From: Trichobilharzia regenti
Taxonomy: Eukaryota > Platyhelminthes > Trematoda > Strigeidida > Schistosomatidae
Reading direction: 5' to 3'
DNA: 64,000 nt
Assembly (NCBI GenBank): GCA_944472135.2
Contig: OX235264.1
Location: forward strand, 121,053,809-121,117,808
The notes under the pieces are model-generated. The model had not been told where the DNA came from. It worked only from the letters and a program-made list of their open reading frames with translations, and searched no databases. Positions 1 to 64,000 of this stretch are shown here, in pieces. Numbering within the stretch: position 1 is the first letter of the stretch; the number at the start of each line of letters is the position of its first letter. The position numbers and the translations under genes are program-made.

Positions 1-57
1 CTAGACCTTAACGTAGATTAGTGCCAACCAATCGGCTAGCAGCCTGCTCTCACCACA
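1..57 (-). repeat. LTR of the integrase-tail array, truncated by window edge
   Basis: These 57 bases match the last 57 bases (plus-strand view) of the complete LTRs at 479-806 and 1229-1556. The array continues to the left of the window. Confidence 0.85.
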
Positions 58-547
58 CTCGTCCCCCGTCAAATACGTGCGACTGAAGTCGGCTTGATCT
101 ACTTGGTGCAGGCGTCATCGTTGGCTTGTCTCGCTGTATCCATTTCTGGAGCTCGCTGACGTTCACGCGCCTCTCATTGTTCGCCATTGCGACTGTGTCT
201 GCGTAACCCCATCTCGAAGTGACCATATATGGTCCTTCCCACTTTGGAAACTGTTTGCCTGACCCTGTCGAACATTCGTCCATACTTCGGCTCACACTTT
301 CATATGCTGCTTTCACCCGACCTCCCAGCAGCGTCCCAAGTAGCAGCTCCATCGCTGACAGATCTTGAACGCCACTCAACTGCGCAGAAGCCTTGAAGTC
401 CTGCCCGAAGATCCATATGTCTCCATCGAAAACAGCAGGGCATAGGCTTTCCATTTGTCGGTAGGCAGCGACACCAAATGTAACAACAGAAGACAAGGGC
501 CAGGCAACAGATCGTTTTATTATGAAAATCAACACGTATTTATACAT
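50..547 (-). pseudogene. Integrase C-terminal fragment, copy 1
   Basis: A 165-residue frame is open from inside the LTR, through the primer-site region, into a fragment of an LTR-retrotransposon integrase. The recognisable part is the GPY/F-type module near residues 100-135 (FPKWEGPYMV and a following NVSELQKW). Catalytic integrase, RT, protease and gag are absent. The first ATG overlaps the LTR TATA box, so a real start would have to be the later methionine at residue 32. The frame ends in the G-rich tract before the next LTR; one C fewer in that tract than in copy 2 changes the last residues. It is the scar of a large internal deletion, not an enzyme. Confidence 0.7.
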
Positions 548-806
548 CTTTCAACTACATTATTATAGACAAGCGCAGTCATCTGATTGGTTGTTTAGGT
601 AGACAAACGCAGGCTTCTGATTGGTTGTTTCGGGATTCCTTGACAAACAGAGTTCTCTATCTGCGAATCATATTTTGCCACGTTAACTTTGCTGTGATTG
701 GTTGTTGACTCAGCCTTGTTCATATCTTCTCACGGCCCATATTAGTGACCTAGACCTTAACGTAGATTAGTGCCAACCAATCGGCTAGCAGCCTGCTCTC
801 ACCACA
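479..806 (-). repeat. 328-bp LTR of the integrase-tail array
   Basis: Complete LTR with TG...CA ends on the minus strand, almost identical to 1229-1556 (for example one T/C change near position 750 versus 1490). Confidence 0.88.
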
Positions 807-1297
807 CTCGTCCCCCCGTCAAATACGTGCGACTGAAGTCGGCTTGATCTACTTGGTGCAGGCGTCATCGTTGGCTTGTCTCGCTGTATCCATTTCTGGA
901 GCTCGCTGACGTTCACGCGCCTCTCATTGTTCGCCATTGCGACTGTGTCTGCGTAACCCCATCTCGAAGTGACCATATATGGTCCTTCCCACTTTGGAAA
1001 CTGTTTGCCTGACCCTGTCGAACATTCGTCCATACTTCGGCTCACACTTTCATATGCTGCTTTCACCCGACCTCCCAGCAGCGTCCCAAGTAGCAGCTCC
1101 ATCGCTGACAGATCTTGAACGCCACTCAACTGCGCAGAAGCCTTGAAGTCCTGCCCGAAGATCCATATGTCTCCATCGAAAACAGCAGGGCATAGGCTTT
1201 CCATTTGTCGGTAGGCAGCGACACCAAATGTAACAACAGAAGACAAGGGCCAGGCAACAGATCGTTTTATTATGAAAATCAACACGTATTTATACAT
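785..1297 (-). pseudogene. Integrase C-terminal fragment, copy 2
   Basis: A 170-residue frame matching copy 1 except for its last residues, which follow from a one-base difference in the C/G-run before the LTR. It contains the same KWEGPY module of the integrase C-terminal domain and starts inside the LTR in the same way. No catalytic DDE region is present. The keeping of an open frame in each unit is more simply explained by recent duplication than by selection. Confidence 0.7.
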
Positions 1298-1556
1298 CTT
1301 TCAACTACATTATTATAGACAAGCGCAGTCATCTGATTGGTTGTTTAGGTAGACAAACGCAGGCTTCTGATTGGTTGTTTCGGGATTCCTTGACAAACAG
1401 AGTTCTCTATCTGCGAATCATATTTTGCCACGTTAACTTTGCTGTGATTGGTTGTTGACTCAGCCTTGTTCATATCTTCTCACGGCCCACATTAGTGACC
1501 TAGACCTTAACGTAGATTAGTGCCAACCAATCGGCTAGCAGCCTGCTCTCACCACA
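1229..1556 (-). repeat. 328-bp LTR at the outer edge of the array
   Basis: Complete LTR. The sequence beyond it (GTAGTAGTAC...) is unrelated to the internal region, so this is the 5' edge of the array in coding orientation. No target duplication can be checked because the other edge lies outside the window. Confidence 0.85.
1287..1451 (-). promoter_or_regulatory. LTR promoter: TATA box and three CCAAT boxes
   Basis: On the minus strand TATAAATA lies at 1294-1287. Upstream of it are three AACCAATCA motifs centred near 1338, 1372 and 1449. An AATAAAA polyadenylation-type signal follows downstream near 1270. The same set recurs in every copy of this LTR (479-806, 40115-40452, 40875-41212) and, degraded, at 62158-62424. 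This is an ordinary RNA polymerase II LTR layout; activity is not shown. Confidence 0.6.
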
Positions 1557-2184
1557 GTAGTAGTACAAGCAATCAGAACAGGTTCGTGTAAATGACAAAG
1601 TGTAAACCCCTTAATAAGGTCACCAACAAGGTTGGGCGGCGACCCGAACTTCATTCCGTTTCCTGATGATAGTTATGGTCAACCAATCAACAGTCCGTAT
1701 GTGGGTAATTGTTGTGTTCACATGCGATCAAAAGCCATTTCAGGAAGAGAAGAACGTTCTGAGAAACTATAAGAGGGTGCAAAATGGAATTATGGATAAA
1801 ACATCATTGAAGGTACATTTACAAGATGTATCAAAGAATGAGCGATAGAGTCCTTGGGATGGTAATGTACATTTGCGGTATATAATGCTAACCATATTGG
1901 TCCTACAGTAGAAACCATGAAGTTTCAACGAAAATATAGCTATGCTGAAACGTTGATGTTGTTGTCGTATTTCCTTCATCACCACAACCAGACTTTAGGA
2001 GGGCGAAGTACTAGAATGAAAAGAGTAAGTCTTAGCCTCATAGAAGGACTAGAAAGTTAAGCTACAATGGTGTATAACAGCTCTTCGCTGAAGAATTATT
2101 GCCAAGTTTATAAGTGATAGTTTGATGAGTAGCGCATTCAAAGGTCTGAAAGATTAGAATCTGTAGGAGACACTGGCCCGTAAG
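1557..2184. other. No gene recognised
   Basis: About 630 bp between the LTR array and an LTR scrap. Only short chance frames are present and I see no match to any repeat elsewhere in the window. Confidence 0.5.
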
Positions 2185-2256
2185 ATGTTTCGGGGACAGC
2201 GTGAGGTCCAGCGTGGTAAGAGCTGGACATTGACAGTTACTGAGAGTTGTCTGACA
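2185..2256 (+). repeat. 3' end of a BEL-type LTR (degenerate)
   Basis: GACAGCGTGAGG...AAGAGCTGG...CTGACA aligns with the last 70 bp of the solo LTRs at 7238-7594 and 37199-37556 in the same orientation, with several substitutions. The rest of the LTR is missing. Confidence 0.6.
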
Positions 2257-2372
2257 GGTTTAATTCACTTATGTGTGCTCAGTCTCGATCTGCTAAAACT
2301 GACGACACTTTTTCTACTATCAACGTGCGTAATTCAAGGTAGCGTACTCGAACCTCTCTTCGTTCTTTTGTA
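2257..2372 (+). pseudogene. Short LINE reverse-transcriptase scrap
   Basis: One frame contains VIQGSVLEPL, close to the VIQGSVLGP motif of the CR1-like RTs in this window (for example in the ORF2 at 26214-28660). Nothing else of the domain survives. It abuts the tail of the family-B fragment that follows. Confidence 0.4.
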
Positions 2373-2943
2373 ATAATGTATATTTCTCCCTGTTTAAGCA
2401 GGAACATACTTATTGTACAGGCATGAATAAGTTGTTATATAAATTACACATGATTTGATGTATAATGGATTTACAGTTTGGCTGTTCTTTCTGACATTAG
2501 AGACAGTCGGAACAGTCTGCTATATAGTCTGTTTGTGTAACACATAAAAAGATATAGAAATATTGCCTTCGGATTAACAAAAAACCCAGACATCAGATGA
2601 ATGTAATACAGATATCTGGGAAAAATAAAGCTTGAAGTCAATTCTCTTACATAGCTTTGTTGTGAACAACATCCTTGGCCTAAAGATTATTGATGTATTA
2701 TGTTGAGATCAGTGATATATTTATTCCATTTTTCAGCAGTCTTATCGTAGTTTCATAACAGGAAAGAAATTTGATTGTGGAGGCGGAAACTAGATAAGGT
2801 CATGTTAAGGTGTTTTACTGCATCAAATAGTGCCGAGGTCGATTCCAGAATTCTCCATTTGCGCCATTTGTGTCTGCATGGCGGACTGTACTCGTAAGTT
2901 GAGTAAAATTTTGAAAACAGTTTGAAAACCAGTTGCTTCTTTA
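2373..2943 (-). repeat. LINE family B 3' UTR fragment
   Basis: The reverse complement of the family-B 3' UTR also seen at 35650-36387, 54190-54885 and 60518-60950. It includes the CCCAGATATC...TGTCTGGG hairpin and the terminal TTCCTG...CAGGGA hairpin. It is 5'-truncated where it meets the family-A tail near 2943. Confidence 0.8.
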
Positions 2944-5245
2944 TAACAAAAATAATGTGTATTATCATACAAACATATAAATTTACATGAAAATACATGC
3001 CATTTTGCAGGCACGATATGATATAATGATATGATATAATATCAAATCGTAGATTGTCTACAAGTTAATAATGTTTCAACAGTTAAATATTTGATACATA
3101 TATATATATAAATACACTTATTGTTTGCGCCAGGCCGTATAGTTATTAAATTGTACAGTTGTCCTCCAGGTTGCGCGGGAAATCAACCTCGTCTCGTTTT
3201 CATCTCGTGGTTGTAGGCATACGATGACCAACCAATATTGAGATAAGTATAACAATAATAATGGTAAACATTTATTTTCCGATACGAATTTAAAACAAGC
3301 AATAAAGGTTAATAAAGCAGGATTTAATGAATTCATCAAATTTCGGTAGAACTCGTCAGCTTTATTTAAGGCGGTATGCGAATGAACGGTACAAAAATTT
3401 TCAGCGTATTCAGTTCCAAAGTACTTTAATGTTCACACAGGATTCACATGTAAAATAATATTCTGAAGTATATCTTCATTTCGTTGAAGAATTGTACAGA
3501 GTTTACTTAGGAGCATGTTAAACCATCGCGAAAGTTTATGTATAGGTTATTTGATACAACTGGACGATTAAAACAATGATAAATCGAGATGAAATTAAGC
3601 ATTTTGGAGGAAATTAATTTCGGTAGCCCAATGATTTAAGCAGGCCGCCTTACGTACAACGTTTCCAAGGGTTTGAAACCTAATTTAGAAAAGTTGAAGT
3701 GCTAAGGTGAATCAATAAAGTGTAATGAAATAAATAAGTGCAAGTATGATTAATAAATGCATTAATAAAGGAAACTCCCTAGGCTGCCAACGTTCAATTG
3801 CAATGTGTAATGCTCCACGTCTTGTTCGTACTATCATCATGTCCACATATGGCTGTATTACAAATATTTTCAAGGAGTAGTTTTTAATTCATAGCCGTTG
3901 TCTATTCAATAATAATAACACTTGGAGCACAACCGTACCCTACAGAGATTAGCAATAGAATAAGTCGAATCAAATTCATAAAGAGCTATACAATTTTAGG
4001 TTTAATGGAATATAATGAGGATCAAGTTAAGACGTTATTAGAAAATAAATGAGATAAGACATTATGATGTGGTATTCGAAGATACGACAATGGATAGCAA
4101 GTTAATTTATAAGATGCCCCATAAATCTGCGCGGAGCTCACTTGGTCGAATCTCAACAATAGGCTGAGCGAATGGTATATATTTAAAGGTAGAAGCATGA
4201 TCTGTCAAGGCGTTCATTATTATCTTTTTCAAGATGAAGATCTAAGCCCTCATAAAAATCAGAAATATCTCGAGCCGTCAATTTGCATGTTGCTGTTTCT
4301 ACAGAATGGGGTGATTCACCTTAGTGACCACCAGCTAGCGTCACCCTCCCTCCTTTCTTGATGTTAGGCTCTGAGACTATGATAATTATGGCTACCGCAA
4401 ATATATTGCTTGGTACCAGACATGTTCGTACCCTATATTCCATCTCCCCAGCTTTCTTAATGAGTGCTTCCAATAGGTCTCCACGTACATCTTTATGAAC
4501 ATATTATATATGTGTGCATGCATCCTAATGAACAGATTACTTTATAAAAAGCTAAAAACTTAAAGAGTAAAACGAATAGGTTTTGTGAATAGTGGAGCAA
4601 GATTCAGCAGAACACTATAGTTAGGGTTCAATGTAGGTAGTATGAACTGAAGGTGAGGTCGGTTGGCAGGACTTAGTGTACTAATATATAGTAAACATCT
4701 GACATTGCAAAGTAACGTGTCTAGATATATTATAAAAAGATATTAACACAGAACCAACAAAATTTTGGCATTTGGCTAGCAATACTGCAGTGTGTGTAAA
4801 CTGAAGAATGGCAGTTAGTCTACAGGGAGCCGTAGAGTAAATCAAACCATATATGGTAAGAGTATAATCAGTATTATAATTCGTATATCAAATAATACAC
4901 TATGCTCAATAATTGAGTGTTATAAGGGAAACGAGCGTGGTAAAGCAAGGGAACATTTGATGTATAAATATTTTAATCATTTTAAGTATTTTAATAACAA
5001 TCTAATTTTAAGAATTGAACATGCATGATTAATAAGTATTATCATATTAGTATATACGTATGTAAAATGTTGAAAGGTGTGGATGCTATTATAATTATTT
5101 CCAGTGTTATTTTTACCAACAGAACTTATTGAAAATTATAGAGAATAGAAATCAGTTAATTAGTTAACGTTCGCTGCGTGAGTATTAGAGTCGAGATATA
5201 CGTATGTGTCTATACTGAAGACTGGACTGGCCGTCAATTTCCACT
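2944..5245 (-). other. Family A 3' UTR (A3 copy)
   Basis: About 2.3 kb without a coding frame, homologous to the 3' UTRs at 28661-30405, 31161-33058 and 50063-51957. It is longer than those because of the block at 3241-3664. The tail holds a two-hairpin structure next to the ATT repeat, degraded in this copy. Confidence 0.75.
3241..3664 (-). repeat. About 425-bp block absent from other family-A 3' UTRs
   Basis: The flanks (TTGTAC and TTATCTCAAT on the minus strand) are adjacent in the other copies (TTGTAC followed by TTACCTCAAT). The block ends on the minus strand with CCATTATTATTG, which resembles a LINE-type tail, so it may be a 5'-truncated retroposon. Its family is not recognised. Confidence 0.55.
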
Positions 5246-6355
5246 CTACCAACAGTTGTGGTCTTTTAGACGAGCTAGCGTGGACATGTTAAAGTGTCTT
5301 TCTAGGCTCCGTTTGAACCCATCGGGGTTTTCACAACATCTTGTTTCAGGTGGTAGTTGGTTCCGAAGAGTGCAATATTTTATGGTGAATAAGTTTGCCC
5401 TAATGGATTTTCTGTGGGCAGCCACCTTGACAAGGTAGTCGTGGTTTCGCAGCTGATATCATTTAATATTTTCCCACGTTGTGGATGAGTTACTGTAGCA
5501 ATGTTTCCTGATGACTTTGAAGGGTAGAAATAAGTTGCACTTCACTCTCCTTAACCACAGAGGCTCTAGTTTCAGACGTACACATCTGTCAACATATTCC
5601 ACTTGTTGGTCGAACCCTACTATGCGTTTCGTGAGGAATCTCTGGAGACTTTCGATTTTTTTCTGTCTACAGACCTGAGGTTACTAAATGGGAGAGCACA
5701 GTATTCAAGTTTGGGACGGATACATGTCCTATATACAGCTAATCTTGCTTCTTGGGTGTAGAAGTTACGCAGTACAAAGCCAGTAAGTCGTTTACGGTCA
5801 GATACAACCTTATTTGCATGATCGGAAAAGGATAAATCTGAGGATGTTATCCCGAGATCTGTGACTGTGTTCAGTTTTGAGAGGAGCTCACCGTACATAT
5901 ATAGGCACATTATCGGTTTCCAGCGTCCAAGGCGGGTTATACCGCACTTGTCCGGGTTGAAAGTCAGTTGCCACTTTGCGCTCCAAACGCCTAGATAGTT
6001 TAAGTCTTGTTGGATCTTGCTTTCGACGCTCATATCACCGTACCCACTATCATATACTATCTTGAGATCATCTGCAAAACGGTATGGCTCGCCATACTTC
6101 ATTACAGAGACTATGTCATTTATAAATAAGAGGAACAGAATAGGGCCAAGAACACTACCTTGTATTACACCACTGGTTATCGGCTTTGAGGAAGACAACT
6201 GGTGGTCGATTTTGACTAATTGCTGTCTTTCTGTGAGAAAAGAACTTATCCATTTGAGAAGCTTTCCGGTTATTTCGTAGGATTGGAGATTTGTTAGGAG
6301 TCTGATATGTGGGACTTTATCGAAGGCCTTGCTAACGTCGAGAAACAATGTTGTT

Positions 6356-6447
6356 GATATAAGTATAAAACTTGGGCACTGTGGTAGAGTATAATTCCAT
6401 TATAGATAAGATTTTATTTTGATAAATCGCACAGTGTTTACAGTTAT
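6356..6447. mobile_element. 92-bp MITE-like insert with 8-bp target duplication
   Basis: The insert interrupts the RT between GRSVTT and LDVSKAF. It is flanked by ATGTTGTT at 6348-6355 and 6448-6455. Removing it and one duplication restores the frame seen in the sister copy at 27540-27570. Near its ends are inverted CACTGTG and CACAGTG motifs, but the terminal inverted repeats are imperfect. An 8-bp duplication would fit a hAT-type MITE. Confidence 0.6.
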
Positions 6448-7237
6448 ATGTTGTTACCGAACGCCCATTATCAATGCATTGTGTAATGTAGTCAAAATAA
6501 TCTGAGTGGCATGTAATGCACGACCTTCTACTTATGAGACGGCATTGGGATGTGAATTGTAGGTCATTTGACAGCAAGTACTGTATGATTTGAGTGTTAA
6601 CTATCTTTTCCATTACACGTGAAACTACAAACGTAATGTTGATGGGGCGGTTGTTGTTGATATCAGCTATAGACCCGTATTTATGAATAGGTACAGTATA
6701 AGACTTCTTCCAGCAGTTAGGGTATGTCGCATCGCTTAATGAAATTCAGTATAGCTTGAGTAAGAGTAAACTCATGCCACTACCACCGTTTTTCAGTAGA
6801 ATGGAAGATATACCATCTGGACTGGTAGTGTTAGTAAGCTTAAGATTTGCGACAGCTTTATCGATCTCATGTGTGGTGAAAATTATGTCACTTAAACATT
6901 CGTCTGTTTTACGTGGGAAATCCACGATCTCATCGTCCTCTAAGTTGTATAATCTGGCGACGATAAGTCATGATACCTGGATTATTTTATTGAGTGCTTT
7001 CGTAGACTTCTTCTAAACGATGTCGGAATATAATCCTATCAGGTGCAATGACGTCGTGAATTGAGTTAATATTCTGATAAAATTTGTTAAGAATTGCGTC
7101 TAAGGACTGGTTCGAAAAGTACGAGTCCCAATTAGAACATCTAATTAGGTGCTGATACAAGTCCCAGTCACCATGTGTGTACAATCTCATAGGTACCTGG
7201 CCAGCTTTATCTCTGCGTTTTGTTTCAGGAAAGATGT

Positions 7238-7594
7238 TGTCAGTGTAGTTGAAGATTGAACGATCAATTCATGGTTGTTCGCTCAAACCAACTTCCCCAA
7301 TTTTCGCGGAGGCATCAATACGACAGTCATCGTCTCATCGGTCGCTGTTCAGAAAGAAGTCAGTAGCGAACCGCCAGAAGTAATCTTGTGATTTATTATT
7401 GTAATATTTGTTCACAGACCTTAGTCATACTTGATTTATATGTTGGTGTAACAATAAAGAATCCTCGAGCCAACAATTGGTGTTTTGGGTTTTTCGTCCG
7501 TTATTACTAAGCGTTTCTGAGGAACTTCAAGCGACAGCGTGAGCCCGAGAGTAGCAAGAGCTGGGCATTAACGGTTTACGAGACGTGGCTGACA
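7238..7594 (+). mobile_element. Solo BEL-type LTR inside LINE ORF2
   Basis: 357 bp, TGTCAGTG...GCTGACA, flanked by a perfect 5-bp duplication GATGT (7233-7237 and 7595-7599). It aligns over its length with the 369-bp LTRs of the element at 41622-45414, so it is the product of recombination between the two LTRs of such an element. It contains an AATAAAG signal. The target is the endonuclease-RT linker of the family-A ORF2. Confidence 0.92.
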
Positions 7595-8071
7595 GATGTC
7601 AAAAGAACAAACTACTATTCTATGGTCACTACCTGGAAATTCATGTCCCACATGTACTGTAGATGGTCTTATGTTGTTCGTGAAAATTAGGTCTAGGTTA
7701 TTTGCGGATTCAGTGGGTGAATTTATGTGTTGCGTCCACCCTCCTGTGACGATGGAATTCATGAGATTATCATACTTTCGCGGTCCTCGAAGTGAAGGCC
7801 ATAATACTTCTGGGATGTTGAAATCGCCTCCGATAATTTTATAACTGAAAGGAAGATTGGCTGTAACATTAAACATACTGCTAAGCATATTATCATATTC
7901 CCTACTGGATGAAGGGGGCCGGTACACACAACCCACAAGTACAGGTTTACGTCTGACAACTTTTATTTCGACCCAGATCGAGTCATTGAGTTGTGACAGG
8001 ATTGGGTTACTAAACTGGGTTGCACACATGGATTGTTCACAGTAAATTAGTGTTCCACCCCCAAGACCTGT

Positions 8072-8122
8072 TCATGTAAATTTATATGTTTATATGAGAA
8101 TATACATTATTATTATTATTAT
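8072..8122 (+). repeat. 51-bp family-A LINE tail inserted into endonuclease
   Basis: The sequence equals the last bases of family A: the TCATGTAAA hairpin, GAATATACATT and an (ATT)n tail, on the strand opposite to its host. CTGT flanks it at 8068-8071 and 8123-8126. It separates the endonuclease parts ending FRGDR and starting GLGGGTLIY. An extremely 5'-truncated insertion is the simplest reading. Confidence 0.7.
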
Positions 8123-8537
8123 CTGTCCCCTCGAAAAAGGTTGTATTTCTCAATCCTTAGGCTGTCATTGGAGATTTCACTTGTGCACCAGGTTTCGATG
8201 ATCATAGTCAATGACGGTCTGCATATAGAAGCTAATGTACTTAGTGCGAAGTGTTTGCTTAGAACTGATCTCGTATTTACTAGGATAATAGATAAACACT
8301 GGCCATGTGGTTTCAGTGAGCGGACAACATCTTGGTAAAATAATCCGTGAGTATCCTCTATATATATGTTATCAGACTCATTTACCAATATCTTTGGATC
8401 GTTGGAAGACTTCAGGTAGATTTTTGAGGTGATAGTCATGGATGAATATGTTATGCAGTGAGAGACACCTGTGTGATAATCAGATATTAATATTTTAGAG
8501 ATATTGGTATCCGCGTTTGGTGTCGACACTGTGTCAG

Positions 8538-10280
8538 CTATCTCCCGGGAAATATGCCTTGTCCTGGCTGTAGACTGTTCGCTGTGGCAGCAAGGAATTG
8601 ATCAGATATCATGCGTGCTATATGCATGATGCCATGTGTTTCTGTTAAATGACGCTGGTGAAAATCCTGCCCTAAGGTATAACCGATATGTGTATTCGGT
8701 AATTTGTTGCCAGTATAAGGATGAATTGTTGGTATCTGTTTCTGGTATTCATCAGACCATAGCAAGTTTTGTGCAGACATTGGCACATGCTCTCCACTAA
8801 ATACATAAGATGTATGAATGGGTTCTGTTGGCTTGCTAACTGTGGTCTGTGGCCGATGTTGAGGGCATTTTCTATAACTTTCAGTCGACAGAATAATAAA
8901 AGTGGGCTGGTTTACAAGGGGTTTACATGGTGGATGCGCAGAATAATGCCTACTACCTTGCTGCGCTGTTTGTCTAGAATTAGGGATTGGATAAAATTGG
9001 CTTTCCACTTGACACCAATTAGGCCTACCCCTAGGAGCTTCGTCTACCATATTCGACTTTCTCTTAGAAAGAAGACCTAGAGGTGCTTTCGTCTCTTTCA
9101 TATCAAAGGAATTTCTTGCTCCGGGTCTAGTGTTTAATTTATTTACTTCTTTTTCCCTCATCTTATGATCAACTGGCTGATGATGGCTAACAGGGCAGCC
9201 AGCACATGCTATGTAGGGTCTCTGTGGCTTGGACACCTCATGAGCTTTAGTTTTCCTAATGGAAATGGGACGTTTGTCATAACGCCTAGAAAACTTGCCA
9301 ACTTGGGTGGCTACATTCGACTGGTACTTCACAGAGTGTGGATTGTCAGACTGAGGGGTAACAGACTTATAAGGTGATGGTTGGACCACCAGTGGGATGG
9401 GTTTTGATGGTTTCGGTGTCTTGACTTTTGCGTCAGTGTGAAAACGATGTATTTCAACATTATTTCCCATTGACTCATCTATGTCCACCATTTCAGCGTC
9501 AGCATCAATATCGTTGTATAATGCTTGGCTAACACTAGCCAGTGCCTGCGAAAATGTCTGTTGCATGCCGTGATCAGATATTTCAATAGACGGAATAACG
9601 CACGGAACATCATCTACAGTTATCCTATTAGAGTTATCAGGGTTCACTGTTCCTGAGCGGCATCGCCTTTGGCATGGTGTTAAATCAGGTGCAACCCTAA
9701 TGTTAGTGTATGGTGTTGAAGAGCCTATTGTCTTACCAGATTTCAGAAAATTCCCGGCTTCTTCAGTAGACCTAAACTTGAAAAGCACAGGACACGGGTG
9801 GTTTGCAGATTTCTTACGAAGACGCAAAACCTGACATTCTGTCAACGACATATTACAAGCCTTTAGACACGAATTCTTAAGTTTGGCAATCGGCTCTCTG
9901 TCTGGAATGTTATAGGCCAAGACGTTATGTGAAGACATAATCCTCTTAAGAGCTTCTTCAGCCAAATGGTCAGTTATGCGCTCGGATTTGATTAGTGATT
10001 CAAGACAGATGTTTTGTGATGGGTCACACAGTTGCGTGAGAGGCATAATGCTGTCAAACTTGCTCTGTAGTTCTGCTATTAACTTCTGAAGTGTCAATAA
10101 ATCATTTTTGCTACAAGCCGCATTCTCTGTCAATTGCTCCATGATATCAGATACCATAAATCTGAGTGTGGCTTGTGTAAAAGGTGTAGAATCGTCAACG
10201 GAGATGAGGCCTTCAGATGGCTGACTAGTATTAGACCCCAGTCTCTTAACGGTACTTACTCGTTTGATAGACTTAATCAT
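8538..10280 (-). CDS. LINE ORF1 protein, family A (RRM-like, about 580 residues)
   Basis: This is the first protein of the CR1-like element; such proteins bind the LINE RNA and act with ORF2 in the retrotransposition particle. I chose the methionine of MIKSIKRVSTVKRL at 10280, because the frame upstream (to 10394) is hydrophobic 5'-UTR-like sequence and the basic N terminus resembles the ORF1 start at 11255-11322. Residues about 40-80 have a coiled-coil look (LLTLQKLIAELQSKFD). Residues about 115-190 form an RRM-like block with NIPDREPIAKLK and CPVLFKFRSTEEAGNF, shared with two other ORF1 types here (near 11870 and 39220). The rest is polar, basic and rich in P, Q, H and S. No clear CCHC knuckle is seen. 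The frame is intact; ORF2 begins nine bases later. Confidence 0.75.
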   Translation of the reverse strand: MIKSIKRVSTVKRLGSNTSQPSEGLISVDDSTPFTQATLRFMVSDIMEQLTENAACSKNDLLTLQKLIAELQSKFDSIMPLTQLCDPSQNICLESLIKSERITDHLAEEALKRIMSSHNVLAYNIPDREPIAKLKNSCLKACNMSLTECQVLRLRKKSANHPCPVLFKFRSTEEAGNFLKSGKTIGSSTPYTNIRVAPDLTPCQRRCRSGTVNPDNSNRITVDDVPCVIPSIEISDHGMQQTFSQALASVSQALYNDIDADAEMVDIDESMGNNVEIHRFHTDAKVKTPKPSKPIPLVVQPSPYKSVTPQSDNPHSVKYQSNVATQVGKFSRRYDKRPISIRKTKAHEVSKPQRPYIACAGCPVSHHQPVDHKMREKEVNKLNTRPGARNSFDMKETKAPLGLLSKRKSNMVDEAPRGRPNWCQVESQFYPIPNSRQTAQQGSRHYSAHPPCKPLVNQPTFIILSTESYRKCPQHRPQTTVSKPTEPIHTSYVFSGEHVPMSAQNLLWSDEYQKQIPTIHPYTGNKLPNTHIGYTLGQDFHQRHLTETHGIMHIARMISDQFLAATANSLQPGQGIFPGR

Positions 10281-11254
10281 TACAGAAATAAGAAACTTCA
10301 CAATTTCCGGAAAAAAAGTCTCGAGGATATAAAAATAAGATAGCTGTATCATCGAAGTATCAAAACAACAACGATAAACAGATGTATATTGCAAAATAAA
10401 AAGTCAGACTTTCCTCTACAGAGTTTGCCGTGGGTAAAGTCCTGAGTCCCACGTGTTTAGATGGGGTGTCAGAAGATTCTTCACGTAGATTTCACGAGTG
10501 AATGCTATATGTTGTTCCAGTTGATATAACACAATCCTTGTTGACTATGGATAACTGGATAATGTGAGGAAAGCGGCCAATTTCCATAATATTGAGGAAA
10601 AGTGATTCACGCGGAAACTGAACACCTGTAGCGCAACAGTTCGAAACTATGTAACATTAGTTACATTTGAAATTTTTGATTTCCACTTTGCAGTTTGACA
10701 AAATATGGTGTCATGGAGAAAGGTGTAACTAAATACACCTAACCATCTTCCAGTATATATTTGAGATTAACACAGATTATAATTGCAATCATATTCGCAG
10801 AACTCCTAGATTCCAGTCATATGAAATTCTCTTGATTTTTAGAAACTGTACGGTTAAACCTCCGAATCAAGATCTTCTTTAGCAAGAGAACGTATGACGC
10901 CGTCATCGTGGTATATATCCGCATGCTCCTTTCACACTGTCCTAATGCCTTTGAAAATATCTGGACTGGTGAAGAAATCTGAAAGTGTGTTTTCCTAATG
11001 CACTCACCAGCGAAATGTTCCCGGGCATTTTCAGGCTGTTTAGTCAATATATCCCTGAAAAATATAAAAAGTATTTATAGTCCATACCTCAAAAATGCTG
11101 TCACCATATACTTCACTTCCGGATGTTGTCTCAGATATCTGTATCGCGGTGCGTTCAACGTTTGCGTTACATTTTTGCGTGATTCGTTACATAAAATTTA
11201 TCTTGTTGTAATACTTGCACAAGTACTATACTACTTCCATACTTGTGACCGCTA
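10281..11254. other. Non-coding region between two head-to-head LINEs
   Basis: Nearly 1 kb separates the 5' ends of family A (minus) and family C (plus). No convincing gene is present. Small inverted repeats occur, such as TGTAACATTAGTTACA near 10650 and AGGTGTAACTAAATACACCT near 10722. It probably holds the 5' UTRs and internal promoters of both elements. Confidence 0.5.
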
Positions 11255-11321
11255 ACTCTCATTTCTAATAGTTACGGTTAATCAAAGTAAAAAGCAACGA
11301 ACCCAATCTACTATAAAACTG

Positions 11322-12353
11322 GTGTCTAATTTAACGTCCTTGATTGCTACATCAAGCAACACACCCCCTACAAACGGCTATAATGTGTCACATAACTCAC
11401 TTGTATGCCGTAAGCGTCGAGCTGGAACTGAAGATAAAACTGTACTGACAGCTAGTATTAGCACTACTCCTAAAAATTCAGTACCCTCTACTCATACAGA
11501 ACTCCTCCCTTCACCTTATGTGCTTATCGGAAGACTCCAGCCATCAAGCTCTTCTTCAGTACTATCTTCAGAAATAGAACTTCTAAAGTTGTCTATAGGA
11601 GAACTTAAGGCTGAGTTAAGGGAAATGAAAAACAATAAGTCAGTAAATGCTGAAAACATCGAAACCAATACCGAGATATCCAAATTATCAGATCAGATCA
11701 GCGATATCAGGTTGCAGGTCTGTGAAGTGACACCACTAACTATCCTCATGAAAACTGTAAACCTTAACAAGCTTGACACAGAATCGGTAACTAAGGTAGA
11801 TAACCTCATTAATTTTGTTACCACAGAAGTAACAAAACTACTCGACGCAAAACTGAGTGCTATTGTCTACAACGTTCCGGACAATGAGGCACTAAAAAAG
11901 GTACAGCGCATCTTATTTAGTGAGGCGAAAATGCCTAACTCCAAGACTAAGTGCTATAGGCTGAAAAAGAGTCAACATGAAAAGTGTTGTCCTATTCGCT
12001 TTCAGTTCGAAACACCAGAGACCAGAACATTTATGCACTCCCAACACACACTATCGCAAGCCAGAACCTATAAAACTGTAATCGTCGGGGTGGACAAAAC
12101 TGTCATAGAAAGGCGTGCATATAATTATCTCTCTAAGACTAATTGTGATATAGGTAATAGGACATTGCACGCAGCCATTATTCCCAACCCTGTGAAAGAT
12201 ACAGTAGACCCCACCGCATCATCCCTCTCAAAACACACAGAATTATCCCATCTGAGTGCAACACCAGCCGAAAGGCCACTAGCCTGTAACCAAATAAATA
12301 ATAAAACCGTACCATCTATCACAGCAGAATCTAACATGCCACTGAATAATAAA
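11322..12353 (+). pseudogene. LINE ORF1 protein, family C, C-terminally truncated
   Basis: The ORF1 frame is open from just after a TAA near 11250, but no ATG occurs before residue about 100; a GTG lies at 11322, so the start codon is probably lost. In order it has a basic, S/T-rich N terminus, a coiled-coil segment (about residues 85-135, IELLKLSIGELKAEL), and an RRM-like block (about 180-250, VYNVPDNEALKKVQ and CCPIRFQFETPE). The C-terminal N/S/T-rich part present at 33428-33895 is missing: near 12353 the frame runs into family-A 3' UTR and continues only by chance to 12560. Its role would be RNA binding for LINE mobilisation. Confidence 0.7.
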
Positions 12354-13199
12354 TACACGAATTATAATATTGATTATACTCTTATCATATATGGTTTGAT
12401 TTACTCTACGGCTCCCTGTAGACTAACTGCCATTCTTCAGTTTACACACACTGCAGTATTGCTAGCCAAATGCCAAAATTTTGTTGGTTCTGTGTTAATA
12501 TCTTTTTATAATATATCTAGACACGTTACTTTGCAATGTCAGATGTTTACTATATATTAGTACACTAAGTCCTGCCAACCGACCTCACCTTCAGTTCATA
12601 CTACCTACATTGAACCCTAACTATAGTGTTCTGCTGAATCTTGCTCCACTATTCACAAAACCTATTCGTTTTACTCTTTAAGTTTTTAGCTTTTTATAAA
12701 GTAATCTGTTCATTAGGATGCATGCACACATATATAATATGTTCATAAAGATGTACGTGGAGACCTATTGGAAGCACTCATTAAGAAAGCTGGGGAGATG
12801 GAATATAGGGTACGAACATGTCTGGTACCAAGCAATATATTTGCGGTAGCCATAATAATCATAGACTCAGAGCCTAATATCAAGGAAGGAGGGAGGGTGA
12901 CGCTAGCTGGTGGTCACTAAGGTGAATCACCCCATTCTGTAGAAACAGCAACATGCAAATTGACGGCTCGAGATATTTCTGATTTTTATGAGGGCTTAGA
13001 TCTTCATCTTGAAAAAGATAATAATGAACGCCTTGACAGATCATGCTTCTACCTTAAATATAAACCATTCGCTCAGCCTATTGTTGAGATTCGACCAAGT
13101 GAGCTCCGCGCAGATTTATGGGGCATCTTATAAATTAACTTGCTATCCATTGTCAGATCCTTAAATACCACTTCACAACGTCTTACCTCATTTATTTTC
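12354..13199 (+). repeat. Family A 3' UTR fragment (A5)
   Basis: Matches 31520-32345 and 50430-51260 closely. The left edge is the fusion to the family-C ORF1; the right edge is the first base of the LTR array, in the middle of CTCATTTATTTTCTAATAACG as seen in sister copies. Confidence 0.8.
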
Positions 13200-13705
13200 T
13201 GATATGTATCCACATATATATATTTATGTGTGTGTATGTTGGTCTTCCTTTCTGTTTGCTCTCTTAGTCTGTGATCATTTCACTTGTATGAACTTGTCTC
13301 CTTTAATAATGTGTATTCTCCTTATATTATATTATATATAATATGAGTGTTTGTTGACAGTCCGTTGCTTGGTGACATACATCCATACATGGTGATTGTT
13401 GACATGTCTGTTATATTTCACTATGTATATGTGGATCGATACTTCATCATAATTAGCCATTCATGTTAAGACTGTCTAATGATTGTTCACAGCCTTGTCA
13501 TATATATTTCGCTCACACTATTTGTGTGAACTACTTTACTTACTTACCACTTTGGTGTGAGACCATTTTATTTTCGTCTCCTTGTGTTTGGACAATAGAA
13601 GTATCATCGTAAACCTAGTGGTCTTCTGATTTCCGCCTTCTTGCGTCAGGACTATTAGTTTCTCGACAAGTACATAACAATAAATTTAGCGAGGAGTACA
13701 TAACA
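13200..13705 (+). repeat. LTR 1 of the array
   Basis: Begins TGATATGTATCC and ends GTACATAACA. It contains a TA-rich TATA-like stretch near 13325-13345 and AATAAA at 13679-13684, close to its 3' end. The end is placed at the CA before the TGGCGACGGGG motif; a second CA and a second copy of that motif lie about 33 bp further on, so the boundary could shift. Confidence 0.8.
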
Positions 13706-13708
13706 ATT

Positions 13709-13725
13709 TGGCGACGGGGATGGGA
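13709..13725 (+). promoter_or_regulatory. Candidate primer-binding site
   Basis: TGGCGACGGGGATGGGA starts three bases after the LTR end and begins with TGG, complementary to a tRNA CCA end. TGGCGACGGGG recurs at 13741-13751. I cannot assign the tRNA. The site repeats every 2124 bp. Confidence 0.5.
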
Positions 13726-13795
13726 TAGTACTTAACAATTTGGCGACGGGGAAAACTACTATTAACCACTGAGCAGCAGAACATAACAATTTACT

Positions 13796-14500
13796 ATGGA
13801 TCGTTCTAAATTGGTATTACTATTTGAACAACAAATGAAATTAATGGAAATGTTCGTCAACCAACAGACTGGTCCAGCTTCACCTCCAAGCAATCCCAAT
13901 CATACCATGTTACCATCTGTCGACGGCATTGTGAACAGTATTTCACAGTTCAATTATAATCCAGATGCTAATGTCACTTTTGACACATGGTGTCAACGTT
14001 ATGAGGATTTATTCACTGTTGATCTCGCCTCACAAGACGATGCTTGGAAGGTGCGAGTGTTGTTACGTAAATTGGGTCCCACAGAATATGAATGGTACTG
14101 CAACCTAATTTTACCACAGAAACCACGTGACAAGTGTTTCGATGATACAATAAAGCTGCTGCGTGAACATTTTGGAGACCACTCCTCATTATTCACCATA
14201 CGATATCGTTTCCTCAAGCTGACAATGAATGAAAATGATGATTTTCTTACTCACGTTGGCACAGTCAACCGAGAATGTGAGAGATTTCGACTCAGGTCCT
14301 TAACAGATGATCAATTCAAAGCCTTGATCCTCATATGCAGTCTCCAATCTCCTCGTTTCACAGATATCCGAACTCGACTGCTCAATCAGTTAGAGCAAAA
14401 TCCTAAGTTAACTCTACATGACATAGCTGATGAATATCAACGGCTGATTAATTTGCAGAAAGACACACCTGGTCGAATCAACACCTTCGAGAAGCTCTGA
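13796..14500 (+). CDS. gag: Ty3/gypsy-type Gag (capsid part), unit 1
   Basis: 234 residues, starting at the first ATG about 90 bp after the LTR. Residues about 55-225 look like a retrotransposon capsid domain (DTWCQRYEDLF, WKVRVLLRKLG, FLTHVGTVNRECERF, LTLHDIADEYQRL). Gag assembles the particle that packages element RNA. The frame stops at a TGA in the context CTC-TGA-T; in the +1 frame the sequence continues at once into a polar linker and two zinc knuckles, so nucleocapsid lies in the next frame. Either a one-base lesion was fixed before the array grew, or +1 frameshifting is used. Confidence 0.85.
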   Translation: MDRSKLVLLFEQQMKLMEMFVNQQTGPASPPSNPNHTMLPSVDGIVNSISQFNYNPDANVTFDTWCQRYEDLFTVDLASQDDAWKVRVLLRKLGPTEYEWYCNLILPQKPRDKCFDDTIKLLREHFGDHSSLFTIRYRFLKLTMNENDDFLTHVGTVNRECERFRLRSLTDDQFKALILICSLQSPRFTDIRTRLLNQLEQNPKLTLHDIADEYQRLINLQKDTPGRINTFEKL

Positions 14501-15326
14501 TATTCATGCATTACGAAAGAGCAAAAATCTTTCATCATCCACTCCTGACCCACCTTCTTCTAATGTTCCGCAGAAATCTACACATACTCGTCCAACTTCA
14601 CAAAATACCGCAAAGAAGACCCCACCATCACCATGCTGGCATTGTGGCGCGTGGCACTTTGTAAATTCTTGTCCGTACAAAAATCATCGATGCAGCAAGT
14701 GCAAAATCATCGGTCATAAAAATGGTTTTTGTCAGCCACGCAAACCCAGATGTCAAAATCCAGCGAAAGCTCGACAAACGGTTGGTCCTAAATCTCCAAA
14801 AAGATCATTGAGTCTACGCGCAACCTGTCAAGTCACAAAACCAGCTATGCGGAAATATCTTGACCTTCAGATGAATGGTCATGATGCACGTCTGCAGCTA
14901 GATACCGCCTCTGATATTACTGTTATATCAGAGAAAATTTGGAATAATATTGGCAGACCACCAATCGCAAATACTTCTCAGACTGCTCTCAGCGCCTGTG
15001 GTGGGCGGCTCAAACTTATTAGTGAACTCGAATGTTCTGTTTCTTTCCGCAATACCAAATTCACAGGAATTTGCTACGTCATCAAGAGTCATTTAAATCT
15101 TTTGGGACTTGATTGGTTCGATCGTTTGCATCTGGCTGATGTCCCACTAAATTCGCTATGCAATGCGGTCAAGAAGCAGAAAATGTTAGACAACTCCGGA
15201 CGAAGCCGAAGCCGCAAACCCAACACGCAGATGAAACGACAGGCGTCAACAACAAGCTCAAAGGTTCCAGATAAACCCCCAGGTAAACATCCTACTAAAC
15301 ATCAATCTTCTCAAAAGGGGAGCTGA
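14499..15326 (+). CDS. Nucleocapsid knuckles and aspartic protease, unit 1
   Basis: The frame continues Gag after a +1 shift. It opens with a polar linker, then two knuckles near 14634-14715: CWHCGAWHFVNSC (CX2CX3HX4C, one residue short in the middle) and CSKCKIIGHKNGFC (canonical CX2CX4HX4C). A retroviral-type protease follows, with active-site LDTASDIT near 14900 (DTAS in place of the usual DTG/S) and the C-terminal NLLGLDWFDRL. After about 15180 the chain becomes basic and S/P/K-rich and probably comes from the end of pol, which would place the RT-integrase deletion joint near 15170-15200. The stop codon is the first three bases of the next LTR. It would mature Gag, but it has no polymerase to serve. 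Confidence 0.75.
   Translation, partial: DIHALRKSKNLSSSTPDPPSSNVPQKSTHTRPTSQNTAKKTPPSPCWHCGAWHFVNSCPYKNHRCSKCKIIGHKNGFCQPRKPRCQNPAKARQTVGPKSPKRSLSLRATCQVTKPAMRKYLDLQMNGHDARLQLDTASDITVISEKIWNNIGRPPIANTSQTALSACGGRLKLISELECSVSFRNTKFTGICYVIKSHLNLLGLDWFDRLHLADVPLNSLCNAVKKQKMLDNSGRSRSRKPNTQMKRQASTTSSKVPDKPPGKHPTKHQSSQKGS
15313..15323 (+). promoter_or_regulatory. Polypurine tract before the 3' LTR
   Basis: AAAAGGGGAGC directly precedes the LTR start TGATATG, the expected plus-strand primer site. It repeats before every LTR from 15324 to 25944; the first LTR at 13200 lacks it and instead follows LINE sequence. Confidence 0.75.
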
Positions 15327-15829
15327 TATGTATCCACATATATATATTTATGTGTGTGTATGTTGGTCTTCCTTTCTGTTTGCTCTCTTAGTCTGTGATC
15401 ATTTCACTTGTATGAACTTGTCTCCTTTAATAATGTGTATTCTCCTTATATTATATTATATATAATATGAGTGTTTGTTGACAGTCCGTTGCTTGGTGAC
15501 ATACATCCATACATGGTGATTGTTGACATGTCTGTTATATTTCACTATGTATATGTGGATCGATACTTCATCATAATTAGCCATTCATGTTAAGACTGTC
15601 TAATGATTGTTCACAGCCTTGTCATATATATTTCGCTCACACTATTTGTGTGAACTACTTTACTTACTTACCACTTTGGTGTGAGACCATTTTATTTTCG
15701 TCTCCTTGTGTTTGGACAATAGAAGTATCATCGTAAACCTAGTGGTCTTCTGATTTCCGCCTTCTTGCGTCAGGACTATTAGTTTCTCGACAAGTACATA
15801 ACAATAAATTTAGCGAGGAGTACATAACA
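15324..15829 (+). repeat. LTR 2 of the array
   Basis: Shared LTR: 3' LTR of unit 1 and 5' LTR of unit 2. I see no difference from LTR 1. Confidence 0.85.
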
Positions 15830-15919
15830 ATTTGGCGACGGGGATGGGATAGTACTTAACAATTTGGCGACGGGGAAAACTACTATTAACCACTGAGCAG
15901 CAGAACATAACAATTTACT

Positions 15920-16624
15920 ATGGATCGTTCTAAATTGGTATTACTATTTGAACAACAAATGAAATTAATGGAAATGTTCGTCAACCAACAGACTGGTCCA
16001 GCTTCACCTCCAAGCAATCCCAATCATACCATGTTACCATCTGTCGACGGCATTGTGAACAGTATTTCACAGTTCAATTATAATCCAGATGCTAATGTCA
16101 CTTTTGACACATGGTGTCAACGTTATGAGGATTTATTCACTGTTGATCTCGCCTCACAAGACGATGCTTGGAAGGTGCGAGTGTTGTTACGTAAATTGGG
16201 TCCCACAGAATATGAATGGTACTGCAACCTAATTTTACCACAGAAACCACGTGACAAGTGTTTCGATGATACAATAAAGCTGCTGCGTGAACATTTTGGA
16301 GACCACTCCTCATTATTCACCATACGATATCGTTTCCTCAAGCTGACAATGAATGAAAATGATGATTTTCTTACTCACGTTGGCACAGTCAACCGAGAAT
16401 GTGAGAGATTTCGACTCAGGTCCTTAACAGATGATCAATTCAAAGCCTTGATCCTCATATGCAGTCTCCAATCTCCTCGTTTCACAGATATCCGAACTCG
16501 ACTGCTCAATCAGTTAGAGCAAAATCCTAAGTTAACTCTACATGACATAGCTGATGAATATCAACGGCTGATTAATTTGCAGAAAGACACACCTGGTCGA
16601 ATCAACACCTTCGAGAAGCTCTGA
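15920..16624 (+). CDS. gag: Gag, unit 2
   Basis: Same 234-residue protein as unit 1, including the CTC-TGA-T end. Confidence 0.85.
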   Translation: MDRSKLVLLFEQQMKLMEMFVNQQTGPASPPSNPNHTMLPSVDGIVNSISQFNYNPDANVTFDTWCQRYEDLFTVDLASQDDAWKVRVLLRKLGPTEYEWYCNLILPQKPRDKCFDDTIKLLREHFGDHSSLFTIRYRFLKLTMNENDDFLTHVGTVNRECERFRLRSLTDDQFKALILICSLQSPRFTDIRTRLLNQLEQNPKLTLHDIADEYQRLINLQKDTPGRINTFEKL

Positions 16625-17450
16625 TATTCATGCATTACGAAAGAGCAAAAATCTTTCATCATCCACTCCTGACCCACCTTCTTCTAATGTTCCGCAGAAA
16701 TCTACACATACTCGTCCAACTTCACAAAATACCGCAAAGAAGACCCCACCATCACCATGCTGGCATTGTGGCGCGTGGCACTTTGTAAATTCTTGTCCGT
16801 ACAAAAATCATCGATGCAGCAAGTGCAAAATCATCGGTCATAAAAATGGTTTTTGTCAGCCACGCAAACCCAGATGTCAAAATCCAGCGAAAGCTCGACA
16901 AACGGTTGGTCCTAAATCTCCAAAAAGATCATTGAGTCTACGCGCAACCTGTCAAGTCACAAAACCAGCTATGCGGAAATATCTTGACCTTCAGATGAAT
17001 GGTCATGATGCACGTCTGCAGCTAGATACCGCCTCTGATATTACTGTTATATCAGAGAAAATTTGGAATAATATTGGCAGACCACCAATCGCAAATACTT
17101 CTCAGACTGCTCTCAGCGCCTGTGGTGGGCGGCTCAAACTTATTAGTGAACTCGAATGTTCTGTTTCTTTCCGCAATACCAAATTCACAGGAATTTGCTA
17201 CGTCATCAAGAGTCATTTAAATCTTTTGGGACTTGATTGGTTCGATCGTTTGCATCTGGCTGATGTCCCACTAAATTCGCTATGCAATGCGGTCAAGAAG
17301 CAGAAAATGTTAGACAACTCCGGACGAAGCCGAAGCCGCAAACCCAACACGCAGATGAAACGACAGGCGTCAACAACAAGCTCAAAGGTTCCAGATAAAC
17401 CCCCAGGTAAACATCCTACTAAACATCAATCTTCTCAAAAGGGGAGCTGA
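16623..17450 (+). CDS. Zinc knuckles and protease, unit 2
   Basis: Identical in translation to unit 1 and ending in the first bases of LTR 3. Confidence 0.75.
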   Translation, partial: DIHALRKSKNLSSSTPDPPSSNVPQKSTHTRPTSQNTAKKTPPSPCWHCGAWHFVNSCPYKNHRCSKCKIIGHKNGFCQPRKPRCQNPAKARQTVGPKSPKRSLSLRATCQVTKPAMRKYLDLQMNGHDARLQLDTASDITVISEKIWNNIGRPPIANTSQTALSACGGRLKLISELECSVSFRNTKFTGICYVIKSHLNLLGLDWFDRLHLADVPLNSLCNAVKKQKMLDNSGRSRSRKPNTQMKRQASTTSSKVPDKPPGKHPTKHQSSQKGS

Positions 17451-17953
17451 TATGTATCCACATATATATATTTATGTGTGTGTATGTTGGTCTTCCTTTC
17501 TGTTTGCTCTCTTAGTCTGTGATCATTTCACTTGTATGAACTTGTCTCCTTTAATAATGTGTATTCTCCTTATATTATATTATATATAATATGAGTGTTT
17601 GTTGACAGTCCGTTGCTTGGTGACATACATCCATACATGGTGATTGTTGACATGTCTGTTATATTTCACTATGTATATGTGGATCGATACTTCATCATAA
17701 TTAGCCATTCATGTTAAGACTGTCTAATGATTGTTCACAGCCTTGTCATATATATTTCGCTCACACTATTTGTGTGAACTACTTTACTTACTTACCACTT
17801 TGGTGTGAGACCATTTTATTTTCGTCTCCTTGTGTTTGGACAATAGAAGTATCATCGTAAACCTAGTGGTCTTCTGATTTCCGCCTTCTTGCGTCAGGAC
17901 TATTAGTTTCTCGACAAGTACATAACAATAAATTTAGCGAGGAGTACATAACA
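17448..17953 (+). repeat. LTR 3 of the array
   Basis: Shared between units 2 and 3; preceded by AAAAGGGGAGC. Confidence 0.85.
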
Positions 17954-18043
17954 ATTTGGCGACGGGGATGGGATAGTACTTAACAATTTGGCGACGGGGA
18001 AAACTACTATTAACCACTGAGCAGCAGAACATAACAATTTACT

Positions 18044-18748
18044 ATGGATCGTTCTAAATTGGTATTACTATTTGAACAACAAATGAAATTAATGGAAATG
18101 TTCGTCAACCAACAGACTGGTCCAGCTTCACCTCCAAGCAATCCCAATCATACCATGTTACCATCTGTCGACGGCATTGTGAACAGTATTTCACAGTTCA
18201 ATTATAATCCAGATGCTAATGTCACTTTTGACACATGGTGTCAACGTTATGAGGATTTATTCACTGTTGATCTCGCCTCACAAGACGATGCTTGGAAGGT
18301 GCGAGTGTTGTTACGTAAATTGGGTCCCACAGAATATGAATGGTACTGCAACCTAATTTTACCACAGAAACCACGTGACAAGTGTTTCGATGATACAATA
18401 AAGCTGCTGCGTGAACATTTTGGAGACCACTCCTCATTATTCACCATACGATATCGTTTCCTCAAGCTGACAATGAATGAAAATGATGATTTTCTTACTC
18501 ACGTTGGCACAGTCAACCGAGAATGTGAGAGATTTCGACTCAGGTCCTTAACAGATGATCAATTCAAAGCCTTGATCCTCATATGCAGTCTCCAATCTCC
18601 TCGTTTCACAGATATCCGAACTCGACTGCTCAATCAGTTAGAGCAAAATCCTAAGTTAACTCTACATGACATAGCTGATGAATATCAACGGCTGATTAAT
18701 TTGCAGAAAGACACACCTGGTCGAATCAACACCTTCGAGAAGCTCTGA
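18044..18748 (+). CDS. gag: Gag, unit 3
   Basis: Same 234-residue protein as unit 1, including the CTC-TGA-T end. Confidence 0.85.
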   Translation: MDRSKLVLLFEQQMKLMEMFVNQQTGPASPPSNPNHTMLPSVDGIVNSISQFNYNPDANVTFDTWCQRYEDLFTVDLASQDDAWKVRVLLRKLGPTEYEWYCNLILPQKPRDKCFDDTIKLLREHFGDHSSLFTIRYRFLKLTMNENDDFLTHVGTVNRECERFRLRSLTDDQFKALILICSLQSPRFTDIRTRLLNQLEQNPKLTLHDIADEYQRLINLQKDTPGRINTFEKL

Positions 18749-19574
18749 TATTCATGCATTACGAAAGAGCAAAAATCTTTCATCATCCACTCCTGACCCA
18801 CCTTCTTCTAATGTTCCGCAGAAATCTACACATACTCGTCCAACTTCACAAAATACCGCAAAGAAGACCCCACCATCACCATGCTGGCATTGTGGCGCGT
18901 GGCACTTTGTAAATTCTTGTCCGTACAAAAATCATCGATGCAGCAAGTGCAAAATCATCGGTCATAAAAATGGTTTTTGTCAGCCACGCAAACCCAGATG
19001 TCAAAATCCAGCGAAAGCTCGACAAACGGTTGGTCCTAAATCTCCAAAAAGATCATTGAGTCTACGCGCAACCTGTCAAGTCACAAAACCAGCTATGCGG
19101 AAATATCTTGACCTTCAGATGAATGGTCATGATGCACGTCTGCAGCTAGATACCGCCTCTGATATTACTGTTATATCAGAGAAAATTTGGAATAATATTG
19201 GCAGACCACCAATCGCAAATACTTCTCAGACTGCTCTCAGCGCCTGTGGTGGGCGGCTCAAACTTATTAGTGAACTCGAATGTTCTGTTTCTTTCCGCAA
19301 TACCAAATTCACAGGAATTTGCTACGTCATCAAGAGTCATTTAAATCTTTTGGGACTTGATTGGTTCGATCGTTTGCATCTGGCTGATGTCCCACTAAAT
19401 TCGCTATGCAATGCGGTCAAGAAGCAGAAAATGTTAGACAACTCCGGACGAAGCCGAAGCCGCAAACCCAACACGCAGATGAAACGACAGGCGTCAACAA
19501 CAAGCTCAAAGGTTCCAGATAAACCCCCAGGTAAACATCCTACTAAACATCAATCTTCTCAAAAGGGGAGCTGA
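18747..19574 (+). CDS. Zinc knuckles and protease, unit 3
   Basis: Identical in translation to unit 1. Confidence 0.75.
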   Translation, partial: DIHALRKSKNLSSSTPDPPSSNVPQKSTHTRPTSQNTAKKTPPSPCWHCGAWHFVNSCPYKNHRCSKCKIIGHKNGFCQPRKPRCQNPAKARQTVGPKSPKRSLSLRATCQVTKPAMRKYLDLQMNGHDARLQLDTASDITVISEKIWNNIGRPPIANTSQTALSACGGRLKLISELECSVSFRNTKFTGICYVIKSHLNLLGLDWFDRLHLADVPLNSLCNAVKKQKMLDNSGRSRSRKPNTQMKRQASTTSSKVPDKPPGKHPTKHQSSQKGS

Positions 19575-20077
19575 TATGTATCCACATATATATATTTATG
19601 TGTGTGTATGTTGGTCTTCCTTTCTGTTTGCTCTCTTAGTCTGTGATCATTTCACTTGTATGAACTTGTCTCCTTTAATAATGTGTATTCTCCTTATATT
19701 ATATTATATATAATATGAGTGTTTGTTGACAGTCCGTTGCTTGGTGACATACATCCATACATGGTGATTGTTGACATGTCTGTTATATTTCACTATGTAT
19801 ATGTGGATCGATACTTCATCATAATTAGCCATTCATGTTAAGACTGTCTAATGATTGTTCACAGCCTTGTCATATATATTTCGCTCACACTATTTGTGTG
19901 AACTACTTTACTTACTTACCACTTTGGTGTGAGACCATTTTATTTTCGTCTCCTTGTGTTTGGACAATAGAAGTATCATCGTAAACCTAGTGGTCTTCTG
20001 ATTTCCGCCTTCTTGCGTCAGGACTATTAGTTTCTCGACAAGTACATAACAATAAATTTAGCGAGGAGTACATAACA
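19572..20077 (+). repeat. LTR 4 of the array
   Basis: Shared between units 3 and 4. Confidence 0.85.
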
Positions 20078-20167
20078 ATTTGGCGACGGGGATGGGATAG
20101 TACTTAACAATTTGGCGACGGGGAAAACTACTATTAACCACTGAGCAGCAGAACATAACAATTTACT

Positions 20168-20872
20168 ATGGATCGTTCTAAATTGGTATTACTATTTGAA
20201 CAACAAATGAAATTAATGGAAATGTTCGTCAACCAACAGACTGGTCCAGCTTCACCTCCAAGCAATCCCAATCATACCATGTTACCATCTGTCGACGGCA
20301 TTGTGAACAGTATTTCACAGTTCAATTATAATCCAGATGCTAATGTCACTTTTGACACATGGTGTCAACGTTATGAGGATTTATTCACTGTTGATCTCGC
20401 CTCACAAGACGATGCTTGGAAGGTGCGAGTGTTGTTACGTAAATTGGGTCCCACAGAATATGAATGGTACTGCAACCTAATTTTACCACAGAAACCACGT
20501 GACAAGTGTTTCGATGATACAATAAAGCTGCTGCGTGAACATTTTGGAGACCACTCCTCATTATTCACCATACGATATCGTTTCCTCAAGCTGACAATGA
20601 ATGAAAATGATGATTTTCTTACTCACGTTGGCACAGTCAACCGAGAATGTGAGAGATTTCGACTCAGGTCCTTAACAGATGATCAATTCAAAGCCTTGAT
20701 CCTCATATGCAGTCTCCAATCTCCTCGTTTCACAGATATCCGAACTCGACTGCTCAATCAGTTAGAGCAAAATCCTAAGTTAACTCTACATGACATAGCT
20801 GATGAATATCAACGGCTGATTAATTTGCAGAAAGACACACCTGGTCGAATCAACACCTTCGAGAAGCTCTGA
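20168..20872 (+). CDS. gag: Gag, unit 4
   Basis: Same 234-residue protein as unit 1. Confidence 0.85.
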   Translation: MDRSKLVLLFEQQMKLMEMFVNQQTGPASPPSNPNHTMLPSVDGIVNSISQFNYNPDANVTFDTWCQRYEDLFTVDLASQDDAWKVRVLLRKLGPTEYEWYCNLILPQKPRDKCFDDTIKLLREHFGDHSSLFTIRYRFLKLTMNENDDFLTHVGTVNRECERFRLRSLTDDQFKALILICSLQSPRFTDIRTRLLNQLEQNPKLTLHDIADEYQRLINLQKDTPGRINTFEKL

Positions 20873-21698
20873 TATTCATGCATTACGAAAGAGCAAAAAT
20901 CTTTCATCATCCACTCCTGACCCACCTTCTTCTAATGTTCCGCAGAAATCTACACATACTCGTCCAACTTCACAAAATACCGCAAAGAAGACCCCACCAT
21001 CACCATGCTGGCATTGTGGCGCGTGGCACTTTGTAAATTCTTGTCCGTACAAAAATCATCGATGCAGCAAGTGCAAAATCATCGGTCATAAAAATGGTTT
21101 TTGTCAGCCACGCAAACCCAGATGTCAAAATCCAGCGAAAGCTCGACAAACGGTTGGTCCTAAATCTCCAAAAAGATCATTGAGTCTACGCGCAACCTGT
21201 CAAGTCACAAAACCAGCTATGCGGAAATATCTTGACCTTCAGATGAATGGTCATGATGCACGTCTGCAGCTAGATACCGCCTCTGATATTACTGTTATAT
21301 CAGAGAAAATTTGGAATAATATTGGCAGACCACCAATCGCAAATACTTCTCAGACTGCTCTCAGCGCCTGTGGTGGGCGGCTCAAACTTATTAGTGAACT
21401 CGAATGTTCTGTTTCTTTCCGCAATACCAAATTCACAGGAATTTGCTACGTCATCAAGAGTCATTTAAATCTTTTGGGACTTGATTGGTTCGATCGTTTG
21501 CATCTGGCTGATGTCCCACTAAATTCGCTATGCAATGCGGTCAAGAAGCAGAAAATGTTAGACAACTCCGGACGAAGCCGAAGCCGCAAACCCAACACGC
21601 AGATGAAACGACAGGCGTCAACAACAAGCTCAAAGGTTCCAGATAAACCCCCAGGTAAACATCCTACTAAACATCAATCTTCTCAAAAGGGGAGCTGA
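20871..21698 (+). CDS. Zinc knuckles and protease, unit 4
   Basis: Identical in translation to unit 1. Confidence 0.75.
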   Translation, partial: DIHALRKSKNLSSSTPDPPSSNVPQKSTHTRPTSQNTAKKTPPSPCWHCGAWHFVNSCPYKNHRCSKCKIIGHKNGFCQPRKPRCQNPAKARQTVGPKSPKRSLSLRATCQVTKPAMRKYLDLQMNGHDARLQLDTASDITVISEKIWNNIGRPPIANTSQTALSACGGRLKLISELECSVSFRNTKFTGICYVIKSHLNLLGLDWFDRLHLADVPLNSLCNAVKKQKMLDNSGRSRSRKPNTQMKRQASTTSSKVPDKPPGKHPTKHQSSQKGS

Positions 21699-22201
21699 TA
21701 TGTATCCACATATATATATTTATGTGTGTGTATGTTGGTCTTCCTTTCTGTTTGCTCTCTTAGTCTGTGATCATTTCACTTGTATGAACTTGTCTCCTTT
21801 AATAATGTGTATTCTCCTTATATTATATTATATATAATATGAGTGTTTGTTGACAGTCCGTTGCTTGGTGACATACATCCATACATGGTGATTGTTGACA
21901 TGTCTGTTATATTTCACTATGTATATGTGGATCGATACTTCATCATAATTAGCCATTCATGTTAAGACTGTCTAATGATTGTTCACAGCCTTGTCATATA
22001 TATTTCGCTCACACTATTTGTGTGAACTACTTTACTTACTTACCACTTTGGTGTGAGACCATTTTATTTTCGTCTCCTTGTGTTTGGACAATAGAAGTAT
22101 CATCGTAAACCTAGTGGTCTTCTGATTTCCGCCTTCTTGCGTCAGGACTATTAGTTTCTCGACAAGTACATAACAATAAATTTAGCGAGGAGTACATAAC
22201 A
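21696..22201 (+). repeat. LTR 5 of the array
   Basis: Shared between units 4 and 5. Confidence 0.85.
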
Positions 22202-22291
22202 ATTTGGCGACGGGGATGGGATAGTACTTAACAATTTGGCGACGGGGAAAACTACTATTAACCACTGAGCAGCAGAACATAACAATTTACT

Positions 22292-22996
22292 ATGGATCGT
22301 TCTAAATTGGTATTACTATTTGAACAACAAATGAAATTAATGGAAATGTTCGTCAACCAACAGACTGGTCCAGCTTCACCTCCAAGCAATCCCAATCATA
22401 CCATGTTACCATCTGTCGACGGCATTGTGAACAGTATTTCACAGTTCAATTATAATCCAGATGCTAATGTCACTTTTGACACATGGTGTCAACGTTATGA
22501 GGATTTATTCACTGTTGATCTCGCCTCACAAGACGATGCTTGGAAGGTGCGAGTGTTGTTACGTAAATTGGGTCCCACAGAATATGAATGGTACTGCAAC
22601 CTAATTTTACCACAGAAACCACGTGACAAGTGTTTCGATGATACAATAAAGCTGCTGCGTGAACATTTTGGAGACCACTCCTCATTATTCACCATACGAT
22701 ATCGTTTCCTCAAGCTGACAATGAATGAAAATGATGATTTTCTTACTCACGTTGGCACAGTCAACCGAGAATGTGAGAGATTTCGACTCAGGTCCTTAAC
22801 AGATGATCAATTCAAAGCCTTGATCCTCATATGCAGTCTCCAATCTCCTCGTTTCACAGATATCCGAACTCGACTGCTCAATCAGTTAGAGCAAAATCCT
22901 AAGTTAACTCTACATGACATAGCTGATGAATATCAACGGCTGATTAATTTGCAGAAAGACACACCTGGTCGAATCAACACCTTCGAGAAGCTCTGA
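22292..22996 (+). CDS. gag: Gag, unit 5
   Basis: Same 234-residue protein as unit 1. Confidence 0.85.
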   Translation: MDRSKLVLLFEQQMKLMEMFVNQQTGPASPPSNPNHTMLPSVDGIVNSISQFNYNPDANVTFDTWCQRYEDLFTVDLASQDDAWKVRVLLRKLGPTEYEWYCNLILPQKPRDKCFDDTIKLLREHFGDHSSLFTIRYRFLKLTMNENDDFLTHVGTVNRECERFRLRSLTDDQFKALILICSLQSPRFTDIRTRLLNQLEQNPKLTLHDIADEYQRLINLQKDTPGRINTFEKL

Positions 22997-23822
22997 TATT
23001 CATGCATTACGAAAGAGCAAAAATCTTTCATCATCCACTCCTGACCCACCTTCTTCTAATGTTCCGCAGAAATCTACACATACTCGTCCAACTTCACAAA
23101 ATACCGCAAAGAAGACCCCACCATCACCATGCTGGCATTGTGGCGCGTGGCACTTTGTAAATTCTTGTCCGTACAAAAATCATCGATGCAGCAAGTGCAA
23201 AATCATCGGTCATAAAAATGGTTTTTGTCAGCCACGCAAACCCAGATGTCAAAATCCAGCGAAAGCTCGACAAACGGTTGGTCCTAAATCTCCAAAAAGA
23301 TCATTGAGTCTACGCGCAACCTGTCAAGTCACAAAACCAGCTATGCGGAAATATCTTGACCTTCAGATGAATGGTCATGATGCACGTCTGCAGCTAGATA
23401 CCGCCTCTGATATTACTGTTATATCAGAGAAAATTTGGAATAATATTGGCAGACCACCAATCGCAAATACTTCTCAGACTGCTCTCAGCGCCTGTGGTGG
23501 GCGGCTCAAACTTATTAGTGAACTCGAATGTTCTGTTTCTTTCCGCAATACCAAATTCACAGGAATTTGCTACGTCATCAAGAGTCATTTAAATCTTTTG
23601 GGACTTGATTGGTTCGATCGTTTGCATCTGGCTGATGTCCCACTAAATTCGCTATGCAATGCGGTCAAGAAGCAGAAAATGTTAGACAACTCCGGACGAA
23701 GCCGAAGCCGCAAACCCAACACGCAGATGAAACGACAGGCGTCAACAACAAGCTCAAAGGTTCCAGATAAACCCCCAGGTAAACATCCTACTAAACATCA
23801 ATCTTCTCAAAAGGGGAGCTGA
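22995..23822 (+). CDS. Zinc knuckles and protease, unit 5
   Basis: Identical in translation to unit 1. Confidence 0.75.
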   Translation, partial: DIHALRKSKNLSSSTPDPPSSNVPQKSTHTRPTSQNTAKKTPPSPCWHCGAWHFVNSCPYKNHRCSKCKIIGHKNGFCQPRKPRCQNPAKARQTVGPKSPKRSLSLRATCQVTKPAMRKYLDLQMNGHDARLQLDTASDITVISEKIWNNIGRPPIANTSQTALSACGGRLKLISELECSVSFRNTKFTGICYVIKSHLNLLGLDWFDRLHLADVPLNSLCNAVKKQKMLDNSGRSRSRKPNTQMKRQASTTSSKVPDKPPGKHPTKHQSSQKGS

Positions 23823-24325
23823 TATGTATCCACATATATATATTTATGTGTGTGTATGTTGGTCTTCCTTTCTGTTTGCTCTCTTAGTCTGTGATCATTT
23901 CACTTGTATGAACTTGTCTCCTTTAATAATGTGTATTCTCCTTATATTATATTATATATAATATGAGTGTTTGTTGACAGTCCGTTGCTTGGTGACATAC
24001 ATCCATACATGGTGATTGTTGACATGTCTGTTATATTTCACTATGTATATGTGGATCGATACTTCATCATAATTAGCCATTCATGTTAAGACTGTCTAAT
24101 GATTGTTCACAGCCTTGTCATATATATTTCGCTCACACTATTTGTGTGAACTACTTTACTTACTTACCACTTTGGTGTGAGACCATTTTATTTTCGTCTC
24201 CTTGTGTTTGGACAATAGAAGTATCATCGTAAACCTAGTGGTCTTCTGATTTCCGCCTTCTTGCGTCAGGACTATTAGTTTCTCGACAAGTACATAACAA
24301 TAAATTTAGCGAGGAGTACATAACA
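23820..24325 (+). repeat. LTR 6 of the array
   Basis: Shared between units 5 and 6. Confidence 0.85.
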
Positions 24326-24415
24326 ATTTGGCGACGGGGATGGGATAGTACTTAACAATTTGGCGACGGGGAAAACTACTATTAACCACTGAGCAGCAGA
24401 ACATAACAATTTACT

Positions 24416-25120
24416 ATGGATCGTTCTAAATTGGTATTACTATTTGAACAACAAATGAAATTAATGGAAATGTTCGTCAACCAACAGACTGGTCCAGCTT
24501 CACCTCCAAGCAATCCCAATCATACCATGTTACCATCTGTCGACGGCATTGTGAACAGTATTTCACAGTTCAATTATAATCCAGATGCTAATGTCACTTT
24601 TGACACATGGTGTCAACGTTATGAGGATTTATTCACTGTTGATCTCGCCTCACAAGACGATGCTTGGAAGGTGCGAGTGTTGTTACGTAAATTGGGTCCC
24701 ACAGAATATGAATGGTACTGCAACCTAATTTTACCACAGAAACCACGTGACAAGTGTTTCGATGATACAATAAAGCTGCTGCGTGAACATTTTGGAGACC
24801 ACTCCTCATTATTCACCATACGATATCGTTTCCTCAAGCTGACAATGAATGAAAATGATGATTTTCTTACTCACGTTGGCACAGTCAACCGAGAATGTGA
24901 GAGATTTCGACTCAGGTCCTTAACAGATGATCAATTCAAAGCCTTGATCCTCATATGCAGTCTCCAATCTCCTCGTTTCACAGATATCCGAACTCGACTG
25001 CTCAATCAGTTAGAGCAAAATCCTAAGTTAACTCTACATGACATAGCTGATGAATATCAACGGCTGATTAATTTGCAGAAAGACACACCTGGTCGAATCA
25101 ACACCTTCGAGAAGCTCTGA
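24416..25120 (+). CDS. gag: Gag, unit 6
   Basis: Same 234-residue protein as unit 1. Confidence 0.85.
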   Translation: MDRSKLVLLFEQQMKLMEMFVNQQTGPASPPSNPNHTMLPSVDGIVNSISQFNYNPDANVTFDTWCQRYEDLFTVDLASQDDAWKVRVLLRKLGPTEYEWYCNLILPQKPRDKCFDDTIKLLREHFGDHSSLFTIRYRFLKLTMNENDDFLTHVGTVNRECERFRLRSLTDDQFKALILICSLQSPRFTDIRTRLLNQLEQNPKLTLHDIADEYQRLINLQKDTPGRINTFEKL

Positions 25121-25946
25121 TATTCATGCATTACGAAAGAGCAAAAATCTTTCATCATCCACTCCTGACCCACCTTCTTCTAATGTTCCGCAGAAATCTA
25201 CACATACTCGTCCAACTTCACAAAATACCGCAAAGAAGACCCCACCATCACCATGCTGGCATTGTGGCGCGTGGCACTTTGTAAATTCTTGTCCGTACAA
25301 AAATCATCGATGCAGCAAGTGCAAAATCATCGGTCATAAAAATGGTTTTTGTCAGCCACGCAAACCCAGATGTCAAAATCCAGCGAAAGCTCGACAAACG
25401 GTTGGTCCTAAATCTCCAAAAAGATCATTGAGTCTACGCGCAACCTGTCAAGTCACAAAACCAGCTATGCGGAAATATCTTGACCTTCAGATGAATGGTC
25501 ATGATGCACGTCTGCAGCTAGATACCGCCTCTGATATTACTGTTATATCAGAGAAAATTTGGAATAATATTGGCAGACCACCAATCGCAAATACTTCTCA
25601 GACTGCTCTCAGCGCCTGTGGTGGGCGGCTCAAACTTATTAGTGAACTCGAATGTTCTGTTTCTTTCCGCAATACCAAATTCACAGGAATTTGCTACGTC
25701 ATCAAGAGTCATTTAAATCTTTTGGGACTTGATTGGTTCGATCGTTTGCATCTGGCTGATGTCCCACTAAATTCGCTATGCAATGCGGTCAAGAAGCAGA
25801 AAATGTTAGACAACTCCGGACGAAGCCGAAGCCGCAAACCCAACACGCAGATGAAACGACAGGCGTCAACAACAAGCTCAAAGGTTCCAGATAAACCCCC
25901 AGGTAAACATCCTACTAAACATCAATCTTCTCAAAAGGGGAGCTGA
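25119..25946 (+). CDS. Zinc knuckles and protease, unit 6
   Basis: Identical in translation to unit 1. It is the last unit before the truncated LTR. Confidence 0.75.
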   Translation, partial: DIHALRKSKNLSSSTPDPPSSNVPQKSTHTRPTSQNTAKKTPPSPCWHCGAWHFVNSCPYKNHRCSKCKIIGHKNGFCQPRKPRCQNPAKARQTVGPKSPKRSLSLRATCQVTKPAMRKYLDLQMNGHDARLQLDTASDITVISEKIWNNIGRPPIANTSQTALSACGGRLKLISELECSVSFRNTKFTGICYVIKSHLNLLGLDWFDRLHLADVPLNSLCNAVKKQKMLDNSGRSRSRKPNTQMKRQASTTSSKVPDKPPGKHPTKHQSSQKGS

Positions 25947-26213
25947 TATGTATCCACATATATATATTTATGTGTGTGTATGTTGGTCTTCCTTTCTGTT
26001 TGCTCTCTTAGTCTGTGATCATTTCACTTGTATGAACTTGTCTCCTTTAATAATGTGTATTCTCCTTATATTATATTATATATAATATGAGTGTTTGTTG
26101 ACAGTCCGTTGCTTGGTGACATACATCCATACATGGTGATTGTTGACATGTCTGTTATATTTCACTATGTATATGTGGATCGATACTTCATTATAATTAG
26201 CCATTCATGTTAA
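25944..26213 (+). repeat. LTR 7, truncated
   Basis: The first 270 bases of the LTR, with one C-to-T change near 26191 (CATTATAATT versus CATCATAATT). Identity to the other LTRs ends after CATGTTAA, where LINE endonuclease sequence begins. Confidence 0.85.
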
Positions 26214-28660
26214 TACGATAACGTACTCAGCAACATATTTAGTGTTGCATCCAATCTCCCCTTCAGTTATAATATAATTGGAGGTGACTTCAATTTGCCT
26301 GATATATCATGGCGTACACTTCGTGGACCCTCGAGGTATGATAATCTTCTTAATTCCATCATTACTGGAGGATGGACGCAACACATAAATGTACCCACTA
26401 GGTCCAATAACATTCTTGATCTTATATTCACGATCAACGTAGCACCATCTACAATTCATGTGGGACATGAATTCCCAGGTAGCGATCATAAAATAGTTGC
26501 ATGTTCGTTTAACATTTCCCCTGAAACTATACACAGAAACGAAGTTAGTCGGACACCTATAAGACCATACACGCGGGTTGATTGGGACTTGTATCAGGAC
26601 TTGATTAGATACTCTAATTGGGATTCCTACTTTACCAATGACTCCTTAGAGGAAGTCCTTAAAAACTTCTATGACAATATACAGTCGGTTAATGATGTCA
26701 TAGCGCCTGTGAAACTGATTAAATTCAAAATCCCTCAAGGTGATTTTATTCCAATATCATTAAGAAGAAGTTTGCGGAAGCATTCATTAAGTTACTATAG
26801 ACATGACGACTTATCGTCGTTAATCGCTATCAAAACAATCCTCATTAGAATCCATGAGTTAAAAAATCTAAGTCTTAGGAATAAAGAAACGCGGGCAATT
26901 CAGTCGCCACATAACACTGGAGAAATAGCCAAACTCTTCAAAAGTAGGTTAACTAACTCCAAATCAACATATCCAAAAATAATACACCTAGGTGGCATTA
27001 CTCACGAAAGTGCTGAGGATATATGTGAGGTGTTTAGCACGCACTTTGCCAAACTGTACACTCTAGAAAATGACCAGGATATAGATTTCCCTCGTAAAAC
27101 AGAAAAGTGTCTAAGCGATGTAGTCTTAAACGCCCAAGAAATCGATAAAGCTATCACAACTCTTAAGCTTACTAATACTCCCGGCCCAGATGGAATGTCT
27201 TCCGTCCTCTTAAAAAATGGTGGAAATGACATGAATCTACTTCTTCTCAAGATATTTTCAACTTCGATAAGGAGTGGAACATATCCAAATAGCTGGAAGA
27301 AATCCTACGTTGTACCCATTCACAAAACCGGACCTACAGCGGACATAGATAATTACCGCCCCATCAACATTACTTCCGTAGTTTCACGTGTGATGGAAAA
27401 GATTGTAAAGAAGCAAATTGTTCAGTATTTGCTCTCGAATGACTTAATATCCCCTTTCCAATACGGTTTCCTAAATAGAAGATCGTGCATTACGTGCCAG
27501 TTAGATTATTTCGATCACATTACTGAATGTGTAGACAAAGGTCGTTCGGCAGCAACATTATTTCTAGATGTTAGGAAAGCTTTTGATAAAGTCCCACATA
27601 AAAGACTCATACTGAAACTCCTATCTTATGGAATAAGTGGAAGGCTTCTTGAGTGGATAACTTCCTTTCTTACAGGAAGAGAACAGTTAGTTAAAGTCAA
27701 CCATCACTTATCAACATCCAAACCGATAACCAGCGGCGTGATACAAGGTAGTGTTCTTGGCCCTACCCTATTCATTGTATTCATAAATGATATTGTCTCT
27801 ATGATCAAGTATGGCAAGCCATACCTCTTTGCAGATGACCTCAAAGTTGTCTATGATTTTGACTATAATGATATGAATATTGTTAGTAAAATCCAAGAAG
27901 ACCTAAATAGTCTATGTAATTGGAGTGAAAAGTGGCAGTTAACGTTCAATCCAGCTAAATCTGGGATAACATACTTCGGACGTTGGAAACCTAGCATGTG
28001 TCTATACATGTACGGTGACCTTGTCTCAAACACAAACACAGTCACAGATCTCGGGATAACATACTCAGATCTTACCTTTACTGAACATGCAAATAAGGTG
28101 GTATCTGATTGTAAACGTCTAACCGGCTTTGTGCTACGCAACTTTTACACTCCAGAAGCCAGATTAGCCATATATAAGATATGCATTCGCCCCAAACTTG
28201 AATACTGTGCCCACTTATACAGTAGCTTCAAGTCGGCAGACAGAAAAAAGTTGAAAGTGTCCAAAGATTCCTTACGAAACGCATATTAGGCTATGGTCAG
28301 CAAATAGAATACCTTGACAGATGTATTCGACTGGACTTAGAGCCCTTATGGTTAAGGAGAGTGAAGTGCAATTTATTTCTCTTATTCAAAGTTATAAGAA
28401 AGCACTGTAACAGTAACTCGTCCATAACCTGGGCTAATCCTAAATCGTATGGACTACGCAACCACAACTACCTTCTCAAGGTTAACACCCATAAACTCAC
28501 CACTAGAGCTAACTTCTTCACCATTAAATATTGCAAACTTTGGAACCAACTACCCTCTGAGATAAGATCCTGTGAAAGGCCTGACAGTTTCAAAAGGAGC
28601 CTAGAAAAACATATAAACATGTCCACCCTAGCCCGCCTCAAAGATCTCAACTGCTGGTAG
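26214..28660 (+). CDS. LINE ORF2: endonuclease (partial) and reverse transcriptase, one -1 frame change
   Basis: The frame is open from the truncation point at 26214 to 28289. It contains the second half of an APE-type endonuclease (IIGGDFNLPDISW, EFPGSDHK), then a CR1-type RT: NYRPINITSVVSRVMEK, FLDVRKAFDKVPH, SGVIQGSVLGP, FADDLK (27828-27845) and NPAKSGITYFGRW. At 28244-28250 lies A-AAA-AAG in zero-frame phase (AGA AAA AAG). A -1 step there continues without a stop for 137 codons to 28660, giving the ESVQRFLTKR block and C terminus found in sister families; without it translation ends 12 codons later. No other lesion is seen in about 815 codons. It would prime reverse transcription at a nicked target. 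The first half of the endonuclease is missing, so the copy itself is dead. Confidence 0.88.
28244..28250 (+). promoter_or_regulatory. Candidate -1 slippery heptamer in RT
   Basis: A AAA AAG in the correct phase, exactly where homology moves to the -1 frame. Sister copies have A AAA AAA at the same place (49646-49652, the A-run at 30744-30750, and on the minus strand near 5656-5662). I see no obvious pseudoknot downstream. Confidence 0.45.
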
Positions 28661-30405
28661 AGTGGAGAGACAATGGCTTTTCAATATTTAACTACGGAAA
28701 GTACACTAGTCCCAATACCAATATAATAACACTTAGTAATTATGTAGGTTCAATACTTGAAATTCGATTGTCATTAAAATACTTAAAATGATTAAAATAG
28801 CTATGCGGCAAGTGTTCTCTTGCTTTACCATGCTTGTTTCCCTTATAACACTCAGTTATTGAGCCTAATGTATTCTTTGATAATACGAATTATGACACTG
28901 ACTATGCTCTTATTATACATAGATTGATTTACTTTACGACTACCTGTAGTACTAACTACCCTTCTGTAGTATTGTTAAACAAATGCTGAAATTTTGTTGG
29001 TTCTGTTAATATCTTTTTATAATATATGTAGACAGGTTACTTTGCAATGTCAAATGTTACTATATACAAGACTGTCATGATAATTTAGTACACTAAGTCC
29101 TGCCAACCGACCTTACCTTCAGTTCATACTACCTACATTGATCCCTAACTATATTGTTCTGCTGAATCTTGCTTCACTATTCACAAAACCTATTCTTTTT
29201 ATTCTTTAAGGTTCTAACTTCTTGTAAAGTAATCTGTTCATTAGGACGCATGCATACATATATAATGTTCATAAAGATGTACGCGGAGACCTATTGGAAG
29301 CACTCATTAAGAAAGCTAGGGAGATGGAATATGAGGTACGAACATGTCTGGTACCAAGCAATATATTTGCGGTAGCCATAATAATCATAGTCTCAGAGCT
29401 TAACATCAAAAAAGGAGGGAGGGTGGCGTTAGCTGATCAGTAGATATGGTGGGGGTCACTAAGGTGAATCGCCCCATTCTGCAGGAACAGCAATATGCAA
29501 ATTAAAGGCTCGAGATATTTCTGATTTTTATGAGGGCTTAGATCTTTATCTTGAAAAAGATAATAATGAACGCCTTGACAGATCATGCTTCTACCTTTAA
29601 ATATATACCATTCGCTCAGCCTATTGTTGAGATGCGACCACGTGGGATCTGCACAGATTTATGGGGCATCTTATAAACTAACTTGCTGTCCATTGACTGA
29701 TCTTTAAATACCACTTCACAATGTCTTATCTCATTCATTTTCCAATAACGTCTTTACTTGATCCTCATTATTTCCCATTAAACCTAACATTTTACAGCTC
29801 TTTATGACTTATTATATTCCTACTCTCTGAAGGTTACGGTTGCACATTAAATGCACAAAAAGGTATAAAACAAAAACAACTGGCACAACTGAGGATAAAT
29901 GTATTAAAACCAAAAGTGGACATCATGATAGTACGAGATATACGTGTAGCATTATACATTGCAAATGAACGTTGTCAGCCTAGGGAGTTTTCTTTTTTTA
30001 ATGCATTTATTAATGATACTTGCACTTACCTATTTCATTACAATTTAATGATTCACCTCAGCACTTTAACTTTTCTAAAACAGCTTTCAATCCCTTGTAA
30101 ACGTTGTACTTACCTCAATTTTGGTTGGTTATCGTATGCCTACAACCACGGGATGAAAACGAAACGAAGTCGATTTTCCCGCTCAACCTGGAGGACAACT
30201 GTACAATTCAATAACTATACGTCCTGGTTCAGACAATGAGTGTAATTATATATATATATCAAATATTCAACTGTTGAAACATTATTAACTTGTAGACAAT
30301 CTACGATTTGATATTATATCAAACTTGACCGTGCCTGTAAAAATGGCATGCATTTTCATGTAAATTTATATGTTTACATGAGAATATACATTATTATTAT
30401 TATTA
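28661..30405 (+). other. Family A 3' UTR (A1)
   Basis: No coding frame of note. The end has two successive hairpins (GTGCC...GGCAT; TCATGTAAA...TTTACATGA at about 30330-30380), then GAATATACATT and an ATT repeat. Confidence 0.75.
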
Positions 30406-30412
30406 AAATATT

Positions 30413-31160
30413 AAGGCGTTTGGAGCGCAAAGTGGCAACTGACTTTCAACCCGGACAAGTGCGGTATAACCCGCCTTGGACGCTGGAAACCGATAATGTG
30501 CCTATATATGTACGGTGAGCTCCTCTCAAAACTGAACACAGTCACAGATCTCGGGATAACATCCTCAGATTTATCCTTTTCCGATCATGCAAATAAGGTT
30601 GTATCTGACCGTAAACGACTTACTGGCTTTGTACTGCGTAACTTCTACACCCAAGAAGCAAGATTAGCTGTATATAGGACATGTATCCGTCCCAAACTTG
30701 AATACTGTGCTCTCCCATTTAGTAACCTCAGGTCTGTAGACAGAAAAAAATCGAAAGTCTCCAGAGATTCCTCACGAAACGCATAGTAGGGTTCGACCAA
30801 CAAGTGGAATATGTTGACAGATGTGTACGTCTGAAACTAGAGCCTCTGTGGTTAAGGAGAGTGAAGTGCAACTTATTTCTACCCTTCAAAGTCATCAGGA
30901 AACATTGTTACAGTAACTCATCCACAACGTGGGAAAATATTAAATGATATCAGCTGCGAAACCACGACTACCTTGTCAAGGTGGCTGCCCACAGAAAATC
31001 CATTAGGGCAAACTTATTCACCATAAAATATTGCACTCTTCGGAACCAACTACCACCTGAAACAAGATGTTGTGAAAACCCCGATGGGTTCAAACGGAGC
31101 CTAGAAAGACACTTTAACATGTCCACGCTAGCTCGTCTAAAAGACCACAACTGTTGGTAG
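30413..31160 (+). pseudogene. LINE RT C-terminal part, family A (A2)
   Basis: Covers the region after the palm: NPDKCGITRLGRW, TDLGITSSDLSFSDHANK, YCALPFSNLRS. It has the -1 frame change at the seven-A run near 30744-30750, then continues to an in-frame TGA near 30945 and to the TAG at 31158-31160. Same lesions as A3 and A4. Confidence 0.75.
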
Positions 31161-33058
31161 AGTGGAAATTGACGGCCAGTCCAGTCTTCAGTATAGACAC
31201 ATACGTATATCTCGACTCTAATACTCACGCAGCGAACGTTAACTAATTAACTGATTTCTATTCTCTATAATTTTCAATAAGTTCTGTTGGTAAAAATAAC
31301 ACTGGAAATAATTATAATAGCATCCACACCTTTCAACATTTTACATACGTATATACTAATATGATAATACTTATTAATCATGCATGTTCAATTCTTAAAA
31401 TTAGATTGTTATTAAAATACTTAAAATGATTAAAATATTTATACATCAAATGTTCCCTTGCTTTACCACGCTCGTTTCCCTTATAACACTCAATTATTGA
31501 GCATAGTGTATTATTTGATATACGAATTATAATACTGATTATACTCTTACCATATATGGTTTGATTTACTCTACGGCTCCCTGTAGACTAACTGCCATTC
31601 TTCAGTTTACACACACTGCAGTATTGCTAGCCAAATGCCAAAATTTTGTTGGTTCTGTGTTAATATCTTTTTATAATATATCTAGACACGTTACTTTGCA
31701 ATGTCAGATGTTTACTATATATTAGTACACTAAGTCCTGCCAACCGACCTCACCTTCAGTTCATACTACCTACATTGAACCCTAACTATAGTGTTCTGCT
31801 GAATCTTGCTCCACTATTCACAAAACCTATTCGTTTTACTCTTTAAGTTTTTAGCTTTTTATAAAGTAATCTGTTCATTAGGATGCATGCACACATATAT
31901 AATATGTTCATAAAGATGTACGTGGAGACCTATTGGAAGCACTCATTAAGAAAGCTGGGGAGATGGAATATAGGGTACGAACATGTCTGGTACCAAGCAA
32001 TATATTTCTGGTAGCCATAATAATCATAGACTCAGAGCCTAATATCAAGGAAGGAGGGAGGGTGACGCTAGCTGGTGGTCACTAAGGTGAATCACCCCAT
32101 TCTGTAGAAACAGCAACATGCAAATTGACGGCTCGAGATATTTCTGATTTTTATGAGGGCTTAGATCTTCATCTTGAAAAAGATAATAATGAACGCCTTG
32201 ACAGATCATGCTTCTACCTCTAAATATAAACCATTCGCTCAGCCTATTGTTGAGATTCGACCAAGTGAGCTCCGCGCAGATTTATGGGGCATCTTATAAA
32301 TTAACTTGCTATCCATTGTCGTATCTCCGAATACCACATCATAATGTCTTATCTCATTTATTTTCTAATAACGTCTTAACTTGATCCTCATTATATTTAA
32401 TTAAACCTAACATTTTATAGCTCTTTATGAATTTGATTCGACTTATTCCTCTGCTAATCTCTGTAGGGTACGGTTGTGCATCAAACAGACAAAAAAGCAT
32501 GAAATAAAAACAACTGGCTTGAAAATAATTGTATTAAAGCCAAAAGTGGATATCACAATAGTGCGAAATATATTGGTATTATTATACATTGCAAATGAAT
32601 GTTGTCGGCCTAAGGATTAATTACTTACCCATTCTGTTTCATATATAAATGTATTTATTAACGATATATTGCACTTACTTAATTTATTACACTTCAATGA
32701 TTCACCTTAGCACTTTAACTTTTCTAAAACAGCTCTCAATCCCTTGTAAACTTTGTACTTACCTCAATTTTTGTTGGTTATCGTATGCCTACAACCACGG
32801 GATGAAAACGAAACGAAGTCGATTTTCCCGCTCAACCTGGAGGACAACTGTACAATTCAATAACTATACGTCCTGGTTCAGACAATGAGTGTAATTATAT
32901 ATATATATATCAAATATTCAACTGTTGAAACATTATTAACTTGTAGACAATTTAAGATTTGACATTATAGCATACTAGATCGTGCCTGTAAAAATGGCAT
33001 GCACTTTCATGTAAATTTATGTATATATGAAAATAAAAATTATTACTATTACTATTAT
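31161..33058 (+). other. Family A 3' UTR (A2)
   Basis: About 1.9 kb without coding frames, with a TA-dinucleotide run near 32893 and the terminal hairpin region at 32980-33040. Confidence 0.7.
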
Positions 33059-33973
33059 AAGGAAAACCAGAAAATTTATGCACTCCCAACACACATTATC
33101 GCAAGCCAGAACCTATAAAACTGTAATCGTCGGGGTGGACAAAACTGTCATAGAAAGGCGTGCATATAATTATCTCTCTAAGCCTAATTGTGAAATAAGT
33201 AATAGGACATTGCACGCAGCCATTATTCCCAACCCTGTGAAAGATACAGTAGACCCACCGCATCACCCCTCTCAAAACACACAGAATTATCCCATCTGAG
33301 TGCAACACCAGCCGAAAGGCCACTAGACTGTAACCAAATAAATAATAAACCGTACCATCTATCACAGCAGAATCTAAAATTCCACTAAATAACCCCAGAA
33401 AAAAGTCAAAACCCCCGAAATTCGACATTGTCCTCTCCTAGCCATAACTTCATTGCTGAAGGTAAGGAAAATATGCCTCTAAATCATGCCAACAAAAACA
33501 GCGGCAGCTTAAATAAGCCCACACTTCCCACGGTCAATAGTATTAGCACTCACAACGTGCGAAATCGCACCACGGTACACACTAATATCCAATGTCACAA
33601 CAATGTCACCCTCAATAGCACAAGTGGTAATAGTCAGAACTCGGCTACCAACAACTCAGGGTCTTCAGAGTATGGCACACAAACAAATTTTCACCGGATA
33701 TATGGTACAAGTCTGTTGGGAATTAACCCGCAGTGCAGTACACACGAAACCCACACAAGGACACAACTAGCATCAAACAATAGGTGGAATAATAAGCCAT
33801 GGTCATCACAAGGATCCAATCATTTTTTATCCCCCGCGTCCCTGTCAGCCTTGAAAAAACAGCTGGTAGGGATGTTGACGCTTCTAAACCACTAGAGCTG
33901 CCCCCCTCCTTGCATGAAAACAGGAACGGTCTAGTGCATCCGTATCCATTAAGCACACTTAACACTTGCAAAA
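33059..33973 (+). pseudogene. LINE ORF1, family C (C2), frameshifted
   Basis: Starts inside the RRM-like block (FMHSQHTLSQARTYKT) directly after the A2 tail. Relative to 11322-12353 it has lost a C near 33256 and an A near 33350, so the frame breaks twice. The C-terminal part (33428-33895) is open and rich in N, S, T and H. The copy is truncated near 33973; the duplicate at 51965 continues into ORF2. Confidence 0.75.
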
Positions 33974-33981
33974 TCCAGGAT

Positions 33982-34018
33982 GTGAATTTCGAGACCTACG
34001 ACGCCGACTGCTGGCACA
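33982..34018 (-). repeat. Filler fragment related to CHCC-type gag
   Basis: About 31 of 33 bases match 36838-36870, the arginine-serine-rich end of the gag at 36745-37198 (CTACGACGCCGACTGCTGGC shared). It lies between two LINE fragments. Confidence 0.55.
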
Positions 34019-34029
34019 TGAATTTCATT

Positions 34030-34562
34030 TGCAGTGTATAATAATACCAGTATATTTCTTACTGTCATGGTGTCCACTTTTGGCTTTAATGCAACTTTTT
34101 TCAAGTCAGTTGTTTTTATTTCCTGCTTTTTTGTCTGTTTGATGCACAACCGTACCCTACGGAGATTAGCAGAGGAATAAGTCGAATCAAATTCATAAAG
34201 AGCTATAAAATGTTAGGTTTAATGAAATATAATGAGGATCAAATAAAGACGTTATTAGAAAATAAATGAGATAAGACATTATGATGTGGTATTCGAAGAT
34301 ACGACAATGGATAGCAAGTTAATTTATAAGATGCCCCATAAATCTGCGCGGAGCTCACTTGGTCGAATCTCAACAATAGGCTGAGCGAATGGTTTATATT
34401 TAGAGGTAGAAGCATGATCTGTCAAGGCGTTCATTATTATCTTTTTCAAGATGAAGATCTAAGCCCTCATAAAAATCAGAAATATCTCGAGCCGTCAATT
34501 TGCATGTTGCTGTTTCTACAGAATGGGGTGATTCACCTTAGTTACCACCACCATATCTACTC
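34030..34562 (-). repeat. Family A 3' UTR fragment (A6)
   Basis: Reverse complement of the block seen at 29440-29960 and 32080-32600, including the CCACCATATCTACT end found only in A1-like copies. Confidence 0.75.
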
Positions 34563-34856
34563 ATCGGCTTGCGCTGTAATCTATAGCTTGATGAGAGGAG
34601 GTTATACGCTTCAGCGCGTCCGCAGCCAAGTATCAGATTTTCAGCTTTTTTTAGGTTGGCGTGATGTATATAAGGATTTTTTTCAGAGAGTCTCTTGGGT
34701 CTATTTCCGAAAGCTTGTTTTTAGTTACATCCATTAAAGACTTAACGTGGCCACTATCAAACCGAATCTCCGTGGTATTTTCGAGATCGGCAGTGACACA
34801 CTATGCAACTGGCCTAATTTTTTCTGAAGTTCACTTTGTTGACTTTGGATAGACTC
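34563..34856 (-). pseudogene. LINE ORF1 fragment, family F (degenerate)
   Basis: The minus strand aligns with 38945-39240 (GTGAACTTCAG...AAAACAAGCTTTCGG...GCTGAAAATCTGAT), the coiled-coil region before the RRM-like block. It contains frameshifts and substitutions and no usable frame. Confidence 0.6.
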
Positions 34857-35215
34857 TATCTCACGCTGCATAATCCTTAAACCTGACTCACTTTGGACAA
34901 GAAGACTTATTTAAGGTCCTTCACGAAATATCATTCTCAGGTAACAGGGACATACAACTTGCACAGGAAGGCTCTTACGATCTGCGTAACCAAACTTGCA
35001 CAGTGACAAATCATTCCTTTAAGTCAACACTCCGTGAAAACTTCTTCACAGTCATGTATTCTATAATATGGAATAGCCTGCCTATAGATATCAGAACTCG
35101 CTCTTCAATTAAAAGCTTCAAACGCTCTCTGTACAGACTGTTTCACTCTACTGATTATATTAATAAATTATTTACTCCTAGAACAAATCATCTGTTAGTC
35201 TACTACAGCACCTAA
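34857..35215 (+). pseudogene. LINE RT C-terminal fragment, family B (B2)
   Basis: Matches 55985-56365: YDLRNQTCTVT, SFKSTLRENFFTVMYS, IWNSLPID, SFKRSLYRLFHST. A small deletion near 34912 removes the INLIFF segment and breaks the frame. The stop at 35213-35215 is shared with the longer copy. Confidence 0.75.
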
Positions 35216-36387
35216 AAAGCGCGCTTCAATACTCCTAGCACTCGAAAAACAATATATAACCTAGTCGTATTAATGCATGAAGACTTAGCACTGACATACA
35301 GGAACATTTCACTCCTAGAAATAGGACCTGTCACTCTATTGTAACCTTCAAACACTTGCTGTATAAACTGTTTCATCCCAATGACTATCCCTACCAGAAC
35401 CCATGAATTATTTCTCAAATGCATCAGTTGTTAGAACACTAAAACGCTCATACTCATTAATATATGTTTTGACACTAAATAAACTCTAAGACTTAGCATA
35501 AATACGTGAAAACACAACTACAATATAGGTAAAAGTTTACTATGGTATAATATGCAATCGACATAAACATTTATATATGCATATAACATTGATGTATTTT
35601 TCATGTTGACATACTTTCTATTTCTGGTATTCTACTGCTGTGCATACTCTTCTATTTATCTCCTGGTCGAGAACGAACAACCCTGCATCTAAACCGAAAT
35701 GAAGCTGAATTCCAGACCGTTTAACTCATAACCACTCAAATCCCATGAAAGATCCAATTCTACCATTTGAAGACGCTGGCGAACATGCTGTAAATGAGTA
35801 TTCATGATCTGAATTGAAGAAGCAACTGGTTTACAAACAGTTTTCAACATTTTACTGAACTTAAGTGTACGGTCCGCCATGCAGACACAAATGGAGAAAA
35901 TGGAAAATTCTGAAATCGACCCCGGCACCATTTTATGCAGTAAAACACGTTAACATGGCCTTATCTAGTTTTCGCCTCCACGATCAAATTTCTTTCCTGT
36001 TATGAAACTACGATAAGACTGCTGAAAAATGGAATAAATATATCACTGATCTCAACATAATACATCAATAATCTTTAAGCCAAATGTGCTGTTCACAACG
36101 AAGTTATGTAAGAGAATTGACTTCAAGCTTTATTTTTCCCAGATATCTGTATTACATTCATCTGATGTCTGGGTTTTTGTTAATCCGAAGGCAATATTTC
36201 TATATCTTTTTATGTGCTACACAAACAAACTTTATAGCAGACTGTTCCGACTGTCTCTAATGTCAGAAAGAACAGCCAAATTGTAAATCCATTATACATC
36301 GAATTATGTGTAATTTATATAACAACTTATCCATGCCTGTACAACTGGCATGTTCCTGCATGAACAGGAAGAAATATATTACTATAA
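35216..36387 (+). other. Family B 3' UTR (B2)
   Basis: About 1.2 kb, non-coding. It contains the conserved CTTCAAGCTTTATTTTT block, the CCCAGATATC...GATGTCTGGG hairpin (36138-36173), a terminal ATGCC...GGCAT hairpin and TTCCTG...CAGGAA near 36351-36368. Confidence 0.75.
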
Positions 36388-36785
36388 TCTATCAACCTGT
36401 GCTTACCTGTATCTACGAGTATTTGGTAATGCAGTAACAGATCCATACTGATGATAACTTTGGTCACGTCCGCTACCAGAAAGACCCAGCGAAATGCTCG
36501 GTGCAAGCCGATATTCAGGTCAAGAAAGCGCCTGCCAAACGTAGCTATCGGCGAAGAATTTGCGGCACGTAGTTGTAAGGACATTGGCCGCCTGCGCTCT
36601 TCTATTATGGTTGGGATTACACTGACCTCTGCCCCGGTATCAATGAGGAAGCGTATCCCTGTGTTACATTCTGTGACATAGAAAATGCGACATGGGAGTG
36701 GTTTGCCATCAACGTTGGTCGCCAACACGTGCTGGCCTGCTAGTTTCCCCACTTTTGGAAATCGAAGGTGCACGGGCGAGTGCAC
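36386..36785 (-). pseudogene. Aspartic protease of a CHCC-type LTR element, truncated
   Basis: On the minus strand the frame carries FLIDTGAEVSVIP, a retroviral-type protease active site with the normal DTGAE, followed by FGRRFLDLNIG and a hydrophobic strand. It stops being homologous near 36386, where the family-B tail begins; the ORF's last residues are LINE tail. Such a protease cleaves Gag-Pol in the particle. RT and integrase are absent. Confidence 0.75.
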
Positions 36786-37928
36786 TTTTGGGCTTTTTCA
36801 CAATAACGCCGATGATGCCAGCACACTCCAGGCTGGGGTTTCGAGATCTACGACGCCGACTGCTGGCACGTGACGATGATCTACTGCGAGTTGAGTCTGT
36901 GCGACTACCCGAGCGGCTTCTTGCTCTCATCTCTTGTCTGATACTACATATCTCTTCGTACAGTTTGGTTATATGGGCCACCGTATCGAAGCTGGATGAC
37001 TCTCCAGTCGGAGATTCTTTGATCTGAGCGGGCCTATCAGTGGGCGTGGCCGAAATGCTCAGGTAGGATGCAGTAGTCTCTACTACCCTATCGGCCACCT
37101 CGGCTAACTCGGGTGGGAGGGATTCGTGGATTGGGGCTAAAATGCGCAGAAACGCCTGTGGTAATCTTTGCAACCACAGTTGTTTTAGGAAGGCATCATG
37201 TCAATGGAGTTGAAGATTGAACGATCAATTCTTGGTTGTTTGCTCAAAATCAACTTCCCCAATTTTCGCGGAGGCATCAATACGACAGTCATCGTCTCAT
37301 CGGTCGCTGTTCAGAAAGAAGATTGAAACATCGTCAGAAGTAATACTATGATTTATTATTGTAATATTTGTTCACAGATCTTAGTTCAGTTATTATTTTT
37401 ATATGTTGGTGTAACAATAAAGAATTCTCAAGCGGCCAATCGGTGTTTTGGTTTTTTCGTCCGTTATAACTAAGCGTTTCTGAAAACTTCGAGGAACAGC
37501 GTGGGCCCGAGCATAGCAAGAGCTGGGCATTAACGGTTTATGAGACGTGGCTGACACATCATCTACATTGAAGTTGGCGACCAACTGTCTCATCTGTCGT
37601 AACAACTGAGTGGGATTCCGGTCGCCAAGGTGAACCTCACAAAAGAGTTCCTGCACTTTTGTCGGTCTGTGAGTGCAACGCGCCTAATTAGCGCTTGCTT
37701 GAGCCGTTCATACAACTCAGGGGACGGATCCACGAGGTCATCTGAAACCTCTTCCATAACATTTTCAGGGAGACTCACAATTACCCAGTTTACTTTCGTT
37801 TCCTGTGAGTGCATATGTTTGAGAGTGAACAAAGGTTCTACATGGTTGAACCATGCAACAGGACGATGTGTCCAAAAGGTGGGAAGTTTCAAGGTTACAG
37901 CCATTTGCGAAGCACTGTTGTCAGCCAT
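36745..37928 (-). pseudogene. gag: CHCC-type (Boudicca/CsRn1-like) Gag, split by a solo LTR
   Basis: The start is the ATG at 37928 (MADNSASQ). The N-terminal part has the clade-typical VTLKLPTFW...AWFNHVEPLFTL and ELYERLKQALIRR. A solo LTR at 37199-37556 interrupts it after NFNVDD; homology resumes at once after it (AFLKQLWLQRLPQAF). An arginine-serine-rich region precedes the zinc finger at 36823-36770, CWHHRRYCEKAQKCTRPC, the C-H-C-C arrangement typical of the clade, in a different frame from the body. It is therefore dead by insertion and frameshift. Gag would form the particle and the finger would bind element RNA. Confidence 0.75.
37199..37556 (+). mobile_element. Solo BEL-type LTR inside gag
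   Basis: 358 bp, TGTCAATGG...GCTGACA, with a perfect 5-bp target duplication CATCA (37194-37198 and 37557-37561). Same family as 7238-7594 and the LTRs of 41622-45414, on the opposite strand to the gag it splits. Confidence 0.92.
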
Positions 37929-38421
37929 TTTGCGGACAGAAGGATATACTGACGGGGTTATACGACAAGTACACGTAAAAAACGAATAAAAATTTATAAC
38001 CCTATGTGAAAAATATGTACAAAAAAGGGATTCGATATGAAAAAGAACTAAAAGCATGTGGAGCTAAAATGGAGGCAAACGATGAATATACGGGCTCACC
38101 ACTTGTAGGTACTATTAAGGCTTAGTGTAGACCTCAACTCTTAACATTCTTACAAAACTTCACCGTTTTACTCCCTTAGCTGTACTCTACTCAACGTGCA
38201 AATACTGACAAACTGAATCAAGGTAAAAAAAACTTGGTATGACAAGTGTATCTAGGACAATTATATTTTACAATACGAAATATGAAATTCAATAAATAAA
38301 GAGGTTGTACAACTTATCTGTTGACGTCACTGGAGGTAGGCTCAGAGACTGTGCAGAATGTAGACACAACGAGAGAGCAAACCGATGAACGTACGCAAGA
38401 GTCACAACTCAAAAGATAAAA
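37929..38421 (-). other. Leader or LTR remnant upstream of gag
   Basis: About 490 bp. It should hold the 5' UTR and perhaps part of the LTR of the gag element, but I could not define TG...CA boundaries or a primer site. No other gene is seen. Confidence 0.4.
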
Positions 38422-38655
38422 GTGTGTCAAAGATGGGTGGGCGAGTTTAAACAAAAGTTCAAGGGTACATTGTGCACTACAGATGTTTGTTCATTGTTCA
38501 CCAATGTACCACTAGGAGAAACTATCTGCTATCAGTGCAAGTTTACTGATTTAAACAGCATGAACTTTGGCTTACCAACTGAATACCTTAAACAACTATT
38601 ATTGAGATGCACACTGAATGTGCAATTTGGATTTAATGATTTCGTCTACAATTAA
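38422..38655 (+). pseudogene. Penelope-like reverse-transcriptase fragment
   Basis: The frame contains TTDVCSLFTNVPLGETI, the characteristic D-x-x-S-L-F-T-N-(V/I)-P motif of Penelope-like RTs, followed by LPTEYLKQLLLRC and a FGFNDFVYN strand. The downstream catalytic core is not found. Penelope-like elements use this RT together with a GIY-YIG nuclease; a nuclease remnant lies far away at 61150-61509 and need not be from the same copy. Confidence 0.7.
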
Positions 38656-38802
38656 CAGTTGGCTGTACCTTCGAAATTGATGACATTTTTGCACGTGTTT
38701 GCTCTGAAATTTATTTACTGCTTATTGTCATATAATCCATGAAATTATGGTCCAAATCTCTAAAAAACGTGTTCATAGAAACGCAATTGTTTTAGATAAC
38801 GG

Positions 38803-40110
38803 CTGCGTTACCTCCCGGTAATACGGTATCAACTACTAGCTCTCAAAATGGTTTGAGTGCAGATCTCACTCCTGTGATACAGGTGAAGGGTGTTCTGCTA
38901 CAGAACTCTGATTTCCGCAAATTAAACCTCCTTTTGAAAGATATGCAGAGGCAAGTAAGTGAACTTCAGGAAAAATTAGATCAGTTTGATAGTATGTCAC
39001 TGACAATCTCAAATACCACGTAGATTCGTTCTGATATTGGCCAGGTTAAGTCTTTACTGGATGTAACTCAAAACAAGCTTTCGGATCTAGACCCAATAGC
39101 CTTTCTGTCAAAAAGCATCCTAAAATGTCTCCAGAAAACCTGAATAAGGCTGAAAATCTGATTGACTGCTTGGCTGCGGAGGTGATGAAGCGTACAATCT
39201 CTTCTCACCAGGCTATAGTTTACATTGTCCCAGATTCTCTGACTCTGAAGACTGTAAGACGCAAAATCCTGATTTGTTGCGGCATGGCTAGTGTTCCATG
39301 TGAATGCAAAAGACTTCGTAAAACGTCGCACCAGGCTAATTGTCCCATCATTTTTAAATTCAATAATTCCCTTGAAGCTAGTAACTTTAATAAATGTCAG
39401 GTTCACATAAGATTGAATAGCAGTTATAAGTCTATAACCGTAGCCCGAAATAAAACGCCGTGTCAGCACAGAATAATGCGTAGTAGTCGCCTGGTCACCT
39501 CCTCTAGCTTTGATTTACCAAAAAAGGATCATGCACAGCAACAGACACCTAGTGCTGAAACTAGCATTCAGCAAACTACACAACAACCACGCTTGCCAAT
39601 GGAACTAGGAACTGATTTAGGTACCAGTACCCCTGTAAATAAAGCCTCATCGAAAGATGTTAAAATGGCTAGAACTTCTGCAAGTTGTTCTAAGAAATTT
39701 CCCCCCAAACGTAGTAACCTCACCACGATGAACAAATTTCGCAGGGTTGAGACTAATGATGGAGAAGAATACTTTGTATTCAATAAGCCTGCTGAGAGTA
39801 AGAATGTCAACAAACCATCACTTGTTACAAAAAACTCCTCTCGAAACATAAGTATATCTGGAGGTTTTCCGCACGCTCCACCTTATAGAAAGTCAGGCTT
39901 CAAGACTCCTAAAGTCTTGCAGCCAAAGCACCTTCCCTCACAATTCCCTTTAAGTTATAAAAACAACACGAAGGTGTGTACCGGTATGACGAAAAGCAGT
40001 TGGATGAGTAGACCTTTTGATGCTATGCTTTTCAGCCGTCAACCTAGGCCCAACCTCTACTACCCTTATATCCAGGAACACATGGTAAATTTTCCAGGTG
40101 TCCCGAATCA
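38803..40110 (+). pseudogene. LINE ORF1, family F, broken
   Basis: The frame begins after a TAG near 38800. A coiled-coil segment follows (LLLKDMQRQVSELQEKLDQF), then an in-frame TAG at 39018-39020 and a frame change near 39120. From 39125 the frame is open: the RRM-like block (VYIVPDSLTLKTVRRK, NCPIIFKFNNSLEASNF) and a basic, S/P-rich tail. The frame runs at 40115 into an LTR insertion; after the insertion (41213 onward) the ORF1 end resumes and stops near 41281, overlapping ORF2. Related in layout to the ORF1 proteins at 8538-10280 and 11322-12353, but a separate family. Confidence 0.7.
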
Positions 40111-40114
40111 CTGG

Positions 40115-40452
40115 TGTAACAACAGAAGACAAGGGCCAGGCAACAGATCGTTCTATTATGAAAATCAACACGTATTTATACATATTTCAACTACATTATT
40201 ATAGACAAGCGCAGTCATCTGATTGGTTGTTTATCAGAAGTTAGGTAGACAAACGCAGGCTTCTGATTGGTTGTTTCGGGATTCCTTGACAAATAGAGTT
40301 CTCTATCTGCGAATCATATTTTGCCACGTTAACTTTGCTGTGATTGGTTGTTGACTCAGCCTTGTTCATATTGTCTCACGGCCCATATTAGTGACCTAGA
40401 CCTTAACGTAGATTAGTGCCAACCAATCGGCTAGCAGCCTGCTCTCACCACA
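40115..40452 (-). repeat. LTR of the inserted short element
   Basis: 338 bp; differs from the 328-bp LTRs near position 500-1556 mainly by a 10-bp ATCAGAAGTT insertion near 40233. Confidence 0.88.
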
Positions 40453-40943
40453 CTCGTCCCCCCGTCAAATACGTGCGACTGAAGTCGGCTTGATCTACTT
40501 GGTGCAGGCGTCATCGTTGGCTTGTCTCGCTGTATCCTTTTCTGGAGCTCGCTGACGTTCACGCGCCTCTTATTGTTCGCCATTGCGACTGTGTCTGCGT
40601 AACCCCATCTCGAAGTGACCATATATGGTCCTTCCCACTTTGGAAACTGTTTGCCTGACCCTGTCGAACATTCGTCCATACTTCGGCTCACACTTTCATA
40701 TGCTGCTTTCACCCGACCTCCCAGCAGCGTCCCAAGTAGCAGCTCCATCGCTGACAGATCTTGAACGCCACTCAACTGCGCAGAAGCCTTGAAGTCCTGC
40801 CCGAAGATCCATATGTCTCTATCAAAAACAGCAGGGCATATGCTTTCCATTTGTCGGTAGGCATCGACACCAAATGTAACAACAGAAGACAAGGGCCAGG
40901 CAACAGATCGTTTTATTATGAAAATCAACACGTATTTATACAT
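40431..40943 (-). pseudogene. Integrase C-terminal fragment, copy 3
   Basis: 170 residues, the same deleted structure as at 50-547 and 785-1297 with four substitutions. The KWEGPY module is retained and all catalytic parts are absent. Because this copy sits in a unit with its own target duplication, the deleted form is the thing that moved. Confidence 0.7.
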
Positions 40944-41212
40944 ATTTCAACTACATTATTATAGACAAGCGCAGTCATCTGATTGGTTGTTTATCAGAAG
41001 TTAGGTAGACAAACGCAGGCTTCTGATTGGTTGTTTCGGGATTCCTTGACAAATAGAGTTCTCTATCTGCGAATCATATTTTGCCACGTTAACTTTGCTG
41101 TGATTGGTTGTTGACTCAGCCTTGTTCATATTGTCTCACGGCCCATATTAGTGACCTAGACCTTAACGTAGATTAGTGCCAACCAATCGGCTAGCAGCCT
41201 GCTCTCACCACA
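40875..41212 (-). repeat. LTR of the inserted short element
   Basis: 338 bp and seemingly identical to 40115-40452, including the 10-bp insertion, so this insertion is young. Confidence 0.88.
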
Positions 41213-41224
41213 CTGGTACGACCC

Positions 41225-41616
41225 ATGGCACCTAGGACCACCTCATTGCACACCAACTCTGATGTGCAGACACCCAGTCTGACCTCCTTTTCATTCATAA
41301 ACTCTTGCGGTGCTGACGCACAAATAGATTTTGGTTATGGTGATATTTTAAGCCAGTTTGTAGTATCCCGTGACTTATTCACGATATTGCTAATTAATGC
41401 ACGCTCCTTAATCAATAAGATATCTGAACTAAGGACATTATTATTAATCGCCAAGCCTACTGTAGCTCTTATTACGGAATCATGGTGCACATCCTCTGTA
41501 CTTGATGTGCAGGTATTGATGATTACACTGCACACCGTGCAAACAGAGATTGCAAGTGTGGTGGTGGATGTCTCATACATATACATAGCTCATTTGTAGT
41601 CAGTAATAATAATAAT
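41225..41616 (+). pseudogene. LINE endonuclease N-terminal part, family F
   Basis: Starts at ATG 41225, overlapping the ORF1 end. It contains LLINARSLINKISELRTLL and ALITESWC, the first motifs of a CR1-type APE endonuclease. A frame change near 41518 is needed to reach GGGCLIHIHSSF. The copy ends at the LTR-element insertion site near 41616; the AAT repeat there could be coding (SNNNNS) or the ATT tail of the opposing LINE H. Confidence 0.7.
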
Positions 41617-41621
41617 AGTAT

Positions 41622-41990
41622 TGTCAGCAAAGTCTCATAAACCGTTAATGCCCAGCTCTCGCTACGCTCGGGCCCACGCTGTTCTTAGAAGATTTCTCAG
41701 AAACGCTTAGTTATAACGGACGCAAAAACCAAAACACCGATCTGCCGTTTGATATTTGTTTATTGTTACACCAACATATAAAAGGAATAAGCGAACTAAG
41801 CAAACTAAGGTCTGAAAACAAATATTACAATAATAAATCTCTGTATTACTTCTGACGATGTTTCAATCTTCTTTCTGAACAGCGACCGATGAGACGATGA
41901 CTGTCGTATTGATGCCTCCGCGAAAATTGGGGAAGTTGATTTTGAGCAAACAACCAAGAATCGATCGTTCAATCTTCAACTACATTGACA
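41622..41990 (-). repeat. 3' LTR of the gag-only BEL element
   Basis: 369 bp, differing from the 5' LTR by about one base near its inner end (CAACTACATTG versus CAACTCCATTG). Preceded on the coding strand by GCCGGGGAG. Confidence 0.92.
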
Positions 41991-42947
41991 CTCCCCGGCA
42001 AAAAAGGGATCCAACCCTTTTTTCCTTCACGACCAATACACGTTGACTTGGATGCCATTGCGAGAACCTGGGTCACACGGACAAAGCTGAAATGGAAAAC
42101 AAACAGGAAAGCCAACACACCACAAGCATACCCACAGCACAATCTCACACATCAATGACGACCTACGCCTCCAGACAGAGACCTCCTCTTGACATCTTGC
42201 AACACAATCGCCACTTACTAGAATGACTCTTGCAGAATGCAACGTGACCATAGCAGCACCTCATGATACTCTTCAAGCATCCTCTTTTCTATTCACTATC
42301 AATTATCACTGAAATCGCTTGTCACTCATTCTGCCTCAGTTCTAGTAGCGGTGACGCATGCGAGCCTCAGTCGTTTACACTCTTTCTCCCCGGCGTGTCG
42401 GACCGCAGCTAACAATTATCTCCGTGTGCATTTCATTCTCAGCAATAGCCTCCCCGGCGTATACGACCCATCTGCTGTCCTTAACATCAATCAATTCATT
42501 CACGGATGTAGAAGACTCGAAACAACTTCGGAAGTAATCACGACGAAAATTTTAACAAAAATTATGCAATAACAACAAGGTACGAAAACAACGAGTAAAC
42601 ACAATGAATTCAAATAACACCAATTGATATGACACACCACACGTATATACAAACAGTACACACAAACTCGCATTTCATGTCTTGATGGAATACCCTTGAA
42701 GAATTGCAGGACTTACACCAGTACGCCTACAAACCTTCACAGGTTGACCATTGTAAGTTGTGGAATGTCCGGACACAAACAGAACTACCAACAGCTAGAT
42801 GACAGATGATATCAATTCAGTATATACAATATGAACATATGTACAAAATCACACACCGAGCACATTAGACTGCTCATTGATGCGCTACCCTTTGAAGAAT
42901 TGTAGGACTTGCAGCAGTACGCCTACAACCCTTCTCAGGTTGACGCC
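41991..42947 (-). other. Non-coding 3' internal region of the BEL element
   Basis: On the coding strand GCCGGGGAG occurs directly before the 3' LTR (41999-41991) and in two more copies near 42388 and 42452. A perfect 9-bp hairpin AAAAAAGGG-ATCCAA-CCCTTTTTT lies at 42001-42024. A pair of about 75-bp direct repeats with the shared core GCAGTACGCCTACAA-like text lies near 42685-42760 and 42880-42955. Confidence 0.6.
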
Positions 42948-43325
42948 CTAGGTTGGAAAATCGTCGCAGACTTCATTTGCTAACTTCCTTCTATCAGCTA
43001 TATCCTCAAATCTGAACGGCAACACGCCCATGTCATTGTATCGTAGAATATAGATGACCAACAAACACACGACATATCTCATCAACCAAGTATAGAAACA
43101 GAGTAATTTACACCAAAGATAATAACATTCAATTAGTAACTTGAAACTAGAAATGCCTTTATTCGTGCAAGTCAATTTAACAATAACTCTCTCCTTTACA
43201 CTTGGCTTATCCACACTAAACTGAGCAATATCTTTCGTCTTTTCAAATGCACCAATACTATCATAGTCATTGCAGAAGATACTTGAGTTGATGGGCATCT
43301 GTTTCATTGTGGATGAAAACACCAA
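42948..43325 (-). CDS. Small unknown frame after BEL gag
   Basis: About 125 residues, 30 bp downstream of the gag stop. A central hydrophobic stretch (about residues 70-95, LWCKLLCFYTWLMRYVV) looks like one or two membrane segments; the C terminus (RRKLANEVCDDFP) is charged. I do not recognise it. It could be a remnant of pol, or a chance frame; the lack of stops in a 54-element of AT-rich sequence is weak evidence. Confidence 0.3.
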   Translation of the reverse strand: MVFSSTMKQMPINSSIFCNDYDSIGAFEKTKDIAQFSVDKPSVKERVIVKLTCTNKGISSFKLLIECYYLWCKLLCFYTWLMRYVVCLLVIYILRYNDMGVLPFRFEDIADRRKLANEVCDDFPT

Positions 43326-43354
43326 CGATGACTGAGTGACACAAAGTGATGAAC

Positions 43355-44818
43355 TTAGCGGTGGATCAGAAGCTGTTTTTTTCGGCTTTCAGATAGTTGT
43401 CCAACTGCAAGATTACCACCACTGCTGTCTTTCACTACTAGTTCGGGTTTAGCACTATCATCTGATGATAGGTGGGCTACATGCTGATCACTCACACTGA
43501 CGGTCTCACAAATATCCATAACTTCTGGAACTGCATCTGCGTTCAATTCTACTTCACGTTGTAGTTGTACAGAACCTTTATTTAACTTAGCAGTAGTAGG
43601 CATATCCCTCATCTCATCATGATCAACCAAAGACAAATCTGCACTATCATGATCATTACCACAAATATTCAATTTACCGTCAAGTTCATCATTTTCAAAC
43701 TCTTTAATAACAGAAGTAGACAATTTTGGTTCCTCCTCACAAATCATTAAAGGTTTTATAACTTCACTCTGACTAGATATACTTTGTAAACTTGTGGAGT
43801 CAGAACTCCACTCTGAAGCAGTAACTCTATTCTGTGACACTCTATTCAACAACGGCTTACCAGTTGCAACTACAGACTTCTTCACAACACCGTTATCATC
43901 ACACAATTCGCAGTCAGACCTGGAGTTTACATTTAGCTTATCACTGAACTTGCTCACTGGTTCACAGCTCACCTTTGTATGCACCTCTTGCAAACGAGTA
44001 CAACACAACCGTGTTTGTCTTGCATCTTGCAACTTATCTGTTGAGGATGTACTACGAAAGCTGTTACACTCACTAGATCTATATGCATTACTAGACATCA
44101 TCGAGCCTTCTCGATATCCACCTCTCTGAGGCTTATTCGTCATCAATGAGTGCGTTTTACCCTCAGACTGCTCTATTCTATGGGTGAGATCTAACAGACT
44201 GGAAAACTTGCTCATAGATTGATTGACACTAGTATTTACCAGTTTCAGGATATCATCAAACTTTGGCTCGATACCCTCATCCTCCATACGGGAGCTCATC
44301 TTCACCCACTTCCTTTGCAGTCGAGTAGGTAGACGTCTTGCTATTACTTCTAGTATAAAACTCGAGTTGAGGTCACTCATTCGATTCATCGAAATCATTC
44401 CATTCTTGTAAATTAGCAAATTATCCAAAAACTCAGTGAGTGCCTGGGAGTCATCCTGTAATTGACCACCATTACCCTTAACAGCCTCGAATAATTTCCC
44501 TGCAATCATCGAAGGTCTTCCAAACCTTTGACGTAATATGCTCATAGCCTCATCGTAGCCCTCTTTTGGCTTCATAAACTTACAACACTGTATAGCTCTT
44601 GAAGCATCTCCAGTGCAATATCTCATCAAATACATTAACTTCATTTCATCATTTAATAAAAAACCACTCAACATGATCTCAAACTCCTTCACAAATTGTA
44701 AATAATCGGCCGGGTTTCCATCAAAACACCGTGGTTCTAATTTAGGGAGTTTGATGTTCCTATTATCCCTGAACGGCGAAACAGTAACATCAACCATGTC
44801 ATGCTTAACATCAGACAC
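43355..44818 (-). CDS. gag: BEL/Pao-type Gag (487 residues)
   Basis: Starts with ATG at 44818 (MSDVKHDM). Residues about 22-190 match the BEL/Pao Gag pattern: IKLPKLEPRCFDGNPADYL, a repeated acidic-hydrophobic helical region, YCTGDASRAIQ, YDEAMSILRQRFG and ARRLPTRLQRKW. The remaining 280 residues are polar and acidic, with scattered Cys/His pairs (LCCTRLQEVHTKVSC, CELCDD) but no regular zinc knuckle. Gag packages element RNA and forms the particle. The frame is intact with no lesions over 487 codons, in contrast to the gag at 36745-37928, and it is the only sizeable protein of this element. Confidence 0.8.
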   Translation of the reverse strand: MSDVKHDMVDVTVSPFRDNRNIKLPKLEPRCFDGNPADYLQFVKEFEIMLSGFLLNDEMKLMYLMRYCTGDASRAIQCCKFMKPKEGYDEAMSILRQRFGRPSMIAGKLFEAVKGNGGQLQDDSQALTEFLDNLLIYKNGMISMNRMSDLNSSFILEVIARRLPTRLQRKWVKMSSRMEDEGIEPKFDDILKLVNTSVNQSMSKFSSLLDLTHRIEQSEGKTHSLMTNKPQRGGYREGSMMSSNAYRSSECNSFRSTSSTDKLQDARQTRLCCTRLQEVHTKVSCEPVSKFSDKLNVNSRSDCELCDDNGVVKKSVVATGKPLLNRVSQNRVTASEWSSDSTSLQSISSQSEVIKPLMICEEEPKLSTSVIKEFENDELDGKLNICGNDHDSADLSLVDHDEMRDMPTTAKLNKGSVQLQREVELNADAVPEVMDICETVSVSDQHVAHLSSDDSAKPELVVKDSSGGNLAVGQLSESRKKQLLIHR

Positions 44819-45045
44819 ATCGTTACTATAACAGACAAGTCACCATGACTTACTTTCCTGTTTGCATCCAAGACACTCTGTCCCTTCTTTGACCCAGGCA
44901 TTGTTGAACTTGACCAAATTCCAAAAACGTTCCAGATATTGCTTGTTCAAAGAGGACTTGACCGGCACCAGGAAAGATGAACAGTGACTATCCAAACTTT
45001 CACCAACTGTTTCAATCCGCCAGATCTGTTTCAATCGTCAGAAAC
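44819..45045 (-). other. 5' leader of the BEL element
   Basis: Between the 5' LTR and the gag ATG. A TGGCGGATTGAAACAG sequence near 45025 begins with TGG and could be a displaced primer site. A 64-codon frame (45034-44840) ends just before gag; it may be leader sequence only. Confidence 0.4.
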
Positions 45046-45414
45046 TGTCAGCAAAGTCTCATAAACCGTTAATGCCCAGCTCTCGCTACGCTCGGGCCCA
45101 CGCTGTTCTTAGAAGATTTCTCAGAAACGCTTAGTTATAACGGACGCAAAAACCAAAACACCGATCTGCCGTTTGATATTTGTTTATTGTTACACCAACA
45201 TATAAAAGGAATAAGCGAACTAAGCAAACTAAGGTCTGAAAACAAATATTACAATAATAAATCTCTGTATTACTTCTGACGATGTTTCAATCTTCTTTCT
45301 GAACAGCGACCGATGAGACGATGACTGTCGTATTGATGCCTCCGCGAAAATTGGGGAAGTTGATTTTGAGCAAACAACCAAGAATCGATCGTTCAATCTT
45401 CAACTCCATTGACA
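45046..45414 (-). repeat. 5' LTR of the gag-only BEL element
   Basis: 369 bp, TG...CA, paired with 41622-41990. Confidence 0.92.
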
Positions 45415-45419
45415 AGTAT

Positions 45420-46362
45420 ATTCTCATTTTGTACATGAGAGACGCCAGTTTACAGGCATCATCAATATGATAAATTACATATACGATTAGCAATCATAAT
45501 TAATAATAATGTTTTAAGAAAATACACATTTTTTCCTACTTGTGTAGGACACACCAAATATAAAGGCATGGGTAAGCATTATTTAAATTTCATAAATTCG
45601 GTTTATGGTTAAGTTACATGGTTGCTGGCGTTTTTGTCTTAGGTCTGTGGGAACAATGTGATAACCAGTCATTTAATGGAGCACGTCATGAAATATAGGA
45701 ATATTAACTTCGCATTAACAAAAAAACCCAAGTAAGTTTTGGATGGACTAAAAATACTTGGGAAAAAATAAAGCTTGAAGTAATTCCTCAATATAACTTG
45801 GGTGTGTACAAATCCGAATCTTATTTTTGATTTGATTTATATTCAAATTGGGTAATAAGGAAGCTATTTTACAGATACGATCAGTTAAGTTATAAGTTAC
45901 AATCGTGACGTTGTATTACAAATTGATACTTTTCCATTGGTATAAGAGTATATTCCACAAACGTAATCCAGGTTGCGTCGTGGAGAAAGTTAATTCGTTA
46001 TTAACCAGGCAACTGAAAGATACGGGACCAATAATGTTTGCAGATCATTTGTCATTGCAAATGGTCAAATATCCACATTATTTATTCTCATTCAAAAAGT
46101 CAAATGGAAGCTGAAATGGTGAGAGAAAAAAGAAGGCGAACAACAGCAACGCAAAAGAAAGCAACGGGAGTCCTTAGGGAGTGATTAATAAATATATACA
46201 TATATATTCTGTTTTGTAACTATGCTTATTTTTGTTCATTAACTAGCTAGTCCCGTTACGCTAACTTTTATATTATGTGTGAACTAACATTACTGTCCTG
46301 TGTAGAAATGTTTATCATCTAGTTCCAATAATATTAAAATTTATGATTGTAGTATGTTGTAA
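45420..46362 (-). other. Family H 3' UTR
   Basis: No gene. It includes the CTTCAAGCTTTATTTTTTCCC block and the CCCAAGTA...TACTTGGG hairpin at 45727-45762, the counterpart of the family-B hairpin at 36138-36173. The plus-strand frame at 45905-46114 looks accidental. Confidence 0.65.
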
Positions 46363-48905
46363 CTACACGTTTAAAGAACTTAAAATATCTATGTAGGGTG
46401 AAAAAGAAGGTGTAAGATTCAGGCGCAAAAGTGCATTGTCATCTTTGAGCAGTCTGGTGACTGAGGAGATGAACACTGAAAGTGTGTTTGCATCGCGCAC
46501 ATTAGCTGGTAGTCTATTCCAAATGACTGAAAACCTATTTAAGAAGAAGTTGTACCGCACGTAAGTCTGACAGTTCTCCATAGCAGCTAGGTTGTGATGA
46601 TTTCTAAGATCGTAACTGATGACAGCGGTAGGTTTAGTTATTGGCTCGGAGGAATGCAAGAGAAGATTAGTTAGCTTGTAGTAAAAGATAAGGTTTAGCT
46701 TAAGGCGTCTTTTCCAGAGGGGTTCTAATCTTAGTCTTTCGCATCGCTCATGGTATTCCAGACCACTTTCTAAACCAAGAGTTCTTGAGGTAAACTGCCG
46801 TTGCACTCCCTCTAATTTAAGCTTGTCATTTTGTCTGAGTCCGCTAAGAATAAACGGGCAGTATTCTAAGATAGGTCGGACACATACTTTGTATAATAAA
46901 ACCCTAGTTTCACAACAAAAGAAATTGCGTGTTATGCAACCTATCGGCCTTCGTGCTTTACGACTGGCATAATCAGTCTGTTCAGCGAACGTTAGGTTAC
47001 TAGAGTATCTAATACCGAGATCTACGACTGAGTTGAGCTTAGCTAGTTTTCGCCCATTTATTTCAAGAGTTAGATCAAGCTTACTGTTTCCGATACAAAT
47101 CCAGCCGCATTTGTCAATGTTAAAGTTTAGACAGGATTCAGCACACCATGTTGCGAGACTACTTAGTTCAAGATGTATTTTAGTAACCATATCGCTTAAT
47201 TCATGAGTGTAGCAGGAGTAGACGACTTTGAGGTCGTCAGCATATAGGAATGGTTTACCTGAGGTGAAGCACTTGCAAATGCTGTTAATGTAGACTGTGA
47301 ATAAAAGTGGACCTAGGACACTACCTTGCACGACCCCACTTGAGATCTGCCTAGGATGAGACAATACAGATCCAACTTTGGTTATTTGTACCCTGTTGCT
47401 AAGAAATGATTTTAACCAGTTCAGTAATGGGTTGCGAATTCCACAAGAGTACAGCTTCTCAAAGAGAATACTGTGAGATACCATGTCAAATGCCCTAGAT
47501 ATATCGAAGTAGAGAACAACGACTAGCTTACGTGCTTCGCGACTACTAGTGATGCAGTTGAAAAAGTCGAAGTGGCAAGTAACGCAGGATCTATTTTTGA
47601 GAAATCCGTGTTGAGACCTTGTAACAAGATCTTCCCTAATTAGGTAGTCTGACAATTGATCTTTTACAACTTTCTCCATGATTCGTGAGATAACTGGGGT
47701 TATATTTATGGGTCTGTAATTGCGGACGTTTGCCCTATCACCAGATTTGTAATGTGGAATTATGAAGCTAGTTTTCCACTCACTAGGGTAAGTGCCAGTG
47801 TCCATAGATATTGAGAAGAATTTAAGAAGTAACAAGGGTATATCACACCCACTGTTTTTGAAAATTATCGAAGCTAGGCCATCCGGTCCCGTACTAGTGG
47901 AAGGTTTAAGGCTTTTAATTGCTTGTACTATTAATTGATTAGTAAACACAATGCTTTCAAGGGAAGAGCTAGTAACGGGGGCTATTTCACCAGGCATATG
48001 TGTTTCTAAACTAAAGTTTGCAAACCAATCACTGAAGAGTTCACAGATAGTGGCAGGTTCATTGTAGATTACTATGTCGTGAAGTAAGTATGGGATTTCC
48101 CTCGCCGACTGCATTCGTTTTTTAAGAAGTGCCGTTAAGTTATAAACTTTGGAGGTACTTTCAAGTGCCGTTAGCTCTTCCTCGAGGTCCTTTCGAGAGC
48201 GTAGGCGCTTGATAGATTCAAGAGACTCGTGGATTGTGAGCAGTAGTGATATGTCCTTAGTGGAATAGTACTGTTTCTTCAACTTCCTTAGCATATTGAG
48301 GTGAGTCCTTGAAACATATTCAGTTCGGTGTCTACTTAATTTCACTATTTTCTTTGGAGCAACAGTATCTAGACAAAGGGTAACATTCCTGTAAAATAGG
48401 GACACTCAAGTCTCCAGGAAGTCAAGGGTAAAATAATCATCCCATTGACAGAGTCGAATAAGTTCTTGGACTAACCCCCAGTCTGTATATTTGTAACTAC
48501 GACATATCATGCTCCAAGAATCTTGCTTGTTTCCTGTATTTAGTAGTGAGAAAGGCAGAGAGCAGAGTACCATTCTACGGTCACTACTGGAAAATCTATT
48601 ACCAACATACGTGGATGTTGGGATTGTGTCATGACAAAATACAAGGTCCAACATGTTGTCACCACGAGTAGGTGTCTGGACGTGTTGTTGCCATCCATAA
48701 TAGTCGATAGTGGCAAGTAATTCGTCGAAGCGTTGGAACCCGGAACTACTTAACCAATTGACTTCTGGAAGATTGAAGTCCCCCGCAATTATATTGTAAT
48801 TAGCACTAAACGAGGATGCGTGTGCAAACGATTTAGCTAATAACGCATCAGTTTCTTTTGTTGAGCTTGGTGCTCGATAAACACAGCCTATGAGAAGTTT
48901 GTACT
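46363..48905 (-). pseudogene. LINE ORF2, family H: endonuclease part and RT, one in-frame TGA
   Basis: Endonuclease motifs: IGCVYRAPSS, IIAGDFNLPEVNW, NRFSSSDRR (normally GSDH). RT motifs: NYRPINITPVISRIMEK, YFDISRAFDMVSHS, SGVVQGSVLGP, YADDLKVVY, CGWICIG, and the C-terminal ILEYCPFIL, GVQRQFTSRTLGLE, DLRNHHNL, IWNRLPANV. The frame is continuous for about 845 codons except for a TGA at 48408-48406 (LET-stop-VSLFY), between endonuclease and RT. Unlike family A, the LEGVQRQF region is in the main frame. The first half of the endonuclease is missing. The frame preceding 48906 (to 48984) is chimaeric with the inverted arm. Confidence 0.85.
48358..48709. repeat. Left arm of a 352-bp inverted repeat
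   Basis: Pairs with 48906-49257; the arms look fully identical. Spacer 196 bp (48710-48905). The arm carries the C-terminal endonuclease part of LINE H. Confidence 0.9.
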
Positions 48906-49257
48906 TATCGACTATTATGGATGGCAACAACACGTCCAGACACCTACTCGTGGTGACAACATGTTGGACCTTGTATTTTGTCATGACACAATCCCAACAT
49001 CCACGTATGTTGGTAATAGATTTTCCAGTAGTGACCGTAGAATGGTACTCTGCTCTCTGCCTTTCTCACTACTAAATACAGGAAACAAGCAAGATTCTTG
49101 GAGCATGATATGTCGTAGTTACAAATATACAGACTGGGGGTTAGTCCAAGAACTTATTCGACTCTGTCAATGGGATGATTATTTTACCCTTGACTTCCTG
49201 GAGACTTGAGTGTCCCTATTTTACAGGAATGTTACCCTTTGTCTAGATACTGTTGCT
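48906..49257. repeat. Right arm of a 352-bp inverted repeat
   Basis: Exact reverse complement of the left arm, including the TGA of the ORF2. Beyond 49257 the sequence changes to the RT of family A. Confidence 0.9.
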
Positions 49258-49268
49258 GAGATGGGTAC

Positions 49269-50062
49269 AGGGATATGAGCGTCGAAAGCAAGATCCAACA
49301 AGACTTAAACTATCTAGGCGATTGGAGCGCAAAGTGGCAACCGACTTTCAACCCGGACAAGTGCGGTATAACCCGCCTTGGACGCTGGAAACCGATAATG
49401 TGCCTATATATGTACGGTGAGCTCCTCTCAAAACTGAACACAGTCACAGATCTCGGGATAACATCCTCAGATTTATCCTTTTCCGATCATGCAAATAAGG
49501 TTGTATCTGACCGTAAACGACTTACTGGCTTTGTACTGCGTAACTTCTACACCCAAGAAGCAAGATTAGCTGTATATAGGACATGTATCCGTCCCAAACT
49601 TGAATACTGTGCTCTCCCATTTAGTAACCTCAGGTCTGTAGACAGAAAAAAATCGAAAGTCTCCAGAGATTCCTCACGAAACGCATAGTAGGGTTCGACC
49701 AACAAGTGGAATATGTTGACAGATGTGTACGTCTGAAACTAGAGCCTCTGTGGTTAAGGAGAGTGAAGTGCAACTTATTTCTACCCTTCAAAGTCATCAG
49801 GAAACATTGTTACAGTAACTCATCCACAACGTGGGAAAATATTAAATGATATCAGCTGCGAAACCACGACTACCTTGTCAAGGTGGCTGCCCACAGAAAA
49901 TCCATTAGGGCAAACTTATTCACCATAAAATATTGCACTCTTCGGAACCAACTACCACCTGAAACAAGATGTTGTGAAAACCCCGATGGGTTCAAACGGA
50001 GCCTAGAAAGACACTTTAACATGTCCACGCTAGCTCGTCTAAAAGACCACAACTGTTGGTAG
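49269..50062 (+). pseudogene. LINE RT C-terminal part, family A (A4)
   Basis: The frame 49275-49688 covers MSVESKIQQDLNYLG to the -1 frame change at the seven-A run (49646-49652); the -1 frame continues IESLQRFLTKR, with a TGA near 49847, to the TAG at 50060-50062. Same lesions as A2 and A3. Confidence 0.75.
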
Positions 50063-51957
50063 AGTGGAAATTGACGGCCAGTCCAGTCTTCAGTATAGAC
50101 ACATACGTATATCTCGACTCTAATACTCACGCAGCGAACGTTAACTAATTAACTGATTTCTATTCTCTATAATTTTCAATAAGTTCTGTTGGTAAAAATA
50201 ACACTGGAAATAATTATAATAGCATCCACACCTTTCAACATTTTACATACGTATATACTAATATGATAATACTTATTAATCATGCATGTTCAATTCTTAA
50301 AATTAGATTGTTATTAAAATACTTAAAATGATTAAAATATTTATACATCAAATGTTCCCTTGCTTTACCACGCTCGTTTCCCTTATAACACTCAATTATT
50401 GAGCATAGTGTATTATTTGATATACGAATTATAATACTGATTATACTCTTACCATATATGGTTTGATTTACTCTACGGCTCCCTGTAGACTAACTGCCAT
50501 TCTTCAGTTTACACACACTGCAGTATTGCTAGCCAAATGCCAAAATTTTGTTGGTTCTGTGTTAATATCTTTTTATAATATATCTAGACACGTTACTTTG
50601 CAATGTCAGATGTTTACTATATATTAGTACACTAAGTCCTGCCAACCGACCTCACCTTCAGTTCATACTACCTACATTGAACCCTAACTATAGTGTTCTG
50701 CTGAATCTTGCTCCACTATTCACAAAACCTATTCGTTTTACTCTTTAAGTTTTTAGCTTTTTATAAAGTAATCTGTTCATTAGGATGCATGCACACATAT
50801 ATAATATGTTCATAAAGATGTACGTGGAGACCTATTGGAAGCACTCATTAAGAAAGCTGGGGAGATGGAATATAGGGTACGAACATGTCTGGTACCAAGC
50901 AATATATTTCTGGTAGCCATAATAATCATAGACTCAGAGCCTAATATCAAGGAAGGAGGGAGGGTGACGCTAGCTGGTGGTCACTAAGGTGAATCACCCC
51001 ATTCTGTAGAAACAGCAACATGCAAATTGACGGCTCGAGATATTTCTGATTTTTATGAGGGCTTAGATCTTCATCTTGAAAAAGATAATAATGAACGCCT
51101 TGACAGATCATGCTTCTACCTCTAAATATAAACCATTCGCTCAGCCTATTGTTGAGATTCGACCAAGTGAGCTCCGCGCAGATTTATGGGGCATCTTATA
51201 AATTAACTTGCTATCCATTGTCGTATCTCCGAATACCACATCATAATGTCTTATCTCATTTATTTTCTAATAACGTCTTAACTTAATCCTCATTATATTT
51301 CATTAAACCTAACATTTTATAGCTCTTTATGAATTTGATTCGACTTATTCCTCTGCTAATCTCTGTAGGGTACGGTTGTGCATCAAACAGACATAAAAGC
51401 AAGAAATAAAAACAACTGGCTTGAAAATAATTGTATTAAAGCCAAAAGTGGATATCACAATAGTGCGAAATATATTGGTTTTATTATACATTGCAAATGA
51501 ATGTTGTCGGCCTAAGGATTAATTACTTACCCATTCTGTTTCATATATAAATGTATTTATTAACGATATATTGCACTTACTTAATTTATTACACTTCAAT
51601 GATTCACCTTAGCACTTTAACTTTTCTAAAACAGCTCTCAATCCCTTGTAAACTTTGTACTTACCTCAATTTTTGTTGGTTATCGTATGCCTACAACCAC
51701 GGGATGAAAACGAAACGAAGTCGATTTTCCCGCTCAACCTGGAGGACAACTGTACAATTCAATAACTATACGTCCTGGTTCAGACAATGAGTGTAATTAT
51801 ATATATATATATATCAAATATTCAACTGTTGAAACATTATTAACTTGTAGACAATTTAAGATTTGACATTATAGCATACTAGATCGTGCCTGTAAAAATG
51901 GCATGCACTTTCATGTAAATTTATGTATATATGAAAATAAAAATTATTACTATTACT
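50063..51957 (+). other. Family A 3' UTR (A4)
   Basis: Non-coding; the same as 31161-33058 apart from scattered changes. Confidence 0.7.
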
Positions 51958-51964
51958 ATTATAA

Positions 51965-52799
51965 GGAAAACCAGAAAATTTATGCACTCCCAACACACAT
52001 TATCGCAAGCCAGAACCTATAAAACTGTAATCGTCGGGGTGGACAAAACTGTCATAGAAAGGCGTGCATATAATTATCTCTCTAAGCCTAATTGTGAAAT
52101 AAGTAATAGGACATTGCACGCAGCCATTATTCCCAACCCTGTGAAAGATACAGTAGACCCACCGCATCACCCCTCTCAAAACACACAGAATTATCCCATC
52201 TGAGTGCAACACCAGCCGAAAGGCCACTAGACTGTAACCAAATAAATAATAAACCGTACCATCTATCACAGCAGAATCTAAAATTCCACTAAATAACCCC
52301 AGAAAAAAGTCAAAACCCCCGAAATTCGACATTGTCCTCTCCTAGCCATAACTTCATTGCTGAAGGTAAGGAAAATATGCCTCTAAATCATGCCAACAAA
52401 AACAGCGGCAGCTTAAATAAGCCCACACTTCCCACGGTCAATAGTATTAGCACTCACAACGTGCGAAATCGCACCACGGTACACACTAATATCCAATGTC
52501 ACAACAATGTCACCCTCAATAGCACAAGTGGTAATAGTCAGAACTCGGCTACCAACAACTCAGGGTCTTCAGAGTATGGCACACAAACAAATTTTCACCG
52601 GATATATGGTACAAGTCTGTTGGGAATTAACCCGCAGTGCAGTACACACGAAACCCACACAAGGACACAACTAGCATCAAACAATAGGTGGAATAATAAG
52701 CCATGGTCATCACAAGGATCCAATCATTTTTTATCCCCCGCGTCCCTGTCAGCCTTGAAAAAACAGCTGGTAGGGATGTTGACGCTTCTAAACCACTAG
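51965..52799 (+). pseudogene. LINE ORF1, family C (C3), frameshifted
   Basis: Duplicate of 33059-33895 with the same two frame breaks. The N/S/T-rich C terminus ends at 52799 and overlaps the start of ORF2 by about 97 bp. Confidence 0.75.
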
Positions 52800-53990
52800 A
52801 GCTGCCCCCCTCCTTGCATGAAAACAGGAACGGTCTAGTGCATCCGTATCCATTAAGCACACTTGACACTTGCACAAATATAGGTCAAATAAAGAACCCT
52901 ACCCACTTCTGTAACCTAACTAAAAATGAAAGTGTCTTAGCTTGTAGCAAATCCAGTACTCCAACTCCTAATTCTTCACCGGAAACAGCACACACCAACT
53001 CGATAGACATTGGTGAGCGTGATGCTGAAACTCCTCTAAACACAGGATCATCATGTCAAGCAGAAATACTGGGTGCTGAACCGTATCCGGGTCTGACTAA
53101 CGAACTTAAATACTTCAAATGCTACTTCAACTCTCATCTTTACCTAATCCTCATAAACGCTAGATCTGTTCTAAATAAACTGCCGATGCTCAGAGCACTC
53201 ACAGTAATATACAAACCCCCTGTAATTGTCATCACTGAATCTTGGTGTCATTCGAACATCCTGGATGAAGAAATAAGCTTAGATAACTACACACACTTTC
53301 GGTGTGACAGGGAAGGTGGTAAGGGAGGGGGTTGTCTCATGTAATTTCTGAATGCACTTACTGTATCACAGCTAGAAAGTAGTACACTTAACATGCCAGA
53401 GACTCTATGGGTTAATGTACACTTAAATAACGTAACAGCATTAATTGGATGCACCTACAGAGCACTTGGCACCTTTAGTAATTACGAGACCCAACTTATC
53501 AATACTCTGGAGCAATTATCCGACTTACAATACGACCATAAGATCCTATGTGGGGACTTTAACATACCTGAAATCAACTGGGATATACCCACAGGCCCAA
53601 CTAAATTTGATAAGTTCTTAGACACACTGGATATACTTGGCTGGAAACAAACTGTCACTACTCCCACAAGAGGTAATAACGTACTAGACTTAATCTTCTG
53701 CCACAATATAAGCCCCTTACGCTAACAATAACCAAATTATAAGAACCCTCAAAAGTTCAAAGGCTTTCGGTACCGACGGTATATCATCTTATTTCTATAA
53801 ATATGGTGGCCTTGACATTCCTCTACCGCTTCTTAAAATATTCACAATGTCCCTGGAGACTCAGACTTACTTTGATATATGGAAAACAACATTTAATATG
53901 CCTAAACACAAATCTGGCCCGAAAACTGAAGTCAGTAACTACTGGCCGATCAATATCACACCTATAGCATCTGGAATTATGGAGATTATG
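52703..53990 (+). pseudogene. LINE ORF2, family C: endonuclease, then internally deleted RT
   Basis: Endonuclease motifs in order: LILINARSVLNKLPMLRAL, VIVITESWCHSNIL, FRCDREGGKGGG, then an in-frame TAA at 53342-53344, then ILCGDFNIPEINWDIPTGP and NNVLDLIFCHN. At about 53720 the end of the endonuclease and the linker are deleted and the N-terminal RT follows (SSKAFGTDGISSY, WPINITPIASGIMEI), ending in a TGA/TAA region near 53995. The RT palm is absent. In full form it would nick DNA and prime reverse transcription. Confidence 0.75.
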
Positions 53991-54189
53991 ATATAACGAA
54001 AACATGCTGAAAGCTGCATCTCAGAACAAGTTGACTCATTTGATGGCAATGATCTACTCCTGCGTGGCTTATTCGACATATTGAATGGAATGGTCCGCAG
54101 TTATTCTGGTACTAGATCGAAAAGAATAAAAAATTCACCGGTTGCTGAATCAAAAGTACTTCTCTCCATGTTTAACTGTATTCTAACTG
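53991..54189 (+). other. Unassigned LINE-like stretch
   Basis: About 200 bp between the family-C RT remnant and family-B 3' UTR. No recognisable motif. Confidence 0.35.
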
Positions 54190-54885
54190 CTATGATTAGT
54201 TCCAAACCGTCTACCTCATAACCACTCAAATTCCATAAACTATCCAATTCTACCATTTGAAGACGCTGGCGAACATGCTGTAAATGAGTATTCATGATCT
54301 GAAATGAAGAAGCAACTGGTTTTCAAACAGTTTTCAACATTTTACTGAACTTACGAATACAGTCCGCCATGCAGACACAAATGGAGAAAATGGAGAATTC
54401 TGGAATCGACCTAGGCACCATTTGATGCAGTAATACAACCCAAAATGACCTTATATAGTTTTCGCCTCCACGATCAAATTTCTTTCCTGTTATGAAACTA
54501 CGATAAGACTGCTGAAAAATGGAATAAATATATCACTGATCTCAACATAATACATCAATAATCTTTAAGCCAAGGATGTTGTTCACAACAAAGCTATGTA
54601 AGAGAATTGACTTCAAGCTTTATTTTTCCCAGATATCTGTATTACATTCATCTGATGTCTGGGTTTTTTGTTAATCCGAAGACAATATCTCTATATCTCT
54701 TTATGTGCTACACAAACAGACTATATAGCAGACTTCTCCGACTGACTCTAATGTCAGAAAGAACAACAAAACTGTAATTTAGTCACACATCGAATTATGT
54801 GTAATTTATATAACAACTTATCCATGCCTGTACAATAAGTATGTTCCTGCATAAACAGGAAGGAATATATTATTATTATTAAAAC
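54190..54885 (+). repeat. LINE family B 3' UTR (B3)
   Basis: Starts at about CCTCATAACCACTCAAAT and ends with TTCCTG...CAGGAA and an ATT tail. Contains the CCCAGATATC hairpin near 54629. Confidence 0.75.
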
Positions 54886-54889
54886 AATA

Positions 54890-55065
54890 TTTATGCATGC
54901 CTATACAATTGGTGTACCCTACATAGCTAGGGAAATAATGTACATTATCATATTATCTTTACTAAATATGCTTATTAATATTATGTGCAACTTATCGAAT
55001 TGATGATGCTTGTAAACTGGCGTCCCTCATGTAAAAAATAAGAATATATATTATTATTATTATTA
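54890..55065 (+). repeat. LINE family H-type tail
   Basis: Ends GATGCTTGTAAACTGGCGTC, TCATGTAAAAAATAAG, GAATATATATT and an (ATT)n run, on the plus strand, as in the tail at 45425-45470. Confidence 0.6.
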
Positions 55066-56365
55066 GAGACTAGTTAAAGATAACTTAATCAAACATATGC
55101 CTAGCCGCAATATTATAAGTCCGAACCAACATGGATTCCTGAAATCCAGATCATGTTTAACATGTCACCTAGACTTCTTCAATTTTGTAACCAGCAGTCG
55201 TGACAGACGGCAACTAGTACTTGTCATCTACTTTGATATTTCTAAAGCATTTGACCGTGTTGACCATTTACTGCTAACAAATAAGCTGAACTGATTAGGA
55301 ATACGTGACCCGTTATTAGGATGGCTTAAATCATTCCTTAACAATAGGTCCCAAATAGTTAAACTCGGGTCTATAACCTCCAAACCTAGCCCTATCACTT
55401 CTGGTGTTGTACAAGGTAGTGTCATTGGACCCCTCCTATTTACGCAATACATCAATGACATATGCGCTTGCTTCACGCACAGGAAACCATTCATCTTTGC
55501 AGATGACCTAAAGGTAGCTTATACATTCCAACGTGATGACTTAGGGTACTTCGAGAATGTAGTGCAAAAGGAATTAGATAAAATGACTCCTTGGTCGTCC
55601 CTATGGAACCTCCAATTTAATCTGAACAAATGTGGCTGAGTAGGCCTCGGACCACCCTCACCTGACCTGAAATTAACGCTCCAATCTGCTAACTTAACCA
55701 GACCCCGAGGTGTCGTTGACCTAGGCCTGAGGTTCTCTAGTGACTTGACATTCTCTGAACAGGTAGCATCACAGACTACGAAATCGAGGATGCTCTTAGG
55801 ATTCATACTCAATAGCTTTCACGACAATGAAGCCAAGCTAATTCTGTACAAAACATGTGTCAGACCACTACTAGAATACTGTCCATTTATTATAAGCAGC
55901 ACTCGCACACGTGACAAGCTAATGATGGAAAGCATCCAACGATATTTTACCTCAAAACTACTTGGCTACGATTGTATGAAAGACTACATCTCACGCTGCA
56001 TGATCCTAAAACTTGACCCACTTTGGACAAGGAGACTTATTATAAACCTAATATTCTTCTTTAAGGTCCTTCACGAAATATCATTCTCAGGTAACAGGGA
56101 CATACAATTCGCACAGGAAGGTTCTTACGATCTGCGTAACCAAACTTGCACGGTGACAACTCATTCCTTTAAGTCAACACTCCGTGAAAACTTCTTCACA
56201 GTCATGTATTCTATAATATGGAATAGCCTGCCTATAGATGTCATAACTCACTCTTCGGTTGCAAGCTTCAAACGCTCTCTGTACAGACTGTTTCACTCTA
56301 CTGATTATATTAATAAATTATTTACTCCTAGAACGAATCATCTATTAGTCTACTACAGCACCTAA
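55066..56365 (+). pseudogene. LINE reverse transcriptase, family B, two nonsense codons
   Basis: One frame covers QHGFLKSRSCLTCHLDFF, YFDISKAFDRVDHLL, SGVVQGSVIGP, FADDLKVAY, QFNLNKCG, LEYCPFIISS, MESIQRYFTSKLLGYD, YDLRNQTC and IWNSLPIDV to a stop at 56363-56365. Only TGA at 55292-55294 and TGA at 55637-55639 break it; no frameshift. The catalytic FADD aspartates are retained. The copy is 5'-truncated and begins right after the (ATT)n tail of another LINE. Confidence 0.82.
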
Positions 56366-57044
56366 AGGACGCACTTCAACACCCTTAGCAATCTAAAAAC
56401 TATAAATAAACTAGCAGCATGAATACATGAAGACTTAGCACTGACATACAGGAACATTTCACTCCTAGAAATAGGACCTGTCACTCTATTGTAACCTTCA
56501 AACACTTGCTGTATAAACTGTTTCATCCCAATGACTATCCCTACCAGAACCCATGAATTATTTCTCAAATGCATCAGTTGTTAGAACACTAAAACGCTCA
56601 TACTCATTAATATATGTTTTGACACTAAATAAACTCTAAGACTTAGCATAAATACGTGAAAACACAACTACAATATAGGTAAAAGTTTACTATGGTATAA
56701 TATGCAATCGACATAAACATTTATATATGCATATAACATTGATGTATTTTTCATGTTGACATACTTTCTATTTCTGGTATTCTACTGCTGTGCATACTCT
56801 TCTATTTATCTCCTGGTCGAGAACGAACAACCCTGCATCTAAACCGAAATGAAGCTGAATTCCAGACCGTTTAACTCATAACCACTCAAATCCCATGAAA
56901 GATCCAATTCTACCATTTGAAGACGCTGGCGAACATGCTGTAAATGAGTATTCATGATCTGAATTGAAGAAGCAACTGGTTTACAAACAGTTTTCAACAT
57001 TTTACTGAACTTAAGTGTACGGTCCGCCATGCAGACACAAATGA
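55066..57044 (+). mobile_element. CR1-like LINE, family B, copy with RT (B4)
   Basis: RT from mid-domain to C terminus, then about 680 bp of 3' UTR, cut at 57044 where LINE G begins, before the conserved hairpins. Confidence 0.8.
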
Positions 57045-58660
57045 TGCAAATGCACCCGACCCTAAATTTCCAAATTGCCTGCAAAATTAATCACGAATTA
57101 GGAGAAATACACTTTAATATACAAAATATAGACTCAGCAATTAAGACATTGAGGTCAAATGGCAGTACTTGAACAGACGACATACCATCTGTCATATACA
57201 AAAATGGTAGCACGGAAATGGTAGTCATTTTACTTAGAATATTTACTCTGTCACTGGAAACTGGAACTTACCCTGATGTGTGGAAAACCACATACATATT
57301 ACCTTAGCACAAAACAGTGGCCAAAACCGGTGCATGCAACCATAGACCTATTAATATAACACCGGTAATATCATGAATAATTGAGAAAGTGGTTAAAGAC
57401 CAAGTGTCAGACAAATTACTGGAACATGAACTTATCACTCCATCACAACACGGATTCCTCAAAAAGAGATCATGTGTGACCGGCCACATAAACTTTTTCA
57501 ATGAAGTTACACGAAGCAGGGACAACAGAGAACTAGTAATTGTGCTATATTTCGATATAACAAAAGCTTTCGACAGAGTCCCCTATAATCTGCTAGTCAG
57601 CAGGTTATGCTCACTAGGGATATGTGACCCTCTCCTGAGCTGGATAAAATCATTTCTCTGTGACGGGAATCAGATAACAAAAGTTGGCTTGATAACCTCA
57701 AGGCCTAAACCAGCAAGTAGTGGTGTAATTCAGGGAAGTGTATTAGGCCCACTCCTATTCATAATATATATAAACAGTATCTGTGAATGCTTTAGTGTTG
57801 GTAAACCAATACTATATGCAGATGACTTAAAAGTGACCTATAAATGCAAGAACACAGATCTCGGAATAACAGTAAACGCCATACAGCAAGAATTAGAAAA
57901 AATGGATAGATGGTGTGACATCTGGCAACTCCAGTTTAATGTCGACAAATGTGGCTGGCTCTGCATAGGTTGCAACAATTTAGAACTTGACCTGACAATT
58001 CAAGGCCATGCACTTTTACGACTGCAATATGTATTGGACCTAAGACTGAAATACTCATCTGACTTACCATTTTCTGGACATATCTCCAAACAAGTGTCAA
58101 AGTCACGCGGACTTATCGGCTTCCTTCTCAGGAACTTCTACAGAAATGAGTCCAGAATTCTGTTGTACAAGGTTTGTGTGCGTCCTTTATTTGATTACTG
58201 TTCATTCATGTATAACTGTGTACGCACAGAGGACAAATCGGAAGTCGAGGGAGTGCAGAGGTACTTCACGTCAAAATTACTCGGAACCGAAAATGGTGCG
58301 AACTAGTCCACTAGATGTGACACCCTAGGATTAGAAACACTATGGCTAAGACTCCTGAAACTAAACTTGACACTTTACTATAAGCTTCTAAACCACTTAG
58401 TTTTTACCTCTACTAATGGCACTCGATTTTCAGATGACAATGACTACAAATTAAGACACACTAAGGGTACAGTAGCTATCGAACAATGTAAAACAGTCAC
58501 CAGGCAAAAGTTTTACTTGATTAGGTATGCACAGATATGGAATAAACTACCAATGGAAATGCGTCAAGCAGGTACATTGGCCTCATTCAAAAAAGTGCTT
58601 AACGACAAACTACAAGAGTTTGCAAACGATAGTAGTCCTAGTTTCTATCTGAGAGCTTAA
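57045..58660 (+). pseudogene. LINE reverse transcriptase, family G, several stops
   Basis: Motifs: RPINITPVIS, SQHGFLKKRSCVTGH, YFDITKAFDRVPYNLL, SSGVIQGSVLGPLLF, YADDLKVTY, QFNVDKCGWLCIG, GVQRYFTSKLLG, IWNKLPMEM. Stops or frame breaks occur near 57168 (TGA), 57305 (TAG), 57376 (TGA) and 58305 (TAG). Between 57389 and 58306 the frame is open for 305 codons with the YADD aspartates intact. Closest here to family H (46363-48905) in motif wording (INSICECF versus INSICKCF). Confidence 0.82.
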
Positions 58661-59355
58661 ATACCACACCTGTTGCTTTTTGCCTATATTTATAATTTTA
58701 GATAAAACATTGACGATTAAGATACTTACCCTCAAACAGACAAAAAATGTCGTTCATAAAACTTCTACCCAACACAATAAGTGGAATAAAATGGACATAA
58801 ACCGACAACATGTAAAAGATATAACTCACCACAACATCACACGGACAGATGTACGCTCGTCGAGCATCGTATGTGCCTCACCAACTTCAACCCAACTTTC
58901 CTAAGATAATGTAATGAACTTATATCCGTAATGTTGCTGAGCAGTTAATATATACAACTCCTGTCGGAACAACTGAAATTCAAAAACCTCCCTCACGAGA
59001 AGAAAATACCCACAAGCAGTAGAAATCCATTAATTAATGCGTCTAAAGCCTATGTATTTTACTCCCAACAATGACATTGCGGATCAAATGACATGATCAT
59101 ATGACTGATTTCAAAATAACACATCAATGAACTATAATTCAAGGATTCTGTAAACAACAAAATTATGTATGGAAACTGACTTCAAGCTTTATTTTTTCCC
59201 AGGCACTTATAATCCATCCACTAAAGACCTGGCTTTTTCTTGATAATGCGAAGACAATACTTCTGTATTTCCTGATGTGTTGCACTCACTGACAATCTAG
59301 CAGATTTTTCCAACCATGCACATAAATGATTGTACATGAATGGAAATGATGATTT
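58661..59355 (+). other. Family G 3' UTR
   Basis: No gene. Carries CTTCAAGCTTTATTTTTTCCC, a weaker CCAGG...CCTGG stem and TTGATAATGCGAAG, the same order as in families B and H. Confidence 0.6.
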
Positions 59356-59498
59356 ATACTATTGTGATTAACATTCATCAAGTGTATGTATAATCTCCAG
59401 CGTACATGATAAACATATTTTGCTATCGATTGTAAAACATGACTGAATAATGGTTTACAGTTTACAATTTATTTACGATAGTAGGCTATATGCCTGTG

Positions 59499-60425
59499 TT
59501 AATCCTTTCGATTTATTGCACACAGGAGGTCCAATCTCGCCTTGAATGAATCAACGGATGGCGCTGATACGACGTGTTCCGGTAGGGAGTTCCAATGGTT
59601 CACAATTCGATGCGAAAAACGGATCTCCAGACGCAGACGATTCGACCGTGGTTTTTGAACCTTGAGGTGATGTCCTCGCAATTGGTTGGTGCTAGAAGGA
59701 AGAAATAATTTAGATAAATTAGCTCCAAAATCATTTCTTAGGATGCGGTATGCTAGTATTAGGTCACCCCTAAGTCGTCTGTATGACAGTGGAAATAAAC
59801 CCAGTCGACTTAACCTCTCCTCATATGACAGGGTTGAGAAACCCTTTATTAGCTTAGTTCCTACTCTTTGCACCCTTTCTAATAAGTCTATTTCGTATTT
59901 GAAACACGGGCTCGCTGCCTGGATCCCATATTCCAAATGAGGTCTGATATAAGTCGGATATAATATACGAAATACATCAGCGTCAAAGTTCGCAAAAGTC
60001 TTGCGTATGGCTCATAACATTCTAAAACCCATTGTGGCTGCAGTTCTACAGTTTTTTGCTGTTTTCAAGTCATGCTGCACAACCACTACCAAGTCCTTGT
60101 ACTCAGTGACCACTGGGAGAGTAATGCCATTCATTGAGTAATTGTGCACGTGACTATGAGACACATGCATAACTACACTCTCGCTTAAGTTAATCTCCAA
60201 GGACCAGTGCTTACACCAATCACTTAACAAGTTTAAATCTTCCTGCAAAGCAAGTTGATCACTGTCATCGTGCAAAGCCCTCCATATCTTGATGTCATCA
60301 GCAAACAGTAAGCAGGGTGACTTAACTACCGATGGAATCCCATTAACATAAATCGGGAAAAGAAGTGGGCTTAGAATTGTACCCTGAGGAACGCCACTCT
60401 TAACCGATTCCCATGTTGACTGAAT
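59499..60425 (-). pseudogene. Reverse transcriptase of a different LINE clade, one TGA
   Basis: On the minus strand: SGVPQGTILSPLLFPIYVNG, LLFADDIKIW, WSLEINLSES, then TGA at 60014-60012, then YIRPHLEYGIQAASP, LLERVQRVGTKLIKGF, YEERLSRLGLFPLSYRRLRG, HWNSLPEHV and a stop at 59499. The wording (GVPQGTILSP, ADDIKIW, RRLRGDLI) differs from families A-H and resembles other Jockey/CR1-superfamily RTs. 5'-truncated near 60430, where an H-type tail begins. The catalytic ADD is intact. Confidence 0.78.
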
Positions 60426-60430
60426 AATAT

Positions 60431-60517
60431 GGTTCTATTTCTGTAAAAATTTGATGATGCCTGTAAACTGGCTTCCCTCATGTACTGTACTATAAGAATA
60501 AATCTATTTATTTATGT
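60431..60517 (+). repeat. LINE family H-type tail
   Basis: TTGATGATGCCTGTAAACTGGC...CCTCATGTACTGTAC and an AAT-rich tail, the terminal part only. Confidence 0.6.
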
Positions 60518-60950
60518 ATCTAGTTTTCGCCTCCACGATCAAATTTCTTTCCTGTTATGAAACTACGATAAGACTGCTGAAAAATGGAATAAATATATCA
60601 CTGATCTCAACATAATACATCAATAATCTTTAAGCCAAGGATGTTGTTCACAACAAAGCTATGTAAGAGAATTGACTTCAAGCTTTATTTTTCCCAGATA
60701 TCTGTATTACATTCATCTGATGTCTGGGTTTTTTGTTAATCCGAAGACAATATCTCTATATCTCTTTATGTGCTACACAAACAGACTATATAGCAGACTT
60801 CTCCGACTGACTCTAATGTCAGAAAGAACAACCAAACTGTAAGTCCATTATACATCAAATTATGTGTAATTTATATAACAACTTATCCATGCCTGTACAA
60901 TAGGTATGTTCCTGCATAAACAGGGATAAATATATATTATTATTACATTA
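60518..60950 (+). repeat. LINE family B 3' UTR (B5)
   Basis: Begins TATCTAGTTTTCGCCTCC and runs to the terminal hairpins and ATT tail. Near-identical to 54465-54885. Confidence 0.8.
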
Positions 60951-61149
60951 ACACTTCAACGGTTGGGTACCTCTAGGTAGGAATGGGAAATCTTATGCGT
61001 TCTCTATGCTTCAGAACTCGGAAAAATTGCTCTATAGATATGGTCGACATAGAACCGGTAAACCATCACACAATTCTTTTAATTGATGGATATCCTGGAC
61101 AGAAACATCGGGAGACCATTAACAGCTGAATCACAGCGCCAAAGAAGAC

Positions 61150-61509
61150 ACTGCTCATGACTTTGGAGTACACAGGTGACGCTGTAGCTGAAGTCATTAA
61201 AAGTCGTTTATCCCAACCATTTGAACACTGTTTTATGCACCTCAGCTACATTTAGTATTTACCAGTCGAAATATGATTCGACAGCGCGTTAAGGATAAAT
61301 TACCACTTATGTCCACCCCTATGTGTATACACTCATTCACATGGTCGTGTAGAGCTGATTACATTGGGCGTTGTAAGCATGTTCTCCGTAAACGCGTAGC
61401 TGAACACTATCCGGTTTGGTTAATGAAAGAGGAGCATAAAACAACGAGGTCTTCCATTTGTGAACACCTTCTGGAGTCAGGCCATTCAGATTCAAGTGTT
61501 GGTTTGTAG
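61150..61509 (+). pseudogene. Penelope-like element C terminus with GIY-YIG nuclease
   Basis: The linker part (EVIKSRLSQPFEHCF...LHLSYI) ends in TAG, then a frame change leads to residues CIHSFTWSCRADYIGRC, LRKRVAEHYPVWL and SSICEHLLESGHS. This is the Penelope GIY-YIG endonuclease pattern (a C-x-Y-I-G-R core, R-x-x-E-H-x-P, and a final E-x-x-H). RT is missing upstream. It is followed directly by a SINE. Confidence 0.7.
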
Positions 61510-61514
61510 GGATT

Positions 61515-61702
61515 TGATTGGTTTCAGGATTTCATCATGAGCTGACATTAGTTAGAGGAACATTTGAAAACCTGGGAGTACTGGACAGCTGTTTTGTCCT
61601 CGTTTAGGACTCTTCAGAAGTACGCACACACCATGATTCGAACCCAGGACCTTCCGGTTACAAGGCAAGCTCATATATCATTAAGCCACTGAGACCCAAT
61701 CC
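61515..61702 (-). mobile_element. tRNA-headed SINE (Sm-alpha-like) with hammerhead region
   Basis: On the minus strand a polymerase III box A-like TGGCTTAATGA (61688-61678) and box B GGTTCGAATC (61644-61635) form a tRNA-like head, followed by a hammerhead-like core and CTCATGATGAAATCC. This order is what I recall for schistosome Sm-alpha SINEs. It lies just behind the Penelope nuclease remnant. Confidence 0.7.
61571..61620 (-). ncRNA. Degenerate hammerhead ribozyme
   Basis: Minus strand: CTGAAGA fits the CUGANGA core; stem II is a perfect GTCCT-AAACG-AGGAC; then AAAAC stands where GAAAC is expected, so the conserved G of GAAA is A. Such a change should strongly reduce or abolish self-cleavage. 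A GTCC lies downstream in the place of a stem I/III strand. Confidence 0.55.
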
Positions 61703-61794
61703 AGTAGTCCTTGAATTCTAACTTCTGCCGACTCGCGACATACCGCGACCGGTAGACAATGTCTTCGGCGGGTATTTGTCCTCACCCTACTGGT

Positions 61795-61915
61795 CACGGC
61801 GAGCTCGTGGCTTAATGGTATACGAGCTCACCTTTTAACCGGAATGTCCTGTCCAGTACTCTCAGGTTTTCCAATGGTTCTCTGACTAATGTCAACTCAT
61901 GATGAAATCCTAAAA
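61795..61915 (+). mobile_element. Second SINE copy, internally deleted
   Basis: TGGCTTAATGG box A at 61808-61818, then GGAATGTCC joined directly to GTCCAGTACTCTCAGG, and the same CTCATGATGAAATCC end. Box B and the hammerhead core are missing, apparently by deletion between two GTCC motifs. Opposite in orientation to the first SINE, 90 bp apart. Confidence 0.6.
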
Positions 61916-62157
61916 TCCAGATTAGTTTACCAAAATAATAAAAGAAGTCTAGAGAATAGTTTAGCTGTAACACTTCCTACATGTAATTACACACAACACA
62001 TCCATACATTAAGATGGGATAGGATGACAGCTGTAAAATCTCATGTAATCTGGTGGAGGGAGGGAGAAATTGACAAAGGAACCTTTGTTTGTCGAATCAA
62101 ATGCAAATACTCAAGTTTCGAAGTCGTATGATTATAATTGGTGCTATGATTATGAAC
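61916..62157. other. No gene recognised
   Basis: About 240 bp. A chance frame of 80 codons crosses from the SINE; no motif is seen. Confidence 0.4.
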
Positions 62158-62424
62158 TGTGATGGGAGCGGGTTGCTAGCCAATTTGTAGACATCAATCT
62201 ACGTCAGTGTCTAGGTCACTAATATTGGTCGTGAGAAAATATGGACAAGGCTGTTTCAACAACCAATCACAGCTCCATTTTCTGAGGTTACCCGAAACAA
62301 CTAATCAGAAGCCTGCATCTTTCGACTTGAATAAGCTATAATAATGTACAGGGAGTATATATAAATACGTGTTGATTTCCGTAATATAAAGATATGTTGC
62401 CGGCCCATGTCTTCTTTTGTTACG
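62158..62424 (+). repeat. Old solo LTR related to the integrase-tail array
   Basis: TGTGATGGGAGCGGG... to ...CTTTTGTTAC aligns with the 328-bp LTR in the opposite orientation to 1-1556, with many substitutions and deletions. CAACCAATCACAGC, TATATAAATACGTGTTG and the end are kept. No target duplication is visible. Confidence 0.7.
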
Positions 62425-63095
62425 GAAAAATAAATTTGGTTCGAAACGTCATCAGGTAAATAATGATACTGATTGACACTGTGATTATGTATCTAATAAA
62501 CAAACTAATATGGAATTACTTACTACCACAGTATCGAAGATTTACACATAAAACAATTTAAAGGGAAAGTCAGGTTGTCTGCAGCTGACAGCCACCCAAC
62601 CTCAGTCTGAATCGAACTTCAACAGCTGCCACAACTCTAGTCAGTAGCGAAAGATCAGAAGCCACAGAATCCCGGTCCGTTTAACACAAGAGAGATTGTT
62701 AAGAAGTTTTAACTAGATCAACGAATAGATCCGGGCCAATTACACTGTTGGAACATAAAAATTTAGTTAAACACAAAATGATTGGCAATGTTATGTTGAA
62801 TTACATAGGAAAGAGCTCATTCGCTGTATTGCATTAACTTGCATGCAGTCACACGATACAGTGAGAGTATTAAAATGTGATATCGTTAGAGTGAGAGACA
62901 GAGAGAGCGGAGGCTATTCACTGAATCTTCGCTTACCGGTTCCGTATGCAATCGAAATGATGTGACGCCTATCAGGCAAATCATGAAGCTGTGCGACAGT
63001 CTAGGATTACGAGCAATAATTTATACTGAAAACGTAATCCAGTTATTAATACGCTGCGACAATATGTGATATTTGAAACAGTTATCTGGTTCCAC
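62425..63095. other. No gene recognised
   Basis: About 670 bp with no long frame and no match to other repeats here. A GAGAGACAGAGAGAG-rich patch lies near 62890. Confidence 0.4.
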
Positions 63096-63452
63096 TGTCA
63101 GCCACGTCTTGTAAGCCGTTAATGCCCAGCTCTTGCTACGCTGGGCCTCACGCTGTCTCTCGAAGCTTCTCAGAAACGCTTGGTGTGAACGGACGAAAAA
63201 ACCAGAACACAGATTGGCAACTCGAGAATACTTTATTGTAACACCAACATATAGCAAACTTCACAACTAAGGCCTATGAACAAATATTGCAATAAAAATC
63301 ACAAGATTACTTCTGACGGTTTGCTACTGACTTCTTTCTGAACAGCGACCGATGAGACGATGATTGTCGTATTGATGCCTCCGCGAAAATTGGGGAAGTT
63401 GATTTTGAGCAAACAACCATGAATTGATCGTTCAATCTTCATTCCATTGACA
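63096..63452 (-). mobile_element. Solo BEL-type LTR without target duplication
   Basis: 357 bp, TGTCAATGGAATGAAG...GCTGACA on the minus strand, same family as 7238-7594. Flanks TTCCAC and AAACTC do not match, so recombination between different insertions or flank decay is likely. Confidence 0.85.
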
Positions 63453-64000
63453 AAACTCATTTACAGCATGTTCGCCAGCGTCTTCAAATGGTAGAATTGG
63501 ATCGTTCATGGAATTTGAGTGGTTATGAGATAAATGGTTTGGAATCCATCTTCATTATTATTATTATTATTTCAGTTTAGATGCAGGGTTGTTCGACCTC
63601 GAACAGGAGATAAATAGAAGGTTATTCACGGCAGCAGAATACCAGAAATAGAAAGTATGTCAACATGAAAAATACATCAATGTTATATGCATATATAAAT
63701 GTTTATGTCGATTGCATATTATACCATAGTAAACTTTTACCTATATTGTAGTTGTGTTTTCACGTATTTATGCTAAGTCTTAGAGTTTATTTAGTGTCAA
63801 AACATATATTAATGAGTATGAGCGTTTTAGTGTTCTAACAACTGATGCATTTGAGAAATAATTCATGGGTTCTGGTAGGGATAGTCATTGGGATGAAACA
63901 GTTTATACAGCAAGTGTTTGAAGGTTACAATAGAGTGACAGGTCCTATTTCTAGGAGTGAAATGTTCCTGTATGTCAGTGCTAAGTCTTCATGTATTCAT
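63453..64000 (-). repeat. LINE family B 3' UTR (B6), cut by window edge
   Basis: Reverse complement of 56410-56960, including the CATCTAAACCGAAATGA region, interrupted by a short ATT run near 63552-63571. Confidence 0.75.

Follow-up and report, generated by a model that had tools for sequence, protein, structure and literature searches.

Satellite DNA has been proposed to start, among other routes, from tandem duplication of transposable elements, and early satellite stages in which coding capacity is retained have, to our knowledge, seldom been described. Double insertions of transposable elements in Drosophila are said to serve as a satellite substrate, to go by the title of a 2018 study by McGurk and Barbash. 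The KERV megasatellite of kangaroos, reportedly treated by Koga in 2023, is said to be centromeric and to have a tandem provirus structure with shared LTRs, in blocks that are reportedly large. TR-GAG elements of plants are LTR elements with gag and without pol. Tandem LTR-retrotransposon insertions occur in rice, Arabidopsis, almond and cotton, according to the available part of PMC11899658, and the available part of PMC7215508 indicates that the Cassandra TRIM element forms tandem arrays. Within the titles and abstract openings that our literature search covered, which included few subscription papers, no work dealt with shared-LTR arrays in either Trichobilharzia or schistosomes; the schistosome papers listed include one on RT-like sequences of T. 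szidati (PMC4465651).

We analyzed a 64,000-nucleotide stretch of the Trichobilharzia regenti genome (contig OX235264.1; hereafter, the window), which is repeat-rich by self-comparison; the host assignment agrees with a 440/440 protein match within this genome. On the plus strand, self-match and unit comparison reveal a tandem array of six identical LTR-gag-pro units and a truncated seventh LTR (13200–26213). The units, each 2124 bp long, fill positions 13200–25943 and start at 13200, 15324, 17448, 19572, 21696 and 23820. As assembled, they show no differences over 6 × 2124 bp (12,744 bp) and no DNA intervenes between them; in the self-comparison, the match at a lag of 2124 runs without break from 13199 to 24067. 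The first-pass annotation of this DNA had proposed a tandem structure with shared LTRs, which these data support. It had also counted seven LTR starts 2124 bp apart; the six identical units bear this out, but the seventh LTR (25944–26213, +) is a 270-nt stump that carries a single substitution, at 26192, and abuts a LINE ORF.

Each unit consists of an LTR, a PBS-like motif, gag-protease and a polypurine tract, without pol. LTR 1 (13200–13705, +; TG...CA) is 506 bp long, its 3′ end having been fixed from other copies in the genome, and it is the same in the five units that follow. Next to it lies a first PBS-bearing module (13706–13737, +), composed of ATT plus TGGCGACGGGG and ending in ACTTAACA, which is extra in the window unit type; the primer might be tRNA-Arg-like. 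A second PBS-bearing leader module (13738–13788, +) is found at other 5′ LTR junctions too. The polypurine tract AAAAGGGGAG precedes LTR 2 (15313–15322, +) and recurs with the period of 2124 bp; as noted earlier, a polypurine run lies 5′ of every inner LTR. Because neither host DNA nor a target site duplication (TSD) separates the units, we rejected the idea that six copies had inserted independently.

On the left, the array starts cleanly with an LTR, within an older LINE copy, as judged against four uninterrupted copies of this LINE; the interrupted portion (12353–13199, +) is a 98% match to positions 31518–32370. At the right edge, the LTR is cut at 26213 (LTR base 270), and hence one outer end of the array is missing. 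The stump is joined to a 5′-truncated LINE (26214–30402, +; 3′ end placed from repeat matches), in which domain matches identify an endonuclease and RT ORF at 26214–28289 (+). A search with 7-base words found no remainder of LTR 7 across the window. Simple insertion of the LINE into LTR 7 is thus insufficient, and a later deletion or rearrangement would additionally be needed.

In the first unit, the two ORFs match gag and protease alone, in agreement with the earlier reading that RT and integrase are absent. One, encoding the gag capsid (13796–14500, +), matches DUF7083 (PF23309, E = 4.8e-21) and ends at a frame break. The other, in a different frame, encodes nucleocapsid-protease (14448–15326, +) and matches gag-asp_proteas (E = 7.9e-05), a match that falls short of the curated cut-off. 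Both recur with the 2124-bp period, and their translations (237 and 292 aa) are identical across all six units, as previously reported. In 6/6 window units, gag and protease occupy different frames. The gag-pro frame is uninterrupted in 25 of the 28 units that make up five other arrays of the family (A2–A6) and in one of two single copies, compared to none of the six units of the window array (A1). The earlier claim that coding capacity is kept in each period does not hold for the window array. We also considered whether the gag-pro junction is a functional frameshift site and judged this unlikely, because nearly all units of the other arrays read gag-pro in one frame. For the capsid part only, pN/pS is 0.17 (28 pairs from eight lineages; 651 clean nt). 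A search of viral contigs, a set that may omit the window's own genome, yielded no relative of the protease ORF, and comparison with solved structures gave no match by sequence. The six arrays and two single copies have the same pol-less structure, and outside the window array the gag-pro frame is largely conserved, as expected of a non-autonomous gag-pro family whose independent copies share one deletion.

Identical LTRs bounded by TG...CA, a PBS-like motif and a polypurine tract in the window, together with 5-bp TSDs in other copies, mark the element as an LTR retrotransposon of Ty3/Gypsy type, which might belong to a CsRn1-like lineage. The window unit ends after protease and thus does not show the gag and pol order PR-RT-IN. 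A relative at C2:10712247–10717503 has a related LTR and gag-pro, PR followed by RT and IN, and the 3′ tail. In the window unit this tail (15188–15322, +) marks the pol deletion junction and gives an 81% match to sequence downstream of integrase in the pol-bearing relative. A comparison of the shared tail with longer proteins found the gag-pro cluster alone, and the tail was then placed by way of the genome copy. The genome contains many RT-bearing relatives whose frames are open. The pol-less form appears to have arisen by deletion from such pol-bearing relatives. Eleven RT copies were considered as a second deleted class and dropped, their unmatched stretch being about as long as the residues replaced.

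Two genome searches uncovered at least 39 shared internal LTRs of the family at 14 or more loci, on contigs C1, C2, C3, C5, C6 and C8. The first-pass annotation had named further arrays in the assembly as a check, and in light of their presence this retrotransposon family appears to stack in tandem habitually, not just at one odd locus. Six arrays were read closely; they contain 6, 7, 6, 7, 2 and 6 units, and none is longer than ∼15 kb. The window array is homogeneous, as a satellite would be, but comprises six units, and the closely read arrays reach seven. One could suppose that the element has given rise to a functional satellite, a centromeric or W-linked heterochromatin block, and a homogeneous tandem array in a repeat-rich window is what this would predict. 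Given that shared LTRs are spread over at least six contigs and that the closely read arrays are so short, we consider this extremely improbable. Linkage to the W chromosome, raised earlier, is likewise unsupported by this spread over contigs, though the contigs carry no Z or W names.

Identical 5-bp TSDs flank the arrays at C1:64.3M (six units; ATACT), C1:95.9M (two units; ATACC) and C2:59.1M (six units; TGCAC), each of which has n internal regions, n+1 LTRs and a single outer TSD. Thus, of the four arrays in which both ends are intact, three have a perfect TSD. The exception is C1:177.06M, whose outer flanks do not form a TSD (AACCT versus GTCTT). Among single and solo copies, the 5-bp TSD is exact in 10 of 12 cases (one with a changed LTR end) and has one mismatch in the other two; this count sets aside four further loci with one flank only. 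A perfect TSD around a multi-unit array implies that the array sits within one insertion.

These data also bear on the idea that the assembler turned a shorter or longer true structure into six perfect units and misjoined them to the LINE on the right. The complete lack of differences between units and the abrupt right edge within an LTR would be explained, and the similar lengths of the larger arrays (13–15 kb) could reflect a read-length limit. However, other arrays have distinguishable units, three of them with clean target duplications, and the family has shared LTRs at many loci. A pure artefact is therefore an unlikely source of the tandem structure, and we give such an error at the window only a small chance.

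Mean divergence between internal regions is 0–1.4% within arrays, compared to 2.4–5.3% between arrays, and in a tree of internal regions each of the six arrays groups together, indicating that the arrays arose independently. This clustering, along with the outer TSDs, supports the recombination origin proposed earlier. Another way to join units would be for separate neighbouring insertions to be fused by LTR recombination, with loss of the DNA between. C1:177.06M is consistent with this, as it lacks a TSD, contains more than one unit type, and has LTRs that are scattered in the LTR tree rather than grouped. Yet perfect TSDs surround most intact arrays, and internal regions within an array are each other's closest relatives, which makes such fusion very improbable.

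In C1:177.06M, the outermost LTRs share variants missing from the other six LTRs, inner variants extend across adjacent units, and the non-adjacent units 1 and 7 have internal variants in common. In C1:64.3M (A3), one haplotype is seen in the outer units and LTRs and other haplotypes in the middle units; a reading of units 3 and 4 as simple block recombinants was set aside, as their variants interleave with those of unit 2. We asked at how many within-array variant sites both states occur elsewhere in the sampled family. This was true of 29 of 40 sites in C1:177.06M and 23 of 49 in C1:64.3M, versus 3 of 16 in the homogeneous array A4 (Fisher P = 0.0003 and 0.076, respectively, the latter not significant). 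The corresponding contrast between A6 and A4 is not significant either (P = 0.20). By this measure, variants from elsewhere in the family are clearly present in C1:177.06M and are probably present in C1:64.3M. At C1:95.9M, the third LTR differs by 4.0–4.3% from the other two despite the perfect TSD and despite only 2 differing sites between its two internal regions; the divergence of this LTR fits simple sister exchange only if the crossover fell at the very start of the LTR.

A ready-made concatemer, in the form of a rolling-circle or read-through multi-unit cDNA, might instead have integrated in one event, with no growth after insertion. This would account for single TSD pairs around multi-unit arrays, for the mosaic units of C1:64.3M and C1:177.06M, and for the presence of six or seven units in five of the six closely read arrays, a narrow range not expected from free-running unequal exchange. 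Tandem transcripts from one-LTR circles are named as a possible route in the available part of PMC11899658. On the other hand, variants common to runs of adjacent units and to the two outermost LTRs look like exchange within a resident array, internal regions of different arrays are unmixed in the tree, and a template of 13–15 kb would be long for a 2.1 kb element. We thus regard one-event integration as unlikely.

The best reading of these sequence comparisons is that single insertions were expanded by LTR-LTR recombination, via sister exchange or the capture of circles or cDNA. It seems fairly likely that the window array began as a non-autonomous Ty3/Gypsy-type insertion in a LINE and grew in this way, with foreign family sequence entering some arrays. 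A T. regenti element of this type would have lost ∼2.5–2.6 kb of pol while keeping its LTRs, PBS, gag-protease and polypurine tract, and would have moved with reverse transcriptase and integrase presumably supplied by the pol-bearing relatives observed in the genome. One copy would have entered the old LINE, and homologous recombination between LTRs would have turned this insertion into an array; with such recombination, adjacent units share an LTR and are separated by neither host DNA nor a target duplication. The most recent expansion in the window may have happened not long ago and have multiplied one frame-broken unit, and the other arrays may reflect the same process at different ages. 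Some would have taken in other family copies, either as one-LTR circles or cDNA entering a resident LTR or by ectopic conversion. The window array would have lost its right end through later damage. Counted against growth by LTR recombination are the missing TSD, the scattered LTRs and the similarity of units 1 and 7 at C1:177.06M.

We tentatively entertain a broader possibility, in which the array is a normal product of the life cycle. One-LTR circles or concatemers from several members would recombine or integrate as blocks of ∼6–7 units (13–15 kb) with one target duplication, and arrays would gather unit types from all over the genome. The boundary between LTR and PBS would be mobile, with a reiterated module of ∼30 nt (PBS-like motif plus LTR-end copy) shifting the integrated 3′ end by whole modules.

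One animal genome thus holds arrays at several stages—fresh (the window), slightly diverged, mosaic and broken—and single copies and solo LTRs of the family supply the insertion footprint, making the order of insertion, expansion, homogenization and decay testable in one family. In the same family, the question whether arrays grow by taking up extrachromosomal DNA can be put to a natural test.

The shared-LTR tandem provirus structure seen here is reportedly common to the kangaroo KERV repeats, which are said to lie in centromeres, whereas these arrays are short and dispersed. Drosophila double insertions, judging by title, and the present family would both represent tandem insertions as satellite seeds. 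Unlike TR-GAG elements, the window unit has kept its protease, and a pol-bearing relative with matching deletion flanks is documented. According to the available part of PMC7215508, coding regions for gag and pol are absent from Cassandra, whose LTR contains 5S sequence, whereas the 1.6-kb internal region of the window unit encodes gag and protease, which places it outside the TRIM/Cassandra class. The tandem insertions of plants, as described in the available part of PMC11899658, resemble the window family in that LTRs alternate with internal regions, inner LTRs are shared and TSDs flank the insertion; most of them are Gypsy too. The two loci detailed there have two units each, compared to six or seven in most arrays read closely here, and our case differs further in its animal host, gag-pro-only unit and mosaic units. 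Shared-LTR arrays are thus known in plants; what is new is an animal gag-pro family in which they recur and in which units are mosaic.

The identical 2124-bp repeat reported in the first-pass annotation was borne out: in a unit-by-unit comparison of 13200-25943, all six 2124-bp units showed zero differences from the first. At a lag of 2124 the window matches itself without a break over 10,869 consecutive bases, and this periodicity is therefore far above chance expectation. Seven LTR starts had been claimed; six belong to full units, while the seventh LTR is only a 270-nt stump, cut at 26213 and carrying one substitution, at 26192. Each LTR begins TGATATG, every unit contains the primer binding site (PBS)-like motif TGGCGACGGGG, and the expected polypurine tract was found as the run AAAAGGGGAG, directly preceding the next LTR in each unit. 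Each unit encodes a capsid-type gag ORF (DUF7083, E = 4.8e-21) and a nucleocapsid-protease ORF (gag-asp_proteas, E = 7.9e-05, under Pfam's cut-off). A domain search of both ORFs returned no RT or integrase domain, in keeping with the absence noted earlier.

Genome matches to an LTR probe start at query base 1-4, with many copies stopping at 507-513, and array and single copies align across LTR positions 1-506. Combined with the TG...CA termini in the window and the PBS-like motif, these copy ends set the LTR at 13200-13705 (506 bp). On the left, the LTR start interrupts an older LINE copy, four other window copies of which continue without a break. On the right, the stump abuts a LINE that is 85.6% identical to the left one over their common part and begins within its own endonuclease-RT ORF. 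A sequence search for the remaining 236 bp of the seventh LTR found no match in the rest of the 64-kb window. LTRs are cut at nearly the same point in two arrays (base 270, window 26213; base 281, C2:28577626), and each adjoins a different element.

The search of the assembly for further arrays, proposed in the first-pass annotation, succeeded. All copy counts are lower bounds; the initial search, with the LTR probe, scored 40 of 3642 candidates. A probe consisting of internal end, LTR and internal start, which detects LTRs with element on both sides (shared LTRs), gave at least 41 matches (40 candidates scored), at least 23 of them full-length, at no fewer than 8 loci. A second such probe, built from another array, gave at least 40 matches, at least 26 being full-length or one base short; 10 of these near-full matches were already known from the first probe, and six loci were new. 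Combined, there are at least 39 shared LTRs at 14 or more loci on contigs C1, C2, C3, C5, C6 and C8, and this spread over six contigs leaves the suggested W-linkage unsupported. Direct reading of C2:59.1M revealed four shared LTRs beyond both searches.

Six arrays were read closely: A1 (the window, 6 units), A2 (C1:177.06M, 7 units), A3 (C1:64.3M, 6 units), A4 (C2:28.56M, 7 units and an LTR truncated at base 281), A5 (C1:95.9M, 2 units) and A6 (C2:59.1M, 6 units). Five of the six (A1-A4, A6) thus have 6 or 7 units. Integration of a concatemer as one block is possible and would suit this recurrence; an effect of assembly read length is another candidate explanation for it. Elsewhere, C1:112.82M has at least five shared LTRs in the second-probe search, C8:44.31M extends over about five periods, and C8:17.24M and C8:119.36M appear broken in the stretches examined.

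Both ends are intact in four arrays, and three of these are flanked by perfect 5-bp target site duplications (A3, ATACT; A5, ATACC; A6, TGCAC); therefore most testable arrays sit inside the footprint of one insertion. The flanks of A2 (AACCT versus GTCTT) show no target duplication. Among 16 single, solo or one-ended copies, both flanks were readable in 12; the 5-bp duplication is exact in 10 of these, one of them next to a changed LTR end, and has one mismatch in the other 2. A module of ~30 nt, consisting of ATT, the PBS-like motif and a stretch ending in ACATAACA, which copies the LTR end, sits between LTR end and target duplication zero to three times, and once as a 52-nt form. It lies at 13706-13788 in the window, at the LTR ends of copies L011, L018, L019, L022 and L027 and at the ends of A3, A5 and A6. 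Of 15 copies examined for it (three arrays and 12 that are single or solo), 8 have at least one module and 7 have none. Whole modules seem to be the steps by which the integrated 3′ end shifts, perhaps through choice among reiterated PBSs.

Mean internal-region divergence within A1-A6 is 0.00, 1.08, 1.39, 0.39, 0.12 and 0.94%, respectively, compared to 2.4-5.3% between arrays. A FastTree phylogeny of 36 internal regions placed every array in its own group (support for A2, 0.83); in the LTR tree, A1, A3, A4, A5 and A6 each group together, whereas A2 LTRs are scattered. Because divergence and trees group sequences by array, we conclude that the arrays were mostly born independently, A2 being the least clear case.

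In A2, the two outermost LTRs have common variants missing from the inner LTRs, inner variants are common to runs of adjacent units, and the non-adjacent units 1 and 7 also have internal variants in common. In A3, one haplotype occupies LTRs 1, 6 and 7 and units 1, 5 and 6; different haplotypes, up to 3.0% distant, are found in units 2-4. The two internal regions of A5 are nearly identical, and two of its LTRs are fully so; the third LTR is 4.0-4.3% from these, yet the target duplication is perfect. Among two-state sites within an array, we counted those at which each state also occurs in other sampled copies of the family: 29/40 sites in A2, 23/49 in A3, 14/34 in A6 and 3/16 in A4. The contrast with A4 is significant for A2 (p = 0.0003) and not for A3 or A6 (p = 0.076 and 0.20). 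Given this within-array variation, A4 and A1 look like amplifications of a single unit, whereas A2 clearly, and A3 probably, contains variation from other family copies.

Across the arrays, the analysis shows shared LTRs, single footprints (three arrays), array-wise grouping, block-shared variants and mixed unit types. Array growth would be driven by homologous recombination between LTRs; candidate routes are ectopic conversion, unequal exchange between sisters, and recombination that involves one-LTR circles or cDNA. With 0 differences in 12,744 bp and the S. mansoni mutation rate of 8.1e-9, the last homogenisation of the window array dates to at most ~29,000 generations ago if the six units were each read independently, a bound that is void under gene conversion or assembly error.

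Coding capacity had been ascribed to each period, but the gag-pro frame is uninterrupted in none of the six A1 units, which have a common break between capsid and nucleocapsid parts. In 25 of 28 units of A2-A6, gag-pro reads as a single frame 510 or more codons long, and the frame is open in one of two single pol-less copies. For the capsid part, pN/pS is 0.17 (28 non-independent pairs from eight lineages, 217 codons). On these frame counts and pN/pS, the gag-pro-only form looks like a family with a conserved protein, and the window array appears to have amplified a member already frame-broken. The unit's gag-pro layout and C-terminal tail recur in a cluster of 19 T. regenti proteins, and the closest gag relatives of the unit are also from T. 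regenti (93-96%).

P0004, an RT-bearing T. regenti protein, is encoded at C2:47120429 in the same 954-Mb genome (100% over 440 residues), in which the window occupies C3:121053809-121117808; we accordingly regard T. regenti, a schistosome of birds, as the host. In a pol-bearing copy at C2:10712247-10717503, bounded by the 5-bp duplication GTCAT, a related LTR (95-96%) and gag-pro are followed by an RT stretch that is 98% identical to P0004. Beyond it come an integrase region (rve, E = 2.8e-19; H2C2 zinc finger), a counterpart (81%) of the pol-less unit's 3′ tail and the 3′ LTR. It spans 5.26 kb, compared to 2.60 kb for the single pol-less copy C6:56395839-56398440. Because the 5′ and 3′ parts of the unit surround RT-integrase in this copy, the pol-less unit fits an internal deletion of ~2.6 kb. 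RT-bearing copies are abundant (at least 114 matches, 96 of 9368 candidates scored), at least 28 of them in a more distant group (60-61%). Many have open frames, the longest among the matches listed being 1421 aa, and their RT and integrase could act in trans on the pol-less form. Same-strand RT copies lie about one unit apart at C1:157.70M (three, spaced 4618 and 4597) and C4:56.06M (4751), which suggests that tandem stacking may extend to pol-bearing relatives. This same-strand spacing, about the length of one element, is seen over C1:157699778-157710312 and C4:56057875-56063879 and also over C8:151729034-151734873. Eleven copies (C2:10713829, C7:44193794 and nine others) match P0004 at residues 1-339 and 416-440; the stretch between, of similar length, does not match and may reflect a frame change or a distinct variant of the RT.

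The window holds other repeats. On the minus strand at 41622-45414, a 494-aa ORF with DUF1759, a domain linked to BEL/Pao elements, lies between direct repeats of 369 bp that share 99.7% identity; an ORF scan between the repeats found no second ORF of at least 150 aa, and this is possibly a gag-only BEL/Pao-type element. A recent 3.6-kb duplication (30403-33974 and 49305-52879) has 99.6% identity. Tandem copies of ~750 bp (1-1556 and 40115-41214; up to 99.75% alike) contain an ORF of ~170 aa with no match in Pfam, along with internal repeats of 34 bp. A perfect 352-bp inverted repeat (48358-48709 and 48906-49257) adjoins a LINE ORF, and a Type I hammerhead ribozyme (40.3 bits) lies at 61578-61623 on the minus strand.

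The shared-LTR tandem array is an already known kind. PMC11899658 describes arrays flanked by target duplications in rice and other plants, discusses sister exchange, one-LTR circles and the transposition of tandem products as routes, and cites kangaroo and Drosophila cases; PMC7215508 gives Cassandra arrays of up to 13 LTRs. The T. regenti arrays have shared LTRs in common with the plant arrays, and three of them also the flanking target duplications. In the literature searched (titles and abstract starts), we found no match for the variant described here, an animal gag-pro family at many loci, mostly with 6-7 units and with mixed unit types.
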